Of a stretch of 64,000 nucleotides of DNA, positions 1 through 64,000 are shown piece by piece. This DNA comes from a virus. The notes beneath the pieces are model-generated. The model ran no database searches. It was not told where the DNA came from and saw only the letters and a program-made list of their open reading frames with translations. Both the position numbers and the translations under genes were made by a program. Within the stretch, counting starts at the first letter, position 1. Every line of letters begins with the position of its first letter. The DNA lies in the IMG/VR virus record IMGVR_UViG_3300009194_000005, positions 52,525 to 116,524 of that record. The stretch is one strand, 5' to 3'.

Positions 1-441
1 CATCTTCTTGATGTATTCTACCAACTTACGAATCCACAGCTTAACGGTCTCAACGATAGTGCGTGAAATACTCTCTAGACCTACATCTAAATTGACGCTG
101 CTGCGGTCGCTGGTATAACTACCAATCGGGTAATGTTCCAGGGCGGGGGTCGGGGCCAGTTCGATGCCAACATCTGCTAGCGTGCCTCGGATCTCCCGCA
201 GGGCCTTCATATCGTGGGAGGACACCCCACGGCGCGCTACCGTATCCCTGAGATCGGTTAGCCACTCCATGGACATGCTAATCTGAGAGATGACTTGTTG
301 TTGAGACAGGGGGTAATCGGCTTCCTCTTCCTCATCCATTTCCACCTCAGGGTGTTCGAGTTCCTGTCCTTGCTGTTCCTCAGGGAGATCCTCAAGCTTC
401 TCATGTGCGTCTTCTTGTGAAACGACAGTGTCAAACGTCAT
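1..441 (-). CDS. Hypothetical protein, 3' part outside window
   Basis: The frame opens with ATG at 439-441 and runs open to the left edge, so the C-terminus is missing. The first ~50 residues are very acidic and probably disordered (runs of Glu, Asp and Gln). A helical part follows, with IRGTLADVGIEL near residue 90 and VETVKLWIRKLVEYIKK at the window edge. The start overlaps the stop of the upstream gene by 11 nt, so translation is probably coupled. I do not recognise a family. An acidic N-terminus followed by helices would fit a virion or scaffold component, but that is a guess. Confidence 0.6.
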   Translation of the reverse strand, partial: MTFDTVVSQEDAHEKLEDLPEEQQGQELEHPEVEMDEEEEADYPLSQQQVISQISMSMEWLTDLRDTVARRGVSSHDMKALREIRGTLADVGIELAPTPALEHYPIGSYTSDRSSVNLDVGLESISRTIVETVKLWIRKLVEYIKKM

Positions 442-772
442 TGTTGGTGCCTCCATGTAAAATACCGGCCTCAAAGAGCCGTTGACGTAACAGGTACTGT
501 TCGCGTGACTTTACCCGCTTTAATGCATTCTTCCGGGCCTGTCGACGACCAATCTGAGGATCAAATTGCTGTGGGTTAGCACATGCTGCCTCCCCGGACA
601 ATTCCCATCCATTCCGAAGCACCAGACAACAAACAGTCAAGCGGGTTTGGGGAAACTGGTGGTAATCCTCGTGAACGATCATCGACTCCAAGTAATCATC
701 GGTTAACCGCGGGACGGGGAGTTCCCGTCCCGGCGTTTGTGCGTCATCACTCACTGTCAGCCTCAAAGGCAT
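431..772 (-). CDS. Gp49-like small phage protein
   Basis: 113 residues. The middle segment LTVCCLVLRNGWELSGEAAC followed by NPQQFDPQIGRRQARKNAL matches the pattern I know from the phage Gp49-like family (a beta-hairpin 'TFCVLTLKNGF..GES.C' and then a 'FD.EIGR..A..NA' helix). The family is widespread in tailed phages and has no established function. It overlaps the genes on both sides, which indicates an operon read right to left. Confidence 0.6.
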   Translation of the reverse strand: MPLRLTVSDDAQTPGRELPVPRLTDDYLESMIVHEDYHQFPQTRLTVCCLVLRNGWELSGEAACANPQQFDPQIGRRQARKNALKRVKSREQYLLRQRLFEAGILHGGTNNDV

Positions 773-1181
773 CGCGCACTGAGAGTAGAGACTGACCGAA
801 ATTCGGACGACTCGCCACTGCGTTCAGTGCGGCCTGTTGATCATCGGTCAGACGAGTAGTAATGCTATCACTGGAAAGACAGGCTTTCAGAAGGGTGGTG
901 TCAGCCACTGATTCCACTACCTCCTTGCGGGACTTAACCAACTTCTCCAAGAAGGCGAACGTCAATTTAGTATCAAGCACCAACATCTCATTGACGTCAT
1001 TGATAACGACTTTCCAATCGGACATCTTCTCTTGGATATATTCTTCCGCGGTTAAACCGGTGGGGAGGTGGCCTTGGTAGGCCAGCGCCTGGGCCACATA
1101 CATGGCACGCATTTCCCGCTGATGGGTTTCGGGAAAGTCCAGAGTCTTGATCTGTTTGGCTAAGGCAATACCGAGTTTCAT
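747..1181 (-). CDS. Hypothetical protein, 144 aa
   Basis: A 144-residue mostly helical protein with no recognised domain. The middle part (MLVLDTKLTFAFLEKLVKSRKEVVES) looks like a long amphipathic helix, and the C-terminus is acidic. The stop overlaps the start of the following Gp49-like gene, so the two are probably cotranslated. No membrane segment or signal peptide is visible. Confidence 0.55.
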   Translation of the reverse strand: MKLGIALAKQIKTLDFPETHQREMRAMYVAQALAYQGHLPTGLTAEEYIQEKMSDWKVVINDVNEMLVLDTKLTFAFLEKLVKSRKEVVESVADTTLLKACLSSDSITTRLTDDQQAALNAVASRPNFGQSLLSVRDAFEADSE

Positions 1182-1207
1182 GGGGTGTTCTCTCTGTGAA
1201 CGGTGGA

Positions 1208-2482
1208 TTAACGACGGAATCGGTCCGCCTGTAGGAAGAGGTCGTTATTAAGTAACGACTCCAGGAGCTCTTCATGTTTGAGCTGCTGACGACTACGTCG
1301 ATAGCCGGGGATTAACAAATACATCATTGCCATCACCAAGGTGGTGCGATCTTTCATGGTTTTCAAAAGATTATCGACGACTTTAATATCATCGTCGATA
1401 ATGGCACGACTTGTTGGATTTGACGACGCATGTTTGAGTTGAGCAATGAGGTCCTGGCGGATCTTAACAAGTCGCTGGTAGTCGTTGTCGTACACGCCGC
1501 CGTTGCTGCTATCGCCGAACTCCATTGCCACGTAGGCATACAGGAGGATTGGTGACGCAAGCGGTACAGTGAGTGATCCAGCTACAGCAAACCCACCAAA
1601 CAATAACTTCACAATCTCTATCGCGGTGTGGTATGCCGTCCCCCGATAAAACCTACCGGACGGCGACTTCTTCAGCTTATAAAAACCCGTTGCCAGATGT
1701 CGGGAAAATCCCATGCGGGAGGCGAACATGTCCGCGAGCTGTTCGTCGCGTTTTTCGCTGCCCGCCTTTGACACCAGGTGAGTTCGCGGCGAACGACGGT
1801 GAGCAATCAGTAACGCGCGGCGATAGTTTGCTTCCGTGGGATCTTTTACCAGTCGCTCAACTTCTTCTTTTGGGAGTTCTTTTTTGAGATACGCTGCATC
1901 GAAAACGTCGATTTTATATTTGTTCGGCTTCTTCCCAAGAAGTACGTCGGCCCCATCGGTCAGATAGTAGTTAAGGTAGACATACTCCCCGAGCGTGGCC
2001 AGGCTGAAAAATGCGTGACCTACCTCATGAAGGATAAAGGCGGTGATTTCTTCGGGGGTGAGGCCCGTCTTGCCGGAAAAATCTGCTTCAGGTAGCACCA
2101 GATAGAACGATACCTTTTCGAACTGTCCAGTGACTTTGACCTTGTCGAGATCAATGGTCGACGACATCCACTTATCATAGAACTCGGTATTTTTTCCTGA
2201 GGTACTTCTATCCCCATGGAAATTTGAGATACCGCTATGTCCGACAGGCTCGTTTATCAGTACCCCCATCGTCAGGGTATCGGTAACCAACGGTTTAAAA
2301 TTGAGGTTGGTTCTTTTTATAATGATCTCGGTGATGGCATTATAGTCCGATTGGCTTAACGTAACTCCTTTATCGCGTACCCTGATACAGAGTTCTTCTA
2401 CCTTGGTCAATAATTCGACACCAAGGATTTTGCTTCCGCCGATGTTAATGAATTCCTGAGAAATCTGTAACACTTCAGACAT
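1208..2482 (-). CDS. HExxH zinc-metallopeptidase-like protein
   Basis: 424 residues. HEVGHAFF near residue 152 is an HExxH zinc-binding and catalytic motif. RDEQLADMFASRMG near residue 246 resembles the downstream helix that gives the third metal ligand in several HExxH peptidase clans. A hydrophobic stretch (LLFGGFAVAGSLTVPLASPILLYAYVAM, about 292-319) could be a membrane or buried helical hairpin. First gene of the minus-strand block that diverges from the DNA polymerase gene. A peptidase role, for example in head maturation or lysis, is inference from the motif alone. Confidence 0.6.
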   Translation of the reverse strand: MSEVLQISQEFINIGGSKILGVELLTKVEELCIRVRDKGVTLSQSDYNAITEIIIKRTNLNFKPLVTDTLTMGVLINEPVGHSGISNFHGDRSTSGKNTEFYDKWMSSTIDLDKVKVTGQFEKVSFYLVLPEADFSGKTGLTPEEITAFILHEVGHAFFSLATLGEYVYLNYYLTDGADVLLGKKPNKYKIDVFDAAYLKKELPKEEVERLVKDPTEANYRRALLIAHRRSPRTHLVSKAGSEKRDEQLADMFASRMGFSRHLATGFYKLKKSPSGRFYRGTAYHTAIEIVKLLFGGFAVAGSLTVPLASPILLYAYVAMEFGDSSNGGVYDNDYQRLVKIRQDLIAQLKHASSNPTSRAIIDDDIKVVDNLLKTMKDRTTLVMAMMYLLIPGYRRSRQQLKHEELLESLLNNDLFLQADRFRR

Positions 2483-2560
2483 GTGGTAGTCCTTATAGGT
2501 GGGGAAATCAATTCTAGATCATACAAATAAGACGGCTTCCCAGAATACAGGCATAAAGGG

Positions 2561-2579
2561 AGGCCTGAGGCCTCTTTTA
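2561..2579 (+). terminator. Hairpin plus T-tract in the leader of the DNA polymerase gene
   Basis: A 6-bp perfect stem, GAGGCC TGA GGCCTC, followed directly by TTTT lies about 45 nt upstream of the polymerase start, inside the 142-nt divergent intergenic region. It could be an attenuator for the plus-strand unit. The rest of the region holds the AAGGAG ribosome-binding site at about 2611 and presumably divergent promoters I cannot identify. Confidence 0.4.
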
Positions 2580-2624
2580 CTTACCTTACCTATCCTGTGC
2601 AGAGACCACTAAGGAGTTTGCCCT

Positions 2625-4874
2625 GTGAGTCAACCCGAATATACTAAAGAAGATGTGGTAGGCTTTGAACCTAAGCACATCACCTACGTAAAAGCCCAAG
2701 ATGGGTCAAATCACGATCTGTTACTCGCCAAAGTCTACGTCCATCTCAAAGATGGGCGGCGTATACCCCAACTCCGCCCGCACGTGGATTACCAGCGTCC
2801 CTTCTGGGTGACTCAGAAGGGTCGTCAGACCCATCGCGACAAGAAGGACTACGAATACACCAAGAACTGTACCAAGTACACCACCACCCAGCTAGAGCTC
2901 CCGAGAGCGGCTGCGAGAGCGCTAAACGACTACTCGTCGGGGCCTAACCCACCCCTGAAGCGTTTGGCCCGTAGCCCCTACCTGTATGGTGCTGACGTGA
3001 GCTCCGCCTGCCTGCTCAAAGCGGAGTACAAAGAACGCTGGCCCGGACTGATTAGCTTCAACAGTGTGGCGGCGGGGGATATCGAGACTAACGTCCACTC
3101 CAAGGACGGTGAGATCATTTGTATGTCCGTCACCTGTAAGAAGAACGCCAGTCTGTTCTACCTCAGGGAGTGGGTCAGTGACATTGATGATCCCGTCGGC
3201 AAGACCCATGAGTTAGCCCACAAGTACATTGGTGAGACCTTACGGTCCCGTAACATTAACCTCGAAGTCGTGATTTGTGATACACCCGGACAGATCGTCG
3301 TCGAGTCCGCTAAACGGCTCCATGAATGGAAACCTGATTTCTACACCTTTTGGAACATGGACTTCGACGTCACCAACATGGTGAAGAACCTGGAGCGGGA
3401 GAACATTGATCCGAAAGACGTGTTCTCTGACCCAGGAATCCCTGAACTGTATCGGTACTTCGACTACCGTCGGGGCCCTGCGCAAAAAGTGACAGCATCC
3501 GGGAAGACCATGTCGATCAATATCGAGGATCGTTGGAACTGGGTCACCCATCCGGCCTCCTTTCAGTTTATTGACTCTCTCCCGGTCTATCGGATCTTGA
3601 GGATAGCCAATGGGAAGGATAGCTCGTATGCCCTGGATTATATCCTCAATAAAGAACTGGGACTCACCAAGCTAAAGTTCAAAGAGACCGAACACCTATC
3701 GGGACTGCGTTGGCACGAAGTCATGCAGGAACGCTATAAGATCGAATATGGGGTGTATAACATCTTCGATAGTATCTCACTGGAGTTACTGGACGAGAAA
3801 ACCAATGACCTTGCATCTAACATTTCCATGTTCTCGGGAAACTCCGACTACAAGAACTTTAACTCGTCACCAAAACGACTTTGCGATAGCATGCACTTCT
3901 GGTATCTTGATCGACCAGAGCCCTGTGTGATTGGCACCTCCTCTGACGATCCGGTGGATGAACTCGACGAGTATGTGGTGGGCCACGAATCGTGGATAAT
4001 CACACTACCCAGTTTTATGGCAGGTCCCAATGGACTAAGCTGTGTAAAAGAATTCCCCGGCTACCGGACCCTGTTGTACTCGCATATCGCTGATATGGAT
4101 AAATGATATTTGTAATGTAATACTCATTTCATTACATTCGTGACAATATCGATGTCCCTTCAGACTGGAAGGTCTGAATGCAAACCCTTCTAATTGCTGG
4201 GAACCCCTAAAGCTACCTCACCACAGGTACCCCGAAAGGAGGTATCGATGGTTTAACAACGAGGTGGATGCGTCCTACGGGACAAAATGGGCAACCGTGG
4301 GGTCTAAGACCCCCTGTAGCAGCGAAGCCCCTACAGGGCCTCTTAGGAGGCCTACGGGGAACGTTCAACGGCTATCGAAAGGCACCTTATGGTGAACCGA
4401 GTAGAGTAGGGACCAAGTGGTCCCGAAATGGAGGGCGTCCCACGGGGACGAAGATATAGTCTCACCTGCATGGGAAACCTGCAGCAGCCTGCCCTGTCGT
4501 GAGACAGTCTGGGGCGAGTAAGAAGGTAGCGTTTCTTACTGAAGATAGTGCTTGTCAGCGCGTATCCAAATTGTTCTCAGTACCTGAACATTTCACGAGA
4601 AACCTGTCAGATGGAATTCTCGATGATGGAAGGCATCTCGGAGCACCATCGTCGGGAAGTCGGGGTCAATCTCACCGGAGGGAAAACCAATGCGGTGGAG
4701 ATCTGCGAAAAGATTCTCTCGGCTCCATCGCTGGATGACATGTTAGCGGAATTCCAGAAAGAGAAGGGCTTGCCTGTCGATCCTCCTTCCCGTCATGTGG
4801 AGGTGTACACAACAGAACGTAAACGAGTTGAGGTCGAAGAAGAGTTACGGGACGATTCCGTGATGGAGGATTAG
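2625..4874 (+). CDS. Family B DNA polymerase, N-terminal half (exonuclease + motif A), intron-interrupted
   Basis: Two exons, 2625-4100 and 4551-4874, encode about 599 residues once the group I intron is removed. The start is GTG with AAGGAG 8 nt upstream. The 3'-5' exonuclease motifs are complete: GDIET (Asp152, Exo I), WNMDFD (about 243-248, Exo II) and YNIFDS (about 368-373, Exo III). The exon junction rebuilds polymerase motif A as DLVSAYPN (canonical DxxSLYP), with D from exon 1 and LVSAYPN from exon 2. The protein ends about 100 residues after motif A. Motifs B and C are absent here and occur in the separate gene at 45668-47797 on the other strand, so the polymerase is presumably assembled from two polypeptides. 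Confidence 0.85.
4101..4550 (+). ncRNA. Group I intron in DNA polymerase motif A
   Basis: A 450-nt group IA-like intron with no endonuclease gene. Exon 1 ends in T (GGAT) and the intron ends in G. Near its 5' end GTCC can pair with the exon end GGAT with a terminal U.G pair, as expected for P1. The core shows GAACGTTCAACGGCTAT near 4360 and GAAGATATAGTC near 4450, both diagnostic of phage td-type introns, followed by a P9-like hairpin CTGCATGGGAAACCTGCAG. Removing it restores the DxxSLYP motif in frame, which fixes the splice sites. Related introns lie in the RNA polymerase genes of this window. Confidence 0.88.
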
Positions 4875-5255
4875 CTAACCTTTCAGTGGGAGCGCTTTGG
4901 TGGCTATGAGGTGAGCACGAAAGGGGATCGGCGTTTCTCAGCCTTCAATGCCTATTTGGACGATGGTTTTAGTATAGAAGACCATTACCAGCTTACGGTA
5001 AAGGGTCGGGGCGTATTAGGACGAGATACCTGGCGGGAAGGCAAGGGGAAACCACCTCTGGGAAAATTCACCGGGGATGAACTCTACCTGGCCTATCGGC
5101 GTCTGTGGGAGGCGTGGGCTCAAACCCACCCTACCCTCATGATGGAGCTACGCGAGCGTGCATTGGCTCACCAGGGCGTGCTCTCGGACCGCTTTGCGTC
5201 CTCACCGGTTAACCAAGCAAGGGCGTTGAGTGATCTACTGAACTTAGGGTTTTAA
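4875..5255 (+). CDS. Small WERFGGYEV-type phage protein with unclear start
   Basis: The conserved-looking N-terminus TFQWERFGGYEVSTKGDRRF lies upstream of any ATG, GTG or TTG in its frame. The first sense codon is CTA (4875), directly after the TAG stop of the polymerase gene and in the same frame. GGAGG lies 6 nt upstream of this CTA. Small phage proteins that I remember with this WERFGGYEVSxKGDxRFSA pattern begin a few residues before WERF. The conservative start is GTG at 4911 (114 residues), which would cut off the motif. No function is known to me. See the findings for the start and readthrough question. Confidence 0.6.
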   Translation, partial: LTFQWERFGGYEVSTKGDRRFSAFNAYLDDGFSIEDHYQLTVKGRGVLGRDTWREGKGKPPLGKFTGDELYLAYRRLWEAWAQTHPTLMMELRERALAHQGVLSDRFASSPVNQARALSDLLNLGF

Positions 5256-5259
5256 TGTC

Positions 5260-5466
5260 ATGGATATTACGGCATGTCCGTTATGCGGTTGTACAGCCAA
5301 CGTTACGGATACACCCAATACCCTTACTGATGTTGGGGTATTGGGGATTGTAACCGAATGTGGACTACGGTTAGAGGACGAGTACTTTATTGGGAATTAC
5401 ACCAAGGGAGATCGGGACAAAGTACTTAAACGCCTTATTCACCAATGGGAGAAACGTGTCTCATGA
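5260..5466 (+). CDS. Small zinc-ribbon protein, Lar-like
   Basis: 68 residues. CPLCGC at the N-terminus and a lone Cys (TECG) near residue 34, followed by a helix ending in IHQWEKRV, resemble the small Lar-like family (CPFCGG ... WN.R) found in many phages. In the Rac prophage, Lar moderates type I restriction. The second half of the zinc site is incomplete here (one Cys instead of CxxC), so metal binding is uncertain. The stop overlaps the next start in ATGA. Confidence 0.5.
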   Translation: MDITACPLCGCTANVTDTPNTLTDVGVLGIVTECGLRLEDEYFIGNYTKGDRDKVLKRLIHQWEKRVS

Positions 5467-5675
5467 ACATTCGTTATCTATTCAAAGGGTACGTATTGTT
5501 GATGTTTGCGTTGTTCGCCTTAGCGGTACTGGACCTGATTCTTTCCTATACCCCCTTCATCACCCTGTATGGCTACGTCAATCATGCGGGTGCTGCCCTA
5601 CTCGTGGTGTGGGCCGTGGTGACCCTCTTCGTTCTCGGTTGGGCGACATGGCGTTACATCTTCCACTATACTTGA
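5463..5675 (+). CDS. Small membrane protein with two transmembrane helices
   Basis: I place the start at the ATG of the ATGA overlap (5463), giving 70 residues. Two hydrophobic segments are clear: VLLMFALFALAVLDLILSY (about 10-28) and AGAALLVVWAVVTLFVLGWA (about 42-61), separated by a short polar loop and ending in RYIFHYT. It could act in the host membrane, for example in superinfection exclusion or as a holin-like protein. It has no motif that decides, and no lysin lies beside it. Confidence 0.6.
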   Translation: MNIRYLFKGYVLLMFALFALAVLDLILSYTPFITLYGYVNHAGAALLVVWAVVTLFVLGWATWRYIFHYT

Positions 5676-5689
5676 TCAACGCATAAAAT

Positions 5690-5710
5690 GCCCTCCCCAT
5701 TGGGGAGGGC
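5690..5710. terminator. Hairpin terminator between convergent genes
   Basis: A 9-bp perfect stem GCCCTCCCC / GGGGAGGGC with a 3-nt loop lies between the plus-strand membrane protein gene and the minus-strand fibre gene. On the minus strand it is followed by ATTTTAT, so it is best suited to end the leftward transcript. Confidence 0.65.
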
Positions 5711-5823
5711 CAATCTACCGTAAACGAGCAAAACAAAAGAAGGACACGCCGCTCTTTCGCCATCGCCAATACCGTACCAAGAAGGACAGCCTTGACTATA
5801 GTATTAGGGACACTCTGGGTGGG

Positions 5824-6633
5824 TTATTGAACGAGTTCGAGGACAGGGCGCCAGCATCCGCTTGATGATCTCCATTGCGGTATGTTTGACGACATACCGA
5901 GTAAACCGTGATAGCCCCTCATTATGCGGGAATAGGTGGTGTGTGTATGGGTCTCTTTCACAAAACTGTATCGGTTTAGTTTTATGTCTAGAAATTCGTT
6001 GGTGTATGTAGGCCAGTCACCGCCAGGAGAGTAATCGGAATGTACACGTTTCAACAATTCGTCCCATTCGGAACCTGGGCCATCGGTAAACACGTTAACG
6101 TTACGCTCAGCTCCGCTAGGGTCGTTGACTGAACCATTGAGGAGGCGAACCTTGAAGGTAAGGTTATTTTTAGTTAACAAGGTGTTCTGGTTAACACCGG
6201 TTGTCGGTGGGAATGCCCCTACTGTGTCAGTCCCGTATACTAAACCTAAATTGTAAAGCTCGTTTACGGTCACATTACTGCGGACATTTTTGCTGGCAAC
6301 AAATAAAATTTTTCCGTTAAATCCAAACTTAAGCCAAGAGAAACCGGCATCGCTAAGCTCAACTCCCGAAGACATTCCTGTAATAGTCGATAACTCAGTC
6401 CTTGTAAAAAGCTCAGTGTCGGGGACCTCCCCATAAAAATCGACAACTCCATCAGTAGCGATTATCTGACTTCCACTCATTACCGATTGAGTCCCCACCA
6501 CTTCAAACCCACCCAGGGTTTGGCCATCATGTAAGCGGACTGCCTTTTTCTCTAAGTCAATCGACAATTCCCCTTCCGGGAGCGTCAACCCATTATTCTC
6601 CGCGGTCGTCCCGCGTAAAAACCGTGTACGCAT
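5824..6633 (-). CDS. Tail-fibre-like protein with Mtd-type N-terminus and C-type-lectin-like C-terminus
   Basis: 269 residues. The N-terminus MRTRFLRGTTAENNGLTLPE followed by GELSIDLEKKAVRLHDG matches the beta-prism head-binding domain of Mtd-like receptor-binding proteins. The C-terminus GCWRPVLELV is the end of a C-type-lectin fold like that of DGR target proteins. It is a paralogue of the genes at 16536, 17399 and 49688. Its last 100 nt do not match either template repeat in the window, so I do not call it a DGR target. Probably displayed on the virion for host binding. Start fixed by homology with the paralogues. Confidence 0.75.
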   Translation of the reverse strand: MRTRFLRGTTAENNGLTLPEGELSIDLEKKAVRLHDGQTLGGFEVVGTQSVMSGSQIIATDGVVDFYGEVPDTELFTRTELSTITGMSSGVELSDAGFSWLKFGFNGKILFVASKNVRSNVTVNELYNLGLVYGTDTVGAFPPTTGVNQNTLLTKNNLTFKVRLLNGSVNDPSGAERNVNVFTDGPGSEWDELLKRVHSDYSPGGDWPTYTNEFLDIKLNRYSFVKETHTHTTYSRIMRGYHGLLGMSSNIPQWRSSSGCWRPVLELVQ

Positions 6634-6660
6634 TATCTATCTCCTAATATGACTTTCGTT

Positions 6661-6969
6661 TTACTCAGGTAAACGGGGAAGCGTTACCGTCTTACCCGCT
6701 AAGTGGTGGTCACTATCCCCACAGAACTGAATGTTTCCCTGACGGATAAAGTAGTGACACTGGGTACTGCCATCTCGATTATAAACCCGAATCGACGGGT
6801 TAAACGTGGGTTGGTCAACATTACCGTCCCAGCACCATAACGCGGTCACCTTGGTATTGCTGTCGGGGTGACGAACATGAATCGGATGGCGTTCTCGACA
6901 GCCGGGACACCAGTGCCAGAGGATGCCCGGAATGGGCTGGTGAAGCACAGCTGATAAACGAGTTCCCAT
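6661..6969 (-). CDS. Small hypothetical protein with CxxC site
   Basis: The ATG at 6967-6969 (102 residues, MGTRLSAVLHQ...) is preferred because AGGGG lies 8 nt upstream and because a strong terminator (6991-7016) sits inside the longer reading frame. The sequence has HWCPGCRERH near residue 20, PTFNPSIRV near residue 55, and CHYFIRQGNIQFCGDSDHHL near the end. That pattern recurs in small phage proteins of the DUF6527 kind (CP.C..H ... W.W.g....PTF.PSi ... CH.fi..G.i.f..D..H.l.g). Probably metal-binding, function unknown. Confidence 0.6.
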   Translation of the reverse strand: MGTRLSAVLHQPIPGILWHWCPGCRERHPIHVRHPDSNTKVTALWCWDGNVDQPTFNPSIRVYNRDGSTQCHYFIRQGNIQFCGDSDHHLAGKTVTLPRLPE

Positions 6970-6990
6970 TCGTTGACCCCTATTAACAAA

Positions 6991-7016
6991 AAAAGCCCTT
7001 CCCGGAGGAAGGGCGT
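6991..7016 (-). terminator. Rho-independent terminator
   Basis: On the minus strand the perfect stem GCCCTTCC TCCG GGAAGGGC is followed by TTTTTTTG. It ends the transcript of the gene at 7083-8195 and separates it from the next small gene. Confidence 0.85.
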
Positions 7017-7082
7017 GTATGCCGTAATCCCTGAGCGGTAGCGAATCACTCAGATAACGGTCCATAAACGCTCTCTATACTA

Positions 7083-8195
7083 TCAAGCGTAGTTCTTGAA
7101 ATAGTCGGTCAGGCGATCACTCACCGCAGGAGAGTAACCGGAAAGCATGTGGCGGATGTCAATCTGCTTACGCTTAGCGCCGGCATTGCGGTCAGTGATG
7201 ATCAGGAACAGCTCAATCAGGTTCACATGACGCTGCTGAGCCTTACGGTCCCCTTTGAGGAGGTGGGTAAAGCGGTAGGCATAGCTGGGTGAGAACACCC
7301 CCTCACGCTCCTTCACTACCCGGCGCTTGATCATGTCCAGGGCTTCGGGGAGAGCAGGGCCTTCCATGCGCATGACGTAGTTGAACAGGTTGTCCAGATC
7401 GCGTTGGGCTTTACCCCCTTCGGCTTCGGTGATCTGCTTACCGGGCGCCACGGCCGCCACGTAACGGTCCAACACGCCTTCAATAAAACTCAGGTTCATT
7501 TCGGTTAATGCTCCATTATAGGTCGAGGTCGTCTCAGCCCGCTCCAGGAGGCCTTCCTGTTCCGACACGGGGGTAGCCTCCTCTTCGGGTTGATCGTCGC
7601 CGAATTGGCGGTTATAGGCCGCGAGAATCGCGCCTACGGTATCCGCCTCTGCGTTCAGGGTGTGGCGCTTCTTGAGTTCAATCGCCAGCTTGATGTCGGT
7701 GGTCTTACCCACCGCTTTGAGCTCCCCTTCGGCCCAGGACATGAGCTCTTCAGTGCTCCAGTCCTGTGCTTGACGCTGGGGACGCGTCCGGTCATAGACC
7801 CACGCGCCATAAGAGGTCTGCTCCGGCGTGATACCCTTCTGGAAGTAATCCAGGACCTGCTGGTCACTCCAAGCCTCTTCCAGATCCTCCCGGCGGCGGT
7901 ATTCATTGATTAGTTCACTGCGGCGTTTATTGGAGACACCAATCAGTGCGCCTTTCAGGTATGCGAGGAGTTCCTTGCTTTCCCAGTCGGCGGGTTTACG
8001 CTGTGCGCGAGTCGGATCAAAGCGGAACACGCCGTCTTCGGTGGTCTCTTCCTCTTCGTTCTCCATGGTCTTGATCCACTGTTCGACCTGCGGATCGGTC
8101 CACGCTTCCGGGAGGGAGAATGCGTCACGTGCTGCCTCGACCGGAGAGAGTTCTTCTAGAGTTTCACCTTGCGGATCTTGGGTTTCATTACTCAT
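7083..8195 (-). CDS. Hypothetical protein with internal repeats, 370 aa
   Basis: An acidic 370-residue protein. The N-terminal half carries two or three related units: 'EAWTDPQVEQWI ... RFDPTRAQRKPADWESKELLAYLKGAL' and 'EAWSDQQVLDYFQKG ... VYDRTRPQRQAQDWSTEELMSWAEGEL'. These look like duplicated helical modules. The C-terminal half is helical with no recognised motif. A terminator lies directly downstream. No family recognised. The repeats suggest a binding or scaffold role. Confidence 0.6.
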   Translation of the reverse strand: MSNETQDPQGETLEELSPVEAARDAFSLPEAWTDPQVEQWIKTMENEEEETTEDGVFRFDPTRAQRKPADWESKELLAYLKGALIGVSNKRRSELINEYRRREDLEEAWSDQQVLDYFQKGITPEQTSYGAWVYDRTRPQRQAQDWSTEELMSWAEGELKAVGKTTDIKLAIELKKRHTLNAEADTVGAILAAYNRQFGDDQPEEEATPVSEQEGLLERAETTSTYNGALTEMNLSFIEGVLDRYVAAVAPGKQITEAEGGKAQRDLDNLFNYVMRMEGPALPEALDMIKRRVVKEREGVFSPSYAYRFTHLLKGDRKAQQRHVNLIELFLIITDRNAGAKRKQIDIRHMLSGYSPAVSDRLTDYFKNYA

Positions 8196-8214
8196 GGTAA
8201 CACTCCTTTATGGA

Positions 8215-8490
8215 TTAAGCCGCCTTCGCGGCATGAGCACTGTCTAAGGTGGCGTGAAACTGTTCCACGTTCCATTTCGCCGTACACCCACACCGACAGC
8301 GAATTTCTAAGCGCGTTCCGACTAAACAGAAGCTTGCCGTCATACGATCACGCCGATACCAATTGTGACACAAGGGACACATCCGATCCCAGGTACGGTT
8401 CATGTAACTGTTGAAGTGATATTTTGCCCACTGACGTCGGTTAAGATACCCCCTCACCCGACCGATAATCCCCTGCGCCATGATGTACAT
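8215..8490 (-). CDS. Small zinc-ribbon protein
   Basis: 91 residues (82 or so if the ATG at 8481 is used; both ATGs share one AAGGA). Two cysteine pairs are visible: CPLCHNW near residue 38 and CRCGC near residue 66. These could bind one zinc in a ribbon. The N-terminus is basic (RVRGYLNRRQWAKYHFN), which would suit nucleic acid binding. It overlaps the end of the GIY-YIG gene by about 50 nt. Confidence 0.55.
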   Translation of the reverse strand: MYIMAQGIIGRVRGYLNRRQWAKYHFNSYMNRTWDRMCPLCHNWYRRDRMTASFCLVGTRLEIRCRCGCTAKWNVEQFHATLDSAHAAKAA

Positions 8491-9793
8491 TTCCTTCTGG
8501 TTCGATGCCGTAATATTCTTTTAGAAAGTGGCAATATAGGTGGTAAAGTTTTGGTTTGTTTTCGACTTCGCGGTTATTGGCTTTCAGTACATCCAACGGT
8601 AATGGATTCTCAGGGAAGAACACGCCCGGACTATTTTGATCATTTGCTCGATTACGGAGTAATAACTCCGACACCCCGAGTGTCCGACTTGCATCCTTAA
8701 CGGAACCGAAATAACGTGGGCCAATGCAGATTTGCTTGGCAAAGGGATTCCCCGCACCGCGACGGTTGGCTCTACGTTCGGGGTCACTCCACATCTCCCG
8801 CATCCTCTCACCCATCTGCTTACGGTATTCTGGAGATTCTTGGCGTTTCTTTAGTGACGCTTTACGCTTCGCAATAACCTCTTCAGAAAGCAAAATACTA
8901 CTAATAGGCGACTTAGCATTCTTGGCGATATTCACGCAGTTCTCGTCACCGCCCATTTCATCAATCATTTTTTGTTCGAGCAAGAAGGCTTCTTCCCGGT
9001 CCCTAGTTGGAAACTCCTCAACAACAAACTCATCGCGGTCCCCATTCCATACCTCCTGGAGAAACCGGTTTTGGTGTTTCCCCGTTTCCATTTGGTTGAA
9101 ATGTGACGTAATGCGCCAAGGAATATCCTTAGTGCTGCCCACGTAGAAACGGCCTGTGGGTTTATGGATCAGTTTGTACGCACCGGGTATCTCGCGTTTC
9201 ACCCTATTAACCTTCATGTTATTGAGGATCAGTCCCGTGTCCCAGTATTCGTCAAACCACTTTTGGGCGTACTCGCGGGCTTCCTTTCCGTCTTGGGTTC
9301 GGATAAACTCAAACGTAAAGTCGTCCGAGCCGTTACTCTCATTAAACACTTGTTGAAATGCCTCGTTGCGATGGTTTCCCGCGCGAAGCATGATCATGTT
9401 GTGCTTGTGGAGTTTGACGACATCTACCGAGTGACCCACAAAGAATTTCCCTGAGGGGCGATGGATGATGCGGTACGCACCAGGGACTTTAGGGAAGTCG
9501 CTCCCATTGAGTAGTTTCGGGTTAGTGTAATGTTCGATCAGTAACTCATGGCGCTTTGCCCGCGCCTCCTGACGGTCTTCGCATTTGATGAAATCAAACT
9601 CAACGGCGTCGATACCTGTCTTAGACACCAGTTCCTGCAATGAGGGATTGTGGTGAGAGCCGATTTGCAGTACGTTGTATGTATGACGCGCCGTATATTG
9701 GAGTGAATCCGCCACGGCGTAAAAGAAGTTACCGGTGGGGGTATGGGTTACTTCCAGGATGCCGCAACCTTTCGGGAAATGATCGAAATTCAT
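8441..9793 (-). CDS. GIY-YIG family protein with three tandem GIY-YIG-like units
   Basis: 450 residues. Three consecutive units resemble the GIY-YIG nuclease core: GILEVTHTPTGNFFYAV (about 11-27), GAYRIIHRPSGKFFVG (about 104-119) and GAYKLIHKPTGRFYVGSTKD (about 206-225). Only the third keeps a convincing YVG plus the downstream Arg and the Glu of the active site; the first two look degenerate. A NUMOD3-like helix (EEVIAKRKASLKKRQESPEY) and a NUMOD1-like DNA-binding segment (YFGSVKDASRTLGVS) follow. Free-standing, not inside an intron. It sits between the beta' C-terminal gene and a zinc-ribbon gene and has its own promoter-like motif at 9838. Most likely a homing endonuclease. Confidence 0.75.
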   Translation of the reverse strand: MNFDHFPKGCGILEVTHTPTGNFFYAVADSLQYTARHTYNVLQIGSHHNPSLQELVSKTGIDAVEFDFIKCEDRQEARAKRHELLIEHYTNPKLLNGSDFPKVPGAYRIIHRPSGKFFVGHSVDVVKLHKHNMIMLRAGNHRNEAFQQVFNESNGSDDFTFEFIRTQDGKEAREYAQKWFDEYWDTGLILNNMKVNRVKREIPGAYKLIHKPTGRFYVGSTKDIPWRITSHFNQMETGKHQNRFLQEVWNGDRDEFVVEEFPTRDREEAFLLEQKMIDEMGGDENCVNIAKNAKSPISSILLSEEVIAKRKASLKKRQESPEYRKQMGERMREMWSDPERRANRRGAGNPFAKQICIGPRYFGSVKDASRTLGVSELLLRNRANDQNSPGVFFPENPLPLDVLKANNREVENKPKLYHLYCHFLKEYYGIEPEGNVHHGAGDYRSGEGVS

Positions 9794-9837
9794 CTACGAG
9801 GTCTCCTTAACAGATGGGTACATATTAAGGAGACGCT

Positions 9838-9850
9838 CAGTATTTTTATA
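9838..9850 (-). promoter_or_regulatory. Repeated upstream motif TATAAAAATACTG
   Basis: On the minus strand TATAAAAATACTG lies about 45 nt upstream of the GIY-YIG gene start. The same 13-mer, or a close variant, recurs at 43516, 62564 and 63418, which suggests a phage promoter rather than chance AT-richness. Confidence 0.5.
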
Positions 9851-9895
9851 CATCGCTCATGGATGCAAGCATTAAGAAATAAACCTCCTAAGGCA

Positions 9896-11215
9896 TTAGG
9901 TTAACCTTTTGGTCCTATCCCATTTATTTGTATTAACAGCGCCAGCTGAGTGCATCTTTTTGAGCATACTGTTCAAGAAAATTCCTCCTACTGCAGCAGC
10001 CGCTGCTGGAATACCATCGGGTAACTCCGCTAGGGCCTCACCCACACAACGCCGACACACGTTGCGTCCTTCGGTCTTACAGGTGACCGGACTTCTCAGT
10101 AAGAGATCCTTACCAATATACGACTGGACGTTGTCTTTGGTGAGCAACACGGATTGTTTCCCATCAATCACCCAAAAGTCCACCATCCCTTTGGCGTTGT
10201 CTTCTTTAATCCGTACTGGGATGCCCAACGAGGTACCGCAGTCGTCTTCCTCAATGCGAATCGTCCCCACCATCCGGTAGATGGTCTTGGTGGATTCCCC
10301 ACCTAACTGAGTTTGAGACCCGCGACTGTAAGACCCGTAACGAAGACCGTTGATCATCTCTGGGAGTTTCTCGGGGTCAATGCCCTCCTCCAATGACTTG
10401 GTAATCAGAGTTACCGCAGAGCCATCCGTAAAGGCGGACTCACTACCGAACAGATAAAAGAGCTTGTTACGAACCGCCCCGAAGCCTTTCTTGCCCTTGG
10501 CTTCGTAGAAGTCATACGCGGCATCACCTTCCAACCATTCACGATCAAGGGCTTCCATCTCCTTACCAATCTTGGCTGCCACAATCGGATCAGTGAGTTT
10601 GTCCTTATTCTCCTCTAACAGCTCCTGTCGGCGCTTACGGGCCTTGGGATTGGACTGGAGTGCCTTCGGTGTGACAGAGACCACCGACATGGACGCGTAG
10701 GCAACCAGGGAGAGGGCATACTCAGAAAACTGCAGGTACTGCCTGACGTAGAGTTTTCCGTCTGGGGCGTGAGAGACTCCATCGTCGTCTTCCGGGTTAT
10801 CAATGAGACGCCCGAGGATTTCCTCCTCAATCTTCTTGATGGAAAAGTGTCCGGTTTGGAAAGGGAAAAGGTCGCCAAACGGAAGCACCAGAAGTAGGTA
10901 ATTGACGAAGACATTCCCATACGTGGTCGTGAGCGGCCCATCCCCCTGGTAGTTGGGAAGGTCTCCTGACTGAAGCACAAAGGCTTCACGGAAGTCACAC
11001 AGCGGCTGATCCGCCTTGCGTTTGGTATTGATAACAAACTCGTCTCCCGTATCGGCATCACGGGCCACGCGTTGTCCCTTCTCATTCCAGTACCAACGCC
11101 CTAAAATCCTTTCGTCATTCGGGGGTTCGGTGACGGCGAATATGCTGTTCACCCACGCCCGCTTCTTACCCGCGCCTTGTTTTAGCGCCCATAAGAAATA
11201 GTCCCGCTTGTCCAT
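9896..11215 (-). CDS. RNA polymerase beta'-like subunit, C-terminal piece (phiKZ gp80-like)
   Basis: 439 residues. IRIEEDDCGT near residue 314 corresponds to the beta' segment VTEDDCGT. LLRSPVTCKTEGRNVCRRC (about 369-387) corresponds to the VRSxxxCxTxxGVCxxCYG segment with its last zinc ligands. AVGGIFLNSMLKKMHSAGAV lines up with the bacterial segment ending in TMRTFHxGG. The protein stops about 15 residues after that point. It differs from the other beta' C-terminal subunit in this window (20676-22676), as expected if one belongs to the virion and one to the non-virion RNA polymerase. I assign it to the virion enzyme from remembered phiKZ gene order. Confidence 0.7.
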   Translation of the reverse strand: MDKRDYFLWALKQGAGKKRAWVNSIFAVTEPPNDERILGRWYWNEKGQRVARDADTGDEFVINTKRKADQPLCDFREAFVLQSGDLPNYQGDGPLTTTYGNVFVNYLLLVLPFGDLFPFQTGHFSIKKIEEEILGRLIDNPEDDDGVSHAPDGKLYVRQYLQFSEYALSLVAYASMSVVSVTPKALQSNPKARKRRQELLEENKDKLTDPIVAAKIGKEMEALDREWLEGDAAYDFYEAKGKKGFGAVRNKLFYLFGSESAFTDGSAVTLITKSLEEGIDPEKLPEMINGLRYGSYSRGSQTQLGGESTKTIYRMVGTIRIEEDDCGTSLGIPVRIKEDNAKGMVDFWVIDGKQSVLLTKDNVQSYIGKDLLLRSPVTCKTEGRNVCRRCVGEALAELPDGIPAAAAAVGGIFLNSMLKKMHSAGAVNTNKWDRTKRLT

Positions 11216-11217
11216 GG

Positions 11218-12051
11218 TTATACCTCTCCCCAGGTCGCTTCAATCGCTTTCTCGATACGGACCTGTTCTTGGTAATCATCGGTAAATTCCTGAATCGCAT
11301 CTTTTAAGGCGCCGCCGAGCGCTTCCGGCTCCACGCCACTGAAGAACACCAGACCCAGGAGTTCCAGGGCGGCCTTCTCCGTCGGCATGCCATCGAGGGC
11401 CTCAACTGACGTCTCCAACAGAGTGTCGAGAGGTTGTCCTGAAGGGACACCGGATTTCGCCAGTTCCACCACGAGGTGGGGATGCTCACGTTGGGTGAGG
11501 TTGAGCAGGGCATTCACCCGCTTGATCGCTCCGGTTTTCGCTTCACGGTGGGGCAGATGCTCGGTGTCTTGTTCCACTGCCTGGCGGGCAATTTCACGTA
11601 GTCGTACCACCACCGCGTCGTCGACGTGGACAATAGCCTCGAACGCTTCCGCCCCGGTGATGTCACTGAACATCGGGGTCATTTCCGCCACCAGCTCCTC
11701 TGGCGTCCAATCCGCGAGAGTCATGTCGTACAGGGCTTGGGGGATAACGTAGTGTTCCACGTTAGCGACGGCCTGGAGAATCCCCGTCATGACAGGAAGG
11801 GTGGTGTTCTCTTCCAGGGTAATGCCATACTGTGTTAATGAGTCGCCCAGTGCATAAATCAATACGTCCTGGATACGGCCGACGAACAGATAGTTATCGG
11901 AGATGCCATCTTGCATACCGATGATATTCTGTAACTCGTCTTCAAATGACGACAGGCCAATCGATGAAAGCAGCTGTTGGGCTTCCAAGAAAACCCGAAT
12001 ACGCTCCTCCGGAATGATGTCGTGTAGTGCAATCCGCAGTTCATCCATCAT
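11218..12051 (-). CDS. Hypothetical protein, 277 aa
   Basis: An acidic, largely helical 277-residue protein ending 2 nt before the beta'-like gene start, so the two are cotranscribed and probably translationally coupled. No motif recognised. Its tight coupling to an RNA polymerase subunit gene is the only clue to a role, possibly virion packaging of that enzyme. Confidence 0.6.
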   Translation of the reverse strand: MMDELRIALHDIIPEERIRVFLEAQQLLSSIGLSSFEDELQNIIGMQDGISDNYLFVGRIQDVLIYALGDSLTQYGITLEENTTLPVMTGILQAVANVEHYVIPQALYDMTLADWTPEELVAEMTPMFSDITGAEAFEAIVHVDDAVVVRLREIARQAVEQDTEHLPHREAKTGAIKRVNALLNLTQREHPHLVVELAKSGVPSGQPLDTLLETSVEALDGMPTEKAALELLGLVFFSGVEPEALGGALKDAIQEFTDDYQEQVRIEKAIEATWGEV

Positions 12052-12219
12052 GGGTATATTCTCCTACCGTAGAAGGGGGTCATAACATACCTTTACGTCG
12101 ACGCGTGAAGTCCCATCGTACATAAGTACGGATTTACGCTATTATTATAGTCAACGCCGTTTCTCCAAACTGAGTCGTTGGTTCTCCCATTGTGTCTCTC
12201 TGTAAAAAGGAAGTGTCTC

Positions 12220-12699
12220 ATGACCAATCAATCCCAAACCCCCGATGTCGATATTACTGATGAAGACATTCGCGCCACGGAGGAAGTCGTTGCCTCCACG
12301 GTATTGAAGTCCGATAAAGGATGGGAAGTCCTGCGTCAGATGTATCACGAAAGCGCCAAGAAGCTGCTTTCCACTCAGGGCTTTACTTATCCGGTTCTTG
12401 CCAACATGGACACCTTGAAAGAGAAACTCTCCGATCCAGAAGGGTTTCAAAAGTCCATGCAGACCCTGATTGGGGATTTGCAGGATTACAAGCAGCAGAT
12501 CGATGCCATCTACGCCAAGCACAAGGACAAGTCCGGTAAACCCACTGAGGCCGAGTGGCCGATCCTGTTTGCACTCAGTCAAGACTACACCAACCTGATG
12601 CACCACTTCGACACCGTGATTTCCCCGCTGGTGTTCTCATTGGTCGATGTAATCCGTGCTGAGCACGGTGATCTTCTTGAAATGCCGACACAGCAGTAA
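12220..12699 (+). CDS. Hypothetical protein, 159 aa
   Basis: Start at ATG 12220 with AAGGAAG upstream; the longer frame begins without a ribosome-binding site. An acidic helical protein (many Asp, Glu and Gln) with no recognised domain. First gene of a plus-strand unit in which the next gene starts 9 nt after its stop. Together with the next two reading frames it may form a baseplate or tail-assembly operon. Confidence 0.6.
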   Translation: MTNQSQTPDVDITDEDIRATEEVVASTVLKSDKGWEVLRQMYHESAKKLLSTQGFTYPVLANMDTLKEKLSDPEGFQKSMQTLIGDLQDYKQQIDAIYAKHKDKSGKPTEAEWPILFALSQDYTNLMHHFDTVISPLVFSLVDVIRAEHGDLLEMPTQQ

Positions 12700-12708
12700 G
12701 GACTCCCC

Positions 12709-14235
12709 ATGGACGATTCACAAAAGCCCGATGATAAACCGGTTGAGGACACCACCTCCACCGGGCAATATGGTACTGAGACCCCGACCGAATCCTCAGC
12801 GAATTTCGTTGAAGACTTTGCCTCCACCAAGGACCTGGACAAACCGATCATGCTGGGCGATGCCCTGGCGATGTTCCGGGAAGTGTTCAGTACGGTAAGT
12901 GGTACCCTGGACAAGGCCGATAACCTGCTGAAAAAGATTGACAAGCAAGAGGAGGCAATCTTTAAGAAGGCCAATGACCAAGGCCGGACGCTGGGTGACG
13001 ATGAAGGCAATGCCTGGTACCGTACGGTCATGAATGCCCTGACCCACGCTAACATCAATCAGGCGGGAGAAGAGGCTTCCACTCGTGAGGGGAGTGAATG
13101 GCGTCAGGTCCTGGAGTATGAAGGACAGTCGCTGCGTCCCGGTCAACCCAAGCAACGCCTGGGCGATGGGCATCACACTGTCGAAGAAAAGCTCACGTAT
13201 ATGTCCCGTCGTGCGGGCGTGGGTACCGTGTTTGACGTACCCCTCTACCACAGCGGGATTTGGGTGCGCATGAAGACCCCGCCGCTGTCGGCCCTGACAA
13301 GTCTTCAGTACCAACTGAGTCAGCTAAAGGTGACGCTGGGGTCTGATTCCAAAGGCATGGCTTTTTCCAACACCGGTCAAGTGTTAACCTCGGTGGCGGT
13401 GGACTTTGCGCTACAGTACGTGATTGACACCAACATCCACACCAGCACACCCAGTGACCTAAAAGAACGTATACGGGTGTTGGATATCCCGACGTTGCTG
13501 TGGGGTCTGGCAGTCACGCTCTACCCCAACGGGTTCCCGTATGTTCACCCCTGTGTGGCCGACCCAGAAAATTGTCAACATGTGGTGAAAGAGACCCTCA
13601 ACCTGAACCGTCTGTTCTGGACGGACAGTGTCTCTCTGACCAAGACCCAGAAGAAACTCATGGCACGCCGTTTCCAGCACAAGCTCACCGAAGAGGAGTA
13701 TACCCTCTATCATGCTGAGAAAGTGCGGGGCAATAACCGAGTGGTGTGGTTCGAGGATCTTGGGGTAACCCTGAAAGTCCCCACCGTCCAGGAGTATGAA
13801 GACGCGGGGCGAGACTGGATCAACGGCATCATTGAGATGACGCAAGGGGCGTTCAATGAACCACCACATGGAGCCAATCGGGATCGCTATATCCTGAGTC
13901 TGGGGGAAGCTACCACAGCCCGTCAATACTCACACTGGGTGGCCGACATTCGGGAACGCGACGATGACGGGGAAGATGTCATTGCCGACAGTGACGACGT
14001 GATTAACGAAGCACTCAACCATGTGTTCTCCACCGAGGAGTACGCGGAGAGCTTCCTGGGTAAGATCACCGAGTTTGTGGATGACGCCATGTTAAGCATG
14101 GTCGCCATTCCCTCGTTTGATTGTCCGAGTTGTAAGAAAACGATAAGTGAAGGGAAACATGAACGCTTCCCGCATCTGGTACCGCTGGATGTCCTTACCA
14201 CTTTTTTTACGCTGGTCAACCGGAAGCTCAATTAA
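12709..14235 (+). CDS. Putative baseplate/tail-type protein with Cys-rich C-terminus
   Basis: 508 residues. The N-terminal 45 residues are acidic and probably disordered. The second half contains HPCVADPENCQH (about 277-288) and FDCPSCKK (about 470-477), which together could form a zinc site. That arrangement reminds me of T4 gp26-like baseplate hub proteins, but the match is loose. The 3' end contains the heptamer T_TTT_TTT in frame at 14202-14208, 27 nt before the stop, where a -1 shift would fuse it to the next reading frame (about 673 residues in total). Confidence 0.6.
   Translation: MDDSQKPDDKPVEDTTSTGQYGTETPTESSANFVEDFASTKDLDKPIMLGDALAMFREVFSTVSGTLDKADNLLKKIDKQEEAIFKKANDQGRTLGDDEGNAWYRTVMNALTHANINQAGEEASTREGSEWRQVLEYEGQSLRPGQPKQRLGDGHHTVEEKLTYMSRRAGVGTVFDVPLYHSGIWVRMKTPPLSALTSLQYQLSQLKVTLGSDSKGMAFSNTGQVLTSVAVDFALQYVIDTNIHTSTPSDLKERIRVLDIPTLLWGLAVTLYPNGFPYVHPCVADPENCQHVVKETLNLNRLFWTDSVSLTKTQKKLMARRFQHKLTEEEYTLYHAEKVRGNNRVVWFEDLGVTLKVPTVQEYEDAGRDWINGIIEMTQGAFNEPPHGANRDRYILSLGEATTARQYSHWVADIRERDDDGEDVIADSDDVINEALNHVFSTEEYAESFLGKITEFVDDAMLSMVAIPSFDCPSCKKTISEGKHERFPHLVPLDVLTTFFTLVNRKLN
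14202..14208 (+). promoter_or_regulatory. Candidate -1 ribosomal frameshift site T_TTT_TTT
   Basis: In the frame of the upstream gene the codons are ACT TTT TTT ACG, a perfect X_XXY_YYZ slippery heptamer. The -1 frame continues open through 14729, and the second reading frame has no ATG or ribosome-binding site at a usable distance. Confidence 0.5.
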
Positions 14236-14729
14236 GTCCCAGTCAGAACGAGGATGCCCGTTTTAGTCGTTTGAGTCTCACACTGGACGACCCTAACGGG
14301 CACGTGGGCTTTTCTCGCTTCGGGTTGGATCAACTCGGTCAAGAAGGACAGTTCGACGCCCTCTTACGTGAGCTCCCTGCGGTACGACCTACCGCAGCGG
14401 AGATGATCGGGCTGTCCTGTTACCAAACGGAATATGGGATTTTCAACCACAGTCGTGTGCGTGGTCCTACCGAACAACGTCCCCTGGCGTCGGTGGCCTT
14501 GCACGATAAAGAAGACGTGATGGAAGGCGGTCCTTTATTCAGTCACATTCGTCGGTTCTACCAGTATCGACTCCATAAATTGTTTGGTCTATCGCTGAAT
14601 GAGTTCCTGGAGTTGCCCTTGTATATGGTGGAGCTGTTGTATGACATTGCGATTGCGGATGCCACACAGCAGGACCACACTCACCGTGACGTACAGCGCC
14701 AACTGAATATGGATTTCGATGACGAATGA
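14208..14729 (+). CDS. Downstream frame, probably expressed by -1 frameshift
   Basis: The frame is open from the slippery site at 14202 to the stop at 14729. The only candidate start is TTG 14271 (152 residues), but the nearest GAGGA is about 16 nt away. The part between the slip and that TTG (PEAQLSPSQNEDARFSRLSL) reads like ordinary coding sequence and runs smoothly into TLDDPNGHVGFSRFGLDQL. The C-terminal part (LFGLSLNEFLELPLYMVELL) resembles the short 'P..e...l' segments of tail assembly chaperones. Gene pairs with a -1 shift are common for such chaperones, so that is my preferred reading. A strong terminator follows. Confidence 0.5.
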   Translation, partial: YAGQPEAQLSPSQNEDARFSRLSLTLDDPNGHVGFSRFGLDQLGQEGQFDALLRELPAVRPTAAEMIGLSCYQTEYGIFNHSRVRGPTEQRPLASVALHDKEDVMEGGPLFSHIRRFYQYRLHKLFGLSLNEFLELPLYMVELLYDIAIADATQQDHTHRDVQRQLNMDFDDE

Positions 14730-14739
14730 CGTCATAACT

Positions 14740-14768
14740 GCCTTCCCTACGGGGAAGGCTTTTTTTTT
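14740..14768 (+). terminator. Rho-independent terminator
   Basis: The stem GCCTTCCC TAC GGGGAAGGC is followed by nine T. It ends the plus-strand unit 12220-14729. Its T-tract overlaps the stop codon of the convergent reverse transcriptase gene. Confidence 0.9.
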
Positions 14769-15801
14769 ACCTTAATCGGAACCGCCCTAAATTATCGAGG
14801 GTAAGGAAATCGTAATCATTGAGCAAGGCCCTAATAAAATACTGCGGGTTAGCATGTTGAGCGAAGGCCAACCAACTATTAAGACGTTGTTCAATAACAC
14901 GGTAAGACAGTCCTTGTTCCAGTAGTGCGGGTGTTTTATGCAAAAGCTTTCGTATTCGTGACTTCTGTCGTCCCAGTAAATAAAGCCGTTCTTGAGTAAT
15001 GAAAAACCCTAAGGTCGAAACACCATGTTTAACCGGCAACGATTGGGTTTTGCGGGGATGTAACGTAAGACGTAAATTATCTTTAAGGAACCCATCAATC
15101 AACTCGTTTATTATATCGGCATTAGTTTTATCCGTCGTTGTCACTACAATATCATCGGCGTAACGGACGTAGTGTTTTATACGCAGTTGGCGCTTACAGA
15201 ACTGGTCAAGTTCATTAAGAAAGATATTAGCAAATAGTTGGCTGGTTAAATTACCTAACGGTAGCCCTGGGTTGATCGGACTAGAATCAATGATCTCATA
15301 TAACAATGTCAGAGTTAACGGGCATGTGACTACTTTGGTCAAGATGTGCTTGAGTATGTCATGGGGTATCGAGTAAAAGAACTTCGAGATGTCACTTTTT
15401 GCGAGGTGGCCTTGGATATTGTATTCTATCTGAATTGCCCTTAATTGCCGTTGGATGGTGAGCACTGCTCTGATATTACCCCGACCTTCGATACAGGCGT
15501 AAGAATCACGTATAAACAAGGGATAATACCGTCGTGACAACACATTATTGAGCATATGTTGAACGATTTTATCGCGATATGACGGTGAGAAGATAACCCG
15601 TTGTTTTGGTTCATGTACTAGAAACGACGCATAAGGTCCCGGGCGGTAGGTCCCATTATGAAGTTCACTGACCAACTTGTCCAGTTCATGAAACTGCTGT
15701 CGTTTAAACTTAACGGCGGCGGGTTTGTGTTTAGGCGCACCACGTTGTGTCGCGTTGAACGCTTCTGAGATGTTAGCCTCGTGCATGATATCGTTAAACA
15801 T
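14767..15801 (-). CDS. DGR1 reverse transcriptase
   Basis: 344 residues. Catalytic motifs are intact: KSDISKFFYS with Asp137, LPLGNLTSQLFAN at about 180-192 (the GxxxSQ form typical of DGR reverse transcriptases) and YVRYADD at 211-217. RVIFSPSYRDKIVQHMLNN and RGNIRAVL are the usual finger motifs. There is no maturase or endonuclease domain, as in other DGR enzymes. It makes mutagenised cDNA from TR1 (15970-16057), which lies upstream of it on the same strand, for transfer into the 3' end of the target gene 16536-17387. It is clearly different from the second reverse transcriptase at 47772-48887. Confidence 0.93.
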   Translation of the reverse strand: MFNDIMHEANISEAFNATQRGAPKHKPAAVKFKRQQFHELDKLVSELHNGTYRPGPYASFLVHEPKQRVIFSPSYRDKIVQHMLNNVLSRRYYPLFIRDSYACIEGRGNIRAVLTIQRQLRAIQIEYNIQGHLAKSDISKFFYSIPHDILKHILTKVVTCPLTLTLLYEIIDSSPINPGLPLGNLTSQLFANIFLNELDQFCKRQLRIKHYVRYADDIVVTTTDKTNADIINELIDGFLKDNLRLTLHPRKTQSLPVKHGVSTLGFFITQERLYLLGRQKSRIRKLLHKTPALLEQGLSYRVIEQRLNSWLAFAQHANPQYFIRALLNDYDFLTLDNLGRFRLR

Positions 15802-15829
15802 CGGTTACCCCATTACGGCATAATTGGGC

Positions 15830-15862
15830 GACTACCCCCACAGCGTGATGGGAGGGGTAGTC
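15830..15862 (-). repeat. Hairpin between TR1 and the reverse transcriptase gene
   Basis: Inverted repeat GACTACCCC / GGGGTAGTC (9 bp, 15-nt loop). A 12-bp hairpin occupies the same place in DGR2 (48926-48959). Both may belong to the structured template RNA or regulate reverse transcriptase expression. Confidence 0.5.
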
Positions 15863-15969
15863 ATAGTGTGTTCTCGTTATCTAGGTAACGAACGATTTCG
15901 CCCCCTTGACGAACTATAACATGCGGAAGGCGGCCTTAGCGACCAAACCATCAGATAAACAGCCGTCAG

Positions 15970-16057
15970 GGCAAGGCCGCCAACCATTATTCGAATTCGT
16001 ATTCGACGAAGTATTCGTGTTGAAGTTCGTCAAGGACGAATTCCCTCGGTTGACGTG
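15970..16057 (-). repeat. DGR1 template repeat (TR1)
   Basis: 88 bp matching VR1 (16553-16640) without gaps at an offset of 583. The 11 differences are all A in TR1 on the coding strand. Read in frame it is rich in AAY codons (NSSLTNFNTNTSSNTNSNN followed by GWRPC), the usual design for adenine mutagenesis. The GC-rich end GGTTGGCGGCCTTGCC is invariant and corresponds to the initiation-of-homing region. It is followed by a different sequence (IMH*) after CCTTGCC. Confidence 0.93.
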
Positions 16058-16082
16058 CATTATAGACCAAACCGTTTACATA

Positions 16083-16418
16083 CTATTGGGTTAATTGGCT
16101 TACCACACCACTCAGGATAATTTCTGTGTCGCGACACACATTCTCCAGAAAACCCTCTGTTATATATCCTTCCTTATATGCCAGTTGGTGAACCGTCATT
16201 AACGACACCAAGGTGGCTTGAGTTTTCTTTAACGCGTCTTTTCGTGCTGCACCGTGGGTGAATTCAGCAAGGTGTAATTGAAATAACCCCTCAAAGGCTT
16301 TCTGTTTGATAATCTGACACATCCCTGTATGTTCGTGACGCGGGTAGTTACGAAATGTAGGCAACATCGTCCCTAGCAGGGTTTCCATACGTGATGAAAG
16401 TTCGGTTATTTTCGACAT
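16083..16418 (-). CDS. avd: DGR1 accessory variability determinant (Avd-like)
   Basis: 111 residues, helical and basic, placed between target gene and TR1 as in the Bordetella phage DGR. The pattern METLLGTMLPTFRNYPRHEH ... LVSLMTVHQLAYKEGYIT fits the four-helix-bundle Avd family, which binds reverse transcriptase and template RNA. The matching protein in DGR2 (49206-49547) shares the 'yptl.nfPr.e' helix start and 'lv.l...ayr..fi' segment. Identification is by position and pattern. Confidence 0.8.
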   Translation of the reverse strand: MSKITELSSRMETLLGTMLPTFRNYPRHEHTGMCQIIKQKAFEGLFQLHLAEFTHGAARKDALKKTQATLVSLMTVHQLAYKEGYITEGFLENVCRDTEIILSGVVSQLTQ

Positions 16419-16438
16419 TTTTCTATATAAATTTAGGG

Positions 16439-16477
16439 GCGGGGTCCCTCGTCGACAGGCTCCTCGAAGGACCCCGC
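16439..16477 (-). terminator. GC-rich hairpin downstream of the DGR1 target gene
   Basis: Perfect 9-bp stem GCGGGGTCC / GGACCCCGC around a 21-nt loop, between the target gene stop and avd. There is no T-tract. It may reduce readthrough, or be the hairpin that promotes retrohoming downstream of VR in other DGRs. Confidence 0.45.
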
Positions 16478-16535
16478 TGTGGTCGTGACGAATACATGGT
16501 TCGTCTCTGCGTATTATTACCCTACCCAGTCATTC

Positions 16536-17387
16536 TTACACGACCAGTTCCAGGCAAGGCCGCCAACCATAAGTCGAAATCGTATTCGACGAAGTATTCG
16601 TGTGGAAGCCCGCCAAGGACGAAAGCCCTCGGTAGACGCGGTACCCCGAATTCGATGCTGCCGTCTCTTGGGTCCAGCTGGCGCGTCCGTTACCGGTCCC
16701 CACGACGATGTCGGTATCGGTGTAAGAGGCCCAGTTTGTGCCGGTGGGGTCATCGACATGTACCCGGTAAATTAAGTCATTCCACTCCCCACCGGCACTG
16801 GAGGCTGGGTCCGCGTCACCACCGGTCAACAGACGGACACGGAAGGTGTCATTAAAGTCCGAGGTAAACTGGGCGTCGGTCTCACCCCCATACACCGCAT
16901 TCACCGCCGCGATATGATCCCAACTTACGCTGTGACGATACGGTTTCTTCGCGACGAACAGCGTCTTACCGTGATGATTGAATTTCAACCAGGGTTCACT
17001 ACTGAATTGTGACGTACCCGCTGTAAGGCCCAGAGAGGTCGCCAGAGCGTCGCCATCCACCAGGTCGGTCACTAGGGTCTCCCCATAGAACCCAAGCCTG
17101 TGATCGCCCGCTGAGAGCGTCTGAGGGCCAGGACCGGTCAGGATCGGTAGCGCCTTACCGTGAATCAGGTTACTGAAGGCGCTGTCATTCCCCCGGTAGG
17201 TCTCGAAGAGGTAGTAATACTCATCGCCCCGCGCCACAAAGGTATCCTCGTACACCTTGGTACCCGCCACGAGTTCATCGTGGGTGGCACCCGGCAGGGT
17301 ATCTTTATCGAAGGGGGTAGCGCTACGCCACACCCGGATGCCGTCCTCATTGAGGTTACGGTTAGTAAACTTAAACGTAATGCTCAT
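16536..17387 (-). CDS. DGR1 target: variable C-type-lectin fibre protein
   Basis: 283 residues. Unlike its paralogues it lacks the RFLRGTT N-terminus and instead begins with a fibronectin-like or beta-rich module (MSITFKFTNRNLNEDGIRVW). The shared middle domain follows (LGFYGETL ... WLKFNHHGKTLFVAKKPYRHSVSW), then the C-type-lectin end SWTQET ... GYRVYRGLSSLAGFHTN ... YGWRPCLELVV. The last ~90 nt before the stop are VR1, whose differences from TR1 change Asn codons to Tyr, Leu, Gly, His, Ile and Thr. Probably a receptor-binding tip protein. It starts 11 nt after the stop of the upstream paralogue. Confidence 0.88.
   Translation of the reverse strand: MSITFKFTNRNLNEDGIRVWRSATPFDKDTLPGATHDELVAGTKVYEDTFVARGDEYYYLFETYRGNDSAFSNLIHGKALPILTGPGPQTLSAGDHRLGFYGETLVTDLVDGDALATSLGLTAGTSQFSSEPWLKFNHHGKTLFVAKKPYRHSVSWDHIAAVNAVYGGETDAQFTSDFNDTFRVRLLTGGDADPASSAGGEWNDLIYRVHVDDPTGTNWASYTDTDIVVGTGNGRASWTQETAASNSGYRVYRGLSSLAGFHTNTSSNTISTYGWRPCLELVV
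16553..16640 (-). repeat. DGR1 variable repeat (VR1)
   Basis: Copy of TR1 at the 3' end of the target gene. Gap-free over 88 bp with 11 substitutions, all at template adenines (coding strand): AAC to TAC, AAT to CTT, ACG to GCG, AAC to GGC, AAC to CAC, AAT to ATT, AAT to ACT, AAT to TAT and CAC to CGC. Adenine-only change is the signature of DGR retrohoming. Confidence 0.93.
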
Positions 17388-17398
17388 GTCTCTCTCCT

Positions 17399-18271
17399 TT
17401 ACGGGGCGTCACTGTAAGACCAGTCGTACACGTACGACGGTTTCACATAGTCGGTTTCATAATAGATGTCTTCCGGCGGGAAGAGGATCTTGGTCACTGT
17501 GGTCAACTCCAATACCGGCCGCCACCCCATCGTGGCCGTAACGGTAGTCGCCGCGACACTATCATAGTCGGCGATCGAGGTTTGACCGCGCCCCACCCGG
17601 TTGGCCAGCGTCCCAGAGATGGCTTCCTGGACCCAGCTGGTGGCGCCATTGCCTGATCCGACTCCCAACTCGGTGGTCGTTAATGAAGCAAACGTCCCGT
17701 TGGTGACTGCCACCATCAACTGGTCCCATTCGCCGCCCGCTCCCGTAGCGGGATCGGTATTACCACCAGTTAACAGTCGGGTTTTAAATCCATCAGTACC
17801 GATTAACGTTGGGGAGAACTGGTTAGCGTTTGCTCCCGCTGGGTGAATCCCCACATCGTCCACCCCATAAACCAGACCGGACTGGTAGAGGGTTTCCCAA
17901 CTCACGCTATGGCGAATCGGTTGTTTTGCCACGTAGAGGATTTTCCCCTGATAGGCAAACTTCAACCATGCAGTGGTGGAATTCATCCCCACCCCTTCTG
18001 ACACCCCCATCTCATCGGTTAACTGATCACCAGTAATAAACTCCGCGGCACTGATCTCACCAAAGTATCCGAGCTGGTAATCACCAGCCACTAACGTCTT
18101 GGGACCCGGGCCTAAGTTAAAGGCCATGTTACTGGGGCATTCAAAGCCCCCTTGCGTCACCCCATCATGGAGACGCAAACTCATGTCATCGAGATTGATC
18201 GAAATCTCACCTGCGGGTAACGTAAGGCTATTATTCTCCTCTGTCGTCCCGCGTAAGAAACGCACTTTCAT
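17399..18271 (-). CDS. Tail-fibre-like Mtd-type/C-type-lectin paralogue
   Basis: 290 residues, beginning MKVRFLRGTTEENNSLTLPA and containing SINLDDMSLRLHDGVTQGGF (head-binding beta-prism type) and WLKFAYQGKILYVAKQPIRH. The lectin end NRVGRGQTSIADY ... MGWRPVLEL is followed by about 30 more residues (ending YDWSYSDAP), so the WRP motif is not at the terminus. Its codons do not match TR1 or TR2. It may be a non-diversified partner of the neighbouring DGR1 target or a former target. Same operon as the target gene. Confidence 0.75.
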   Translation of the reverse strand: MKVRFLRGTTEENNSLTLPAGEISINLDDMSLRLHDGVTQGGFECPSNMAFNLGPGPKTLVAGDYQLGYFGEISAAEFITGDQLTDEMGVSEGVGMNSTTAWLKFAYQGKILYVAKQPIRHSVSWETLYQSGLVYGVDDVGIHPAGANANQFSPTLIGTDGFKTRLLTGGNTDPATGAGGEWDQLMVAVTNGTFASLTTTELGVGSGNGATSWVQEAISGTLANRVGRGQTSIADYDSVAATTVTATMGWRPVLELTTVTKILFPPEDIYYETDYVKPSYVYDWSYSDAP

Positions 18272-18319
18272 AGTGGACTCCTTTAGCTAAAGGCTCACCA
18301 ATGTGGCCATAGGATAAGT

Positions 18320-18372
18320 AAAAAAAAAAAAAAGAGGCCCTAAAAAAAAAAAAAGCCTCCCCGAAGGGAGGC
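18320..18372 (-). terminator. Terminator with two long T-tracts
   Basis: On the minus strand GCCTCCC TTCG GGGAGGC is followed by 13 T, then AGGGCCTC and 14 T. Ends the short unit carrying the 62-residue gene. Confidence 0.9.
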
Positions 18373-18380
18373 AACAACGA

Positions 18381-18569
18381 TCATGCGAACGTCATCGCAT
18401 TCTTGCTGAAGAACAAATCAAACCGAATGGCTTCAATCTTCTCCTGTAAATGCTGGGTTTGTTTCACGCGTTTTGTGGTGAAACGGTTGCCCCATTTCTT
18501 TTCCAGCAGACGCTTATAGCTACGATAGGGGGCAGTGCGGCGTTCAAATTCACGAGTCAGGTCACTCAT
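18381..18569 (-). CDS. Small basic hypothetical protein, 62 aa
   Basis: 62 residues rich in Lys and Arg (RSYKRLLEKKWGNRFTTKR), with no membrane segment. It has its own CTATAT-type promoter 50 nt upstream, a clear ribosome-binding site (ACAGGAG) and a strong terminator, so it is an independent early-type monocistronic gene. Small basic early proteins of phages often target host functions; nothing more can be said. Confidence 0.6.
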   Translation of the reverse strand: MSDLTREFERRTAPYRSYKRLLEKKWGNRFTTKRVKQTQHLQEKIEAIRFDLFFSKNAMTFA

Positions 18570-18617
18570 GGGGTATACTCCTGTAAGTTCTTTCGTTTTC
18601 TGTGGAGAGTTCTCATA

Positions 18618-18632
18618 GGAGTGATATAGGTC
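18618..18632 (-). promoter_or_regulatory. CTATATYAY promoter motif
   Basis: On the minus strand GACCTATATCACTCC lies about 50 nt upstream of the 62-residue gene. One of six copies in the window (25235, 30220, 43404, 43958, 57176). Confidence 0.6.
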
Positions 18633-18659
18633 TTAAATTGCATGGAATCGGGAGAAAAC

Positions 18660-18680
18660 GCCGCCCCGAAGGACGGCGGG
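18660..18680 (-). terminator. Terminator
   Basis: On the minus strand CCGCCGTCC TTCG GGGCGGCG is followed by TTTTCT. It lies downstream of the 130-residue gene and ends the long beta-beta'-helicase transcript. Confidence 0.7.
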
Positions 18681-18695
18681 TTTATGTCGTCGGGA

Positions 18696-19088
18696 TCACT
18701 CAACAGACGTTCCAACTTCCCCGGTGCCGGCCGTTAGGGGGTTGATGCGAATGGGGTGTTCGTCCAGATAGGCAGCAATCCCGTGCTGGCGCATGGCATC
18801 CATGATGGGGGCGGTGTACTGGGGCACCTGAAGCAGATTCACCAGCGCGTCCACCAACAGGGTCAGGAAACTCTCATAAGTCTCCTGATCCACCTGCTCC
18901 TCTTCAGGAATGGTCACCGTTACCGTCTGGTTAATCAACAGGATCATCAACTGTCCTTTGGAGATCACCAGGCGATCCATTGGTGCTGCCACCACACTTT
19001 CCGGTTTGGCGTCCGGGTTCTTGGCGTTCACCTTATTAAACACACCAATGAACTTCTCGATCTGGCCGGGAGGCACGTGCAGTCCCAT
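18696..19088 (-). CDS. Hypothetical protein, 130 aa
   Basis: 130 residues. The middle is hydrophobic beta-strand rich (GQLMILLINQTVTVTI) and a helical segment follows (ESFLTLLVDALVNLLQVPQY). It starts 12 nt after the helicase stop and shares its transcript, which ends in the terminator just downstream. No family recognised. Confidence 0.55.
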   Translation of the reverse strand: MGLHVPPGQIEKFIGVFNKVNAKNPDAKPESVVAAPMDRLVISKGQLMILLINQTVTVTIPEEEQVDQETYESFLTLLVDALVNLLQVPQYTAPIMDAMRQHGIAAYLDEHPIRINPLTAGTGEVGTSVE

Positions 19089-19100
19089 AGGATTGGCTCC

Positions 19101-20630
19101 TTACAGTTTCATCATTTTGTGGGTTTTCACCCGGTTATCAAAATACTTCTGCTTATTCTGGTGGTAAGAAATGTGCTTCTTTATATCCGTACACACCATG
19201 TAGGTGAAGCGTGGAGATACGTCAGGGAAGTCTTTCATCTTCCTCAAACGACCCAGTACCTGAATGTTATCTTTCTTGGAGTCCGTGGCCTGAAGCATCA
19301 ACACTTCCCTCAGGTTGGGAATATCCACCCCGGTTCCCGACGACTTGATCGTGGATACGGTAATGTCGTTGGTGAGGAGCTTCTTGTAATCGCTTCCCGC
19401 GACGTGCATGCCGATGGTCAAGTCAGGGAACTGTACCTTAAGGTATTTGGTAAGGTGTTGGATGAACTCCACTGTCGCACAGAGAATCAGGAGCTTTTGT
19501 CCTTCCACCCGATCATGTACGTAAATCCCATTGACCGTCCGACGCACTAAGCCGAAGTACCGCTCCAACCGACGCTTTTGTTTTAGCATGCGGGTTTCAT
19601 AACGGGCGTGGTTATACGTTCCTTTAAAGGGGGCCAGGTAGTCCGTCTTCTGGATTTTGGGATCATTGTACAACAGCGCGATCACGTTAATGTACACACT
19701 TAGATCAGGTAAGGGAACGCCCATCGAATGCGGGACCATCTGATCGATCATGCGGGTGACAAAGTCGCTGCCTGTGTAGGGGGTGGCTGACAAGTAGATC
19801 TGTTTGCGCACATTGGTGTATATATCAATACGAAACACCAGACCGGGATCTTCTTGGTATTCGTCATTGATTTGCACGCCAATTTGTAAGAACTCATGGA
19901 AACGAGGCGGGGGGACCAAATACCCCATCTCGCCAATCTTATCGCCCCACTTTTCAAAGTTCTCGATATACGCGCGGTAGGTGGTGGACGATATCAACAC
20001 AACATCATAAGGAAAATCCCCATCGGCGACTTTCTGCATGATGGCTTTGAGTTCGTCTGACCCTGACACTGTAACGTGGCGATTTTCAATGTCTTCGTAT
20101 GTTTCACGAAGTGCCTTGACCCAGATCCCGAAATACTTCGGGGGAATCATGATCAAGATGCGCTCGCCCATGTCGGCACAGGCCCAGAGTGCTGACAGCG
20201 TCTTACCAAGTCCGGTTTGAAGATCAACTCGTTTCGAGTATTGCTCGTCTTTTAGGGAACGAATTATAGGACCTTGGTAGTCCCTCATCACAAAATGAGG
20301 ATACAACGTAAGTTCAGCTGGGGCTGCATCAGGATAAGGAATCTCCACCAGTTCGATTTTATCACGATCCACCCCACGGTCCACGATGAACCCAATAAAC
20401 TCGTCTACGTGATGACGATGGATATACACTTCAGTTTGGTCTTCAAAACACCCAAAGTAGCGTTTCTTGATGACCGTACGAAACCCACCGCCCATATGGG
20501 GCGGGACTTTCTCTAGCTCCTTTAATTTCAGACTTTCCAAAAAATGAGCAATCTTAGGAAACAGCTCACGGCGGTATCCGCTAATGCGGGCGCCGTGAGA
20601 ATAGCGTTCGATGCGGATAGCCGGGGTCAT
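19101..20630 (-). CDS. Superfamily 2 DNA/RNA helicase (UvsW-like)
   Basis: 509 residues with ordered SF2 motifs: MRDYQGPII (Q-like, about 115), VDLQTGLGKT (motif I, Walker A, about 135-144), NDEYQE (motif II, an unusual DEYQ instead of DEAH or DEAD, about 254-259), LSATPYTG (motif III), VSTIKSSGTGVDIP (motif V) and QVLGRLRK (motif VI). The organisation and small N-terminal domain resemble T4 UvsW-type helicases that remodel branched DNA or R-loops. It follows the beta' subunit gene by about 45 nt. In phiKZ, as I remember, a helicase (gp75) follows the corresponding RNA polymerase gene. Confidence 0.85.
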   Translation of the reverse strand: MTPAIRIERYSHGARISGYRRELFPKIAHFLESLKLKELEKVPPHMGGGFRTVIKKRYFGCFEDQTEVYIHRHHVDEFIGFIVDRGVDRDKIELVEIPYPDAAPAELTLYPHFVMRDYQGPIIRSLKDEQYSKRVDLQTGLGKTLSALWACADMGERILIMIPPKYFGIWVKALRETYEDIENRHVTVSGSDELKAIMQKVADGDFPYDVVLISSTTYRAYIENFEKWGDKIGEMGYLVPPPRFHEFLQIGVQINDEYQEDPGLVFRIDIYTNVRKQIYLSATPYTGSDFVTRMIDQMVPHSMGVPLPDLSVYINVIALLYNDPKIQKTDYLAPFKGTYNHARYETRMLKQKRRLERYFGLVRRTVNGIYVHDRVEGQKLLILCATVEFIQHLTKYLKVQFPDLTIGMHVAGSDYKKLLTNDITVSTIKSSGTGVDIPNLREVLMLQATDSKKDNIQVLGRLRKMKDFPDVSPRFTYMVCTDIKKHISYHQNKQKYFDNRVKTHKMMKL

Positions 20631-20639
20631 TAGTTAACT

Positions 20640-20661
20640 GGGGTGGGGGTTAGCCCACCCC
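20640..20661 (-). terminator. GC-rich hairpin between beta' and helicase genes
   Basis: Perfect stem GGGGTGGG / CCCACCCC with a 6-nt loop. No T-tract follows on the minus strand, so it may be a processing site or a weak terminator that lowers helicase expression. Confidence 0.45.
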
Positions 20662-20675
20662 ATGCCTCCTTTTCT

Positions 20676-22676
20676 TTATGCTTCCGTGGTGCGACCTCCT
20701 AGCAGCAGTGTGTCGTAGGGGTGGTCACAACGATGGGGATAGATGAACGTGGCAGGATTGAGCAACGGTTGATCCTGTTTCTCAAAGGCCATTGCAGCTG
20801 CCATGGAACGGTTAAACATCAGGACATTGTACTTCTCGAACACGCCGTCTATCCCAGGTATCGGCAGACGATAGTCGCGATGGATCGCGGAACGTACCAT
20901 CATAGTGTATACCAGGATTTCCGAATGAACGAGATTAATGGAGAGCTTTTCGTTGATCATGTTAAAGAACACCACCAGCGCTTCCGCGGGATCACGGTAG
21001 CTCTTCAAGTACCTCTTCGTGGCCTGCTGCTTGTTGCGTTCCTTTTTACCCAACTTCTTGCGACTTTCGGATTCTGCACCCGAATGCAAGAACGTCTGAA
21101 TACGTTTCATCACCTCATTCATGTTGACGTGTTTAAACGGTAGGGTCAGGAAGGGTTTCTCGACATCGAATCCACTGATGTCAATCACCACATTGCCCAG
21201 TGCGTCATGTGACCACCGCACGTTACGGATGTGTTCCAACAGGTCCCGAGAGAAACTCGATTTACGGTTATACAACGACACATCGAGCACTTCAGACTCG
21301 ACGCCCTGTTTACCGCGATCCACCTCGATCTTGAGGTGGGTAAGCTCACTGGCATTCGCGGGTGGGTATTCGTCGAGACTCGGTAGCATCAAGACGTCGG
21401 CCAGGGATTTCACCTCTTCACGCATTACGGTGATCCACTTCTTGACGTTATGATACTCCTTGTTCAAGTACAGCGTTTCGGGTTCCTTACCGTAACGGAT
21501 GTACTTCTTCTCTTTGGCCTGGAGGACAAACTTCTCCACACTGGAGGTCGTCTCGGAGTGTTTGGTGGACAAGACACTCGACGTGATCTTGTCGCCCATG
21601 CTGACCGCACTGATCTGTCCAATGTTAGATCCTTTTGGGACACTGAACGACAGCCGTCCGTAACACACCGAGCATATTCCCGATGGATCGGGATGCATGC
21701 AGCTTAGCACGCTGCGAATCTGAATCGTCTTACCGATCAGATGCTTCTCATCTCCACGGATATAATCGAGTGATCCATCTTCTTTCCGATAATACTTCCC
21801 CCTGAGTTCTTTCAAGTGATCGGACATCACCGGGAAGGGAATGAGATGTGGTGTTCCACAATCCCCCTGATGCAGGTTCTGAACGAACTGCGCCACCAGC
21901 TGCGTTTTCCGATTGAAATACTCGGTACTGCGCAGCAGCTCCTTATTGTAGAGCAGTGACTTGGAGCCTGACCGGGATTCGATCATTGCCCCATACAGGT
22001 CGTTGATCCCTTCGATATAGCCCTTGGTGATGGGGTACGGGAAGATATCCGAGTTGATGTCGGTCAGATACCCCCGCGGCCCTACGCACTGAAGCACCTG
22101 CCCCATCTTGAGCGTGCCCGACCTAACGGCTTCGACCAGGGGATTTCCCTTGAGCTCATTTACGTCTTTTAGCGTCGCTTCGATCTCGGGATAGCACTCC
22201 TTCTCAATGGAATGTTGAGTCGGTTTGACGTTATCGTTTGCGGCTTTAATCCGTGGGTGCTCCATCACCTCCATCAAATCAAACATGGACAGCGTGGCGA
22301 CATACGGAGAAAGGCGTACCGTGAAATCGTTATAGAACCGATTGACGGTCTCAAACGCCACATGCGCCAGCCACTCCGGGTCGGTCGTCTCATTTTCTGC
22401 CTGGTGGATCGCCCAGATCAGCTTGTTGATCTGTTTGATCATCGACTTACTGGTGAACCGACTGTCCTGCAGATGGTAGTCTTTCAGCAGCGGGACATCA
22501 CGGCGTCCTTTGATAGGATACCAAAGGTAGACCGACGTGATAGTCGCCCGGGTGTGGGTGGTGATCTCTCCATCATCGAAGACCACGATATGGCGCTCCT
22601 CCGGGAGCGCCCACAGATCGTCGATAGGGAGATCGAGCAAGTCATGCGCGTTATACCGATTCATGCGTGTCCTCAC
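20676..22676 (-). CDS. RNA polymerase beta' C-terminal subunit (phiKZ gp74-like)
   Basis: 666 residues. GKTIQIRSVLSCMHPDPSGICSVCYGRL (about 316-343) is the beta' VRSxxxCxxxxGxCxxCYG segment with its zinc cysteines. Further on, ISAVSMGDKITSSVLSTKHSET corresponds to the [23 protein letters not shown] region. A long C-terminal part follows. Its ATG overlaps the stop of the beta gene (ATGA). With the beta gene upstream and the helicase downstream, the arrangement equals the non-virion RNA polymerase genes gp71-73, gp74 and gp75 as I recall them from phiKZ. Likely part of the RNA polymerase that transcribes middle and late genes. Confidence 0.83.
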   Translation of the reverse strand: MRTRMNRYNAHDLLDLPIDDLWALPEERHIVVFDDGEITTHTRATITSVYLWYPIKGRRDVPLLKDYHLQDSRFTSKSMIKQINKLIWAIHQAENETTDPEWLAHVAFETVNRFYNDFTVRLSPYVATLSMFDLMEVMEHPRIKAANDNVKPTQHSIEKECYPEIEATLKDVNELKGNPLVEAVRSGTLKMGQVLQCVGPRGYLTDINSDIFPYPITKGYIEGINDLYGAMIESRSGSKSLLYNKELLRSTEYFNRKTQLVAQFVQNLHQGDCGTPHLIPFPVMSDHLKELRGKYYRKEDGSLDYIRGDEKHLIGKTIQIRSVLSCMHPDPSGICSVCYGRLSFSVPKGSNIGQISAVSMGDKITSSVLSTKHSETTSSVEKFVLQAKEKKYIRYGKEPETLYLNKEYHNVKKWITVMREEVKSLADVLMLPSLDEYPPANASELTHLKIEVDRGKQGVESEVLDVSLYNRKSSFSRDLLEHIRNVRWSHDALGNVVIDISGFDVEKPFLTLPFKHVNMNEVMKRIQTFLHSGAESESRKKLGKKERNKQQATKRYLKSYRDPAEALVVFFNMINEKLSINLVHSEILVYTMMVRSAIHRDYRLPIPGIDGVFEKYNVLMFNRSMAAAMAFEKQDQPLLNPATFIYPHRCDHPYDTLLLGGRTTEA

Positions 22677-25194
22677 TCCTTATGGTCGTCGACATGGACG
22701 AATTTAATACCGCGGCAGGCCATCAGGTGGTTGACGAAGCTCACCGGACGAGAATGTCCCAACGGTACCTTCTGTCGATCCACTGCCCGATCGATATTGG
22801 TCGGGAATGTGGACTTGAGAATGGTCTCCGTCGCCATCCGGTGGGAATCGGGGTTATTCGACTGATCCAACAGCTCCATGGTAGCTTGTGGCCCCACGGT
22901 GGTGGTGAACAGCCGGGTTTCCGATTCCCCCAGTCCCCTGACCGGCGCTTGACGACCGGGGGATGTTTGCTTGTCGTAGTTGCTCAGCTTCGCTGGTACC
23001 CCAAAGTGTTGGGTCTTCACTGAAGCCGCCCCGCTCCAATCCTCCCCGGTTTTCTCCAGCATGATCATGTAGAGACTCCCGATCAGTACCGGACCACTGG
23101 TGGTAACCATCCGGCCGGCATTGTCCCGGTAAGTCACCGGACCATAGTGAGGGCAGTATTCACTGTCCCTTACAGTCATGACCATCTCGAGATTGTTAAC
23201 CGGATTATCCGGTGGGAAGTACAGGTAGATGCCGTCTTTCAGGACTGAGCTGACATGACGGAAACGGGCATTAGGGTCTTCGTTGTCCACCATTAGCATG
23301 TCATACTGCAGTGGTGTCACGATGTGATAATACCCAAGGAGCTTCTCCCAACACCAGTCGATAATCGGCTGGCCATTGAGCTGGGCGATCTGATACTGCG
23401 TTGGTTTCAATTTGACATCAAGTCCGCACTCACGCCGTAGTCGATGAGTTAAATCGCGACTTGCCGCATTGAGGAACTGCTCATACATCCTCCCAATGTT
23501 CATGCGTTTAACGGTCGAACCGCCATAGATGACCACATCGGCCCGATTGCCGTTTTCGTCCACAGGCATATCTTCCGTTCGTCGGGTAACACAGTCAACT
23601 CCTTTCGATTTCTTCAGTCGGGTTCGCAACACCCAACTCGTCCCTAACTACCTCACGGTAGGGTAGACTGCTGCATGTCTCCATGCAGACGAGACTATAT
23701 CTTCGTCCCTGAGGGACGCTCCCCATTTCCCCGCTACTTAGCAGGTACAGGCTGGTAAAACCTTAGTCGTTGAACCTTGACCCTAGCCCACCTCACGGTG
23801 GTCCGTAGGCCCTTGGCTGCTGATTGTCTCTATTCACCTATTTATCAAACCGTCGATACGTGGTTTCCCCGTACCTGTGGTAAGGTGACCTGGCGAGATA
23901 TCCCAGCAATTAGAGGAGATTCACCTTAAGATTTCTCTTAAAGCGGGCATTTAAACTAGAGGGAAGACAGTCCATTATGGGTGGTGAGCGAATGGACTTT
24001 TCTCTAGTTTCAAATACCACCAAAAAGATCGCTTATCTTGTAACCTTCACCTGCAGGCATCTTGTACTCGTAGGTGAGCTCTACCCGCCATTCGTCCAGG
24101 GTCTCCAGACGGTACATGCGGGTCAGTTTGCGACGGTCCATTGGCGTGGGCAGAAAGACCTGAGCATCTACCAGAAGTCGATTAAACTCCGGTGTGATCT
24201 TCAGGTTACCTTTCCGGCGCCGTTTGAGGCGGTGGTACTCATCCATCAACGTCTGGTAGAACGACGCCTGAGCCTCGTAATACTTACGGGCCTGGATATC
24301 CATACCGACAGGCGTGTGGGAGGGATTGAGACGATCGTCATGATAGACCGTTACATCAACCACCTTTGCACCGGGCTTACCATAAAGACGACGATCAAAC
24401 CCATGATCGATCTCACGCAACGCTCGCGGTGTCATCTCCGCGATACCCAGGTTGTCGTCAATGTCCCGTAAGGCGAACACCACTCCATCGTCCCGAATCC
24501 GATCGCCAATATCCGGAAACGGCTTGTAATGGTTTTCGTCTCCGTACAGGTTCAGTGGGAAAGTCTTACGACCCCAGTTCCCTACCACAGTGTTATACGT
24601 AGTGGGTGTGGCCCGCTTGAGGAAGGACTCCGATACCACAAAGCCGTCCTCGATGGTACCCGGCATGGACAGGAACGTCGCCTCCGCCTCAAGACCATAG
24701 CCGTACTGACCATTCTCCTTTACTGCAGGGGAAGCTGCCAATACTTCTCCTTCCGCAAACTGGGTTCCAGGTGCGAGGCGCTCCCACACCTCACTGCGGC
24801 GCTTGTAGGAAAATCCGAAGTCTTGGTGAAGTGACATGTACTCAGGTACGACGATCACCCCCACGGTTTTGAACGGATCGTAATAATCCTCGTAAAGAAT
24901 GGCGGTGACAGGATTGTGGCGAATCCCCTCAAGACCTGCACTGGGAGGATACTTCCGAATGACTTTCAATACCGTCGCATCACAGGGAAACTTGATGTCG
25001 AAGGTATACTTGGAGTATTCCAAGTCCATTCCAGTGAAAATACGGCGAGGTTCATTACCATCCAAGATGGGCGCTTGGCCAATCTGAGTTGACATCATCG
25101 CCTTACGAGGCGATGAGTTATTTCCGAAAAAGGGATCAAGGCCATTAACCCCTAAGAGATCAACACCCAGTTCACCCCGTTGACGTTCGCTCAT
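22673..25194 (-). CDS. RNA polymerase beta subunit piece, intron-interrupted (phiKZ gp71-73-like)
   Basis: Exon 1 is 25194-24016 and exon 2 is 23611-22673, giving about 705 residues. Exon 1 carries SSPRKAMMSTQIGQ, equivalent to the beta segment NRALMGxNMQRQ, and EDGFVVSESFL, equivalent to EDSIVLSE. Exon 2 carries KGVDCVTRRTEDMPVDENG followed by RMNIGRMYEQ, equivalent to HGNKGVxxxxxPxEDMPxDxxG ... RMNIGQxxE. The splice joins DLFGG to KSKGVDCV, at the conserved lysine segment that contacts nucleotides in the active centre. A CTATAT-type promoter lies 45 nt upstream. The downstream beta' C gene overlaps its stop. Confidence 0.87.
23612..24015 (-). ncRNA. Group I intron in the beta subunit gene
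   Basis: A 404-nt intron without an endonuclease gene. The 5' exon ends in T (GGTGGT) and the intron ends in G (CTGAAG). The core contains CAAGGTTCAACGACTA, GAAGATATAGTC at about 23693-23704 and a P9-like hairpin CTGCATGGAGACATGCAG. The frame and the beta motif are restored exactly by removing it. As I remember, the phiKZ beta gene (gp71-73) is also interrupted by an intron. Confidence 0.9.
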
Positions 25195-25234
25195 GTTACG
25201 GTCCTCTCTCTCTATCTCGTTGGTCGTACAAGGG

Positions 25235-25249
25235 AATGATATAGATGTC
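25235..25249 (-). promoter_or_regulatory. CTATATYAY promoter motif before the beta gene
   Basis: On the minus strand GACATCTATATCATT, about 45 nt upstream of the beta subunit start. Confidence 0.65.
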
Positions 25250-25278
25250 TATGACTTTTTCTTCTCAGGAGTGACGCT

Positions 25279-25644
25279 ATGGCCTTCTCGGTAACGGATC
25301 AGGGGGTTAACCCGGGGGATGTCGTTTATTACGACCCCAAGTTCCGTACGATCATTGAAACGCATTTATCCATCCTTAGGCGTCCAGGCATGTCGGGAGA
25401 GCAGATCATCGAGCCCTCCCTCATCCATCAGTTTGAGGGGGACTTCTATGGACTCCTGGCCCATTTAGGTGTTCGTCCCTCACTGTGGTGGATTTACTTG
25501 AGAGTCAATGGCATGGAGAGTCCTAACCAGTTTGGTGGGCAGCTCCATGACCCGTATCGTGAACACTACCGGTTCACACTGAAGTTACCACCTGATGAGT
25601 TTATCACAAACCTCCGTACGTTGTTCCTTACCACACAGACCTAA
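25279..25644 (+). CDS. Putative virion/baseplate-type protein, 121 aa
   Basis: 121 residues, a single plus-strand gene among leftward genes. The ribosome-binding site CAGGAG precedes the ATG. Sequence such as IHQFEGDFYGLLAHLGVRPS and WWIYLRVNGMESPNQFG resembles small baseplate-wedge-type proteins, in which a compact domain places W, R and NG residues in a similar pattern. The resemblance is weak. A terminator hairpin shared with the convergent gene follows the stop. Confidence 0.5.
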   Translation: MAFSVTDQGVNPGDVVYYDPKFRTIIETHLSILRRPGMSGEQIIEPSLIHQFEGDFYGLLAHLGVRPSLWWIYLRVNGMESPNQFGGQLHDPYREHYRFTLKLPPDEFITNLRTLFLTTQT

Positions 25645-25650
25645 CACCAT

Positions 25651-25680
25651 AAAAAAAGAGTCCCCCATATTGGGGGACTC
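25651..25680 (-). terminator. Terminator between convergent genes
   Basis: Perfect 9-bp stem GAGTCCCCC / GGGGGACTC, followed on the minus strand by TTTTTTTATGG. Ends the transcript of 25693-28597 and its upstream genes. Confidence 0.88.
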
Positions 25681-25692
25681 ATATGCCACAGG

Positions 25693-27039
25693 TCAGAGGA
25701 CACCGCCCCCTTGACTACTCCAGGGAGGGAGTGACTGACCGGCTGGCGCTGGCTGCTGTGGATATTGTCCTTGCGGCACTGCCCCGCCCCGGTTCCCAAA
25801 CATGGCATTGGATTGCATGTATGGGTTAACGGGTTGCTGCGGTTGTGGTTGAGCCATGCCGAAGGTCGGTGTGGGTTGAGGTTGCCCGTACCCATAACCC
25901 ATCTGTTGAGGCTGTCCATAACCCGCTTGGGGGGTATGGCCATACCCTTGCTGGGGTTGCCCACCGTAGAGTTGACTCTTGAAGTCACTGAACGACACGG
26001 TATCCTTACCAACCGGACCCGACGCAGATTGCGACATCTGCGGCTGACCATAACCACCAGTCTGCGGTGGGAGGTTGGTGGGCTGAGATGGCTGAGGGGT
26101 GGCTTGGGCCTGCTGTGACTGAGTCATCTGAGGGTTCGGCGGCGGCTCAGGCGCCTCGTCTTCCCCTTTGGCCAGCTTACCCTCATTACCCGGCAGGGAC
26201 GGGATCTTGTTGTAGAACTCGCCCAGCTTCGGCAGGGTTTTCTCGTAGGTCAGATCGATCGGCTGAAGATCCAGGGTCAGCGGCTTAGCAAACCGGTGGA
26301 TCTGCTTGTTGATCTGCTTACCGATCTTCGCGTACGCTTTGAGGAACGCATCGAAGAACGGCGAGACCCGCGAGTTCGACCCGGCGGAGTAGGTCTCCGG
26401 GCTATCCCCCATGGGCACCACGTAGTGCATCAGTGCATTGAACGTCTTGATGTCCTTCTTACGTACCGATACGCCGAGGATATCGTCCTCATCCGTCTCC
26501 AGGTGGTCCATGATGGGGAAGCGCACCACACACACACGGTTGAACTTCTCGCCCTCGATCTTGCCGCCGTTCTTCAGGTAGATCGAGATGAGCTGATTCT
26601 TGCGAATGGCCCGTTTCACGATTTCCTGAAACTTGGTCACGGCCTTCTTATCGGCCTGCGGTACCTTCTTGAGGTATTCGCTACACTCCGGGGGAAGGTC
26701 TTTGTGGAGGGAGGGTTCCGCCGCCACGATCAACAGCTGTTCACACAGCTCCATCACATGGTGTGCCACCATGGCCTTGGCGGTCTGTTGCAGCTTACCC
26801 AGTACCGGGGACACACCCTTACGGGCAATGTTCTCAGCAATCGGGTGGAACGGCTGCAATTCACTACCAAAGCCCCGCTTGAGCAGGGCATCGGTAGGTA
26901 GGACCAGACGCTTGTTATCGATGGCAACCGGCCGTGGGGTGGCGTCAGGATCGGGAGCCACAAAACTCACCAGACCCTCATCGTCTACCGTGAAATTGAG
27001 GGAGGTAAGAACCTGCTTATAAAAGTCCTGAATCTTCAT
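25693..27039 (-). CDS. Conserved jumbo-phage-type protein with Pro/Gln/Gly-rich tail
   Basis: 448 residues. About the first 280 form a folded domain with no recognised motif. The rest is low complexity, with repeated GYGQPQ and QPQQ units, and is certainly disordered. Its start lies inside the end of the upstream gene (23-nt overlap) with AAGGAG at the right distance. Disordered Gln/Pro/Gly tails also occur in the upstream gene and in ChmA here, which may mean partnership inside the infected cell. Confidence 0.65.
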   Translation of the reverse strand: MKIQDFYKQVLTSLNFTVDDEGLVSFVAPDPDATPRPVAIDNKRLVLPTDALLKRGFGSELQPFHPIAENIARKGVSPVLGKLQQTAKAMVAHHVMELCEQLLIVAAEPSLHKDLPPECSEYLKKVPQADKKAVTKFQEIVKRAIRKNQLISIYLKNGGKIEGEKFNRVCVVRFPIMDHLETDEDDILGVSVRKKDIKTFNALMHYVVPMGDSPETYSAGSNSRVSPFFDAFLKAYAKIGKQINKQIHRFAKPLTLDLQPIDLTYEKTLPKLGEFYNKIPSLPGNEGKLAKGEDEAPEPPPNPQMTQSQQAQATPQPSQPTNLPPQTGGYGQPQMSQSASGPVGKDTVSFSDFKSQLYGGQPQQGYGHTPQAGYGQPQQMGYGYGQPQPTPTFGMAQPQPQQPVNPYMQSNAMFGNRGGAVPQGQYPQQPAPAGQSLPPWSSQGGGVL

Positions 27040-28597
27040 AAGTCACTCCTTGGTTGGGGGTTACTTCCGGCATTGGATTGGGTTGTTGAGGATTGTATCC
27101 CCCCATCATGTCATGGGCCATGTTGACCGACGGGCTATCGACGGTCTGCTGAGCCAGATAGATGAGGTCGTTGGAGATGGCCTGAGGACGTTGTTGGTCC
27201 TGAGTGATCACCGGCGCGAACAGGCTGTCGCTGAAGGTGGGGGCCACATAACGCACTGGCGACTCCCCTTCCAGAGAGATGTCGATAATGCTATCGCCTG
27301 CCAGGTCGGATGACATGGAAATCTGGAAGCTGATCTGATTGTTGTAGGTGAGTGTGTTCAACGCATCCACAATCAGTCGGCGTTGGAACTCTTCCAGATA
27401 AGGTATCATTGGAAGGTTATCCACGACACTACGGGTACCATGGTCATGAATCTCAATCGCATAATCCCGAAGACCCACGCCGTTTGTACAGGCGAATGAG
27501 ATGGAACGGATGTAGTTATCCATCATGATCGCCGGCACGATCTGAGCCAGGGTGCTGGCGGCGACGTCGGTGCGACCTGCCCCTTGCCAGTGGTTGGAGT
27601 CCTCCGCCATGCTGATCTTACGGATGGAACGCCCATCGTCGAGAGAATACTGTGTGGTTTGCTGAGCTTCTGGGAACAGGGTTTCCAGCTCCCGCAATGT
27701 CACAAACCCTTTCTCCATGAACCCGGCGTGTTCCTTCAGCAGGGAGAAGAAACCGTTGGTGTGGATGTCGTCGTTACCGGCAACGCTGTTGGCTTCACTG
27801 AACACGTACTCTAGATCACCTTCATTACCAGTCGAATGAGCCTCCTTGACTGCATGTGAATACGCCCCCAGCGTACGGCTAAGGTAGCGGGCCGGACTCA
27901 CGTCATGGCGGCGCGAATACTTATAAGCCCCAGCTCCCGCCATAGCCCGGGTATCGAACGCCATGTTCAGATCGCTGTACATGCCCGATGCGTTGAGATT
28001 ATTCACCACGTGGTTGGTTTCTCCCCAGTGGTAGATATCATCAGGACGGATCAGGTAGGAGGTGGGCTGATGGAACAGGCCATTGGACTGCCCCACGGGA
28101 CCCGACATGTCCATGGGAGAGACGATCTGGTTAGAGGCCACCACTCGGGCTACCGGGACAGGGCCGTTTGGAGTCTGGCGGATGTCGGTGACCACGATCG
28201 TCTCGGAGTTGAAGTAGATCCGCATCTCAGGATCGAGATGGTTGAAACTCGCGTCACTGTGGTCGGTATACCCGAAGAAGATACGTTGTGTCTCCCCCTG
28301 GACCTGGAAAGGCTGCTTCTCGATCACTTTCATCATGAAACGAAAGCGACGAGACGTCCAACCGTGAGCGATGTTGACTCGCCCCTCAGTGGCGGCTTGA
28401 GGGTGAAGGATCTCACCTGCCACATCCCCCAGGGTGTTGACGCCCAGGTTCTTACCTTCTTGGGTCGCTCTTGCCAAATAGTTGATGTGGTCCTGTTGAA
28501 TCGTGGTTTCAAATGGACGAAGGTGTTGCTCCTGATACGTTCCAGTCTGTGTCAGAATGAAATTCGCCACATGGACCTGCTTGTTGTGTCCGAACAT
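27017..28597 (-). CDS. Hypothetical protein, 526 aa
   Basis: A 526-residue protein of mixed alpha/beta character. It ends with a Gln/Asn/Pro-rich segment (MMGGYNPQQPNPMPEVTPNQ). No catalytic motif recognised. It sits in a tight operon with 28625 upstream and 25693 downstream. Large proteins of this size next to each other in the leftward operon would suit virion structural or nucleus-associated proteins; I cannot choose. Confidence 0.6.
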   Translation of the reverse strand: MFGHNKQVHVANFILTQTGTYQEQHLRPFETTIQQDHINYLARATQEGKNLGVNTLGDVAGEILHPQAATEGRVNIAHGWTSRRFRFMMKVIEKQPFQVQGETQRIFFGYTDHSDASFNHLDPEMRIYFNSETIVVTDIRQTPNGPVPVARVVASNQIVSPMDMSGPVGQSNGLFHQPTSYLIRPDDIYHWGETNHVVNNLNASGMYSDLNMAFDTRAMAGAGAYKYSRRHDVSPARYLSRTLGAYSHAVKEAHSTGNEGDLEYVFSEANSVAGNDDIHTNGFFSLLKEHAGFMEKGFVTLRELETLFPEAQQTTQYSLDDGRSIRKISMAEDSNHWQGAGRTDVAASTLAQIVPAIMMDNYIRSISFACTNGVGLRDYAIEIHDHGTRSVVDNLPMIPYLEEFQRRLIVDALNTLTYNNQISFQISMSSDLAGDSIIDISLEGESPVRYVAPTFSDSLFAPVITQDQQRPQAISNDLIYLAQQTVDSPSVNMAHDMMGGYNPQQPNPMPEVTPNQGVTYEDSGLL

Positions 28598-28624
28598 GCG
28601 TTCGTCCTCCTACTCTCGTCGATG

Positions 28625-30178
28625 TTACTGGTTGAGTTCGGCGATCTTGATGACCGCTTCAGTAATGTTATTTTTGATCGTGGGGGGAATCACCAGAAGA
28701 CCTCGTCCTTCCGGTTGACCCGCCAGACGTTTCAACTCCAGCGGTCCCACGTAATTCCAGTTGCCGGTCATAATCTCGCGGGTGACCGTATTGATCCCAA
28801 GGCTGGCTACATTACCATTACGCATGCTGGTATCTTTCCCCCGCTGAGGCTTCACGTGTGGGTAGAGTTCCATCAGCCGGTCAATGTACTTACGTGAGAT
28901 ACGGGTACTCGGGCGGGGTCGGTAGGAAAGCCCGGGGGCATTCTGGTCCGCCATGGAGATGGGCTCCACCGTCATCAGGCACGCCACTTCCAAACACCCC
29001 CAGTGCCACAGGAGTGCCTGAGCTGTCACCAACAGCCGGTTGACGCTAACCTTCTTCACGTGACTAAAGGCACGCGGTGGGAATCCCTTGGCCATCACCC
29101 ACTGCGCCAGATGGACCTGGTGAGAACTAATCGCCACACGTCCCATCCGGTCAAGAGATCCGACCGTGCGTTCCAGCAACCGCAGGTCGATGGTGGGATC
29201 AACCTTTTGGGCCATCCCCGCCATGTTCTCCGTTTGGATATCATAGAGAACGGCATCTCCATCGGCGATGCGTTGTTTGACTTTATACTCTTCCAGAAGG
29301 CTGGTTTTATCGTCTTCGTCTCTCCCTCCTCCTTCGGGACGTTTCTCATTCACTCGATCGGCAGTTCGTCGCTCGGTAGGCTTGAGCTTCGAACGGATGT
29401 ATTTATAGACGTAAGCAATAACGGACTGTGGATTGGTATGGTCACACAGGGGAACGATAGTCAGGCGTCGTACTAGGACATTGGCCATCAACCATACCGG
29501 ACGCTCCGCTGACCCGAGTCCCAACCAGAGACTTCTGAGTGTGATTGCCTCATTGTTCACTGGGACCTGGATATAACCTTCCAACTTATCGATCGCTGGG
29601 GAATCATGCGGCCAATTCATTATCTCGGTATGGGCGATCAGACCCATTGCATCCATTTCTTTATACAGGTCGTTTCCACTCCCATACCCCCCTTGATCGA
29701 TGAATTCACCCCAGATAGGAATCAACGGACGTAATGCCAATGCTACTACCGCCAAGTTGATGTAGTCTGCCACCAAGTAGGTCTGAGCACTGTTTTTATA
29801 CCGCCCATTGACATCAGGGGTTTCTTGTACATCGGAGGGAATATACAGGTTGCCCCGCAGTAGCCATGCATTAAAACTATCCATCGGCATGTTCCGATAC
29901 AACTCAGTGATCAGCCGACGTACCCCTTTGATCTCCTGCACGAAATCGGTAATACGTTCAAACTCTTCTTTTAACTCCTTATACGCTTCCCAGATAGCGT
30001 CTTGAGCCTGTTCGGGAAGACTGGCCCAATACCCATTAATTTCATCAAAGGCACCATGAGGGTTGTTCAATCGAACTTTCCCATATGTACCTGTCGACCA
30101 CACCAGCGATTCATTTTTGTGGACAGTTCTGACTTCGCTGAATCCATCGCCTTGAAATTGCGCCACTTCAAGATGCAT
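28625..30178 (-). CDS. Hypothetical protein, 517 aa
   Basis: Start at ATG 30176-30178 (MHLEVAQFQGDG) with GGAGAGAG upstream. The longer frame would run through the terminator of the upstream SSB-like gene and through the promoter motif at 30220. About 517 residues, mostly helical, with a charged central segment (KLKPTERRTADRVNEKRPEG) that looks like an exposed linker. No family recognised. First gene of a promoter-driven unit of three large proteins. Confidence 0.62.
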   Translation of the reverse strand: MHLEVAQFQGDGFSEVRTVHKNESLVWSTGTYGKVRLNNPHGAFDEINGYWASLPEQAQDAIWEAYKELKEEFERITDFVQEIKGVRRLITELYRNMPMDSFNAWLLRGNLYIPSDVQETPDVNGRYKNSAQTYLVADYINLAVVALALRPLIPIWGEFIDQGGYGSGNDLYKEMDAMGLIAHTEIMNWPHDSPAIDKLEGYIQVPVNNEAITLRSLWLGLGSAERPVWLMANVLVRRLTIVPLCDHTNPQSVIAYVYKYIRSKLKPTERRTADRVNEKRPEGGGRDEDDKTSLLEEYKVKQRIADGDAVLYDIQTENMAGMAQKVDPTIDLRLLERTVGSLDRMGRVAISSHQVHLAQWVMAKGFPPRAFSHVKKVSVNRLLVTAQALLWHWGCLEVACLMTVEPISMADQNAPGLSYRPRPSTRISRKYIDRLMELYPHVKPQRGKDTSMRNGNVASLGINTVTREIMTGNWNYVGPLELKRLAGQPEGRGLLVIPPTIKNNITEAVIKIAELNQ

Positions 30179-30218
30179 TGGGGTTCTCTCTCCGTTGATT
30201 GCTGATGCATTGGCAAGT

Positions 30219-30233
30219 GGATAATATAGATGT
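30219..30233 (-). promoter_or_regulatory. CTATATYAY promoter motif
   Basis: On the minus strand CACATCTATATTATC, about 43 nt upstream of the gene starting at 30178 and directly after the terminator of the previous unit. Confidence 0.6.
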
Positions 30234-30268
30234 GGAATCCACTCGACTGTGCAGACCACAACACAAAA

Positions 30269-30288
30269 CCCGGGGCATTTGCCCCGGG
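30269..30288 (-). terminator. Terminator after the SSB-like gene
   Basis: On the minus strand CCCGGGGC AAAT GCCCCGGG is followed by TTTTGT. Confidence 0.85.
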
Positions 30289-30303
30289 TCATATGTCATC
30301 AAC

Positions 30304-31038
30304 TCACCAATCACCAAACCCTTCAACGTCGCCAAAGTCACCAGCACCGCCGCCGCTGTTACCACCCCCGCGGTTCTGCTGATAGTTACCACCACCACCG
30401 CCACGGTTCTGTTGGTAGCCACCGCCACCTTGTCCACCGCCCTGTTGTTGGGACGGTGCTTTTGCAACGTTCTTCGCGTCAGGGTTGAATTCGCTGCAGA
30501 GCAGGTGATACACAATCGGTGCATACGCTTTCACGAAGCCCTTGGCGTACGCATTGGAAAGTTCTTCAGCGGTCAGTTCACTGCCATCACCCCGTTTGAT
30601 GTTGTGGAACTTTGAAGGACCAAAGAAGAACTGAATCTTCGGACGGTTATACCCCAGCACTGCCATGAAAACCTTACCACTCTGGCGATCCCGACCTACC
30701 TTGACCGTCGCGATGGTCACCGGTTTATCTAGCTTCTTACCGGCAATGAAATCATCGATAAACTCGATGTCGTAAGTCTCATTACCCCCTTCGGCCAGTT
30801 CATCGATCTTGTTCATGATCACTGAGAACGTACCCAGATCACAGTTGAAGTCGATGCGGCCATTGTTCTTGTCGTCAGGAACATTAGTCTTGACCACAAA
30901 ACGCGGGACGTTACCGATCACTTTTACCCGGAGATTAGGACGCTTAGTTGCGCCAGCAACAGGATCACCAAACATCCAGGTAGACATCACATCGAGAGGG
31001 GTGGGGGTAATCGGGGCACGATTAGGCTGTTCGGCCAT
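30304..31038 (-). CDS. Single-stranded-DNA-binding-like protein
   Basis: 244 residues. A beta-rich N-terminal domain (RPNLRVKVIGNVPRFVVKTN ... GRIDFNCDLGTFSVIMNKI ... VTIATVKVGRDRQSGKVFMA) fits an OB-like fold. A Gly/Gln/Asn linker (residues about 195-230) and a short acidic tip ending GDVEGFGDW follow. This layout of fold, flexible Gly-rich linker and acidic-aromatic tip is that of bacterial and phage SSBs, whose tip recruits partner enzymes. It is a single gene before a strong terminator, consistent with high expression. Assignment is by architecture only. Confidence 0.6.
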   Translation of the reverse strand: MAEQPNRAPITPTPLDVMSTWMFGDPVAGATKRPNLRVKVIGNVPRFVVKTNVPDDKNNGRIDFNCDLGTFSVIMNKIDELAEGGNETYDIEFIDDFIAGKKLDKPVTIATVKVGRDRQSGKVFMAVLGYNRPKIQFFFGPSKFHNIKRGDGSELTAEELSNAYAKGFVKAYAPIVYHLLCSEFNPDAKNVAKAPSQQQGGGQGGGGYQQNRGGGGGNYQQNRGGGNSGGGAGDFGDVEGFGDW

Positions 31039-31146
31039 GGGAGACTCCGGAGTCAGTTTGAAGTTTGGACGCTATAGTCCCTAAGGGCCCAGAGATGGGC
31101 ATTACGCTGCGCAGGCGTTCATTACATTAACGCAGTGAGTAGTTTT

Positions 31147-31986
31147 CTACCCACGGCTCATGAGTTCATGAAAGGTCTTTCTAAGTAACTCACCGCCGTA
31201 ACGATCAAGATCATGACGAATCTTCTCTACGGTGGTCACTGCGGTCCAACGACGCGTTTCCCCGATCTGTTTGACTTCGTCCCGAAGCTTCTTGGGGAAA
31301 GCATCAAACACGGTACCTTCACCGAAAAGCTGTAGGGTGAAGGCATTGAAGGGTAAATGGTCTTCTTCTTTCACCCCTTTGAGCTTAGTATACCACTGTG
31401 TATAGGATTTCAGTTTCCCGGTGTGGGATTCCAACAGGAACAAGCTCTGGAACTGGAAACGCCAAAGGAGTTCATGGGGATGATGGGTGAGAATCGCCAC
31501 CACCCCGGGCTGTGTGCTGGGTTCTCGCTTGATTTCAGTGAGGTCCACTTGATGTTCTTTCAAAGCCTGATACAGATGTGTGAGTGTCAGTGCTTCTAAC
31601 TGATGGCGTGACTTCTGCTTATCGGTGTGGGGCTCTTTGTAATTGGCGTGAGGGAACCGCCATTTCAATTCATCCAGACTGGACAAATAGATGGTCGATG
31701 TGATACGTCCTTGGGTTTCCTGTAAGAGGATCGTGGGGATAACCTGGCACTCTACCACTAAGGTGTCAATAGCCTGACTCAAATCGAGGGCGTCGATCTG
31801 TTGTGTCGTCATGGAGGCGTAAAAATTACGCACCAACGTCCTCAAATTAAACCAAACATGCCGTATCCGTTTAAAGCCCGGCGGCATGCGGGCTTGATTC
31901 GGGTGACGCTGAAGGAGTCCTTCAATCGCTAGCGATGTGCCGATCGAGATCGGGAAAGCTCCCGTCTCGCGCTCCAGATACTCCAT
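31147..31986 (-). CDS. Hypothetical protein, 279 aa
   Basis: 279 residues, helical and slightly basic, starting 8 nt after the SbcD-like gene stop. Segments such as RFQFQSLFLLESHTGKLKSY and TQWYTKLKG do not match a family I know. Because it is coupled to the SbcD-like nuclease gene it may work with it in DNA processing. The 108 nt between it and the SSB-like gene contain only short imperfect hairpins. Confidence 0.55.
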   Translation of the reverse strand: MEYLERETGAFPISIGTSLAIEGLLQRHPNQARMPPGFKRIRHVWFNLRTLVRNFYASMTTQQIDALDLSQAIDTLVVECQVIPTILLQETQGRITSTIYLSSLDELKWRFPHANYKEPHTDKQKSRHQLEALTLTHLYQALKEHQVDLTEIKREPSTQPGVVAILTHHPHELLWRFQFQSLFLLESHTGKLKSYTQWYTKLKGVKEEDHLPFNAFTLQLFGEGTVFDAFPKKLRDEVKQIGETRRWTAVTTVEKIRHDLDRYGGELLRKTFHELMSRG

Positions 31987-31994
31987 GGTATCTC

Positions 31995-33140
31995 CTAGGT
32001 CAACTCAGCAAGCAGCTCCTGACACCGTCGTTTGGTTATCTCATCAGGCGCATGCTTATCCAGTTCGGTGGCCACGAGTTGGTCGATCGTGGTCTTGTCA
32101 ATGGGGACAAAGGTATCAATGTCCATCTTAAGAACACTATCCAGAGTCGTTTTCGCCGATGTCTCTGATTTCTCGATTTTCGGCGGTGTCCACTCTATTT
32201 CAGGATACTGTTGCTTGATAGCCTCTATATCGCCCACAACAGGGCTGTGCTGCTCGACATGAAGACGGGCGGCACTTCCCTTGGGTAAATCCTTTAACGC
32301 CTTCCTGATGGCCACGTTGGCCTGTTTCACGTCCATCCCACGGCAATCGATAGTCACATACCGCTTCGCGCCCTGGTTTTCCAGAAACGTGATGGAATAG
32401 TCCTCGGGAGAACGCACACTAACGTCGTAGCACCCTTTTGGATACTCTTCGTTGTGACAGATCCGATCGAACGACCCGGCAGCAAGAATCCGCTCCTTCT
32501 GTGTCGGGTGGTGCACGTGACCAATCAGGATAAAGTAACGCACCATGTCCAGGTATTCCTGGCTATCATGAGTCGGCTCCTTTACTACATCAGGTAGCTG
32601 GTACTCGAAAGCCCCATGCATGATAGCAAAATCCACCTTCTCCAACTGATGCTGTTTCAATAACGCCTTAACTTCATGAAGTGTTTCGGTGGTGTCAGGC
32701 CGCCATTTATCCGGCACATACAGAATGGTGATGCCGAACTTCTCATTGTGCTCAATGGATAGGGTTGTGGCGTAATGGATATCCACCGGGATATTGGCGT
32801 TGTCTGCCTGCTCGATGAAGAAGCGTGACTGAAGGCGGTCATGGGAGGGAGTACCCTCGACAATCCTCACCGCAACATTCAGACGGGCGCAGCGGAAGAG
32901 CAGTCGGGTAATCCAACGGTTAATCCGGTGGACGTTATCATCGGCATTATGAAGCAGTTTATCGAACACATCCCCGGTGATCTTGAGCATGTCGACGTCT
33001 TTCAGTCGTGACTCACTTACCGCGTACGTATCCAGGTTCCGAATCATCATCTCGGTGGGGGTCGAGCTATGCCCGAGATGAATATCCCCAATGCTGATGA
33101 AACGGAAAACACCGGGGCGTTTTGTGTTCTTAATCATCAT
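31995..33140 (-). CDS. SbcD/Mre11-like calcineurin-fold nuclease
   Basis: 381 residues with the metallophosphoesterase motifs in order: GDIHLGH (about 18-24), TGDVFD (about 55-60), EGTPSHD (about 94-100, in place of the usual GNHD), MHGAF (about 174-178) and GHVHHP (about 207-212). This matches the SbcD/Mre11/T4 gp47 family, which forms a complex with an SMC-like ATPase (SbcC/gp46) for DNA end processing and recombination. The partner ATPase is not in the window. The stop of the upstream gene overlaps its start by 11 nt. Confidence 0.82.
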   Translation of the reverse strand: MMIKNTKRPGVFRFISIGDIHLGHSSTPTEMMIRNLDTYAVSESRLKDVDMLKITGDVFDKLLHNADDNVHRINRWITRLLFRCARLNVAVRIVEGTPSHDRLQSRFFIEQADNANIPVDIHYATTLSIEHNEKFGITILYVPDKWRPDTTETLHEVKALLKQHQLEKVDFAIMHGAFEYQLPDVVKEPTHDSQEYLDMVRYFILIGHVHHPTQKERILAAGSFDRICHNEEYPKGCYDVSVRSPEDYSITFLENQGAKRYVTIDCRGMDVKQANVAIRKALKDLPKGSAARLHVEQHSPVVGDIEAIKQQYPEIEWTPPKIEKSETSAKTTLDSVLKMDIDTFVPIDKTTIDQLVATELDKHAPDEITKRRCQELLAELT

Positions 33141-33690
33141 ATTCCTCAGAGAACGATGAGTTTGATGACGACGCAGGAGATGTTGGTGTTGCGGGCATTG
33201 TCGGGCTACCGTTCGGGAGCGCCACCATCTGTCGATTATACCGGGCCAGAATCTCTTGGATGGGGTAGATCACTACCTGCAGGTAGTTGGGACTCCGGGT
33301 CATGTTCATCATGAAATCCCGAATCTTCTCGATCAGATTGCGACCACCCAACTCAATGTCGCGGGTCAGGCTATTCATAAACTGCTCTGCGGTCATGCCC
33401 GACCCATAAGGGATGGTGGTCACCGGGCTCTGCACCAGGGCAGGTACCGTGAATAGAATACGAAGACGATCGTTGTTATCCACCACATTGAGTGGCTTTG
33501 TCAGCTCACCCACATACAGACTGTAGCGGTAAAGGGCATCTTGCCCAAACGGGTTTTCCAGAATGTCCAAGACTTCCATCTGGAATTGATACTCGGAGAT
33601 CACAGGCATTACCCGACGCTCTTCTTCGAGAATCACGTCCAGGGCATTGCCCAGAATAAGTTGATCGTAGGTCTTGGTCTCGGATGTCAT
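33130..33690 (-). CDS. Hypothetical protein, 186 aa
   Basis: 186 residues, acidic, ending in a Ser/Pro/Thr-rich disordered tail (SPTMPATPTSPASSSNSS). It overlaps the SbcD-like gene start by 11 nt. No family recognised. Confidence 0.55.
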   Translation of the reverse strand: MTSETKTYDQLILGNALDVILEEERRVMPVISEYQFQMEVLDILENPFGQDALYRYSLYVGELTKPLNVVDNNDRLRILFTVPALVQSPVTTIPYGSGMTAEQFMNSLTRDIELGGRNLIEKIRDFMMNMTRSPNYLQVVIYPIQEILARYNRQMVALPNGSPTMPATPTSPASSSNSSFSEEYDD

Positions 33691-33711
33691 GGTTACACCT
33701 TACACGTAATA

Positions 33712-33738
33712 AAGCCACCAACCCTTCCGGCTGGTGGC
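33712..33738 (-). terminator. Probable terminator
   Basis: On the minus strand GCCACCAGCCGGAAGGGTTGGTGGC forms a 7-bp GCCACCA / TGGTGGC stem followed by TTTATTA, just downstream of the gene at 33755. Confidence 0.5.
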
Positions 33739-33754
33739 GATGACAAAATTGCGG

Positions 33755-34192
33755 TTACCGATCAACGTACACATTGACCTTGTACATACCGCCGACATTA
33801 CCTTTTGTGTCCAGATAGTTGGACAGGGCGGTAGTATCTACCCCGGAGAGCCCTACCGGCACCATCCCATCATCGGTCTGTTTATAGAGCACCGGCTCCT
33901 CGCTTTTGGTGGTGAGGAAAAGCGTTGCCTCATTTTCCGCTTCTTCTTCCGGTACAGAACGAATCGTGGTGGGGTAGACGATGCGTTCTTTAATCCCACG
34001 GCCCTGCTGGACCATAGTCACTCCCAACATCTCTAGGAACTCCGCCATCATTTGCTGATTGCGTTGACGCTCCACATTAAGACGTTCGGTCAAGGACGCT
34101 ACCTGGGTCTCCAACTCTTGTAACCGCATCTCTTGCCGTTCTTCACTGGAGGGCTCGGCGGGCGGTAGCTCTGAAATCTTCTCGTGAGGCAT
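33755..34192 (-). CDS. Hypothetical coiled-coil protein, 145 aa
   Basis: ATG at 34190-34192 (MPHEKISELPPAEP) is chosen; the longer frame starts at a TTG inside the upstream gene. Residues about 20-60 (ERQEMRLQELETQVASLTER) form a clear coiled coil, followed by a beta-rich C-terminal part (SNYLDTKGNVGGMYKVNVYV) typical of small virion fibre or spike proteins. No family recognised. Confidence 0.55.
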   Translation of the reverse strand: MPHEKISELPPAEPSSEERQEMRLQELETQVASLTERLNVERQRNQQMMAEFLEMLGVTMVQQGRGIKERIVYPTTIRSVPEEEAENEATLFLTTKSEEPVLYKQTDDGMVPVGLSGVDTTALSNYLDTKGNVGGMYKVNVYVDR

Positions 34193-34199
34193 ATGGGTA

Positions 34200-34607
34200 T
34201 CATCCGTTATTGATTTTGGCAATCTTAACTAACTTGCCGTTAATAAACTCAACGCGTCTCCCCAAGGAGACACTGCGGGTACCTTCTCGTACGATACAGG
34301 AAAAGAGTATTGTTAGATGACCGGGATTCTCTTCCGGATTCGTTTCTCTAACCGTAACTTCCACTTCAGTCTGGTCGCCGAAGTAGCGGCGCATCAGACC
34401 TTCCAATACAACTCGGATTTCGTTTTCTAAAGTGATCTCGTCTTTGCTGTATTGCTTCACCAACCACTGGAGGGATGAAATCTGTCCGTAGTAAAGAACC
34501 GATTGGGAATACTCGCTGGTAATGAAGTAAGACAGGGCGTAATCGCCTTTCTCTTCGATCGTATCGACCCACCCGAGGGTCGATAGCGTGGGAACCTTGG
34601 TGGCCAT
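34200..34607 (-). CDS. Hypothetical protein, 135 aa
   Basis: 135 residues with alternating strands and a central helix (SSLQWLVKQYSKDEITLENE), ending GRRVEFINGKLVKIAKI. The fold pattern resembles small baseplate or tail-completion proteins with a beta-hairpin C-terminus, but I recognise no motif. A terminator lies upstream, so a promoter must lie in the ~60 nt before the gene. Confidence 0.5.
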   Translation of the reverse strand: MATKVPTLSTLGWVDTIEEKGDYALSYFITSEYSQSVLYYGQISSLQWLVKQYSKDEITLENEIRVVLEGLMRRYFGDQTEVEVTVRETNPEENPGHLTILFSCIVREGTRSVSLGRRVEFINGKLVKIAKINNG

Positions 34608-34664
34608 AATGATCTCACAGTGAATAGGTTTGCATACTATCTCACTGGGAAGTCAAAAAATAAA

Positions 34665-34682
34665 GGGAGGGTCACCCCTCCC
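34665..34682 (-). terminator. Terminator
   Basis: On the minus strand GGGAGGGGTGACCCTCCC is followed by TTTATTTTTTG. Ends the unit 34701-36455. Confidence 0.8.
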
Positions 34683-34700
34683 CGCCCCAGAGGGCTTATT

Positions 34701-35174
34701 CTAACCTCTGTTTCCTAGCGCCACGCCCATCAAACGGTGGGCGAGCCCAAGGAGTTCAGAGTCTAGTTCTCGATGTTCCGTTCCGCCTTCAGTTTCATTG
34801 AGGTACTCGTTGAGCATCTCCACCAATCTTTCCCGGCTGGGGTCAGCCTCTTCTTCCATGGCTTCCATGACATGGCTGCCCAGTGTGGGCTGACGCTCCA
34901 CTAGGAGTCCCGCCCCCGCCATCAGGCTCCTCACCTGGCCGTCACGGTCCCGATAGACAACCGCCAAGGAGTCATGAGAGAGTACCTGACACCCAATGTT
35001 CTCGAGGATCTCTTTGATCTTTTGGGCGTTCGTGAGAGGCAGCATGGAGACATTCCATGGCCGAATTGCGTCGGATGCCAACACATAGAACTGCGTATTG
35101 GGTAAGTATCCGGCAATGTACTGTTGGTTGATTGCTTCTACGTCGTTCTGTGGGATACGCTTGAATTGTGCCAT
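34701..35174 (-). CDS. Hypothetical protein, 157 aa
   Basis: 157 residues, alpha/beta. The ribosome-binding site AAAGGAG precedes the ATG, 12 nt after the small zinc-site gene. The C-terminal third is acidic and helical (EEEADPSRERLVEMLNEYLN). No family recognised. Confidence 0.55.
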   Translation of the reverse strand: MAQFKRIPQNDVEAINQQYIAGYLPNTQFYVLASDAIRPWNVSMLPLTNAQKIKEILENIGCQVLSHDSLAVVYRDRDGQVRSLMAGAGLLVERQPTLGSHVMEAMEEEADPSRERLVEMLNEYLNETEGGTEHRELDSELLGLAHRLMGVALGNRG

Positions 35175-35185
35175 GTCGTTCTCCT

Positions 35186-35374
35186 TTACTCATCCGGGTC
35201 TTTCAGTCCCGTCATCACTGCGGCTTGGTGGGACGGGTAGCCTTCGGCAATAAGGTCACGATAGGCGCGGTAGTCGGGCCCATAACCTAATTGGAAATGG
35301 TCTTCACACAGGTCATGGCCTTCCAGCTGTTGTTGTCGGCAACCCGGAATACCGCACCGTTGATTTAGCGTCAC
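35186..35374 (-). CDS. Small Cys/His protein with GTG start
   Basis: 62 residues from the GTG that overlaps the previous stop (GTGA), with GGAG 6 nt upstream. CGIPGC near residue 7, then C and H (DLCEDHF) near residue 23, give a CxxxxC ... CxxH set that could bind one zinc. No known family. Confidence 0.5.
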   Translation of the reverse strand: MTLNQRCGIPGCRQQQLEGHDLCEDHFQLGYGPDYRAYRDLIAEGYPSHQAAVMTGLKDPDE

Positions 35375-35721
35375 AGGTACTCCTCCGTATAGGCAACAAT
35401 GGGAAGGAGGGCACCGGACATACAAGGGATTGCAAGATTGCCCCAAATCTCCATTAAGCCACTATCCAACTCCTCGACTGGGGCGTTGATCTCTCTTGCG
35501 TAATCCGTGATAAGTACGTGTTTGAAGGTATTCTCTTGCGTTAGTCGGTATATGTGAACGACGTCGTTTCTGTCGACGTTGATCCAGATCACGGGTAGTG
35601 CATTAATACCGCTCAATTGGTTAACGTCGTATCGGCGAATTTGAAGAAGCCTGTCTTTCTTTTTCCCTACCAACATGGCTCGAGCGGGGTAGGTAATTTC
35701 TCTTTCTTCGTTGGTGATCAT
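35371..35721 (-). CDS. Hypothetical protein, 116 aa
   Basis: 116 residues, beta-rich (ALPVIWINVDRNDVVHIYRL). The stop overlaps the GTG start of the next gene. No family recognised. Confidence 0.5.
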   Translation of the reverse strand: MITNEEREITYPARAMLVGKKKDRLLQIRRYDVNQLSGINALPVIWINVDRNDVVHIYRLTQENTFKHVLITDYAREINAPVEELDSGLMEIWGNLAIPCMSGALLPIVAYTEEYL

Positions 35722-35746
35722 CTCAATGCTCCTAACGACAGAAGGG

Positions 35747-35766
35747 GGAGCATTTCGCTCCCCCCA
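35747..35766 (-). terminator. Terminator-like hairpin
   Basis: On the minus strand GGGGGAGC GAAAT GCTCCCCC is followed by TTCT. Downstream of the 226-residue gene. Confidence 0.65.
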
Positions 35767-35774
35767 AACTTTAG

Positions 35775-36455
35775 TTACTCAACACTCAATGTAGTACTTA
35801 CCACCACCGTCTGCGGTTCTTCCTTCCACGGATCGCGACGAAATGCCGTTGCCATTTTATCTGTGAAGGAAGGGTCCAGTTCCACCGTGGGAAACTCGTT
35901 GGTGTTGGCGTTGTTGCAATACACCAATTCCTCGAGTTCTTCAGCAAACAGTGCTGCGTCACCGGCGTTCCAGTGGTCAATATCAGGGATCGACAGATGG
36001 CAAGAGAACACCTCTCTGGGTTTAGTGACTTTTCTCAGGTTTTTATTGACGTCGTAAGTGCGCGCCATGGCCCGAAAACGGATTACTGACTCCCCTTCCC
36101 AACCTGCACGTATACGATCAAAACGAAACTCCATCACGTAGTCGTTGGGGTTGAGGGCATCCAGTGCCACCACCGCTTGGTTGTATTTCTTGGCGACCGT
36201 CGCTTTGGGTTTCACCAAGAAAACACACATCCCCAACACCACTTGGGGAATGCATCCTTGCGGGAAGCTCTTCTCCACCATCCGTCGATGGACGTACTCC
36301 GCATTACTTTCGATGGGGTTTTCGTAGTGAACAACCCCATGGTCCCAATCACCGTCGAGGAGATGGGTTACGGTCTTCTCATCGACCAGGTTGTCGATGG
36401 TGGTGGCACTCAGCACTTTGGTCAGAGCACCGAAGATAGGATCGTTGATACGCAT
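35775..36455 (-). CDS. Hypothetical protein, 226 aa
   Basis: 226 residues, mixed alpha/beta, with a hydrophobic strand pair (GCIPQVVLGMCVFLVKP). No catalytic motif. A terminator follows. The 122 nt upstream of its start hold no recognisable gene and probably contain its promoter. Confidence 0.55.
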   Translation of the reverse strand: MRINDPIFGALTKVLSATTIDNLVDEKTVTHLLDGDWDHGVVHYENPIESNAEYVHRRMVEKSFPQGCIPQVVLGMCVFLVKPKATVAKKYNQAVVALDALNPNDYVMEFRFDRIRAGWEGESVIRFRAMARTYDVNKNLRKVTKPREVFSCHLSIPDIDHWNAGDAALFAEELEELVYCNNANTNEFPTVELDPSFTDKMATAFRRDPWKEEPQTVVVSTTLSVE

Positions 36456-36577
36456 GATAAATACCTCTGGTTGGGCATTGGTTTGTGGGTTGGTGGATTA
36501 ACATGTGCCGCCCATCTCACCGTTGGGCTGTCTGATGGACGACACACACGACAGGGCGACTCACGCCGCCCAAGGGG

Positions 36578-37198
36578 TTATAGGGGGTTACCGTACGGAC
36601 TGGTGGGGTCTTCGTCCCCTTCTTCCAGGTAATGCTTGACCAGATCCCAGGTATCAAGGATATCAAGTTTCTCATGGAAGTTGAGTTCACGCTCCCCTTC
36701 CTCAAGGTCGTCGATATAAATCCTAGCTACCCAGTCTTCGTCGTCGTTGGTGGTTTCCACGATGCCATTCATCACACGACGATAATCGTAGTGGTCACGC
36801 CCCACCGCGTCTCCGTGATGGTTAATGTACTGGTCATCGTAGCCTTCCACTTCCTGATTCAAATACCGTTGACGCAGTGTGGGCTCGGCCATGATCCACC
36901 GCTGCATCACCGGACCTGCGGTTTGGAGGCTCTCCAGAGACCGCAGGGGCTGTATCAGGTTACCGCTCCAGACGTTGTCATGCTTTGTTCTCAGGTTCCT
37001 CAACATCTGTAATGCTTGGGATTCTGAGATCGTCTGATAGAGGTTACGCGCTTGGTCAAGGAAGGTCTGTCCGGTTTGCGACAGGGTCTGTCGTACGGTA
37101 TTAGAGTGGTGTTGGAACCACTCCTTAGTGGAGGAGTCTAGCATTCCCCCACCGAGGGCATCGATAAGATCCCCACCCCCTTCGACATATACTGCCAT
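36578..37198 (-). CDS. Hypothetical phage structural-type protein, 206 aa
   Basis: 206 residues. A glycine-rich N-terminus (EGGGDLIDALGGGM), long helices (TVRQTLSQTGQTFLDQARNL) and an acidic C-terminal half (HEKLDILDTWDLVKHYLEEG). The ribosome-binding site AAGGAAGG lies upstream and the gene follows the spliced beta' N-terminal gene by 12 nt, so it depends on the same transcript. No family recognised. Confidence 0.55.
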   Translation of the reverse strand: MAVYVEGGGDLIDALGGGMLDSSTKEWFQHHSNTVRQTLSQTGQTFLDQARNLYQTISESQALQMLRNLRTKHDNVWSGNLIQPLRSLESLQTAGPVMQRWIMAEPTLRQRYLNQEVEGYDDQYINHHGDAVGRDHYDYRRVMNGIVETTNDDEDWVARIYIDDLEEGERELNFHEKLDILDTWDLVKHYLEEGDEDPTSPYGNPL

Positions 37199-37210
37199 AG
37201 TGTCCTTCCT

Positions 37211-40200
37211 TTAGTTAGGTAAGTAATCCTCATGAAGCCAGTTCACTACCGTATCTACCACGGGTCCCTGGAGTTCCAGGTTCCCTGAGATGGTGTGAGG
37301 GTCATCGGGCGACAACACCCACAGGTGGGGTGCTAACCGACTGGTGGCTTCCTTGAGATGGTTATCCAAGATCAAGATGAGATTGAGCTGATCCGTTCGC
37401 ATTGTACACATGAATGTGCTTTTACATCGAGTCGCTACACCCGACCGTCATTGTTGTCCAGACAACAACGTTCCGACAGTTTCCTACCGGACGAGACTAT
37501 ATCTTCACTCCCATGGGGAGGTCTCCCATTTCGGGCCGTCAATCGCTTACGTGCCCTACTCCGCTCCCGCGGATAGTCGTTGAACGTTCACCCTATCCAG
37601 TCTCACGACAGTACGTAGGTGCTTCGCTGCTGATTGCCCAATCTTGATTGTTCTCAAGCTTTCACGCTTACCGTTTCCAGTCACGTTGTAGCCAATCAAG
37701 CTCTAAGGGGTTTCCAGCAATTAGAGAGATTTAACGACAGCTTTTCTCAAACCGTCAAACGTTGTGTTCAGTTGTCCTCGCTACAGGACAACCCGCCTAA
37801 TTCGCTGTCTCTCGACAGGTACGGGCTGCTGCATGTCTTCCATGCAGACCAGACCATATCTTCTTCCCCGTGGGAAGCCTCCCGTTTCCCCGCCGCTTAG
37901 CAGGTACTCCGCGCTACCGGATGGTCGTTGAACGTTCCTCCTAGTCCGTCTCCCGACGGTCCGTAGAGGCTTCGCTGCTGATTGCCCAATCCCCACACTT
38001 GTCGAACCGTCGACAACTGCTTTCGCGTTGCCTGTGGTAGTGAGGCTCTCAGGGGTTCCCAGCAATTAGAGAGGTTATCATCCAACCATTACTGATTGGT
38101 GAGACTAGGTATTCCTATCAGCGTTTGGAGCCCTTAAACATAAGACGCTCAATGAGGTCGTGTTGACGTGTACGTCCGTCTTCACCTTGGTGATGAAGAA
38201 CTGCTGCATGGAGCCACGCTGCAGAGTTGGCGAATCTTCAGGTAGGTCGTTAATCTACCCCGCCACCTGTCTACCTCACGGTACTCAGGCGCGGCTCTAG
38301 GTTTTCCCTAGAAGACGAGACTATATCTTCACCTTCAGCATGACCTGGTCAGGTGCTCCCCATTTCGAGACCACTTGGTCCCTACTCTACTCGGTTCACT
38401 GAAAAGTGCCTTTCGATAGTCGTTGAACGTTCCCCGTAGGCGCTCTGTGAGCGCCCGTAGGGGCTTCGCTGCTAAAGGGGTGGTTCCCACCCACGGTCGC
38501 CCATTTTGTCCCGCAGGACGCATCCGTGTCGTTATTAGACCATCATGTCTTTTAGCCGGCCCTTTCGGGCAACATTGTGGTGACACAGCTTTAGGGGGTC
38601 CCAGCAGTTAGAGGAGTTTTGTCGAGCAGTGTTTCCACTGCAAGGAAACCTTAGTGTTAGAGAAATGTAATACTATACCCGTTGAGTCCCGTAGCCTTAA
38701 ATTTATTCCTTAGGGAGTCTGGGTCTTTTCCGATAGACCTCGCGAATACAGGGAATGATGGATAGTATTCGGTGGTGTTCGAGATCAAATCGGTTACTTT
38801 TACAATTTTCCCAATGTTGGGAAGTCTACCTTCAATGCTGAATTTTATCTTTAGTGGGTGGTGATCGATAAATTCACGCTCATCTTCGATGCGTTTAATG
38901 GAATACCCATCGACCAAGTTAAGTGTTCCTTCGTTAATCTGGGAACGTAACCTATTAACTGCTACGCCGGTATCCTTGGATGCCTCAGTGATATAACGAT
39001 ACTCTTTCACTGTACCGTCTCGGTAATCCTTCACCAGATACCCGCCGGTTAGGCTTTCTGCTGTTCTACTATCTATCAATTTACTGTATTGATTAACTGA
39101 CGACTGGACTTCTTCTTCGGTTACGGACAATAATGTTTCTTTATAATTCGGGTCTCCTTTTTCCCAGATAAAACACCCTCGAATTAACTTACGTTTCGGG
39201 TTGGTGATGTAATCATGGATTGAACCCGCGCTTATGCCCAAAATGTAAGCTAGGTGAGAAATTGTTTCGGAAACCACGAATTGTCCGTTGACAAAATCTA
39301 CCGAACAAACCACTTTGTTGGTATTAAATTTAGCCGCCTTGTAATGAACCAAGTCGAAAGTATAACGTCCTTTATACTTCTTTGTCTTATAGCGGGTAAG
39401 GAAGACCATCCCAGTAGCCCCAGTAATACCGAAATGCTCTAGGCATCTCTTAAGGGTGGGAAAGGTCATTTCTGTTCCCTCTCTATGATCGAACACCCGA
39501 ACAATACCTCGATGTTGATTGAGTCCGGTTTCATAGGCATGTTTAACGTTATCGGACCGACTCATCCATTCAAGGTTGTCTTCGTTGTTATTGTGTTTGT
39601 TGCCATCGATGTGGTTTGTGTCAACTTTAGGGTATTCGTCCGGTATACCATGGAAAGCCAGACAGACTAACCGATGAACCCCAACCCAACGACGTACTTT
39701 GTCTTCATCCTTAGTCGTAAATATTTACGACTAAGTAGGTACCTTTAGAGGTTTCATCCTCCTGTTGACTTATTATTAATCCCTTTTTATTTCGAATCTC
39801 TCCTGTAGGCGAAGCCTGATAGTTCGGGAAGAACGGTATATTTACCCATTCGATCACATGTACACCTCCGTCAATATTTTGACTGATTAGGACACCACTC
39901 CTTCCAGTCAACAATCGATACTAACTTACATTTCTCTATCAGCTATTCAATTTCGGCTGAATGTGCAGCAGATGCCGGGACCATCGGCCTCCTCAATCAA
40001 TTCCTGGAAGATTTGATCCAACTCAGGATTATAACGAAGGACGTTGGAATACACGAAGTTCAGTGCTTCATTGGCGGTATAGCCTCGTTTCAGTAGTTTA
40101 TTGATGATGTGATACTTCAGAAGCTGGGTGGCCATACCCCAAGGAATGTGGAGCTCCTGCCAGTGGTGAGGCTCTGACAGCGACGTGATCACACTCCGTG

Positions 40201-41089
40201 CCGAGAAGTGCAACCGTGAACCAAACACATGACGACGGAACATTCCGGGCTTTTGTGACAGCCTCGACTTCATGTAGCTACCATAGAAGGCGGCCAGCTC
40301 CCGAATGGCCTTGGCGGTGCGGTTCTCGATCACCTGCTGGCGCATCGGCACGGCCTTCGAGCGGATGCTCGAGATCGTGGCCACGGCATCCATTGCCATC
40401 CCCAGTGGTTTGTCGATGTAGACACCAGAGGTCGTGGACTCCACCACAAAACAGATTCGTGATGGGATCGGCAGATACTTCGGGAAGAACAGATGTTTGT
40501 TCTGTTCAATGAACTGCCTGAGCTCCCCCTTGTTGGCTTTGTTCGCGTCCACAATCGACGCACTGAACAGAAATTCAATGATCTGGTCGAAGTGACGAAC
40601 AAAGTTGTTCAGGCCCCGTGGTAGGTCGGCCTGTTCCAGTTTGTCCAGTTTCTTTAGCAGATCCTTGGATTTGATCTTGTCACGTTGGACATGATACCCG
40701 GTATTGGTCAGGTACTCCAGGAAACTGAAATCCTTAGACTTTAAAGGAGATTCCAGAATCATCCACGCTTCGGGGTTGATCAGTCTCTCGACACCTTCAG
40801 GGGCTCGAATCCAGAGCATGGACTGAATGGGTCGGGAAGTTGTGCTCTGCACCTGTGTGTTGCAGATATGACACTTCGTACCAATCCGGAAGACCCCGGT
40901 AAGATGACCGCAATCACACGCCGCGGCTTCTTCGATGGTGTCAGTGTCTTGATAGTGAGTGAAGAGGTGATGATCCAGCGCCTCCTTTTCTTCCGGGATG
41001 GCGGTATTGTAATCGTTGACAATGATGGGTTCGATGTCGAGTAACTCGAACTCCTGGTCATAGTCCACCAACTGAGCAAAGACACTCAT
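37211..41089 (-). CDS. RNA polymerase beta' N-terminal subunit in four exons (phiKZ gp55-like)
   Basis: Exons 41089-39950, 38230-38117, 37759-37751 and 37393-37211 join in frame to about 481 residues. Exon 1 has the zinc site CDCGHLTGVFRIGTKCHIC and RRHVFGSRLHFSARSVIT, equivalent to RQNLLGKRVDYSGRSVI. Across the junctions the protein reads SRN-PTLQRGSMQ, then APNAD, then FDG, then DQLNLILILDN, so the catalytic NADFDGD motif that binds the active-site Mg is rebuilt from exons 2, 3 and 4. Every upstream exon ends in T and every intron ends in G. It lies next to the ChmA gene, as gp55 lies next to gp54 in phiKZ, which points to the non-virion RNA polymerase. Confidence 0.88.
37394..37750 (-). 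ncRNA. Group I intron C in beta' (between FDG and DQ)
   Basis: 357 nt without an endonuclease gene. It contains CTCTCTAATTGCTGG, CAATCAGCAGCGAAGC, GAACGTTCAACGACTATCC and GAAGATATAGTC in group I order. 5' exon end T (GGT), intron end G (GCGAACG). Same length as intron B, with shared core blocks but diverged peripheral stems. Confidence 0.88.
37751..37759 (-). other. 9-nt micro-exon encoding Phe-Asp-Gly of the beta' active site
   Basis: TTTGACGGT lies between the terminal G of intron B and the start of intron C. It supplies the F-D-G of NADFDGD, including one catalytic aspartate. Without it the reading frame is kept but the enzyme would be inactive. Confidence 0.85.
37760..38116 (-). ncRNA. 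Group I intron B in beta' (between NAD and FDG)
   Basis: 357 nt without an endonuclease gene. Core blocks CTCTCTAATTGCTGGG, CAATCAGCAGCGAAGC, GAACGTTCAACGACCATCC and GAAGATATGGTC (one base different from the other introns), and a P9-like hairpin CTGCATGGAAGACATGCAG. The 5' exon end CTGAT can pair with ATCAG shortly inside the intron. Intron end G (ACAACG). Confidence 0.88.
38231..39949 (-). ncRNA. Group I intron A in beta' with HNH endonuclease insert
   Basis: 1719 nt. The 3' half holds a normal group I core (CTCCTCTAACTGCTGGG, GCAGCGAAGCCCCTACG, GAACGTTCAACGACTATCG and GAAGATATAGTC at about 38319-38330). The endonuclease reading frame sits in a 5' peripheral loop: AGAGAAATGTAA near the 5' splice site is perfectly complementary to TTACATTTCTCT after the insert. 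5' exon end AAT, intron end G (GATTCG), giving SRN-PTLQRGS. Confidence 0.87.
38657..39914 (-). pseudogene. Intron-encoded HNH homing endonuclease, frameshifted
   Basis: The N-terminal frame (39914-39711) is NUMOD4-like: EWVNIPFFPNYQASPTGEIR ... TYLVVNIY, then a stop. The continuation in another frame reads TKDEDKVRRWVGVHRLVCLA, then VDTNHIDGNKHNNNEDNLEW, a typical HNH core (H, N, H/N positions), and runs to 38657. A one-base shift at about 39715-39725 divides the two parts. The C-terminal part has further helix-turn-helix-like repeats of NUMOD1 type. As it stands the nuclease cannot be made as one protein without recoding. A sequencing error is possible. Confidence 0.75.
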
Positions 41090-41092
41090 GGG

Positions 41093-41347
41093 TCACTCCT
41101 TATTGGCAGGGACGATAGATACCGGCTTATTCTCATCACTGACAATGACTTTGGGAAGCGTACCTAAATCTTTTACGGTGGGCGGTTGCTCCATCCGACG
41201 AGGGAAGTCACCGTCAGGACACTGCACCTGAATGTCGGTGATCCCAAACTCCTCCAGAGCCTTGGTGATTAATGCCGCCACGGTGGTTTTACCACAACGG
41301 CTTTGTGTACCACGGATACTGATGTGGATGATAGGCTGTTCGCTCAC
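41093..41347 (-). CDS. Small P-loop-like protein, 84 aa
   Basis: GTG at 41345-41347 is chosen, with GGAG 8 nt upstream. The sequence IHISIRGTQSRCGKTTVAAL near the N-terminus contains GxxxxCGKTT, close to a Walker A P-loop, but the protein is only 84 residues and lacks a Walker B segment. Its stop lies 3 nt before the beta' N-terminal start, so it is in the same operon. Nucleotide binding is possible; no complete NTPase fold is present. Confidence 0.5.
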   Translation of the reverse strand: MSEQPIIHISIRGTQSRCGKTTVAALITKALEEFGITDIQVQCPDGDFPRRMEQPPTVKDLGTLPKVIVSDENKPVSIVPANKE

Positions 41348-41381
41348 AGGTGTTCTCTCCGGACGAATCAAAAAAATAACA

Positions 41382-41401
41382 GAGCACCCCGAAGGGTGCT
41401 C
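41382..41401 (-). terminator. Terminator after the ChmA gene
   Basis: On the minus strand GAGCACCC TTCG GGGTGCTC is followed by TGTTATTTTTTT. It gives the shell-protein gene a largely separate transcript from the RNA polymerase gene downstream. Confidence 0.85.
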
Positions 41402-41422
41402 TGCTTATCACAATGGTGGGGA

Positions 41423-43321
41423 TCAGTAGAGACGACCGCCACCAGTGACACCGCCGTAAGACGGACCACCGGAGTAGGTCTGACCACCACCGTAGCCCAT
41501 GGAGGCAGCACCAGACACCGCGTACTGGCCCACCATGGTGTTGCCTGCGAAGCGCTGACCGCCGATCACGGTGGTCATGGACTCGAAGTCCACATGCAGG
41601 CCTGCCTCGTGAGTGGCCTTGTCGAGCGCCTGAATGAACTCAGCGGTCAGGATCAGACGCACGGCACGACCGGTGATGCGCAGTCCCTTGGACAGGAACT
41701 GACGCTCCAGCTGCTCACGCTGTTGCATGCGCAGTTCGAACGGGCGGGACGGATCGCAATAAGTGGCGTACCACTCGTTGAAGGTCTGCATGTCACCTTG
41801 GGTCAGGTTGAGCATGGCCAGCACATCCAGGTCGCGGATATCCCGCTTCTCGCCGTCTTCGCCGATGTAATAGCCGAGGTGCACTTCCATGTTGGAGGGC
41901 ACCACGATCGGACGATCCTGCGGGAAGTGAGTGGAGAACCGACCGCCGGTCAGGTTGTCGGCAGCCTGGATCAGACGGCTGACGGCCTTGTTGCGGTTGG
42001 GGCCGTCACCGGCTGCATCGAGGAAGTAGTTCTCGATGGAGGCGTGGTCACCCACCGGGTTCACATCCAGCATGAACACCGGGTTGGGCTGGACGAGCAT
42101 GCTCATCATGTCAGCAAACTCTTGATCGGTGAAGGAGTCCGACTTGGTCTCGAACTTCTTCATGCTCTGGGTCTTGTAACCCAGGGCACCGATGTCCTTC
42201 ATGTCGATCCCGGCCTTACCGACCTGCGGACGGAAGGTCTGGGCCCAGGCGGTACCGGCGGTCACGCGGAATGCGTTGGAGATCGCCAGCAGGTACAGCT
42301 CGAAGGTCTGCGCCTGAATCCAGTCCGCCTGATCGACGGAGGTGATCACGAAGGAGGGAGTGAACAGCGGCTGAGGCTGCTGGGGCTGACCCCAACCCAT
42401 GTGCGGCTGTTGCTGCTGAGCACCAGTGTACTCCAGGTTCACGAAACCAGAGACGCTGTTGAAGTGCGTCTCGACTTCGTAGAAGTCCTCTTGTGCCTGG
42501 TTGTTGTTCACCTGACGGTTGAGCGACACCTGGATGTCGTTACGCACCGGCATGCCAGTGATGTCGTAGGACGGCTCACCAGTGAAGTCCACCCGTGCGG
42601 TGAGGCGCTCATCGTTGCGCTTGATTGCAGACACATTGAGCGGCTGTTCGCCCATCAGCATAGCCACCACGTCATCCACACGGTTGACGGAGGTCACCAG
42701 CAGACGAGCGACGAGATCCACTTCGGTGAAGTCGAACTCACGCGGGATCACCAGCGGGCCAGCGTCCACGACTTGCATCTCAGTGATGCCCTTATTGCGC
42801 TGCATGAACTCAGTGAGGCGCGCCAGGTAGATGTCGTTGAACACGTCCTGGGGGCGGGTCGGAGTCTCGATGCGATGAGAACCGTACTGCACCACGCGCG
42901 GCGGCAGGCGGACGCCCTCGGTATCGAGGATCAGGGTACGGACGATGGAGTACATCTTGCCCTGGACCTTGACGGACTTCGCCACGAGGATCGCGGAGAG
43001 GCCCACACGGTGCTGATCACGGTCGAAACGGATCAGCTCGAAGTCGTCGGACAGCTGCTGGCTGTTGATGGCTTCCTTGGATGCGTCGGTGAGTGCACGC
43101 AGGGCTTCGGCACTACGACCTTCGCTGCGGTCATAAGAACCGCTACGACGGAAGAGTTGGTTCATCGCACCGAAGCCGGCGGGACCTTGTTGCGGCTGCT
43201 GGGGCTGAGCGGTTTGCTGGTAGCCGGTGTTCTGCTGTGCCTGCTCCTGGTAGCCGGTGTTCTGCTGCTGAGACTGCTCCTGACCGGCTTGCTGGGACTT
43301 ACCCTTATCATGAATGGCCAT
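41423..43321 (-). CDS. chmA: Probable chimallin (ChmA), phage nucleus shell protein
   Basis: 632 residues, close to the 600-630 residues I remember for chimallins. A Gln-rich flexible N-terminus (residues 1-48) is followed by GFGAMNQLFRRSGSYD, a large alpha/beta core, and a Gly/Tyr-rich flexible C-terminal tail. Terminal interacting segments around a two-domain core are how chimallin subunits join in the shell lattice. Codon use is visibly more GC-ending than in neighbouring genes, as in highly expressed genes. It has its own promoter motifs and terminator. It neighbours the beta' N-terminal gene as gp54 neighbours gp55 in phiKZ, and PhuZ is present in the same genome. The call rests on synteny, size and architecture. 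Confidence 0.65.
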   Translation of the reverse strand: MAIHDKGKSQQAGQEQSQQQNTGYQEQAQQNTGYQQTAQPQQPQQGPAGFGAMNQLFRRSGSYDRSEGRSAEALRALTDASKEAINSQQLSDDFELIRFDRDQHRVGLSAILVAKSVKVQGKMYSIVRTLILDTEGVRLPPRVVQYGSHRIETPTRPQDVFNDIYLARLTEFMQRNKGITEMQVVDAGPLVIPREFDFTEVDLVARLLVTSVNRVDDVVAMLMGEQPLNVSAIKRNDERLTARVDFTGEPSYDITGMPVRNDIQVSLNRQVNNNQAQEDFYEVETHFNSVSGFVNLEYTGAQQQQPHMGWGQPQQPQPLFTPSFVITSVDQADWIQAQTFELYLLAISNAFRVTAGTAWAQTFRPQVGKAGIDMKDIGALGYKTQSMKKFETKSDSFTDQEFADMMSMLVQPNPVFMLDVNPVGDHASIENYFLDAAGDGPNRNKAVSRLIQAADNLTGGRFSTHFPQDRPIVVPSNMEVHLGYYIGEDGEKRDIRDLDVLAMLNLTQGDMQTFNEWYATYCDPSRPFELRMQQREQLERQFLSKGLRITGRAVRLILTAEFIQALDKATHEAGLHVDFESMTTVIGGQRFAGNTMVGQYAVSGAASMGYGGGQTYSGGPSYGGVTGGGRLY

Positions 43322-43403
43322 TACGTTTTCCTTCTCTCTTGGGTTGGGTTCTTACTAACACAACGATAGCGCTATCGTTTTGCTTGCCTTGCGGTTGGCA
43401 GGG

Positions 43404-43417
43404 TAGTGATATAGGTC
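43404..43417 (-). promoter_or_regulatory. CTATATYAY promoter motif before ChmA
   Basis: On the minus strand GACCTATATCACTA, about 88 nt upstream of the ChmA start. The long leader between motif and ATG has no gene. Confidence 0.65.
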
Positions 43418-43515
43418 CGAATTCATTTGGGATCACACCACTACCCGATATAGGGGCATAGGGTGTTGTCCTAACCTTTCAGTCGGACATAGGGTCTCTA
43501 CATATCATACACCCC

Positions 43516-43528
43516 TGAGTATTTTTAT
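43516..43528 (-). promoter_or_regulatory. ATAAAAATACTCA motif
   Basis: Second putative promoter in the ChmA leader, overlapping the end of the upstream 127-residue gene. Variant of TATAAAAATACTG seen at 9838 and 62564. Confidence 0.45.
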
Positions 43529-43908
43529 TCTTCTGTTTCCTGGATATTGGCCTCGACATCCAGGTCACCCCCACTGCTGTGCAGACCGATTTCCAGATGA
43601 ACCACCTTTTCGCCGGCAGATTCAATAGCCTGAACACGCTCCGTCATCTCACGAAGCAGTTCGGTCATGTGATTGGGATCTTGCGTAAAATGATCCCGCT
43701 TGGGGAGACTTTCCCCATTGGTGTATTCGATCAGTCCCATCAGGGTATAGGTGACCTCCGTACGTTTCCAGCGCAGATCGTCCTTATGGTGTTCGGCAAT
43801 CACCTCGTTACGGACATCCGCGCTCTCCCGGCGGTAGCGCTCCATGATCTCCGTTTCCACATTATGAAGGGCGTCAATCGCCATCCGGACTTGTTGAAGT
43901 TCGTTCAT
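43525..43908 (-). CDS. Hypothetical protein, 127 aa
   Basis: 127 residues, acidic and helical, with a possible coiled coil (MTELLREMTERVQAIESAGE). It has its own CTATAT-type promoter 53 nt upstream, so it is probably expressed early together with ChmA. No family recognised. Confidence 0.58.
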   Translation of the reverse strand: MNELQQVRMAIDALHNVETEIMERYRRESADVRNEVIAEHHKDDLRWKRTEVTYTLMGLIEYTNGESLPKRDHFTQDPNHMTELLREMTERVQAIESAGEKVVHLEIGLHSSGGDLDVEANIQETEE

Positions 43909-43957
43909 TGCGTTCTCTCCGTTGGTGTTACGCTACAGTGTTGGTGTTACTGCAAGG

Positions 43958-43973
43958 CAATGATATAGATGTC
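43958..43973 (-). promoter_or_regulatory. CTATATYAY promoter motif
   Basis: On the minus strand GACATCTATATCATTG, about 53 nt upstream of the gene starting at 43908. Nearly identical to the motif before the beta gene. Confidence 0.62.
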
Positions 43974-44012
43974 AGTTATCCTTCATTCTTCTTATTCCAG
44001 TAGGACGGTGTC

Positions 44013-45110
44013 ATGTACGATCTTTTCAGTTCACCTCCTCGTCGGTTCACGGGGGCCTTACACTTCCCTGAGCTACCTTACCTGCGCCGTTCATTCGACC
44101 GTTTGCTTGGGGACGTGAAAAGCTATTATCATCGCTACCCCAAGTACGTGGGGAGTGACAACCTGTTTGGGAATCTGTTAAAGCATATACCACGTCGTTG
44201 GGACCTGGACGACCGACGTTATGTCCGCTTTGTGGAGGATGCCTCACGGGGCATCATGCGGGCCTTTTGGTTGACCGACGCCACCTTTCGGGGACGGGTC
44301 CATGAAAGCGGTATTACGTTAGGACCGAAAACCAACGAGGTCATGTTGGCTACCGAGGAGTCCTTTGATATCCAACGTGCGTCCCGAGAGTGGCGGGATT
44401 GGTCACCTATGACCTACCTGTATCACACTCGCACTGATTTAGGGTTGCCTATTCTTAACAACCAGAGTCCCGGCAAGGGTTGGGGTGTAGGTTGCATTAA
44501 CATCCCGATGCTTGCTCTACAGTACCGCTACTGGTTAAAAGCTCAAGCGGAACGGAACAGTGAACAGCCAGAGAGCGTTTACCGCTTTGTGGGGGGTTTT
44601 GTCCTACCCAATGCTGTAGATAGCTATCTGGATATTGCGGTGTTTAACCGGTTAGCGCGCCTGTCTCGGGGAATCAACACCAAGCGTTTCCCAACACCTC
44701 ATCCCTTCTACCTCACGGATTTCTCCCAACGGGTCGATAGACTCTGCGAGAAGATCCTTGAATCCCAAGAGAGGCGAAGTGAGGACATTGAGCAGGTTGC
44801 TTACACCACTCCCATGATCGTGAAACCCACACTGTTTGACGTCATGCAACTCCCTAAAGGACCGGTGTCTCGTCAAAACGAGTGGGTGCTTTATCTGGCA
44901 CGACTGCCATACCTTCGATATATCCTGGAGACCAGTGTCCGACATGGACGGGGAGACCGGAGCTTTCTCAATGAACTCCATGAAGGACTGGTAGAGGCAA
45001 GCCAAGACCGTATCTTCAGTGGGGTCGGTTCTCCGATGGTAGTGCAGCAATACCGGGAAAGTCTTCGGTATTTACTTTCCCTCCTTCAAAAGACCGGTCA
45101 CGGTTGGTAA
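44013..45110 (+). CDS. Hypothetical protein, 365 aa
   Basis: 365 residues, basic (many Arg), no membrane segment. The single plus-strand gene in this area, with a hairpin directly after its stop. Segments such as LPYLRRSFDRLLGDVKSYYH and YLARLPYLRYILETSVRHG suggest an all-helical protein. No family recognised. Confidence 0.58.
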   Translation: MYDLFSSPPRRFTGALHFPELPYLRRSFDRLLGDVKSYYHRYPKYVGSDNLFGNLLKHIPRRWDLDDRRYVRFVEDASRGIMRAFWLTDATFRGRVHESGITLGPKTNEVMLATEESFDIQRASREWRDWSPMTYLYHTRTDLGLPILNNQSPGKGWGVGCINIPMLALQYRYWLKAQAERNSEQPESVYRFVGGFVLPNAVDSYLDIAVFNRLARLSRGINTKRFPTPHPFYLTDFSQRVDRLCEKILESQERRSEDIEQVAYTTPMIVKPTLFDVMQLPKGPVSRQNEWVLYLARLPYLRYILETSVRHGRGDRSFLNELHEGLVEASQDRIFSGVGSPMVVQQYRESLRYLLSLLQKTGHGW

Positions 45111-45122
45111 CGGGCATAACAA

Positions 45123-45145
45123 GCTCTCCCCTAAACGGGGAGAGC
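45123..45145. terminator. Hairpin between convergent genes
   Basis: Perfect stem GCTCTCCCC / GGGGAGAGC with a 5-nt loop. On the minus strand TTGTTAT follows, so it can end the leftward transcript, and it may also slow the rightward one. Confidence 0.65.
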
Positions 45146-45157
45146 GATATGTCGATG

Positions 45158-45490
45158 TCAGGCTTCGGGTTGGGTAAACACCACTGTTAGACCTTCGCGG
45201 TCAAGTTCCGATAAAAGGTGCTTCGGTACGGCCACATGACGACCGTCCTTCAGGGTATAAATGCTATCGCCAGGGCATACCACTTGACCATCCCCTCCAG
45301 TATCGAGCCAACCGTGGTGATCAAAGGTTGTCTTACATACAGGACAATGAGATACACCACTCAAAGAGGGATGTCGGAAGCGGCGAACCACCTTTCCTTC
45401 TGTCAAAAACGGACGACCATCACCATCCGTCATCTCTTGACACTGATCGTCGGGATGATCGCCGTTCTTAAACCACTGAACTACCTGCAT
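45158..45490 (-). CDS. Small zinc-ribbon phage protein
   Basis: ATG at 45490 (AAGGAG upstream) gives 110 residues beginning MQVVQWFKNGDHPDDQCQEM. The order 'QWFKNGDHPDD.C ... F.EGKVVRRFRHP ... CPVC ... HGWLDTGGDGQVVCPGD' occurs in many small phage proteins of unknown function. Cysteines at about 18, 53, 56 and 76 could bind a metal ion. Confidence 0.6.
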   Translation of the reverse strand: MQVVQWFKNGDHPDDQCQEMTDGDGRPFLTEGKVVRRFRHPSLSGVSHCPVCKTTFDHHGWLDTGGDGQVVCPGDSIYTLKDGRHVAVPKHLLSELDREGLTVVFTQPEA

Positions 45491-45667
45491 CGTGAGCTCC
45501 TTGTTGTTAACCGTCAATCCACTCTTGCCATAGGACAGTGGCGATGTTGTGAAGGCGGGCATGGTGACCAATGATGTCCCAAAGGGTAGCGTGCATGATA
45601 GGTATCCTCGTTGTCGTAATAGGCGGCGTGCCTATACTATTTCGCTACCCTATATTGACAGAGTGTA

Positions 45668-47797
45668 TCAATAATAGTCGGAGATGAGGCGGGCAATCTT
45701 CTTATCTTGCATAAAGATCCCCAATGATTCCAACATGAGGTAGAACACCCCCATGGTATTGAAGATGATCTTTCTCGCGTCGATACCCGCCACGATCTCT
45801 TTCGGTATACCCGATGTTTCCACAACTGTTGCTGGGATCAATAGGGTCGAGAGATCCTTACGTCGACGTTCAATCATCCATGCCTTGAGTCGCTCAGCGA
45901 GTGCTGGGTTCTCCATACGCTCACACCATGCATCAAGGTCTGTTTTATTGCCGACAGCCAACGACACTTTCACCACAGCGTAGGGAGGCTCTTTGGTTTC
46001 ACCCAGGGAAGGTGCAAACACATCCCGCCATAGTTCGTAGTGCATGTAGTTAGACACGTCTGGGTTTTTGTATGATTCCTTAGACTTTACCTGCCCTGAG
46101 GTCATGTATTCTGACTGGCCGTTCTGAATACTTGCCATGATGTCACGTTCGATATCGCCGATACGTTTAAGGATATCACGGATGTCGAGTTTCTCTTCGG
46201 CTTTGATGGCGGCAATGATCTCTTCCATCATCTCCTTGGCGGTGTCATTAATGCGCTTAGGGACCTTTGAATCCCTAAGCCCTACCCCTTTCACCTCTAG
46301 CTTGGCTTTCGGGAACATCAAGCCTTCCTGGGCGTCCTGGGAGGCATAATAATGCTTCGACCGAGTGGTCATCGAGAGAACGGCAAAATAGAACTCGTTC
46401 TTCATTGCCAACAGGCGTAGGCGTTTATCAGACACCCCCATGTTAGCCGACTGAATGGCCAGGATATGCAGGATCAACTCACTGACCAAGAAGACCAAAC
46501 CGAATACTACTCGTTTGGCTTCAGGGGCATAGCTCACATGGCCAAAACACTGTTCTACCCAATATTGCATGGTGAACATGGTCGAGTCGGTGTCTGACAC
46601 AATCGCTGCACGACGGTAGGCGCTCGGAAAAGCATGGATCGAGCTGGGGACGGTGTTGGTTAGCCAAAAGGCGTGGATCAAGGTTTGGTATTTGGTCAGT
46701 ACGTCAATTGTGCGCTTTCCACTGACCTTAATCCGTTCCCAGATTTCCGGGTTATCTTTGAGTAGTTCTTCTTTGGTACGTCCTGCCACCTCATCAAAAC
46801 ACAAGAAGTTTGAGAGCATTTGGACGTCTTCGTCCAGCTCGTTATACGCCTCATCGCTGAACTGTTCTTGGTTCTCGTCGCCCTGTTGAGCTAGCTCTTT
46901 TAAGAACCCAACCACAAATTCCGGATTGAGCTTATGGAGGTGGTAGAGGTCTGATACATACAGAAAGGCGGCACGCTCATCGGGAGTGAGGTTCTCAGCA
47001 ACGGTACGAAACTTCTGAATGTGTTGTGGTGACTCCCAATAGAGATCGCTGGAATATCGGATACATTCGATAACATCTTCCGGCGTGGGATACTTGAGAT
47101 TAAATTGTTCCATCGCCTGACGGACTTTGGTGAGGTCTGTCTCACTGACAATAGCCAGTAGATTGGCTTTGGTGACTTCCGGATCATAATAGTGACGATT
47201 ACCCGCCAGGAACTTCTCGTTAGCCGAGTTGGCGTAAGACGTGGCCGTACGAACGGTGGAAGTCAAGGAACTGTGGGTGGACTTATAATAGAGGATCGTG
47301 GCGGTCGAAACCGTCGCCCCTGAATAGGAGTTATTGTTGATTTTGAGGTTATTCTGCTCACCTTTCTTGACCAACGCCAGCTCTTCGTTACCCTGACGTT
47401 CTGCCTCAAACATCTCCTTCTTTACGCCCTTACGCTTCTTGACACCTTCTTCGATGTACTGGGCGTGGGTGGCTTGTTTCACGTGATCGGGCAGATACGC
47501 CGCCATCGACGGCGACAACGTGAAGTTATTTTTCTTAACGCGATTCAAGAACGTCATGAAAGTGATGCCATCTTTCTGACGATCGCCATTCTTATCTTTG
47601 GCGAGTACCAGGGCACGCGGGTCTTTGAAGCCGCCTTCTTGTTTCGGGTGGGTTTTACGTTTCACGAAGTCCAGACAGTCGTCTAGAGGTTGTCCTGTTT
47701 GAAGGTGGAGGTACTTCGCCGCCTGGTTGTGGTAACCTTTAATGATATCCAGGTCGCGTTGGTATTCGTTGTCAGGCAAGATAAAGGGGTTCTGCAT
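45668..47797 (-). CDS. Family B DNA polymerase, C-terminal half (motifs B and C)
   Basis: 709 residues. KGEQNNLKINNNSYSGATVS (about 147-166) is polymerase motif B (KxxxNSxYG), and AAIVSDTDSTMFTMQYW (about 401-417) is motif C with the catalytic DTD. No exonuclease motifs and no motif A are present; both lie in the gene at 2625-4874. The 146 residues before motif B probably include the rest of the palm and fingers. The two proteins should associate to form one polymerase. GGAG precedes the ATG, which lies 26 nt inside the end of the DGR2 reverse transcriptase gene. Confidence 0.85.
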   Translation of the reverse strand: MQNPFILPDNEYQRDLDIIKGYHNQAAKYLHLQTGQPLDDCLDFVKRKTHPKQEGGFKDPRALVLAKDKNGDRQKDGITFMTFLNRVKKNNFTLSPSMAAYLPDHVKQATHAQYIEEGVKKRKGVKKEMFEAERQGNEELALVKKGEQNNLKINNNSYSGATVSTATILYYKSTHSSLTSTVRTATSYANSANEKFLAGNRHYYDPEVTKANLLAIVSETDLTKVRQAMEQFNLKYPTPEDVIECIRYSSDLYWESPQHIQKFRTVAENLTPDERAAFLYVSDLYHLHKLNPEFVVGFLKELAQQGDENQEQFSDEAYNELDEDVQMLSNFLCFDEVAGRTKEELLKDNPEIWERIKVSGKRTIDVLTKYQTLIHAFWLTNTVPSSIHAFPSAYRRAAIVSDTDSTMFTMQYWVEQCFGHVSYAPEAKRVVFGLVFLVSELILHILAIQSANMGVSDKRLRLLAMKNEFYFAVLSMTTRSKHYYASQDAQEGLMFPKAKLEVKGVGLRDSKVPKRINDTAKEMMEEIIAAIKAEEKLDIRDILKRIGDIERDIMASIQNGQSEYMTSGQVKSKESYKNPDVSNYMHYELWRDVFAPSLGETKEPPYAVVKVSLAVGNKTDLDAWCERMENPALAERLKAWMIERRRKDLSTLLIPATVVETSGIPKEIVAGIDARKIIFNTMGVFYLMLESLGIFMQDKKIARLISDYY

Positions 47798-48887
47798 GAG
47801 GGTCGTCTCCGGAAGGGGTTCTCTCTATGGGATAAGGCGGGCGGGTACTTTCCCTCAACGAGAACTGATGACGTTGCCAGTCAAATACGACATAAGGGAA
47901 CTCCCTTAGGAGTTGGTATATGAACCCATGGTGTTTGGCGATTGACATGACATTCAACCACGCGTTTAGTTTCTCTATTACTTTTCTCCATTCCCGGTAT
48001 GATAATTGACCGACGGGTATGTTCCTGATGTAGTGTCTGACTTTTCTTTTGAATTTCCCTAACAAGCGAATATGGTCATGGTAAATAAGAAACCCAAGAC
48101 CCACAATCCCAACATGTAGCGGCCTGACCTGCGATTTCTGTGGGTGTACGTCTAATGCAAGTGTGTTGTTTATCCATCTGGTAAGGTGGTTTAATAACCG
48201 ATGGGCGTTTTCTTTCCCTTTAACCACAATGAAAATATCGTCCGCGTAACGTAAATAGTATCTGAGTTTAAGTGCGGTCTTACAGTATTGGTCTACGACG
48301 TTCATGTACAGATTAGCTAAGAGTTGGCTGGTTAAGTTACCCAAAGGTAATCCAATGTGTCCTGGACTTCGCCTAACAATCGTTTTTAGTAGGTCTTTGG
48401 TGCGTTGGCAAACAAATTCAGCGCCTATGATCGATTCTAGGATAGTTCGTGATATACGATAGAAAAACTTTACGATGTCTAGTTTTAGAATATAGGCTTC
48501 TCCACCATAAATATCTCTTACCTGGGACAACAGCGTCTGTATCCTCAATACTGCTCGCTGATTCCCTCTTTCGGTAATACATGCAAACGAATCATCAATG
48601 TATTTCTCTTTCAGATAAGGCGCTACCACATTGTTGATAGCGTGTTGGACAATTTTGTCTTCGTAAGAGGGCGCGTAAATCAATCGTTCTTTGGGTTCGG
48701 TCACATAGAATTTATTATACGGTTTTGGATGGTAAGTTCCATCCATTAACCTGCGACGCAGCTGTTCTAATCCAACCTGACTATTAAAATAGAAGTCTAT
48801 CGCGGCGACTTTAAGCTTGGAAGTTCCTTTCTGTGTTTTAAGGTAGGCGTCCCATACGTTGGCCGGTGTGGTAATTTGATCAAACAT
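47772..48887 (-). CDS. DGR2 reverse transcriptase
   Basis: ATG at 48885-48887 (AGGGA upstream) gives 371 residues. Motifs: KLDIVKFFYRIS with Asp137, LPLGNLTSQLLANLYMN (about 180-196) with the GxxxSQ signature of DGR enzymes, and YLRYADD (211-217). KERLIYAPSYEDKIVQHAIN and RGNQRAVLRIQ complete the fingers. Motif spacing is the same as in the DGR1 enzyme, but the sequences differ widely, so the two DGRs are not a recent duplication. Its 3' end overlaps the start of the DNA polymerase C-terminal gene. Confidence 0.93.
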   Translation of the reverse strand: MFDQITTPANVWDAYLKTQKGTSKLKVAAIDFYFNSQVGLEQLRRRLMDGTYHPKPYNKFYVTEPKERLIYAPSYEDKIVQHAINNVVAPYLKEKYIDDSFACITERGNQRAVLRIQTLLSQVRDIYGGEAYILKLDIVKFFYRISRTILESIIGAEFVCQRTKDLLKTIVRRSPGHIGLPLGNLTSQLLANLYMNVVDQYCKTALKLRYYLRYADDIFIVVKGKENAHRLLNHLTRWINNTLALDVHPQKSQVRPLHVGIVGLGFLIYHDHIRLLGKFKRKVRHYIRNIPVGQLSYREWRKVIEKLNAWLNVMSIAKHHGFIYQLLREFPYVVFDWQRHQFSLRESTRPPYPIERTPSGDDPHAEPLYLA

Positions 48888-48925
48888 TAAGTTCCCTGAA
48901 ATACTCCCTGATGGCATAACACACA

Positions 48926-48959
48926 GTCCTGAGGGGTGGTCTTACGAACCCCTCAGGAC
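48926..48959 (-). repeat. 12-bp hairpin between TR2 and the reverse transcriptase gene
   Basis: Perfect inverted repeat GTCCTGAGGGGT / ACCCCTCAGGAC with a 10-nt loop, in the position equivalent to the DGR1 hairpin. About 90 nt between it and TR2 show nothing else. Confidence 0.6.
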
Positions 48960-49076
48960 AGGTACTTCTTTTCGTCTGGTAGTTTATCCAGACGCGATTG
49001 AGCCTCCTTTGACCGACAGTGAGAAAAGGAGTAAAGAAACCGTAGTCGCTTTATCGTTACTTATCTCGGCGGCCAG

Positions 49077-49162
49077 AGCAGGCCGCCACCCGTTGTTGGT
49101 ATTCGTATTCGTCGCAGTATTGCGATTGAAGTTCGACACACCATTGTTACCACGATTGACGC
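49077..49162 (-). repeat. DGR2 template repeat (TR2)
   Basis: 86 bp aligned without gaps to VR2 at an offset of 629. The 16 differences are all at adenines of the coding strand. In frame it reads VNRGNNGVSNFNRNTATNTN and then TNNGWRPAL, again full of AAY codons. The end ACGGGTGGCGGCCTGCT is invariant. It is different from TR1, so each DGR serves its own target. Confidence 0.93.
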
Positions 49163-49205
49163 AAGTTTAAGACTCAATCGCAATAGCAGAAATGCTATTT
49201 CCAAT

Positions 49206-49547
49206 TTATCCCGATAACAACTCCCGGTGATTATGGGAAATAACATTCAATTTATATATGACATCATTATGGAACTCTTGATTGACGAATCGGTGTCGGT
49301 ATGCAAAATTCCAAAGGCTTACCAATATGTAAACATCTGCAATATTGTCACGTAAATTAGCTTTGCGTTTTGATGTCGTTTCATAAGCATGTAGTAATCT
49401 CGCCATTATAGAATGACTTATGTCCTTGATTCTTGCCGCGCTGCTGGGCTGTTCATACCTAGGAAAATTCTTTAACGTTGGGTAAATGTAATCAAACCAA
49501 ACTTCCATTTCGCGATATAGCTTAAGAAAAACTTCTTTACGGTACAT
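49206..49547 (-). CDS. avd: DGR2 accessory variability determinant (Avd-like)
   Basis: ATG at 49545-49547 with AGGAAAAG upstream gives 113 residues, nearly the same length as the DGR1 protein. The pattern FDYIYPTLKNFPRYEQPSSA ... KRKANLRDNIADVYILVSLW fits the helical-bundle Avd family. It lies between the target gene and TR2. A longer frame to 49676 would run through a strong terminator and is rejected. Confidence 0.82.
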   Translation of the reverse strand: MYRKEVFLKLYREMEVWFDYIYPTLKNFPRYEQPSSAARIKDISHSIMARLLHAYETTSKRKANLRDNIADVYILVSLWNFAYRHRFVNQEFHNDVIYKLNVISHNHRELLSG

Positions 49548-49563
49548 ATCTTTTCCTGTTTGG

Positions 49564-49606
49564 TAAAAAAGCCTGTGCCGGATGGAAAGAAGACCATCCG
49601 GCACAG
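49564..49606 (-). terminator. Strong terminator between DGR2 target and avd
   Basis: On the minus strand the 13-bp perfect stem CTGTGCCGGATGG / CCATCCGGCACAG is followed by GCTTTTTTACC. It should separate abundant target mRNA from the low-level avd-TR-RT transcript. Confidence 0.85.
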
Positions 49607-49679
49607 TATAGTGCACATACGTAATTCCGTCGACTGCGTCAGCGACGTGGCGCTTCCGACGGTCGTCGACGTCCACTCA

Positions 49680-49696
49680 GTGGTCTGTTAGACCAC
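49680..49696 (-). repeat. Hairpin at the end of VR2
   Basis: Perfect 7-bp inverted repeat GTGGTCT / AGACCAC with a 3-nt loop, overlapping the stop codon, 10 nt after the end of VR2. Hairpins or cruciforms at this place raise retrohoming in the Bordetella phage DGR. TR2 lacks it. Confidence 0.65.
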
Positions 49697-50554
49697 GAGC
49701 TCCAAAGCAGGCCGCCACCCGCCGTAGGTAACCGCAGACGCCGCAGTACGGCGAGTGAAGTACGACACACCATTGTGACCACGAAAGACGCGGTAGGAAT
49801 CGGTACTCTCTTGGGTCCAGCTATAGCTACCGTTACCAAAACTGTTATGGACTAACAGGTCGGCATCGCTGTAGCTGGCCCAGCTCCCGTACGGGTCTGC
49901 ATTCGGGTCAGTATGCGGGGTGGGGTTGGAGGAGTCAGTGTGGACACCCGAATGAATGGGGTAGAACAGACGGTTCCATTCGGAACCATAGCCCTCGGGA
50001 ATATCATACCCGTAGGGGTTACCCGCCACCGGGTCGGTGGCCGCCCCACGCAATAATCGGACCCGATAGTCGAATCCATCGATGGTCACCACCGCGTCTT
50101 GCAAGCGGGCGGTACCGGAGGGATTGCTGCCGTTGGTATCGTCCCCGTACACGGCGCCCGCCTGGTAGATGTGTTCCCAGGAGGTACTGTGACGGAACGT
50201 CAGCTTGGGCACCAGTATCACCTGACCATTCGAGGCGAACTTGAGCCAGTCGCTGGTGCTGTTTTGACTGGTGCCAGCACTGAGTCCAATCGCGGACGCT
50301 AAGGCGTCACCGGTAATGAAATCCGTGCTGGCGACTTCACCGTAGAACCCCCACGTCGCGTCCCCACCGATCAAGGTGGTGGAGCCATGTCCCACCGGCT
50401 CGTAGGCTTGAGACCCAATGATTTCATACCCACCGGGTGTGACGCCGTCATGTAACCGGACGGCTTTGGTTTCCTCATCAATACTGATTTCCCCTTCGGG
50501 TAAGATCAGTCCATTGTTCTGATCTCGCGTCCCTCTTAAAAACCGTGTCCTCAT
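49688..50554 (-). CDS. DGR2 target: Mtd-like variable tail-fibre protein
   Basis: Start at the MRTRFLRGT position shared with the paralogues, 288 residues. Order: head-binding beta-prism (MRTRFLRGTRDQNNGLILPE, then SIDEETKAVRLHDGVTPGGY), the shared middle domain (WGFYGEVA ... WLKFASNGQVILVPKLTFRH) and the C-type-lectin fold (SWTQESTDSYRVFRGHNGVS ... GGWRPALELVV). The terminal segment is VR2, diversified from TR2 at Asn codons (to Phe, His, Tyr, Thr, Arg, Ser, Val and Gly). Likely the receptor-binding protein, or one of two interchangeable ones. Confidence 0.9.
   Translation of the reverse strand: MRTRFLRGTRDQNNGLILPEGEISIDEETKAVRLHDGVTPGGYEIIGSQAYEPVGHGSTTLIGGDATWGFYGEVASTDFITGDALASAIGLSAGTSQNSTSDWLKFASNGQVILVPKLTFRHSTSWEHIYQAGAVYGDDTNGSNPSGTARLQDAVVTIDGFDYRVRLLRGAATDPVAGNPYGYDIPEGYGSEWNRLFYPIHSGVHTDSSNPTPHTDPNADPYGSWASYSDADLLVHNSFGNGSYSWTQESTDSYRVFRGHNGVSYFTRRTAASAVTYGGWRPALELVV
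49706..49791 (-). repeat. DGR2 variable repeat (VR2)
   Basis: Gap-free copy of TR2 with 16 substitutions, all at template adenines on the coding strand, affecting at least 11 codons. Invariant GC-rich 3' end GGTGGCGGCCTGCTTTGGAG, then the hairpin. Confidence 0.93.
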
Positions 50555-50627
50555 TTCATCTACCCCTTTCATCATTAATCGAAATGGTTCCATCACTATG
50601 ACGGCGTCCATATCATAACGGAACGAA

Positions 50628-50657
50628 AAAAAAAAAGCCCTCCCGACAGGGGAGGGC
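50628..50657 (-). terminator. Terminator
   Basis: On the minus strand GCCCTCCC CTGTC GGGAGGGC is followed by at least nine T. Ends the unit coming from 50736 and isolates the DGR2 target gene. About 75 nt between it and the 50736 gene show nothing further. Confidence 0.88.
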
Positions 50658-50735
50658 GAGAGATATCGACGAGATGCAAGGACGCAACGAGCGAGGACAC
50701 GACCTTTACATATCTATTATGTGTTACGTAATTTT

Positions 50736-51146
50736 CTACGCACGGACTTGGACATCATCCGGACGGAAGCCATTCGCCGACAGAGCATTGAGCATCCGAT
50801 CCACTTCCAGTTGAGTGCGGTTCTCAAAGACCATGGTCACCTGACCTCCTTGAGAAATCTGAATGGTCTCCTGGCGAATCCACTGTACCGCCAGGATGTC
50901 GTACGCGCCATTCGGGTGCTGGATACGAATATAATCGAAGGTGAACGGATCATTCGGTGTCCCTGCCGGTAGGCTCGGGTAGACCGCTTGATGCATGGCC
51001 TCAATGTCAAGACCGAAGTTCAGCGCCATCTGAGCACTGATGCGGCCTTCCAGACGTACGTCACGGAAGTTATGACCGATCACGGAAGTCGGGTAGACTT
51101 CAAAGCTAAAGCGCTGATTGATATCCACGTCACGAATAGTGGGCAT
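50736..51146 (-). CDS. Hypothetical beta-barrel-type protein, 136 aa
   Basis: 136 residues with alternating strands (RFSFEVYPTSVIGHNFRDVR ... FTFDYIRIQHPNGAYDILAV). The pattern fits a small SH3-like or OB-like barrel with a C-terminal helix (LEVDRMLNALSANGF). No family identified. It lies 21 nt after the previous gene in a leftward run of small genes. Confidence 0.55.
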   Translation of the reverse strand: MPTIRDVDINQRFSFEVYPTSVIGHNFRDVRLEGRISAQMALNFGLDIEAMHQAVYPSLPAGTPNDPFTFDYIRIQHPNGAYDILAVQWIRQETIQISQGGQVTMVFENRTQLEVDRMLNALSANGFRPDDVQVRA

Positions 51147-51167
51147 GATGATTTACCTCTTAGGGGA

Positions 51168-51503
51168 TTAGGTTGAAATCACCACCATTATGGAACCGCG
51201 CTTGCTTAGAGGGATGATCGCCAAGAGGTCGTGCAAGGAGAGACCGTCGGGAAGGGCTTCTTCGATTTCCTCACTGACGGTTTCCACTAATTGTTGGGTC
51301 GTCTCATCCGGTGGGTCGTTTAACGTGATGTCCGTTAGGGCGTCTTCGCCAAACCAGTCCCACTCAAGCAACATGCGCGAATGCAGCAGGAGTTGATGCC
51401 GATGGGGTTCGGTATCGGGAACATCGTTTCCTTGCTGCTGTTCGAGATGGTGATAAAGCGTGCGGTAGTGTCCGCTAAATAAAGTGATTGTTACGAGGGA
51501 CAT
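51168..51503 (-). CDS. Hypothetical protein, 111 aa
   Basis: 111 residues beginning MSLVTITLFSGHYRTLYHHL, acidic in the middle, ending in a hydrophobic strand (RGSIMVVIST). First of the run of small accessory genes that extends to 62210. No family recognised. Confidence 0.5.
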   Translation of the reverse strand: MSLVTITLFSGHYRTLYHHLEQQQGNDVPDTEPHRHQLLLHSRMLLEWDWFGEDALTDITLNDPPDETTQQLVETVSEEIEEALPDGLSLHDLLAIIPLSKRGSIMVVIST

Positions 51504-51548
51504 GGCCTGGGAATCCTGGTGACGAATTAGTTTACATTTTCTAGACCA

Positions 51549-51908
51549 TTACACTACCAGTAATACCCCACCCGATTTCGGATGTTGGTAAGGTACTCGT
51601 GGCATGGTCAGGTCACCATGGAGTCGATCTGTCGCCTCTGTGAGGGTGTTGAGGAATTGGATACCATCCCACAGCAAACGGTGTTTGCGTTCATGGCTCA
51701 GCCACTGCCAGCCGTCAATGTCTTCCATGACAGTGGCCACATAGCCTTCTAGATCATTCAGCGTCTGGGGTAGATAACCCATTGGACGACGGTTCACGAA
51801 ATAGTCGTGGATCAAGGCATGGGCCAGCTCGACGGCATAGGCGGGCTGTTCAGGACACGTCAGGTAACCGAACTCCTCAGTATGGTGCATTACTGCGATA
51901 TGTGACAT
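51549..51908 (-). CDS. Hypothetical protein, 119 aa
   Basis: ATG at 51906-51908, with GGGAGG 8 nt upstream. 119 residues beginning MSHIAVMHHTEEFGYLTCPE. The helical segment YAVELAHALIHDYFVNR resembles segments in the neighbouring genes (see the findings on a possible paralogous array). No known family. Confidence 0.52.
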   Translation of the reverse strand: MSHIAVMHHTEEFGYLTCPEQPAYAVELAHALIHDYFVNRRPMGYLPQTLNDLEGYVATVMEDIDGWQWLSHERKHRLLWDGIQFLNTLTEATDRLHGDLTMPRVPYQHPKSGGVLLVV

Positions 51909-51928
51909 GCGATGGACCTCCCTGTGTA

Positions 51929-52387
51929 TTAAGTAAACGGTAATTGTTGTTGTCGTGCGTTCCAATTCTCCGGCACACGGCCTAATCGGAACAATAACAC
52001 TGGTGGGGAATTGAACGTCTCCTCCCAATGGGCACCAATTTCTACCACCGGTGTATGCGGAAAGTGTTGTAGTATCATGCCGACATAAGGATGCAACCAC
52101 TCCAAGAAGAAACCCATCTCGTCTCGGATTACGTCGGTGTCCATTTCACCGCACAGAAAACACCAAGTCAACTCATGGAACCACTCAGTGGTGTGGTCAT
52201 GCGTCGGATAGCTACTTTGGGGATGGTGGCGGTAGGCATGCTCTAGGTATACAGCCACCCCGTGCCAAAAGGAAACCAAATCCACCGATTCCTCTATAGC
52301 ACGGTTTAGTGTCTCCCCCAACAACCGTTCGATATGGCGGTGGTCCACGATCAATGGGACATCCCGCCATGGTTGGGTTGATTGCAT
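51929..52387 (-). CDS. Hypothetical protein, 152 aa
   Basis: ATG at 52385-52387 with AGGAGG upstream. 152 residues, His- and Trp-rich helices (VSFWHGVAVYLEHAYRHHPQ, EWFHELTWCFLCGEMDTDVI). Part of the leftward array of small genes with similar composition. No known family. Confidence 0.52.
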   Translation of the reverse strand: MQSTQPWRDVPLIVDHRHIERLLGETLNRAIEESVDLVSFWHGVAVYLEHAYRHHPQSSYPTHDHTTEWFHELTWCFLCGEMDTDVIRDEMGFFLEWLHPYVGMILQHFPHTPVVEIGAHWEETFNSPPVLLFRLGRVPENWNARQQQLPFT

Positions 52388-52395
52388 GCCACCTC

Positions 52396-52920
52396 CTAAT
52401 AAAAGCGTCCCGCCGACCGCATCTGAGTCAGGTGTTGCTGTTGTTGCCACACATGAACCTGTGGGTCCCCAAACACTTCATCCACCGGCGAGGTTTCAGC
52501 CACCAACAAGAGGAGTTGTTGGTCAACCCCACGGTTGATTTGACTGAAACTCACAAATACGTCTTCCACCTCTTCCCCATAGCTTTCCAGCTGATTAACC
52601 ATCTGGTTTAGCATGGGACGAAGCAGAATGTGGGCATGGGCAAACTGTTCCTGCATGGTCGTGAGCGCCAACTGACGCTCTTCATGTGTCATGTCCCGTC
52701 CCCACAAATACTCAAACATGAGAAACTCCAGATCCACTGGGGTAATGCAGCGACTGTAAATATGGGCCAGGTACTGCGAAAACACTGTGTAGATATGGAT
52801 TTTCAGTTCGCCGTCAAGTGCCCCACGCGGTACCAGTGTGGGGAAGCTGGCCAACATCCATTCCACCGTATTGATGTGGTTTTCGATTGGGCGCCGGGGA
52901 GTGGTGAGTGTGAAGCGCAT
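52396..52920 (-). CDS. Hypothetical protein, 174 aa
   Basis: ATG at 52920 (GAGGG upstream). 174 residues, helical. DLEFLMFEYLWGRDMTHEER resembles the FHELTWCFLCGEMDTDVIRD segment of the next gene. A Gln-rich end follows (VHVWQQQQHLTQM). No known family. Confidence 0.52.
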   Translation of the reverse strand: MRFTLTTPRRPIENHINTVEWMLASFPTLVPRGALDGELKIHIYTVFSQYLAHIYSRCITPVDLEFLMFEYLWGRDMTHEERQLALTTMQEQFAHAHILLRPMLNQMVNQLESYGEEVEDVFVSFSQINRGVDQQLLLLVAETSPVDEVFGDPQVHVWQQQQHLTQMRSAGRFY

Positions 52921-52921
52921 A

Positions 52922-53359
52922 CTACCCTCGTCGTAGGTCAGGAATAAGAAGATGACAGGTGGCTTTAGCAATCACAAAGGTCGGTGTTAGACGAACCACC
53001 TCCAAATATGACACGCCATGTTCCATGAAAAGGCTTTGCAGGGCGGGCTTTAGTTGCGAGATCGTTCGATCGAACACCCACCAAGCGGTTTCTACATAGT
53101 GAGCATACCATCCGTGATCTTCCACTTCACCCGTTACATGGTCAATCAAACGGTCATGGCGACCAGACTCCACCAGTTCCAGATAGTGATGTTGCAAATG
53201 GTCTTGGAAATGATCGGGATCGTGGGGACAACGGTGTTGTTCTAGGTAGAGGCCATAATTCAATACGGCTTCCACGGCTTCTCGTGTTGCACTAAAACCC
53301 AGGTGGATGTTGAGATGTTCCCCCAATGCCCGGTTATCGACCAGAATGATCGCGTTCAT
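52922..53359 (-). CDS. Hypothetical protein, 145 aa
   Basis: ATG at 53359 (AAGGTGAG upstream). 145 residues starting MNAIILVDNRALGEHLNIHL. His-rich helical middle (YLEQHRCPHDPDHFQDHLQH). Ends 2 nt before the next start. No known family. Confidence 0.52.
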   Translation of the reverse strand: MNAIILVDNRALGEHLNIHLGFSATREAVEAVLNYGLYLEQHRCPHDPDHFQDHLQHHYLELVESGRHDRLIDHVTGEVEDHGWYAHYVETAWWVFDRTISQLKPALQSLFMEHGVSYLEVVRLTPTFVIAKATCHLLIPDLRRG

Positions 53360-53363
53360 GATC

Positions 53364-53771
53364 TCACCTTCCCTCATAATGCACCACAACGTAAAGCACT
53401 GAAGGGTGTGGATGGTGGGTCCATTCCACATAATTGCTATTCGGGGGTATTTTTTGACTCAGCTGGAAAGCGACTTCCACCATCCCCTGTTCGTAATCAC
53501 ATTGTATTGCCATGTCATCTACCTCAAAAGGGTCTCGGTTTTCTCGGTAGTCGTCTTGGTAATAACCCAACGTATCCAGCAAGATGTCCTGGGTCGCGGG
53601 AGACAGCCCATACGCCCGTTCCCACGGGGGAATGCTGTCAGCTAGACCTACTAGGATTTCATTGGACACCACAATAGGAATGCCGAGCATAACCCCCCGG
53701 TCAAACAGACCGGGGTGTGTATGTAACAAAGACGATAGATCAAAGGCCCACAATTCGGTGGGTTCGCTCAT
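53364..53771 (-). CDS. Hypothetical protein, 135 aa
   Basis: ATG at 53771 (GGAAGAAT upstream), inside the end of the 342-residue gene (32-nt overlap). 135 residues, mixed strands and helices (GVMLGIPIVVSNEILVGLAD), His/Pro-rich near the end. No known family. Confidence 0.5.
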   Translation of the reverse strand: MSEPTELWAFDLSSLLHTHPGLFDRGVMLGIPIVVSNEILVGLADSIPPWERAYGLSPATQDILLDTLGYYQDDYRENRDPFEVDDMAIQCDYEQGMVEVAFQLSQKIPPNSNYVEWTHHPHPSVLYVVVHYEGR

Positions 53772-54768
53772 ATTCTTCCAATCGACGTCGATCACGTTCA
53801 GGTACCCAATCGCCCCGCTCAAGTGAAACCCGGAGGTCTTCGTAAAATCGGCTATCATCTTCCATATCTGGCTCTGAATAATAAACGCGTAGCGTAAAAT
53901 TATCCGCAATTTCTGCCTGACACGGTGTATGGCGATCGACTTTGGTCTGCAGAAACACCACATCCAAGTCTTTGATCACCGGGACAATGACCTTTTCGAA
54001 GAAGGGCCAGAACCCCGACACTCCCAGTTCGTGCATGATAGCCACAACCGGAGGATGTGTTTGGGAGAACGACATCTCAGGATAGCGTTGGTTGATAGCG
54101 TCAATCAGAATGGGCCTCAACGGGATATTACATGCCACGTCACCCAATTGGGCAAACAACTGCTGATGAACGTAATTCGCCACCGTCGAGATATCCACCG
54201 TCACACACTCGTTTTCTTGCGTGTCGTGGCCGTGGATTCGATGATATTCTTCGATGCGGTAATCTTGGCCGCCCACCAACGCCATGATGCGGGGTGTGGT
54301 ATACAATTCCCACTGACGCCATGGATTTTTCTGGAGGTATTGGCTTAACTGAAGTTGCATCTCCAGGTTTACCTCATCCACCAAGTCGTCGCCCAAGAAA
54401 TGCTCGGCGAGAGCGTTGTCCATGTCATCAGGGATCGCACAATCCCGTAAACACTGAGCGATAGTAGGAAGAGCTGACTGGAACTCACGATACCGAAGGA
54501 ACTGACTCATGTTCTCTTCTAGCAGTGCCTTCACCATCAGCTTGGCGCGTTGGTCATCCAATGCATCGATAGGAGGAACGATCACCTCGTGATCCTCATC
54601 GATCACCCGCCGCACCACATTTGGATACCCCCCAACTAACGCATGTGTCTCCTCAAGACGTTGGCGCGTGTGTGTCATACGTAGGGGCGCTGAGGCGTAT
54701 TGCTTTGATGCTGCCTTCAGTGCTTCCACGTAGGTACGGATGTCCAGCACGATGAATTGATTTGACAT
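53740..54768 (-). CDS. Hypothetical protein, 342 aa
   Basis: 342 residues, the largest of this small-gene array. N-terminal helices (TYVEALKAASKQYASAPLRM). The C-terminal part is rich in Arg and Glu (RVSLERGDWVPERDRRRLEE). No catalytic motif recognised. It begins 10 nt after the stop of the upstream gene. Confidence 0.55.
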   Translation of the reverse strand: MSNQFIVLDIRTYVEALKAASKQYASAPLRMTHTRQRLEETHALVGGYPNVVRRVIDEDHEVIVPPIDALDDQRAKLMVKALLEENMSQFLRYREFQSALPTIAQCLRDCAIPDDMDNALAEHFLGDDLVDEVNLEMQLQLSQYLQKNPWRQWELYTTPRIMALVGGQDYRIEEYHRIHGHDTQENECVTVDISTVANYVHQQLFAQLGDVACNIPLRPILIDAINQRYPEMSFSQTHPPVVAIMHELGVSGFWPFFEKVIVPVIKDLDVVFLQTKVDRHTPCQAEIADNFTLRVYYSEPDMEDDSRFYEDLRVSLERGDWVPERDRRRLEEYERTHRIVGL

Positions 54769-54778
54769 GTCTTGCCCT

Positions 54779-55270
54779 TCAGCGGTAGTAGTGTTCCAGA
54801 TATGTGATCCAGAATGTATTATGAATTCGGCACGTCACCACGTGGTCACCGGGTGACCCAAGAGGGAACTGACGCAAAATATCACGAATGATCTGAATTG
54901 CTAACTCTTGGCGTTGAAACTCGTTGACCATCTCCCCCAAGGACAGCGGAGAAAAACCCTCAACGTGGTGATGTTCAATTTCGTGCAATACATAGTTAAC
55001 AAACTCCACCGCGTATCCGCGTAGGTCAGGCTCAAGTGCCCGGACCACTGGGGCTAAATCGTACGCCACTGTGGTGGATAACGTGTAAAACAGCTCGGGG
55101 GGAAATCCCTGCATGGTAACCTCATCACTGAGTCGTTGTTTGCTCAGGAGGATGATATAAGTTTTAAACGCCGTAGAATACGCTCTGACGCCCTTTCGCA
55201 TATTATTCGCGGCTAGGGTAGTCTTCCCAACAGAACACGCTTCAGAGGACGTCACAGGAGCTTCTCGCAT
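54779..55270 (-). CDS. Hypothetical protein, about 163 aa (start uncertain)
   Basis: The ATG at 55270 overlaps the start of the divergent gene at 55269; an internal ATG at 55201 (MRKGVRAYSTAFKTY) would leave room for a promoter but has no ribosome-binding site. Helical, with VNYVLHEIEHHHVEGFSPLS. No known family. Confidence 0.48.
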   Translation of the reverse strand: MREAPVTSSEACSVGKTTLAANNMRKGVRAYSTAFKTYIILLSKQRLSDEVTMQGFPPELFYTLSTTVAYDLAPVVRALEPDLRGYAVEFVNYVLHEIEHHHVEGFSPLSLGEMVNEFQRQELAIQIIRDILRQFPLGSPGDHVVTCRIHNTFWITYLEHYYR

Positions 55271-56066
55271 GAATCCTATCACCAAAGCGATGGATGAGAT
55301 TCAGTTTTCCATTCCTCGCGAGATCCTTAACCAGACTTTTATTACCCAGGACTTACAGTTTTGCCAAAACATTGTATCCCTGGAAACCCGCATCAGAGAA
55401 CAGGTCTTGGACCCTCGGGTACTGATTGATATCGACATCAAGGGCGGGACAGAAGCCTTCTTGCCCCTAGAGCCTCCGGTTCAATCCGAACAGCCTGATC
55501 CCTACACCGTTATCTATCATATCCCTGATGAGGTCGTTCAGAACCGTCCGATCGTCCAGGTCTACTCTGTCCATTTTGCTATCCTCGGGTATCAAAACGC
55601 AGGGATGGCACTTCAGTACGGTGAGTCCACGATGACCTCAGAGACCCGCCGGGTGTTAGACAGTGCCATGCGGGTACCACCTGCACTGACCTCCTACCTG
55701 AACCTGATTGCCCATAACACCGTCATGGCGCGTTACGTCTACCTGCCCTATCGAACGGCGTTCATGCGGGTGCGGTTAGGTAACGACAACGCTTTGTCCC
55801 AAATTCGCCCTCAGGCGTATCACGATTTTGCTCAACTGTGTGTTCTGGCAGTCAAGGCGTATATCTACAATAAGATGATTGTCGTCATGGATCAGGGACA
55901 GCTCTCGGGTGGTCAAATGCTCGGGGCGTTTAAAGAGATTGTCATGAACTACGCCGATGCCGAACAGATGTACCGTGAAGCCTTGCGGCGGTGGAGCAAG
56001 ATAGCCGTCCTAAATGATCCCGAGGCCCATAGACGCCATATAAGGACCGTGACAGGCAGTCCGTAA
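55269..56066 (+). CDS. Hypothetical structural-type protein, 265 aa
   Basis: 265 residues, the only plus-strand gene in this region, with CAGGAG before the ATG. Alpha/beta, with a central segment VYSVHFAILGYQNAGMALQY and a helical C-terminal half (MLGAFKEIVMNYADAEQMYR). It reads like a virion or neck-type protein but carries no motif I recognise. Ends in a hairpin terminator. Confidence 0.56.
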   Translation: MNPITKAMDEIQFSIPREILNQTFITQDLQFCQNIVSLETRIREQVLDPRVLIDIDIKGGTEAFLPLEPPVQSEQPDPYTVIYHIPDEVVQNRPIVQVYSVHFAILGYQNAGMALQYGESTMTSETRRVLDSAMRVPPALTSYLNLIAHNTVMARYVYLPYRTAFMRVRLGNDNALSQIRPQAYHDFAQLCVLAVKAYIYNKMIVVMDQGQLSGGQMLGAFKEIVMNYADAEQMYREALRRWSKIAVLNDPEAHRRHIRTVTGSP

Positions 56067-56092
56067 TAAAAAATAAAACAAGTATAGAAAGG

Positions 56093-56112
56093 GGCCTGCC
56101 AACCGGCAGGCC
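56093..56112. terminator. Hairpin between convergent genes
   Basis: Perfect stem GGCCTGCC AACC GGCAGGCC, followed by TAATTT on the plus strand and by CCTTTC on the minus strand. Probably ends the rightward transcript. Confidence 0.65.
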
Positions 56113-56121
56113 TAATTTACG

Positions 56122-57144
56122 TCAGTCAACGTAAAACCAATCTTTGTATTTTTCGGTATCGCGATTGACCCAACGTTGTACAGAGGAGAAGTTAAGATTT
56201 AATGTCCGTGCTGCATCGCGAACGCTTGGATAAACCACTCCATGAATGCTAACTTTCCTAACCGGGGCTCCCGCCGTACTCTTCCTTCGGGATTTTCTCA
56301 TATTTGCTCGATGTTCTTCAGTGAATACAACGCCCTTGTAGATAAAAGAGGCTAATGCGTTTTTCGCATCCGGGGAACTATTAAACAAAACACCCGAGTC
56401 CCAGTTCGCCTGCAACAATGCTTGTTCTATTTGATATGCATGTTCCCTGTCTTTTGCCTTAAAACACACAGCCTTTATTGTCGGTGAATCAATATAAGCC
56501 TTCTGTAAACATGAATTTGCGTGTTTGTTTTTCTTAAGCGAATTACGATGTGTCAGTAATCTCGAATACAGATTAGAGGTGCTACCGATATAGGACTGAC
56601 CGGTTTCGGGATGATGAATCACATAGGCTCCTGGTATTGTCGAACCGAAACATACCTGTTCAGTTATGACTTCCAACCCCTCAATTCCCAACAATTGAAT
56701 CTCTTCTTGCATTACCAAATCTACGAACTTCTCAGACACTACGCCACTTGGTGAATTTAAACGAATTGAATAATCCTCCTCACTTCGTTCAGCCAATTCC
56801 ATGACCTGTGTGGTGGTTTCCGTGCCGTTAGTTTGCTGATTAGTTCCTGCGTTAAGGGATCGTTTCTGTTTAGTGTAGTAGTCGATTAGACCCTTCTTAA
56901 GTTCATGTAGATTATCCTTTTCTTTTGCTATGTAGTAGACATGATAAATATTTGGGGAATCATTGTAAGCCTCCTGCAGCTCAAGGTTAGGATGTCGATT
57001 ATTCTTTAAGAGCCGGTAATGTTTATACACACGTCTATTGGGTGTATTTGAAATCCCAACGAAAGCCTTTCGTGTCTTGACGTGGTGGATTATGTAGATA
57101 ACCCGCTCGCGCTCGTCATGTTTAAACTCAACTTCACTGAACAT
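56122..57144 (-). CDS. GIY-YIG family protein with two GIY-YIG-like units
   Basis: 340 residues. Unit 1, VIYIIHHVKTRKAFVGISNT (about 14-33), has weakened GIY and YIG elements. Unit 2, GAYVIHHPETGQSYIGSTSN (about 172-191), keeps the Y-I-G, the following Arg (LYSRLLTHR) and a Glu (YQIEQALLQ). A NUMOD3-like basic helix (TEEHRANMRKSRRKSTAG) and a NUMOD1-like segment (YPSVRDAARTLNLNFSSVQR) follow. Free-standing, with its own CTATAT-type promoter. Likely a homing endonuclease. Shares the tandem-domain architecture of the protein at 8441-9793. Confidence 0.75.
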   Translation of the reverse strand: MFSEVEFKHDERERVIYIIHHVKTRKAFVGISNTPNRRVYKHYRLLKNNRHPNLELQEAYNDSPNIYHVYYIAKEKDNLHELKKGLIDYYTKQKRSLNAGTNQQTNGTETTTQVMELAERSEEDYSIRLNSPSGVVSEKFVDLVMQEEIQLLGIEGLEVITEQVCFGSTIPGAYVIHHPETGQSYIGSTSNLYSRLLTHRNSLKKNKHANSCLQKAYIDSPTIKAVCFKAKDREHAYQIEQALLQANWDSGVLFNSSPDAKNALASFIYKGVVFTEEHRANMRKSRRKSTAGAPVRKVSIHGVVYPSVRDAARTLNLNFSSVQRWVNRDTEKYKDWFYVD

Positions 57145-57175
57145 GTGTTTATCCCAATCTGAAGGTTATCCAATA

Positions 57176-57188
57176 AATAATATAGGTC
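57176..57188 (-). promoter_or_regulatory. CTATATYAY promoter motif
   Basis: On the minus strand AGACCTATATTAT, about 35 nt upstream of the GIY-YIG gene start. Confidence 0.58.
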
Positions 57189-57264
57189 TAAAATCGAGTC
57201 AGTGTCTTTAACGACCCTGAAGCACACAGGCGTCACGTGAGGTCAATTGTTGGTGCTCCTTGAC

Positions 57265-57299
57265 AAAAAAAAAAGAGCTCCCTGCGGGGAGCTCTTTTA
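57265..57299. terminator. Bidirectional terminator
   Basis: AAAAAGAGCTCCC ... GGGAGCTCTTTTAT: an 8-bp stem GAGCTCCC / GGGAGCTC flanked by A-tract and T-tract on both strands. It ends the leftward transcript from 57300. Confidence 0.85.
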
Positions 57300-57752
57300 T
57301 TACCTTGTTACTCGGGAGATCAGATTAGTCAGAGTCATTATTGCATGTTTTATCGTTTGGGCTTTATCCCCATCCCAACGAAAAATAATCGCGGGGTAAA
57401 GAGGTAGGTCTAATAAGTTGATTTTTTCCTCGGGGTAGGTTTCATCAAACACCCACCGCAGATAATCGATTTCGCAAGTGATGTCCGGCGTATCCAACGA
57501 TTTGGCGTTATCGGTTAACACTAGATGGATAAGATTTTCCAACGCCACTTTTCCATCAGGGGGTGCTGCAATCACCAGGTACCCGTGCTCCATTCGATTA
57601 GGATGACCACTACATGACCACACGGTTGCCATACGGGGGTGGCGATTAACACGGACGACTAGACTCTTTATTTCGGTGTCGATTACCCCCCTCGGGGTAT
57701 TAAGTGCACGATCTTTCAATACGTCGAACTGCTCGGACGTCACGGTGATCAT
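57300..57752 (-). CDS. Hypothetical phage protein, 150 aa
   Basis: 150 residues. RMATVWSCSGHPNRMEHGYL near residue 40 is a motif I remember from a family of uncharacterised phage proteins (VWSCSGH.......gY). Strand-helix alternation in the C-terminal half. Monocistronic, between two terminators. Confidence 0.58.
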   Translation of the reverse strand: MITVTSEQFDVLKDRALNTPRGVIDTEIKSLVVRVNRHPRMATVWSCSGHPNRMEHGYLVIAAPPDGKVALENLIHLVLTDNAKSLDTPDITCEIDYLRWVFDETYPEEKINLLDLPLYPAIIFRWDGDKAQTIKHAIMTLTNLISRVTR

Positions 57753-57780
57753 TTGCGTTGTCTCCTAAAACGGTAGAGCG

Positions 57781-57798
57781 CCTCCCCGAAGGGAGGCA
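57781..57798 (-). terminator. Hairpin terminator
   Basis: On the minus strand GCCTCCC TTCG GGGAGGC lies directly downstream of the gene at 57816. Only a weak T-tract (CGCTCTACCGTTTT) follows. Confidence 0.55.
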
Positions 57799-57815
57799 CC
57801 TATGCCTGGAAAGGG

Positions 57816-58346
57816 TTAGGCCGACTCCAGCAACGGTTCCCGGCGTCGGACGGTGGATTGCAAAATGGGGGATTGGGGTACAACGTCTTCCCAGGTCACT
57901 TCATTGCTACGCAGGTGCTTCAGTGGCTTTTTACGAAGCCACATGGTATCGGGATCGTCAATCACAACATGTGAACGCTGACCTTCACACTCATTAACAG
58001 TCCAGAGAAAACTCTCCAGGAATGTTCCGACCTTACAAGTTTGCATGGGGTAGAGGTAATCGTCATCTTCAAAGTACCATCGAGTGTAGAAGTTGTCGTG
58101 CAGGCGGGTTTTGATTACAGTGGATAATGAAAACCTCACCAACTTGCGGCGCTGACCCAGCACATCAGTGATGGCTTCGGCCACGTCATAATACGTTTCC
58201 CCGTTTTGCCGGTAGGCAAAGAGGAACCGACGACCTGTGGCTTGAAGCTTCATCACGTGTTTGGTGGTCAACGTAAAGGGCGATAGCGCCCGATGTCGTT
58301 CACATGCCATTGACAGATCCAGCTTCTTCTTGCTGGACTTAGCCAT
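57816..58346 (-). CDS. Hypothetical protein, 176 aa
   Basis: 176 residues, basic N-terminus (MAKSSKKKLDLSMACERHRA). Mixed strands and helices, with no motif recognised. Member of a leftward operon 59947 to 57816 with short spacings. Confidence 0.52.
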   Translation of the reverse strand: MAKSSKKKLDLSMACERHRALSPFTLTTKHVMKLQATGRRFLFAYRQNGETYYDVAEAITDVLGQRRKLVRFSLSTVIKTRLHDNFYTRWYFEDDDYLYPMQTCKVGTFLESFLWTVNECEGQRSHVVIDDPDTMWLRKKPLKHLRSNEVTWEDVVPQSPILQSTVRRREPLLESA

Positions 58347-58356
58347 GACATTTACC

Positions 58357-58818
58357 TCAGTAGAGTATAGGTTTCACATCGCCTACATGATTTCCTGCCA
58401 CCGTTCGTGGACGACATGCTTTCCATAGGCCCTCGTGGGATTCATTGACGCGCCAATAGACTGGGAGTTGCAGACTACTGCCGTCACGTGTCTCAACACG
58501 GGCTCTCACGTTGTAGCTCCCCATGGTAAAGCTCATCTGGGGGATGTTGTCAATCACCGCGAACGTGAAATTGGTAATTCGTTTACCGGATTGTTTGGAT
58601 GGGGGTGAGTTATCCCAATGTAAATCGATCTCCTGTCCGGCATCGTTATACGGCGTAAACCGCAACCGGTAATCGGCATTCAGGTCAAGATCAATGTGGT
58701 CAGACGGAACGTCGTCGTGAATGATGCATGATTTTGTCACTGGATGAATCCACCCATGGTAGAGCGCATTATGAAACCAATCGGGATTCACTTCGAGGAG
58801 TTTATAGAGCATGGGCAT
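58357..58818 (-). CDS. Hypothetical protein, 153 aa
   Basis: 153 residues, beta-rich in the second half (NFTFAVIDNIPQMSFTMGSY ... SSLQLPVYWRVNES), possibly an immunoglobulin-like or jelly-roll domain. The N-terminus LEVNPDWFHNALYHGWIHPV looks like a short helical part. No family known to me. Confidence 0.52.
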   Translation of the reverse strand: MPMLYKLLEVNPDWFHNALYHGWIHPVTKSCIIHDDVPSDHIDLDLNADYRLRFTPYNDAGQEIDLHWDNSPPSKQSGKRITNFTFAVIDNIPQMSFTMGSYNVRARVETRDGSSLQLPVYWRVNESHEGLWKACRPRTVAGNHVGDVKPILY

Positions 58819-58846
58819 TTCCTTTTAAGATGGATTAGGTTGTCAA

Positions 58847-59350
58847 TCATACCATCTCCCTATTAAACGACTCGGTTAAGGGGATAGCGCAGTAGCCAGC
58901 CAATGCCACTAACCACGCATCCAACCAGCCGTACTCTTTTTCGTCGGTACAGTGAACAACCCACTCGGGAGGTCTTACGAGGTTATCGAAAGTATCGCGT
59001 GCCATTCGGTGTTGGATACGGACTTCATCGCCCCCATTCGTGTAACAGACTCGCAGCAGGTACGTTATCACTACATCATCGCCGTCTTCCCTCACTCTTG
59101 GTTTATCAAGAATGATGGACAAGACATGACCTGGGTAATCCAAGTCACATAGGTCTGCACTCAACTCAATCGTATTTGATGCGACCAGCGACGTGGTGTT
59201 GGGGAGGAATGTGGCATATACCTGACTAACCCCACTAAACCGGTACCTGTATTGGAATAAAATACCGTGCGGCGTTGCTTTTTTAACGCCCCCATGCATT
59301 GGGTTAATCCAACGGAGAAAACGCCTCCATTGGGGAGTGATTATTGCCAT
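58847..59350 (-). CDS. Hypothetical protein, 167 aa
   Basis: ATG at 59350 in TGATG overlap with the previous stop, with GGAGGGG upstream. 167 residues starting MAIITPQWRRFLRWINPMHG; beta-rich (DDVVITYLLRVCYTNGGDEV). The opening and general shape resemble the neighbouring 153-residue protein, so the two could be diverged paralogues. No known family. Confidence 0.52.
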   Translation of the reverse strand: MAIITPQWRRFLRWINPMHGGVKKATPHGILFQYRYRFSGVSQVYATFLPNTTSLVASNTIELSADLCDLDYPGHVLSIILDKPRVREDGDDVVITYLLRVCYTNGGDEVRIQHRMARDTFDNLVRPPEWVVHCTDEKEYGWLDAWLVALAGYCAIPLTESFNREMV

Positions 59351-59652
59351 CACAGAAAATCCCCTCCTGACTGGAATACCCCCCGAGGGACAAACCGGCA
59401 TTCCGTGATATGAAATGCTATTCCTTCATCTTTAAATTTCTGGTTAAGAAGAGCGAGCATTGCCGACCAATTAAAACAGGCCATTTCATGACCGTGGAAT
59501 TTAGATGCCAGAGAACAAGGGATTTCCACACCCGATTCATCGACCAAGGTAAGGTCATGATTACGGTTATCCACACGGTATTGTGGTGAGTCGGGGATGA
59601 CTCGCAGTCCCGGTATCCAATCAATGCCCCCCACCCACTGGTTATTTGTCAT
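59350..59652 (-). CDS. Hypothetical protein, 100 aa
   Basis: ATG at 59652 with AGGAGG six nt upstream gives 100 residues (MTNNQWVGGIDWIPGLRVIP). No recognised domain. Overlaps both neighbours by a few bases. Confidence 0.52.
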   Translation of the reverse strand: MTNNQWVGGIDWIPGLRVIPDSPQYRVDNRNHDLTLVDESGVEIPCSLASKFHGHEMACFNWSAMLALLNQKFKDEGIAFHITECRFVPRGVFQSGGDFL

Positions 59653-59947
59653 CTTCATCCTCCTGAGTTTGTTCGTACAACGTTCTATAGTGCCTGACGT
59701 CCGATTTAAGACGCCGGAGTTTTTCCTGGATGTCGTTGAACTCCAAGAGTGTCGGTACACGGCACACCACATCATCCAGTAGATGGGTACTTACTGCCCT
59801 ATTGTGACTCAACACCCATACCCGTCGAACCCCATCCCATCGAGCAATCTGAGGGACGCTATTGCTAATCACGTAATAGTAGGCTTCGTGTTGGAGTTCA
59901 ATGTTGTTCAGTTTGGCCACTAGCGGATCAATCGTTGACAGTTCCAT
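59642..59947 (-). CDS. Hypothetical protein, 101 aa
   Basis: ATG at 59947 with GGGGAAA upstream gives 101 residues. A long C-terminal helix (LEFNDIQEKLRRLKSDVRHY) looks like a coiled coil. Separated from the phuZ gene by a terminator, so it starts a new transcript. Confidence 0.5.
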   Translation of the reverse strand: MELSTIDPLVAKLNNIELQHEAYYYVISNSVPQIARWDGVRRVWVLSHNRAVSTHLLDDVVCRVPTLLEFNDIQEKLRRLKSDVRHYRTLYEQTQEDEDDK

Positions 59948-59963
59948 GCAATTTCCCCATAAA

Positions 59964-59985
59964 GGCCCGGGTGTTACCCCGGGCC
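59964..59985 (-). terminator. Terminator after phuZ
   Basis: On the minus strand GGCCCGGG GTAACA CCCGGGCC is followed by TTTATG. Confidence 0.82.
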
Positions 59986-59994
59986 ATTTTAACA

Positions 59995-60933
59995 TTAAAG
60001 AACAATACCATCCCCGGTGAGGTTGTCATCGACATCCACCCGAGTACGACGTTGACGGTACTGGCTGTAGACCTTGTTAAGCTCACCCTGCCGTTCGGTC
60101 AGGTGGGAGAACACGTCCTCCACATCGGCGGTGTTGATGACGTAATGCATCTGGCTGGCAAGATCCATACCGTCGCGTGGATAGCCCACCGTTGCATAGA
60201 GGGGATTACCAAATGCCGTATCCTTGCTCGGATCATTGTAGAGGGAGGCCACAGCAATGGGTTCCACCTGCTTGGCGGCTTCCTGACGGGAGTCGAAGAC
60301 GGCCAGTGAGGACAGCTGCGGTTGGATGCTCGGCGCGACTTTCTGGTATTGAACCCAGTTAGTCAGGTCGGTAGTATCCAGTTCCCGGTTGTTCTGATTG
60401 GTCAACTCACACAGAGCTTCCAGTGCGAACAGTACCTCGTCGTCGATCATCTGGCGGGTCACGCCGGTCGTGTTCTCATGGTACGCCATGACTACCGGTT
60501 GGCCCGTTACCGCAGAAACCGATTCCAACGATTTCAGGGTATTGATGGTGTTGGTAACAGCAATGGCGCTGTCATCCGCTCCCACTACCACCGCGACGAC
60601 CGGAATGGCACGCTCCAGGAGGTTCTTGAGCAGAAGAGGACCGATCACTGACCCACTGCCTCCACTGGCAGAAAACAGCACCAGATTGAAATCACCTGGC
60701 TGGAACCGATCAACCACGGTATCCACTTCACCGATGATGGGTTCGTAGTTTTCCCGCCGGTTCTTGCCGCTTCCATCAATGCCTTTGATGGTGTGAACCG
60801 CTGATTCGTCCACTCGATCGCTAAGGTTGGAGCCTGAGGTATCGATGAAACAGACCTCTGCGGTGGGGTACTGGAGCTGAGACCCCAGGTTGATACCACA
60901 ACCACCTGCTGCGTATACACGTGTCTTCGTCAT
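59995..60933 (-). CDS. phuZ: PhuZ, phage tubulin-like GTPase
   Basis: 312 residues. The nucleotide-binding loops match PhuZ: YAAGGCGINLG near the N-terminus, and FSASGGSGSVIGPLLLKNLL (about 86-105), the tubulin/FtsZ GGGTGSG loop with the first Gly replaced by Ala-Ser. TNQNNRELDTTDLTNWVQY and YNDPSKDTAFGNPLY closely follow the published Pseudomonas phage PhuZ pattern. The C-terminal tail VDVDDNLTGDGIVL is the acidic extension that drives filament contacts. In known phages PhuZ filaments form a spindle that centres the phage nucleus and carries capsids to it. A terminator follows. Confidence 0.93.
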   Translation of the reverse strand: MTKTRVYAAGGCGINLGSQLQYPTAEVCFIDTSGSNLSDRVDESAVHTIKGIDGSGKNRRENYEPIIGEVDTVVDRFQPGDFNLVLFSASGGSGSVIGPLLLKNLLERAIPVVAVVVGADDSAIAVTNTINTLKSLESVSAVTGQPVVMAYHENTTGVTRQMIDDEVLFALEALCELTNQNNRELDTTDLTNWVQYQKVAPSIQPQLSSLAVFDSRQEAAKQVEPIAVASLYNDPSKDTAFGNPLYATVGYPRDGMDLASQMHYVINTADVEDVFSHLTERQGELNKVYSQYRQRRTRVDVDDNLTGDGIVL

Positions 60934-60959
60934 CTTTCTCTCCGTTGGTTAGTTCTTGG

Positions 60960-62210
60960 CTATGAAGCTAACTTCATATTGTCGTGGGTATCGGTACTTT
61001 CTGTTACGAGTTCTCGAAAGGGTTCGAGCAGTTGGTCCATCAGAATAATGGTCGGTTCTACTACTTTCATTACCTCACGTTCAGTCTTTGGATCATGGTA
61101 GTAAGTGAGGGGTTGAGTATCCGTGTACCGAGACCACCACCGCTTAATTTCGGGCGTGTCCTCGCGCTGTGTAAGTGGTAGCGCCCATATAAAACACTCA
61201 TTGAGGATACGGTACACGGCCTGTGCACAAAGGTCCGGCCGACAACGGGCAAGGCCAATTCCGTCTTTTATTAGAGTTTCCGATGTCAACACACTCGCGC
61301 TAACAATGGCGGCCAAAAAGACGGTATCTGGCGCGACCTCCAACAACCATGCCATGCCGTCGACACCCAACAACTGGGTCCAAATCACCAAAGCGTGTTG
61401 CCATAACAGGTCAGGCTCACCCACGATGATCTGGTAGGGATTGGCGTAATGGTAATACCCATCCAGCCATGTATTCCCCAGCGCAGAACACCACTTATGA
61501 GCAAGTCGTTCCCATTCGGCGACCAGACCATACCGTTGGCTAGCAATTAACGCTAGGGTGGATTGGGTGTTATAAAACCCACGTATACCCGACACAACCA
61601 CCAGTTCCTGAAAAGCTGCTGCGTGTATTGTGGGTACCTCTCCCCAACGGAGTGACGCATCGCACCGAAATGTCAAGTGAGGGAGTCGGTGAGGCGTGGG
61701 AAGAAATCCCCCTGTGCAGGGACATCGTCCTATGCTGCTCTTAACATCCCATGGACTGGCCCTGGGATAGAGGATCTCCAATCCGTCATCGGTGATACTA
61801 ATGCGGTATGGCTTCTCATCCAAGACAATTGATGATTCCAGTACGTTATCATCAATCTGGAACCACACCCAACCCACATGACGGAGATAAAGACGGTTAT
61901 GTCCCGGATGGATCACGTGGTAATGGGTGGAAATCGGGGTATTGTCCTCCAGTTCCAGGTCCAACCACCACCGGGTCAGTAGATCGTTTTTAAAGACTGG
62001 CCAATCAATTAAACGGTCGAACCGCTTCTCGTAGAAGTTGGCTAAAACGTCATTGAGGTGGTTGTCTCCATCAGCGAAGGTCTTGATGGAGTTGTCCTCC
62101 AGGGCCTTCCGACATTGACTTTCTAACTCGGTCAGTAAAGCACGGATTCGCTCAAGACGTGCCTCAACATTCTCCCCTTGGGAGATAATGGTGACGGGAA
62201 CGCTACTCAT
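60960..62210 (-). CDS. Hypothetical protein, 416 aa
   Basis: 416 residues starting 26 nt upstream of phuZ and probably cotranscribed with it. An N-terminal coiled-coil-like helix (ARLERIRALLTELESQCRKA), then an alpha/beta domain rich in Trp and Tyr with CPCTGGFLPTPHRL near residue 165. No family recognised. Its place next to phuZ hints at a role in the same stage of infection, nothing more. Confidence 0.56.
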   Translation of the reverse strand: MSSVPVTIISQGENVEARLERIRALLTELESQCRKALEDNSIKTFADGDNHLNDVLANFYEKRFDRLIDWPVFKNDLLTRWWLDLELEDNTPISTHYHVIHPGHNRLYLRHVGWVWFQIDDNVLESSIVLDEKPYRISITDDGLEILYPRASPWDVKSSIGRCPCTGGFLPTPHRLPHLTFRCDASLRWGEVPTIHAAAFQELVVVSGIRGFYNTQSTLALIASQRYGLVAEWERLAHKWCSALGNTWLDGYYHYANPYQIIVGEPDLLWQHALVIWTQLLGVDGMAWLLEVAPDTVFLAAIVSASVLTSETLIKDGIGLARCRPDLCAQAVYRILNECFIWALPLTQREDTPEIKRWWSRYTDTQPLTYYHDPKTEREVMKVVEPTIILMDQLLEPFRELVTESTDTHDNMKLAS

Positions 62211-62578
62211 GGCGTCCTCCTCTTCGGGTCAGGATGGCAAAAAAGATGGGGGGACTTCGGTCCCCCCGGAGAGTGCAATGAGAACACGGTTTTTACGCTG
62301 CCGTCCCGGAGTGGAGGACGGCCTCTTCTGTCAACGTTTCACAACGGGACATCGGAGTAGGTTGGGGAGGCACCCACAGGATGGAGGCCCAGAGCAGAAG
62401 GAGCTGGGTACCTCCCCAAAACAGGTTGCCGGGACTTAACCCCTTTATCTTCTTTCGAAGTGCTAGACTGCCCGGCGGCATCTAAGAGGGAACCAACGGA
62501 GGAGTAGAGAGAACACGCTGAGGGAGTCCGGAGGAAGGGTACTCAGCACATCATTCTCACCCCCAGTATTTTTATACT
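62211..62578 (-). other. About 370 bases without a convincing gene; possible small transcript
   Basis: On the minus strand a TATAAAAATACTG motif (62564-62576) and a strong terminator (GGGGGGAC TTCG GTCCCCCC, 62248-62267, then ATCTTTTTTG) enclose about 300 nt. Inside is a complementary pair GGGGAGGTACCCA / TGGGTGCCTCCCC (near 62347-62415) that could fold a long hairpin. A 62-codon frame (62293-62481) has a hydrophobic run but no ribosome-binding site. A small RNA or a very small protein gene are both possible. Confidence 0.4.
62564..62576 (-). promoter_or_regulatory. TATAAAAATACTG motif
   Basis: Identical 13-mer to that at 9838-9850, on the same strand, upstream of the gene-poor stretch ending at the terminator 62248-62267. 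Confidence 0.45.
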
Positions 62579-62770
62579 TCAACCGTGATGACGTAGCCGC
62601 TTGAGGCGTTTTCGTTTACGCCGTTCCTCGGCCAGTGCCAGTCTTCGTTGGGACTCTTCAAACGACCGTTGGTCGCGTTCTTTTGGCACTCGTGTTTTAT
62701 CGGCGGGCATAGGACCAGACGCCATCGCTGCCAGCGCATGGACCAGGTACTCTGTTCCAGGATCTCTCAT
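62579..62770 (-). CDS. Small basic protein, 63 aa
   Basis: 63 residues ending in a strongly basic helix (LALAEERRKRKRLKRLRHHG), which suggests nucleic acid or polyanion binding. ATG overlaps the stop of the gene before it (TAATG). No known family. Confidence 0.5.
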   Translation of the reverse strand: MRDPGTEYLVHALAAMASGPMPADKTRVPKERDQRSFEESQRRLALAEERRKRKRLKRLRHHG

Positions 62771-62922
62771 TATCCATTCTCCGCCGTGTGAGGGTCTTTC
62801 GGGAGCTCCCCTGGGGGTAAGGTCCGCCCACGCTTCCTTGCCGCCTCACGACGCTGCTCACGCGCTCTGAAGCGCGGATTGTGTTTCACCTTGTCACGAA
62901 TACTCGGGGGAAGTTGATTCAT
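62770..62922 (-). CDS. Very small basic protein, 50 aa
   Basis: 50 codons from ATG 62920-62922 with AGGAG 7 nt upstream, ending in TAATG with the next gene. Sequence MNQLPPSIRDKVKHNPRFRA, then an Arg-rich part. It overlaps the end of the upstream gene by 29 nt. The good ribosome-binding site and coupling on both sides support it as real. Confidence 0.5.
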   Translation of the reverse strand: MNQLPPSIRDKVKHNPRFRAREQRREAARKRGRTLPPGELPKDPHTAENG

Positions 62923-63214
62923 CGCTATTCTCCTCAGAGACAGGTTGATGACGTTGGGTTTCTGTGCGTAAGATAGAGAGCATTTCGCGCCACCGGCGTC
63001 GTGTTACCCCAGGGGGGAACTCACCCTCCTGAATGAGGTACTCCACTGCTCGACCAATGGTTATAATACCTGCCATCTGTGATCGATCCACTAACGTCTT
63101 ACGGCCCAGGTACACCGCCGTCAATGCACTTGTGGCAACATCAGGGTTGATCCCCATCCGGGAAAGTACAAACCGCTGAAGTTCTATATCGCCATAGATA
63201 TTGTCCTTATCCAT
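62894..63214 (-). CDS. Hypothetical protein, 106 aa
   Basis: ATG at 63214 with AGGAGG 5 nt upstream. 106 residues (MDKDNIYGDIELQRFVLSRM ...), helical, with RRRWREMLSILRTETQRHQP near the end. First gene of a three-gene leftward unit. No known family. Confidence 0.52.
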   Translation of the reverse strand: MDKDNIYGDIELQRFVLSRMGINPDVATSALTAVYLGRKTLVDRSQMAGIITIGRAVEYLIQEGEFPPGVTRRRWREMLSILRTETQRHQPVSEENSDESTSPEYS

Positions 63215-64000
63215 AACCTCCTCCTCAGGATGGCATAAACGACATCCCATCAGGATGCCTAATTTGATAAAGCATAAAAATACGGGGAAACTACTATCCT
63301 ACGATGATTACGGGTACTCTCTTCTAGAGTATAATTAAGGGGCCCTCCGGGCCCCGACTTGAAATCGGAACTCGTCGCTATCGCTCCTCGTCTTTATAGC
63401 AAATCATTAAACATCTTCAGTATTTTTAAAATCATTTCCCTAACCAAGCGTTAGGAAGTGTCTCACCTTTGCGTTCGTTCCTCACTTCAAGGTTCAACAC
63501 CGATTCTCGAAATCATCCTTCTTACCCTTTCCTATTCTTCTATCCCATTAAATGATTTCTCAATCGAGGATCGAGAGGCGCCTGTCCCTTCGGGACGCCT
63601 CTCTCCCCGTGAGATCACTGCCCTTACTCCGTAAGGAAAGAATAAGGAGCGACGAGACAAGCTCGTCGGTGTTTAGTAAACACCTGATCCTCCCCCTCAG
63701 TATTCCTTGGGTCTTACATACGGTCGAGAATCGACCAGAAGACCCAAGGAATACTTTCGGGGTAACCCCATTATCTTTATCCTGATAAACCATCACGATA
63801 GGTAGGCTTCGCCCCTATCGGAGTCACTGTCCTTTATCCAACTATCTGACCGCATATGCGGGAAAACGTATATGTCTCCTTATAAGGCGTTCTGAGCGTT
63901 TTTATCGCCTACCCAGTACCTATGGGTATCCCTGGGAGTGAATAACGCTCATACTTCGTCTGTGGTGGACGTAACCTTATCCCCGATGGTTACCTGTGAC
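63215..64000. other. Long non-coding region with many hairpins
   Basis: No convincing gene in 786 nt. Perfect or near-perfect inverted repeats lie close together: GGGGCCC/GGGCCCC near 63341, GAGAGGCG/CGCCTCTC (63573-63603), CGACGAG/CTCGTCG (63650-63668), GGTGTTT/AAACACC (63668-63684), a 17-bp stem with an inner GGTCGA/TCGACC (63699-63755), CGATAGG/CCTATCG (63796-63820) and CCCAG/CTGGG near 63913-63936. A CAGTATTTTTAAA motif is at 63418. It may be a structured RNA, an origin or a packaging region. It continues to the window edge. Confidence 0.55.
63699..63755. repeat. 17-bp perfect inverted repeat
   Basis: AGTATTCCTTGGGTCTT pairs with AAGACCCAAGGAATACT. The loop contains a second stem GGTCGA GAA TCGACC. 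It is the longest perfect stem I found in the window and has no T-tract on either side. Confidence 0.75.

Follow-up and report, generated by a model that had tools for sequence, protein, structure and literature searches.

The window analysed here is a stretch of 64,000 nucleotides that corresponds to bases 52525-116524 of a 116.5-kb virus record (G000, IMGVR_UViG_3300009194_000005). Within it we observe a complete DGR, DGR2, whose target T2, VR2, Avd2, TR2 and RT2 all lie on the minus strand.

49688..50554, minus strand: T2, cis target of DGR2, a C-type-lectin-like virion protein with an Mtd_N-like N-terminus (phrog_1062, 3.6e-43; phrog_16120, virion structural, 2e-30; weak Foldseek matches)
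49706..49791, minus strand: VR2, 3′ end of T2
49706..49720, minus strand: G+C-rich IMH-like end of VR2, GGGTGGCGGCCTGCT
49680..49696, minus strand: perfect inverted repeat GTGGTCT-AAC-AGACCAC directly downstream of VR2, containing the stop codon
49573..49606, minus strand: intrinsic terminator between T2 and Avd2 (13-bp stem, T6)
49206..49547, minus strand: Avd2, accessory variability determinant (PF22296 bAvd, 2.4e-6, under the curated cut-off; phrog_3206 Avd, 1.4e-6)
49077..49162, minus strand: TR2, template repeat, placed by TR/VR alignment
47772..48887, minus strand: RT2, DGR reverse transcriptase (phrog_1423, 8.5e-94)

RT2 is encoded by an open frame that retains all invariant motif residues, and our tree places it among the RTs of phage DGRs, that of BPP-1 included. 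The best PDB match of the RT alignment is 8ub7 (3e-66), which is labelled there as a reverse transcriptase and which we take to be the BPP-1 RT. Homologues that can be aligned to Avd2 adjoin related RTs, in agreement with its assignment as an Avd. The Avd2 ORF extends to 49676; translation probably begins at the ATG at 49547, and that of RT2 probably at the ATG at 48887, both of which have a ribosome-binding-like sequence.

The gap-free alignment of TR2 and VR2 spans 86 bp and contains 16 differences, all of them (16/16) at TR2 adenines, and the 62 non-adenine positions are identical (62/62). The coordinates and counts in an earlier note on this DNA thus proved correct. The hypergeometric p for this adenine bias is 7.6e-12, and a chance match can be ruled out (p 8e-12 in round terms). 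Divergence sets in right after the G+C-rich end common to VR2 and TR2, as expected of an IMH. In phage-type DGR target sites the VR is followed, at a distance of 4-34 bp, by a hairpin of 7-10 bp whose loop is a GRNA tetraloop (PMC3240598); the hairpin after VR2 has a perfect 7-bp stem, but its loop is AAC.

The genes around DGR2 identify its carrier and the site that it occupies.

41423..43321, minus strand: nuclear shell protein, chimallin (phrog_4795, 3.7e-165; phiKZ-like homologues)
45668..47797, minus strand: divergent family B DNA polymerase (PF20286, 3e-288)
47818..47829, minus strand: CATAGAGAGAAC leader of the polymerase gene, at the downstream border of DGR2 and now within the RT2 frame
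50637..50657, minus strand: terminator after SH3DP, at the upstream border of DGR2
50736..51146, minus strand: SH3DP gene (PF20287, 2e-35), the usual direct neighbour of the polymerase in 67 relatives

Chimallin has its best matches in Noxifer, PhiPA3 and other phiKZ-like phages, and the window also encodes split multisubunit RNA polymerases, recognised by RNAP subunit families. Since chimallin and these RNAPs, the gene set of Chimalliviridae, occur together with the divergent family B polymerase, the carrier is by gene content a nucleus-forming, phiKZ-like (Chimalliviridae-like) jumbo phage, known from metagenome contigs. A second record, IMGVR_UViG_3300027365_000009 (G001, 149.9 kb), overlaps the 116.5-kb record over 70.9 kb with one mismatch. 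The phage shares with PhiPA3, 201phi2-1 and Noxifer the chimallin, the divergent polymerase with its SH3DP neighbour, the multisubunit RNAPs and the lectin-like virion protein families. Homing endonuclease-like genes lie at window positions 8441-9793, next to an RNA polymerase subunit gene, and 56122-57144. In a related record the helicase homologue is interrupted by a stretch of about 1 kb within one open 873-aa frame, which looks intein-like (L286, G003:C1:54598-57147).

The site of DGR2 is otherwise a conserved one. Of 80 related loci, 67 have SH3DP on the same strand as the polymerase and 0.02-1.6 kb upstream of it (2.9 kb in one case). L063, the closest relative, has between them a gap of about 165 bp that consists of a terminator followed by the CATAGAGAGAAC leader, the same motif that precedes the polymerase here. 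Both borders are kept in the window, with the terminator beside SH3DP, the leader beside the polymerase and DGR2 between them. The C-terminus of RT2 (window 47772-47860, the last ~30 aa) is read through what was once the polymerase leader, and its coding sequence shares 26 bp with the start of the polymerase gene. A search of 50 related records found a DGR RT in none (0/50), whereas the same search recovered two in the phage's own record. Together, this conserved arrangement and its retained borders show that DGR2 is a cassette inserted between two conserved replication genes. From the position of SH3DP in the 67 loci and the count of 0/50 we reject the idea that DGR2 is ancestral to the phage group.

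The window contains a second DGR, DGR1 (14767-17387), which is equally complete and has the same gene order.

14767..15801, minus strand: RT1, the second phrog_1423 match of the record (3.7e-98)
15970..16055, minus strand: TR1, placed by TR/VR alignment
16083..16418, minus strand: Avd1 (phrog_3206, 1.7e-3)
16536..17387, minus strand: T1, cis target of DGR1, with an N-terminus unlike that of T2
16553..16638, minus strand: VR1
17399..18271, minus strand: T3, lectin paralogue beside T1, with no VR match

TR1 and VR1 differ at 10 positions, all template adenines (10/10), and agree at 63/63 non-adenine positions (p 3e-7). In both DGRs the mutable codons are mostly AAY. No short hairpin comparable to that of VR2 was found after VR1. 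DGR1 sits in another conserved gap, between a phrog_4585 gene and a helicase; in the relative G004 a single lectin gene, without an RT, occupies this gap.

Scans of sequence outside the window that allowed any base at template adenines revealed further VRs for both templates. TR2 matches VR5, also called VR5(b), at G000:119-204 (60/62 non-adenine positions; 12/14 differences at adenines), a sequence also present in G001 and carried by a full-length lectin gene that is 73% identical to T2. A further TR2 match, VRa, lies at the right end of G060 (IMGVR_UViG_3300009194_000027, 36.6 kb), with the same counts (60/62; 12/14 at adenines), and TR1 matches VR9 at G060:1617-1702 (61/63; 12/14 at adenines). 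Each VR matches one TR only, so that TR1 has two (in T1 and T9) and TR2 three (in T2, T5a and T5b).

G060 (L373:1606-2376 and L374:16335-16554), G000:1-219 and L058:10660-11583: remote targets of the two DGRs
Window 17399-18271 and 5824-6633; L061:7665-8426 and 18460-19290: four lectin-like paralogues without a VR match

T3, T4, T6 and T7 were rejected as further targets, as they hold no VR match to TR1 or TR2 (at most 39 of 62-63 non-adenine positions, against a background of about 33-34). In relatives that lack any RT, up to eleven matches to this lectin family occur. At L059:17202-17456 we found a truncated T1-like C-terminus with a TR1-type VR fragment (17216-17301); with agreement at 50/63 non-adenine positions it is decayed and was rejected as a live TR1 target, and it is apparently a dead former one. 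Immediately before their VRs the two T5-type genes are identical over >200 bp, and this repeat is where assemblies break or are wrongly joined.

The earlier note had described DGR2 as a second, independent element with its own template, Avd, RT and target, 33 kb from DGR1, and had pointed to clear differences between the two RTs, between the TRs and between the N-terminal parts of the targets. All of this holds. The spacing is 33.1 kb. As to the INDEPENDENCE of the two DGRs, the identity between RT1 and RT2 is 40-42%, and both are open and carry YADD and LGNLTSQ motifs. Over 82 aligned columns TR1 and TR2 show 72% identity, and Avd1 and Avd2 are 27% identical. T2 opens with an MRTRFLRG segment that is common to T3, T4 and T5 and absent from T1; this segment is Mtd_N-like by a sub-threshold match in T3. 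The identity of about 41% together with long terminal branches (1.3 and 0.9 changes per site) shows that neither enzyme is a recent copy of the other, and RT2 as a recent copy of RT1, the first of the refuting outcomes listed in the earlier note, is rejected.

An older duplication, with a single DGR giving rise to both elements within the phage lineage and subsequent divergence of the two, is a tentative alternative that we consider possible and on balance doubtful. RT1 and RT2 fall in one clade (support 100/97) that otherwise holds only L106-L109, DGR RTs on unrelated small viral contigs, and their sisterhood is supported at 77/58 in a smaller tree and 86/39 in a larger one and is not rejected; the identity of the TRs points the same way. 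The branching of RT1, RT2 and L106-L109 is a trichotomy (AU p 0.27-0.30). Against a duplication, the RT branches are very long and the Avd identity is low. In addition, T2 and T5 cluster with DGR targets of other elements (99/95) and T1 is placed elsewhere, though a joined T1-T2-T5 clade is disfavoured and not rejected (p 0.15). Because all tested relatives are without a DGR RT, such a duplication must moreover be old and yet confined to the present lineage.

The separate pairing of templates and targets can be read from 16 diagnostic positions, defined as the TR1/TR2 differences at non-adenine bases. VR1 is TR1-type at 16/16 of these and VR2 is TR2-type at 16/16; among the remote VRs, VR9 is TR1-type at 16/16, and VR5(b) and VRa are each TR2-type at 15/16. 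Each VR is thereby assigned to one TR, and we see no sign of cross-talk between DGR1 and DGR2 at these sites in the consensus sequence. One TR feeding both VRs, which the earlier note had named as an outcome that would overturn its view, is rejected at the level of the consensus. Its proposal that two receptor-binding proteins are varied independently stands as regards the pairing, but the number was too small: since each DGR has remote targets outside the window, about five proteins would be diversified and not two. Use of each other's templates by the two RTs in the cell, hidden in the consensus, seems unlikely to us. In its favour, the RTs share a clade and the two TRs have IMH-like ends that are alike though not identical (GGTTGGCGGCCTTGCC versus GGGTGGCGGCCTGCTC); the cognate matches of 15 or 16 out of 16 in all five VRs argue against it.

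G060 is linked to this phage by synteny and by the contig-end base that it has in common with G000, not by a continuous contig. Genes of G060 map to 157-189 kb of G004 and 146-184 kb of G003, and this interval is the stretch missing where G001 runs through the T5 gene (from 155 kb to 190 kb of G004). Within the T5 gene, one and the same base is where both G060 and G000 begin, and at its left end G060 carries the 5′ part of a further T5-like gene that enters the same repeat. The summed length is 232 kb, and the two nearest long relatives measure 231 kb. The simplest reading of these sequences is that two T5 genes (T5a and T5b) lie 36 kb apart in one genome and that G001 is mis-joined or a deletion form. 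That G060 instead derives from a different co-resident phage sharing a lectin gene segment, with T5-type VRs in two phages, we judge improbable. G060 does come from sample 3300009194, which also holds the related phage G002, and no continuous contig spans the join of G060 and G000; against this, its genes exactly fill the 35-kb gap that G001/G000 leave in their synteny with G003 and G004, the starting base is the same, and the summed length fits the 231-kb relatives. For the VR of G060, synteny likewise makes a second copy in the same genome more likely than an orthologous target in a sister phage.

Under either assignment of G060, the divergence of VRa and VR5(b) is confined to adenine sites. 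The two sequences have 0 differences in the 118 bp upstream and 13 in the VR, of which 13/13 fall at TR2 adenines (p 3e-9), a pattern that indicates recent mutagenic homing at the T5 targets. VRa and VR5(b) share two non-adenine differences from TR2, T13C and T82G, so they were not refreshed from exactly the present TR2 over their full length. T82G falls in the IMH-like end; for T13C, conversion of one gene copy by the other or descent from an earlier TR2 may be the cause. That DGR2 is decayed and its VR differences old, as the odd RT2 C-terminal extension over the polymerase and the invariance of VRs between G000 and G001 (VR1 and VR5 are identical) might suggest, is very improbable given the 62/62 non-adenine identity of TR2 and VR2, the open RT2 with all its invariant residues, and the adenine-only differences of VRa and VR5(b) next to identical upstream sequence.

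The targets carry the VR at the 3′ end, the usual position. Foldseek with a target model (pLDDT 66) gave weak matches (E 0.02-0.1) led by Mtd variants and including TvpA and FGE-like folds; a PDB sequence search with the target proteins was a dead end. The virion-structural families together with these fold matches make a receptor-binding role of the targets likely. In the BPP-1 model, cDNA made from TR RNA enters at the IMH (PMC3240598). By analogy, RT2 and Avd2 would copy TR2 RNA into cDNA with errors at adenines, and this cDNA would replace the 3′-terminal VR in three genes for lectin-like virion proteins, T2 in cis and T5a and T5b at a distance; RT1, Avd1 and TR1 would act likewise on T1 and one remote target, T9. 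We put at about 0.88 the probability that DGR2 is a functional, self-contained DGR in a nucleus-forming jumbo phage that also carries a second, orthogonal DGR1; from sequence we infer both its current enzymatic activity and the biochemical orthogonality of the two enzymes. The phage nucleus normally keeps foreign proteins out, and work inside it would need import of RT and Avd. We lean modestly towards the fuller picture, in which two orthogonal DGRs run simultaneously in one nucleus-forming phage, each RT-Avd-TR set diversifying private, dispersed virion lectins (two and three genes), and the machinery is imported into, or acts on DNA within, the phage nucleus.

DGR specificity has so far been studied mainly one element at a time. 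Two DGRs kept apart by evolution, with several targets each, offer natural matched pairs of RT-Avd, TR and IMH for the study of template-target choice, and a natural test of whether two mutation engines can run side by side in one phage. Mutagenic retrohoming in a phage that holds its DNA in a protein compartment also makes it testable whether RT and Avd are imported and where the cDNA is synthesised.

The chemistry of DGRs is known, and the present elements share with the Bordetella phage BPP-1 DGR (mtd-avd-TR-brt) the gene order, adenine-specific TR/VR differences, a lectin-like target with a 3′-terminal VR, an Avd and a DGR-type RT. They differ from it in occurring as a pair in one phage, in serving several remote targets, in lacking the hairpin with a GRNA tetraloop and in having a nucleus-forming jumbo phage as their carrier. 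Two-target phage DGRs have been described in Quimbyvirus (PMC8008677), in nd4/nd12 (PMC10743442) and in Faecalibacterium phages (PMC11792537). As here, one DGR serves more than one lectin gene, and in Quimbyvirus the second target is remote; those phages, however, have a single RT and TR set, whereas the present phage has two complete RT-Avd-TR sets, each with private targets. Genomes with at least two DGRs are known from Trichodesmium (PMC8867640), which also has remote targets, Bacteroides sp. 1_1_14 (PMC3521204) and Nanoarchaeota (PMC4372165), but these are cellular. We found no phage with two complete DGRs in the open-licence papers that we consulted, where a search for DGRs in nucleus-forming phages also led nowhere, and in a search of 50,697 phage records with RT1 and RT2 every matched record had one place only. 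A survey of 224 jumbo phages reported no FGS-type C-type-lectin domain of the DGR-diversified kind (PMC7824862), so that receptor diversification by a DGR looks new for the group. The combination of two orthogonal DGRs, each with several targets, in a single nucleus-forming phage likewise looks new. A Clostridiaceae bacterium contig (CAJTGE010000003.1) carries two different DGR-type RTs (L186 and L226) at a distance of about 29 kb, one of which has a clear repeat pair; the contig possibly holds one or two prophages with two DGRs.
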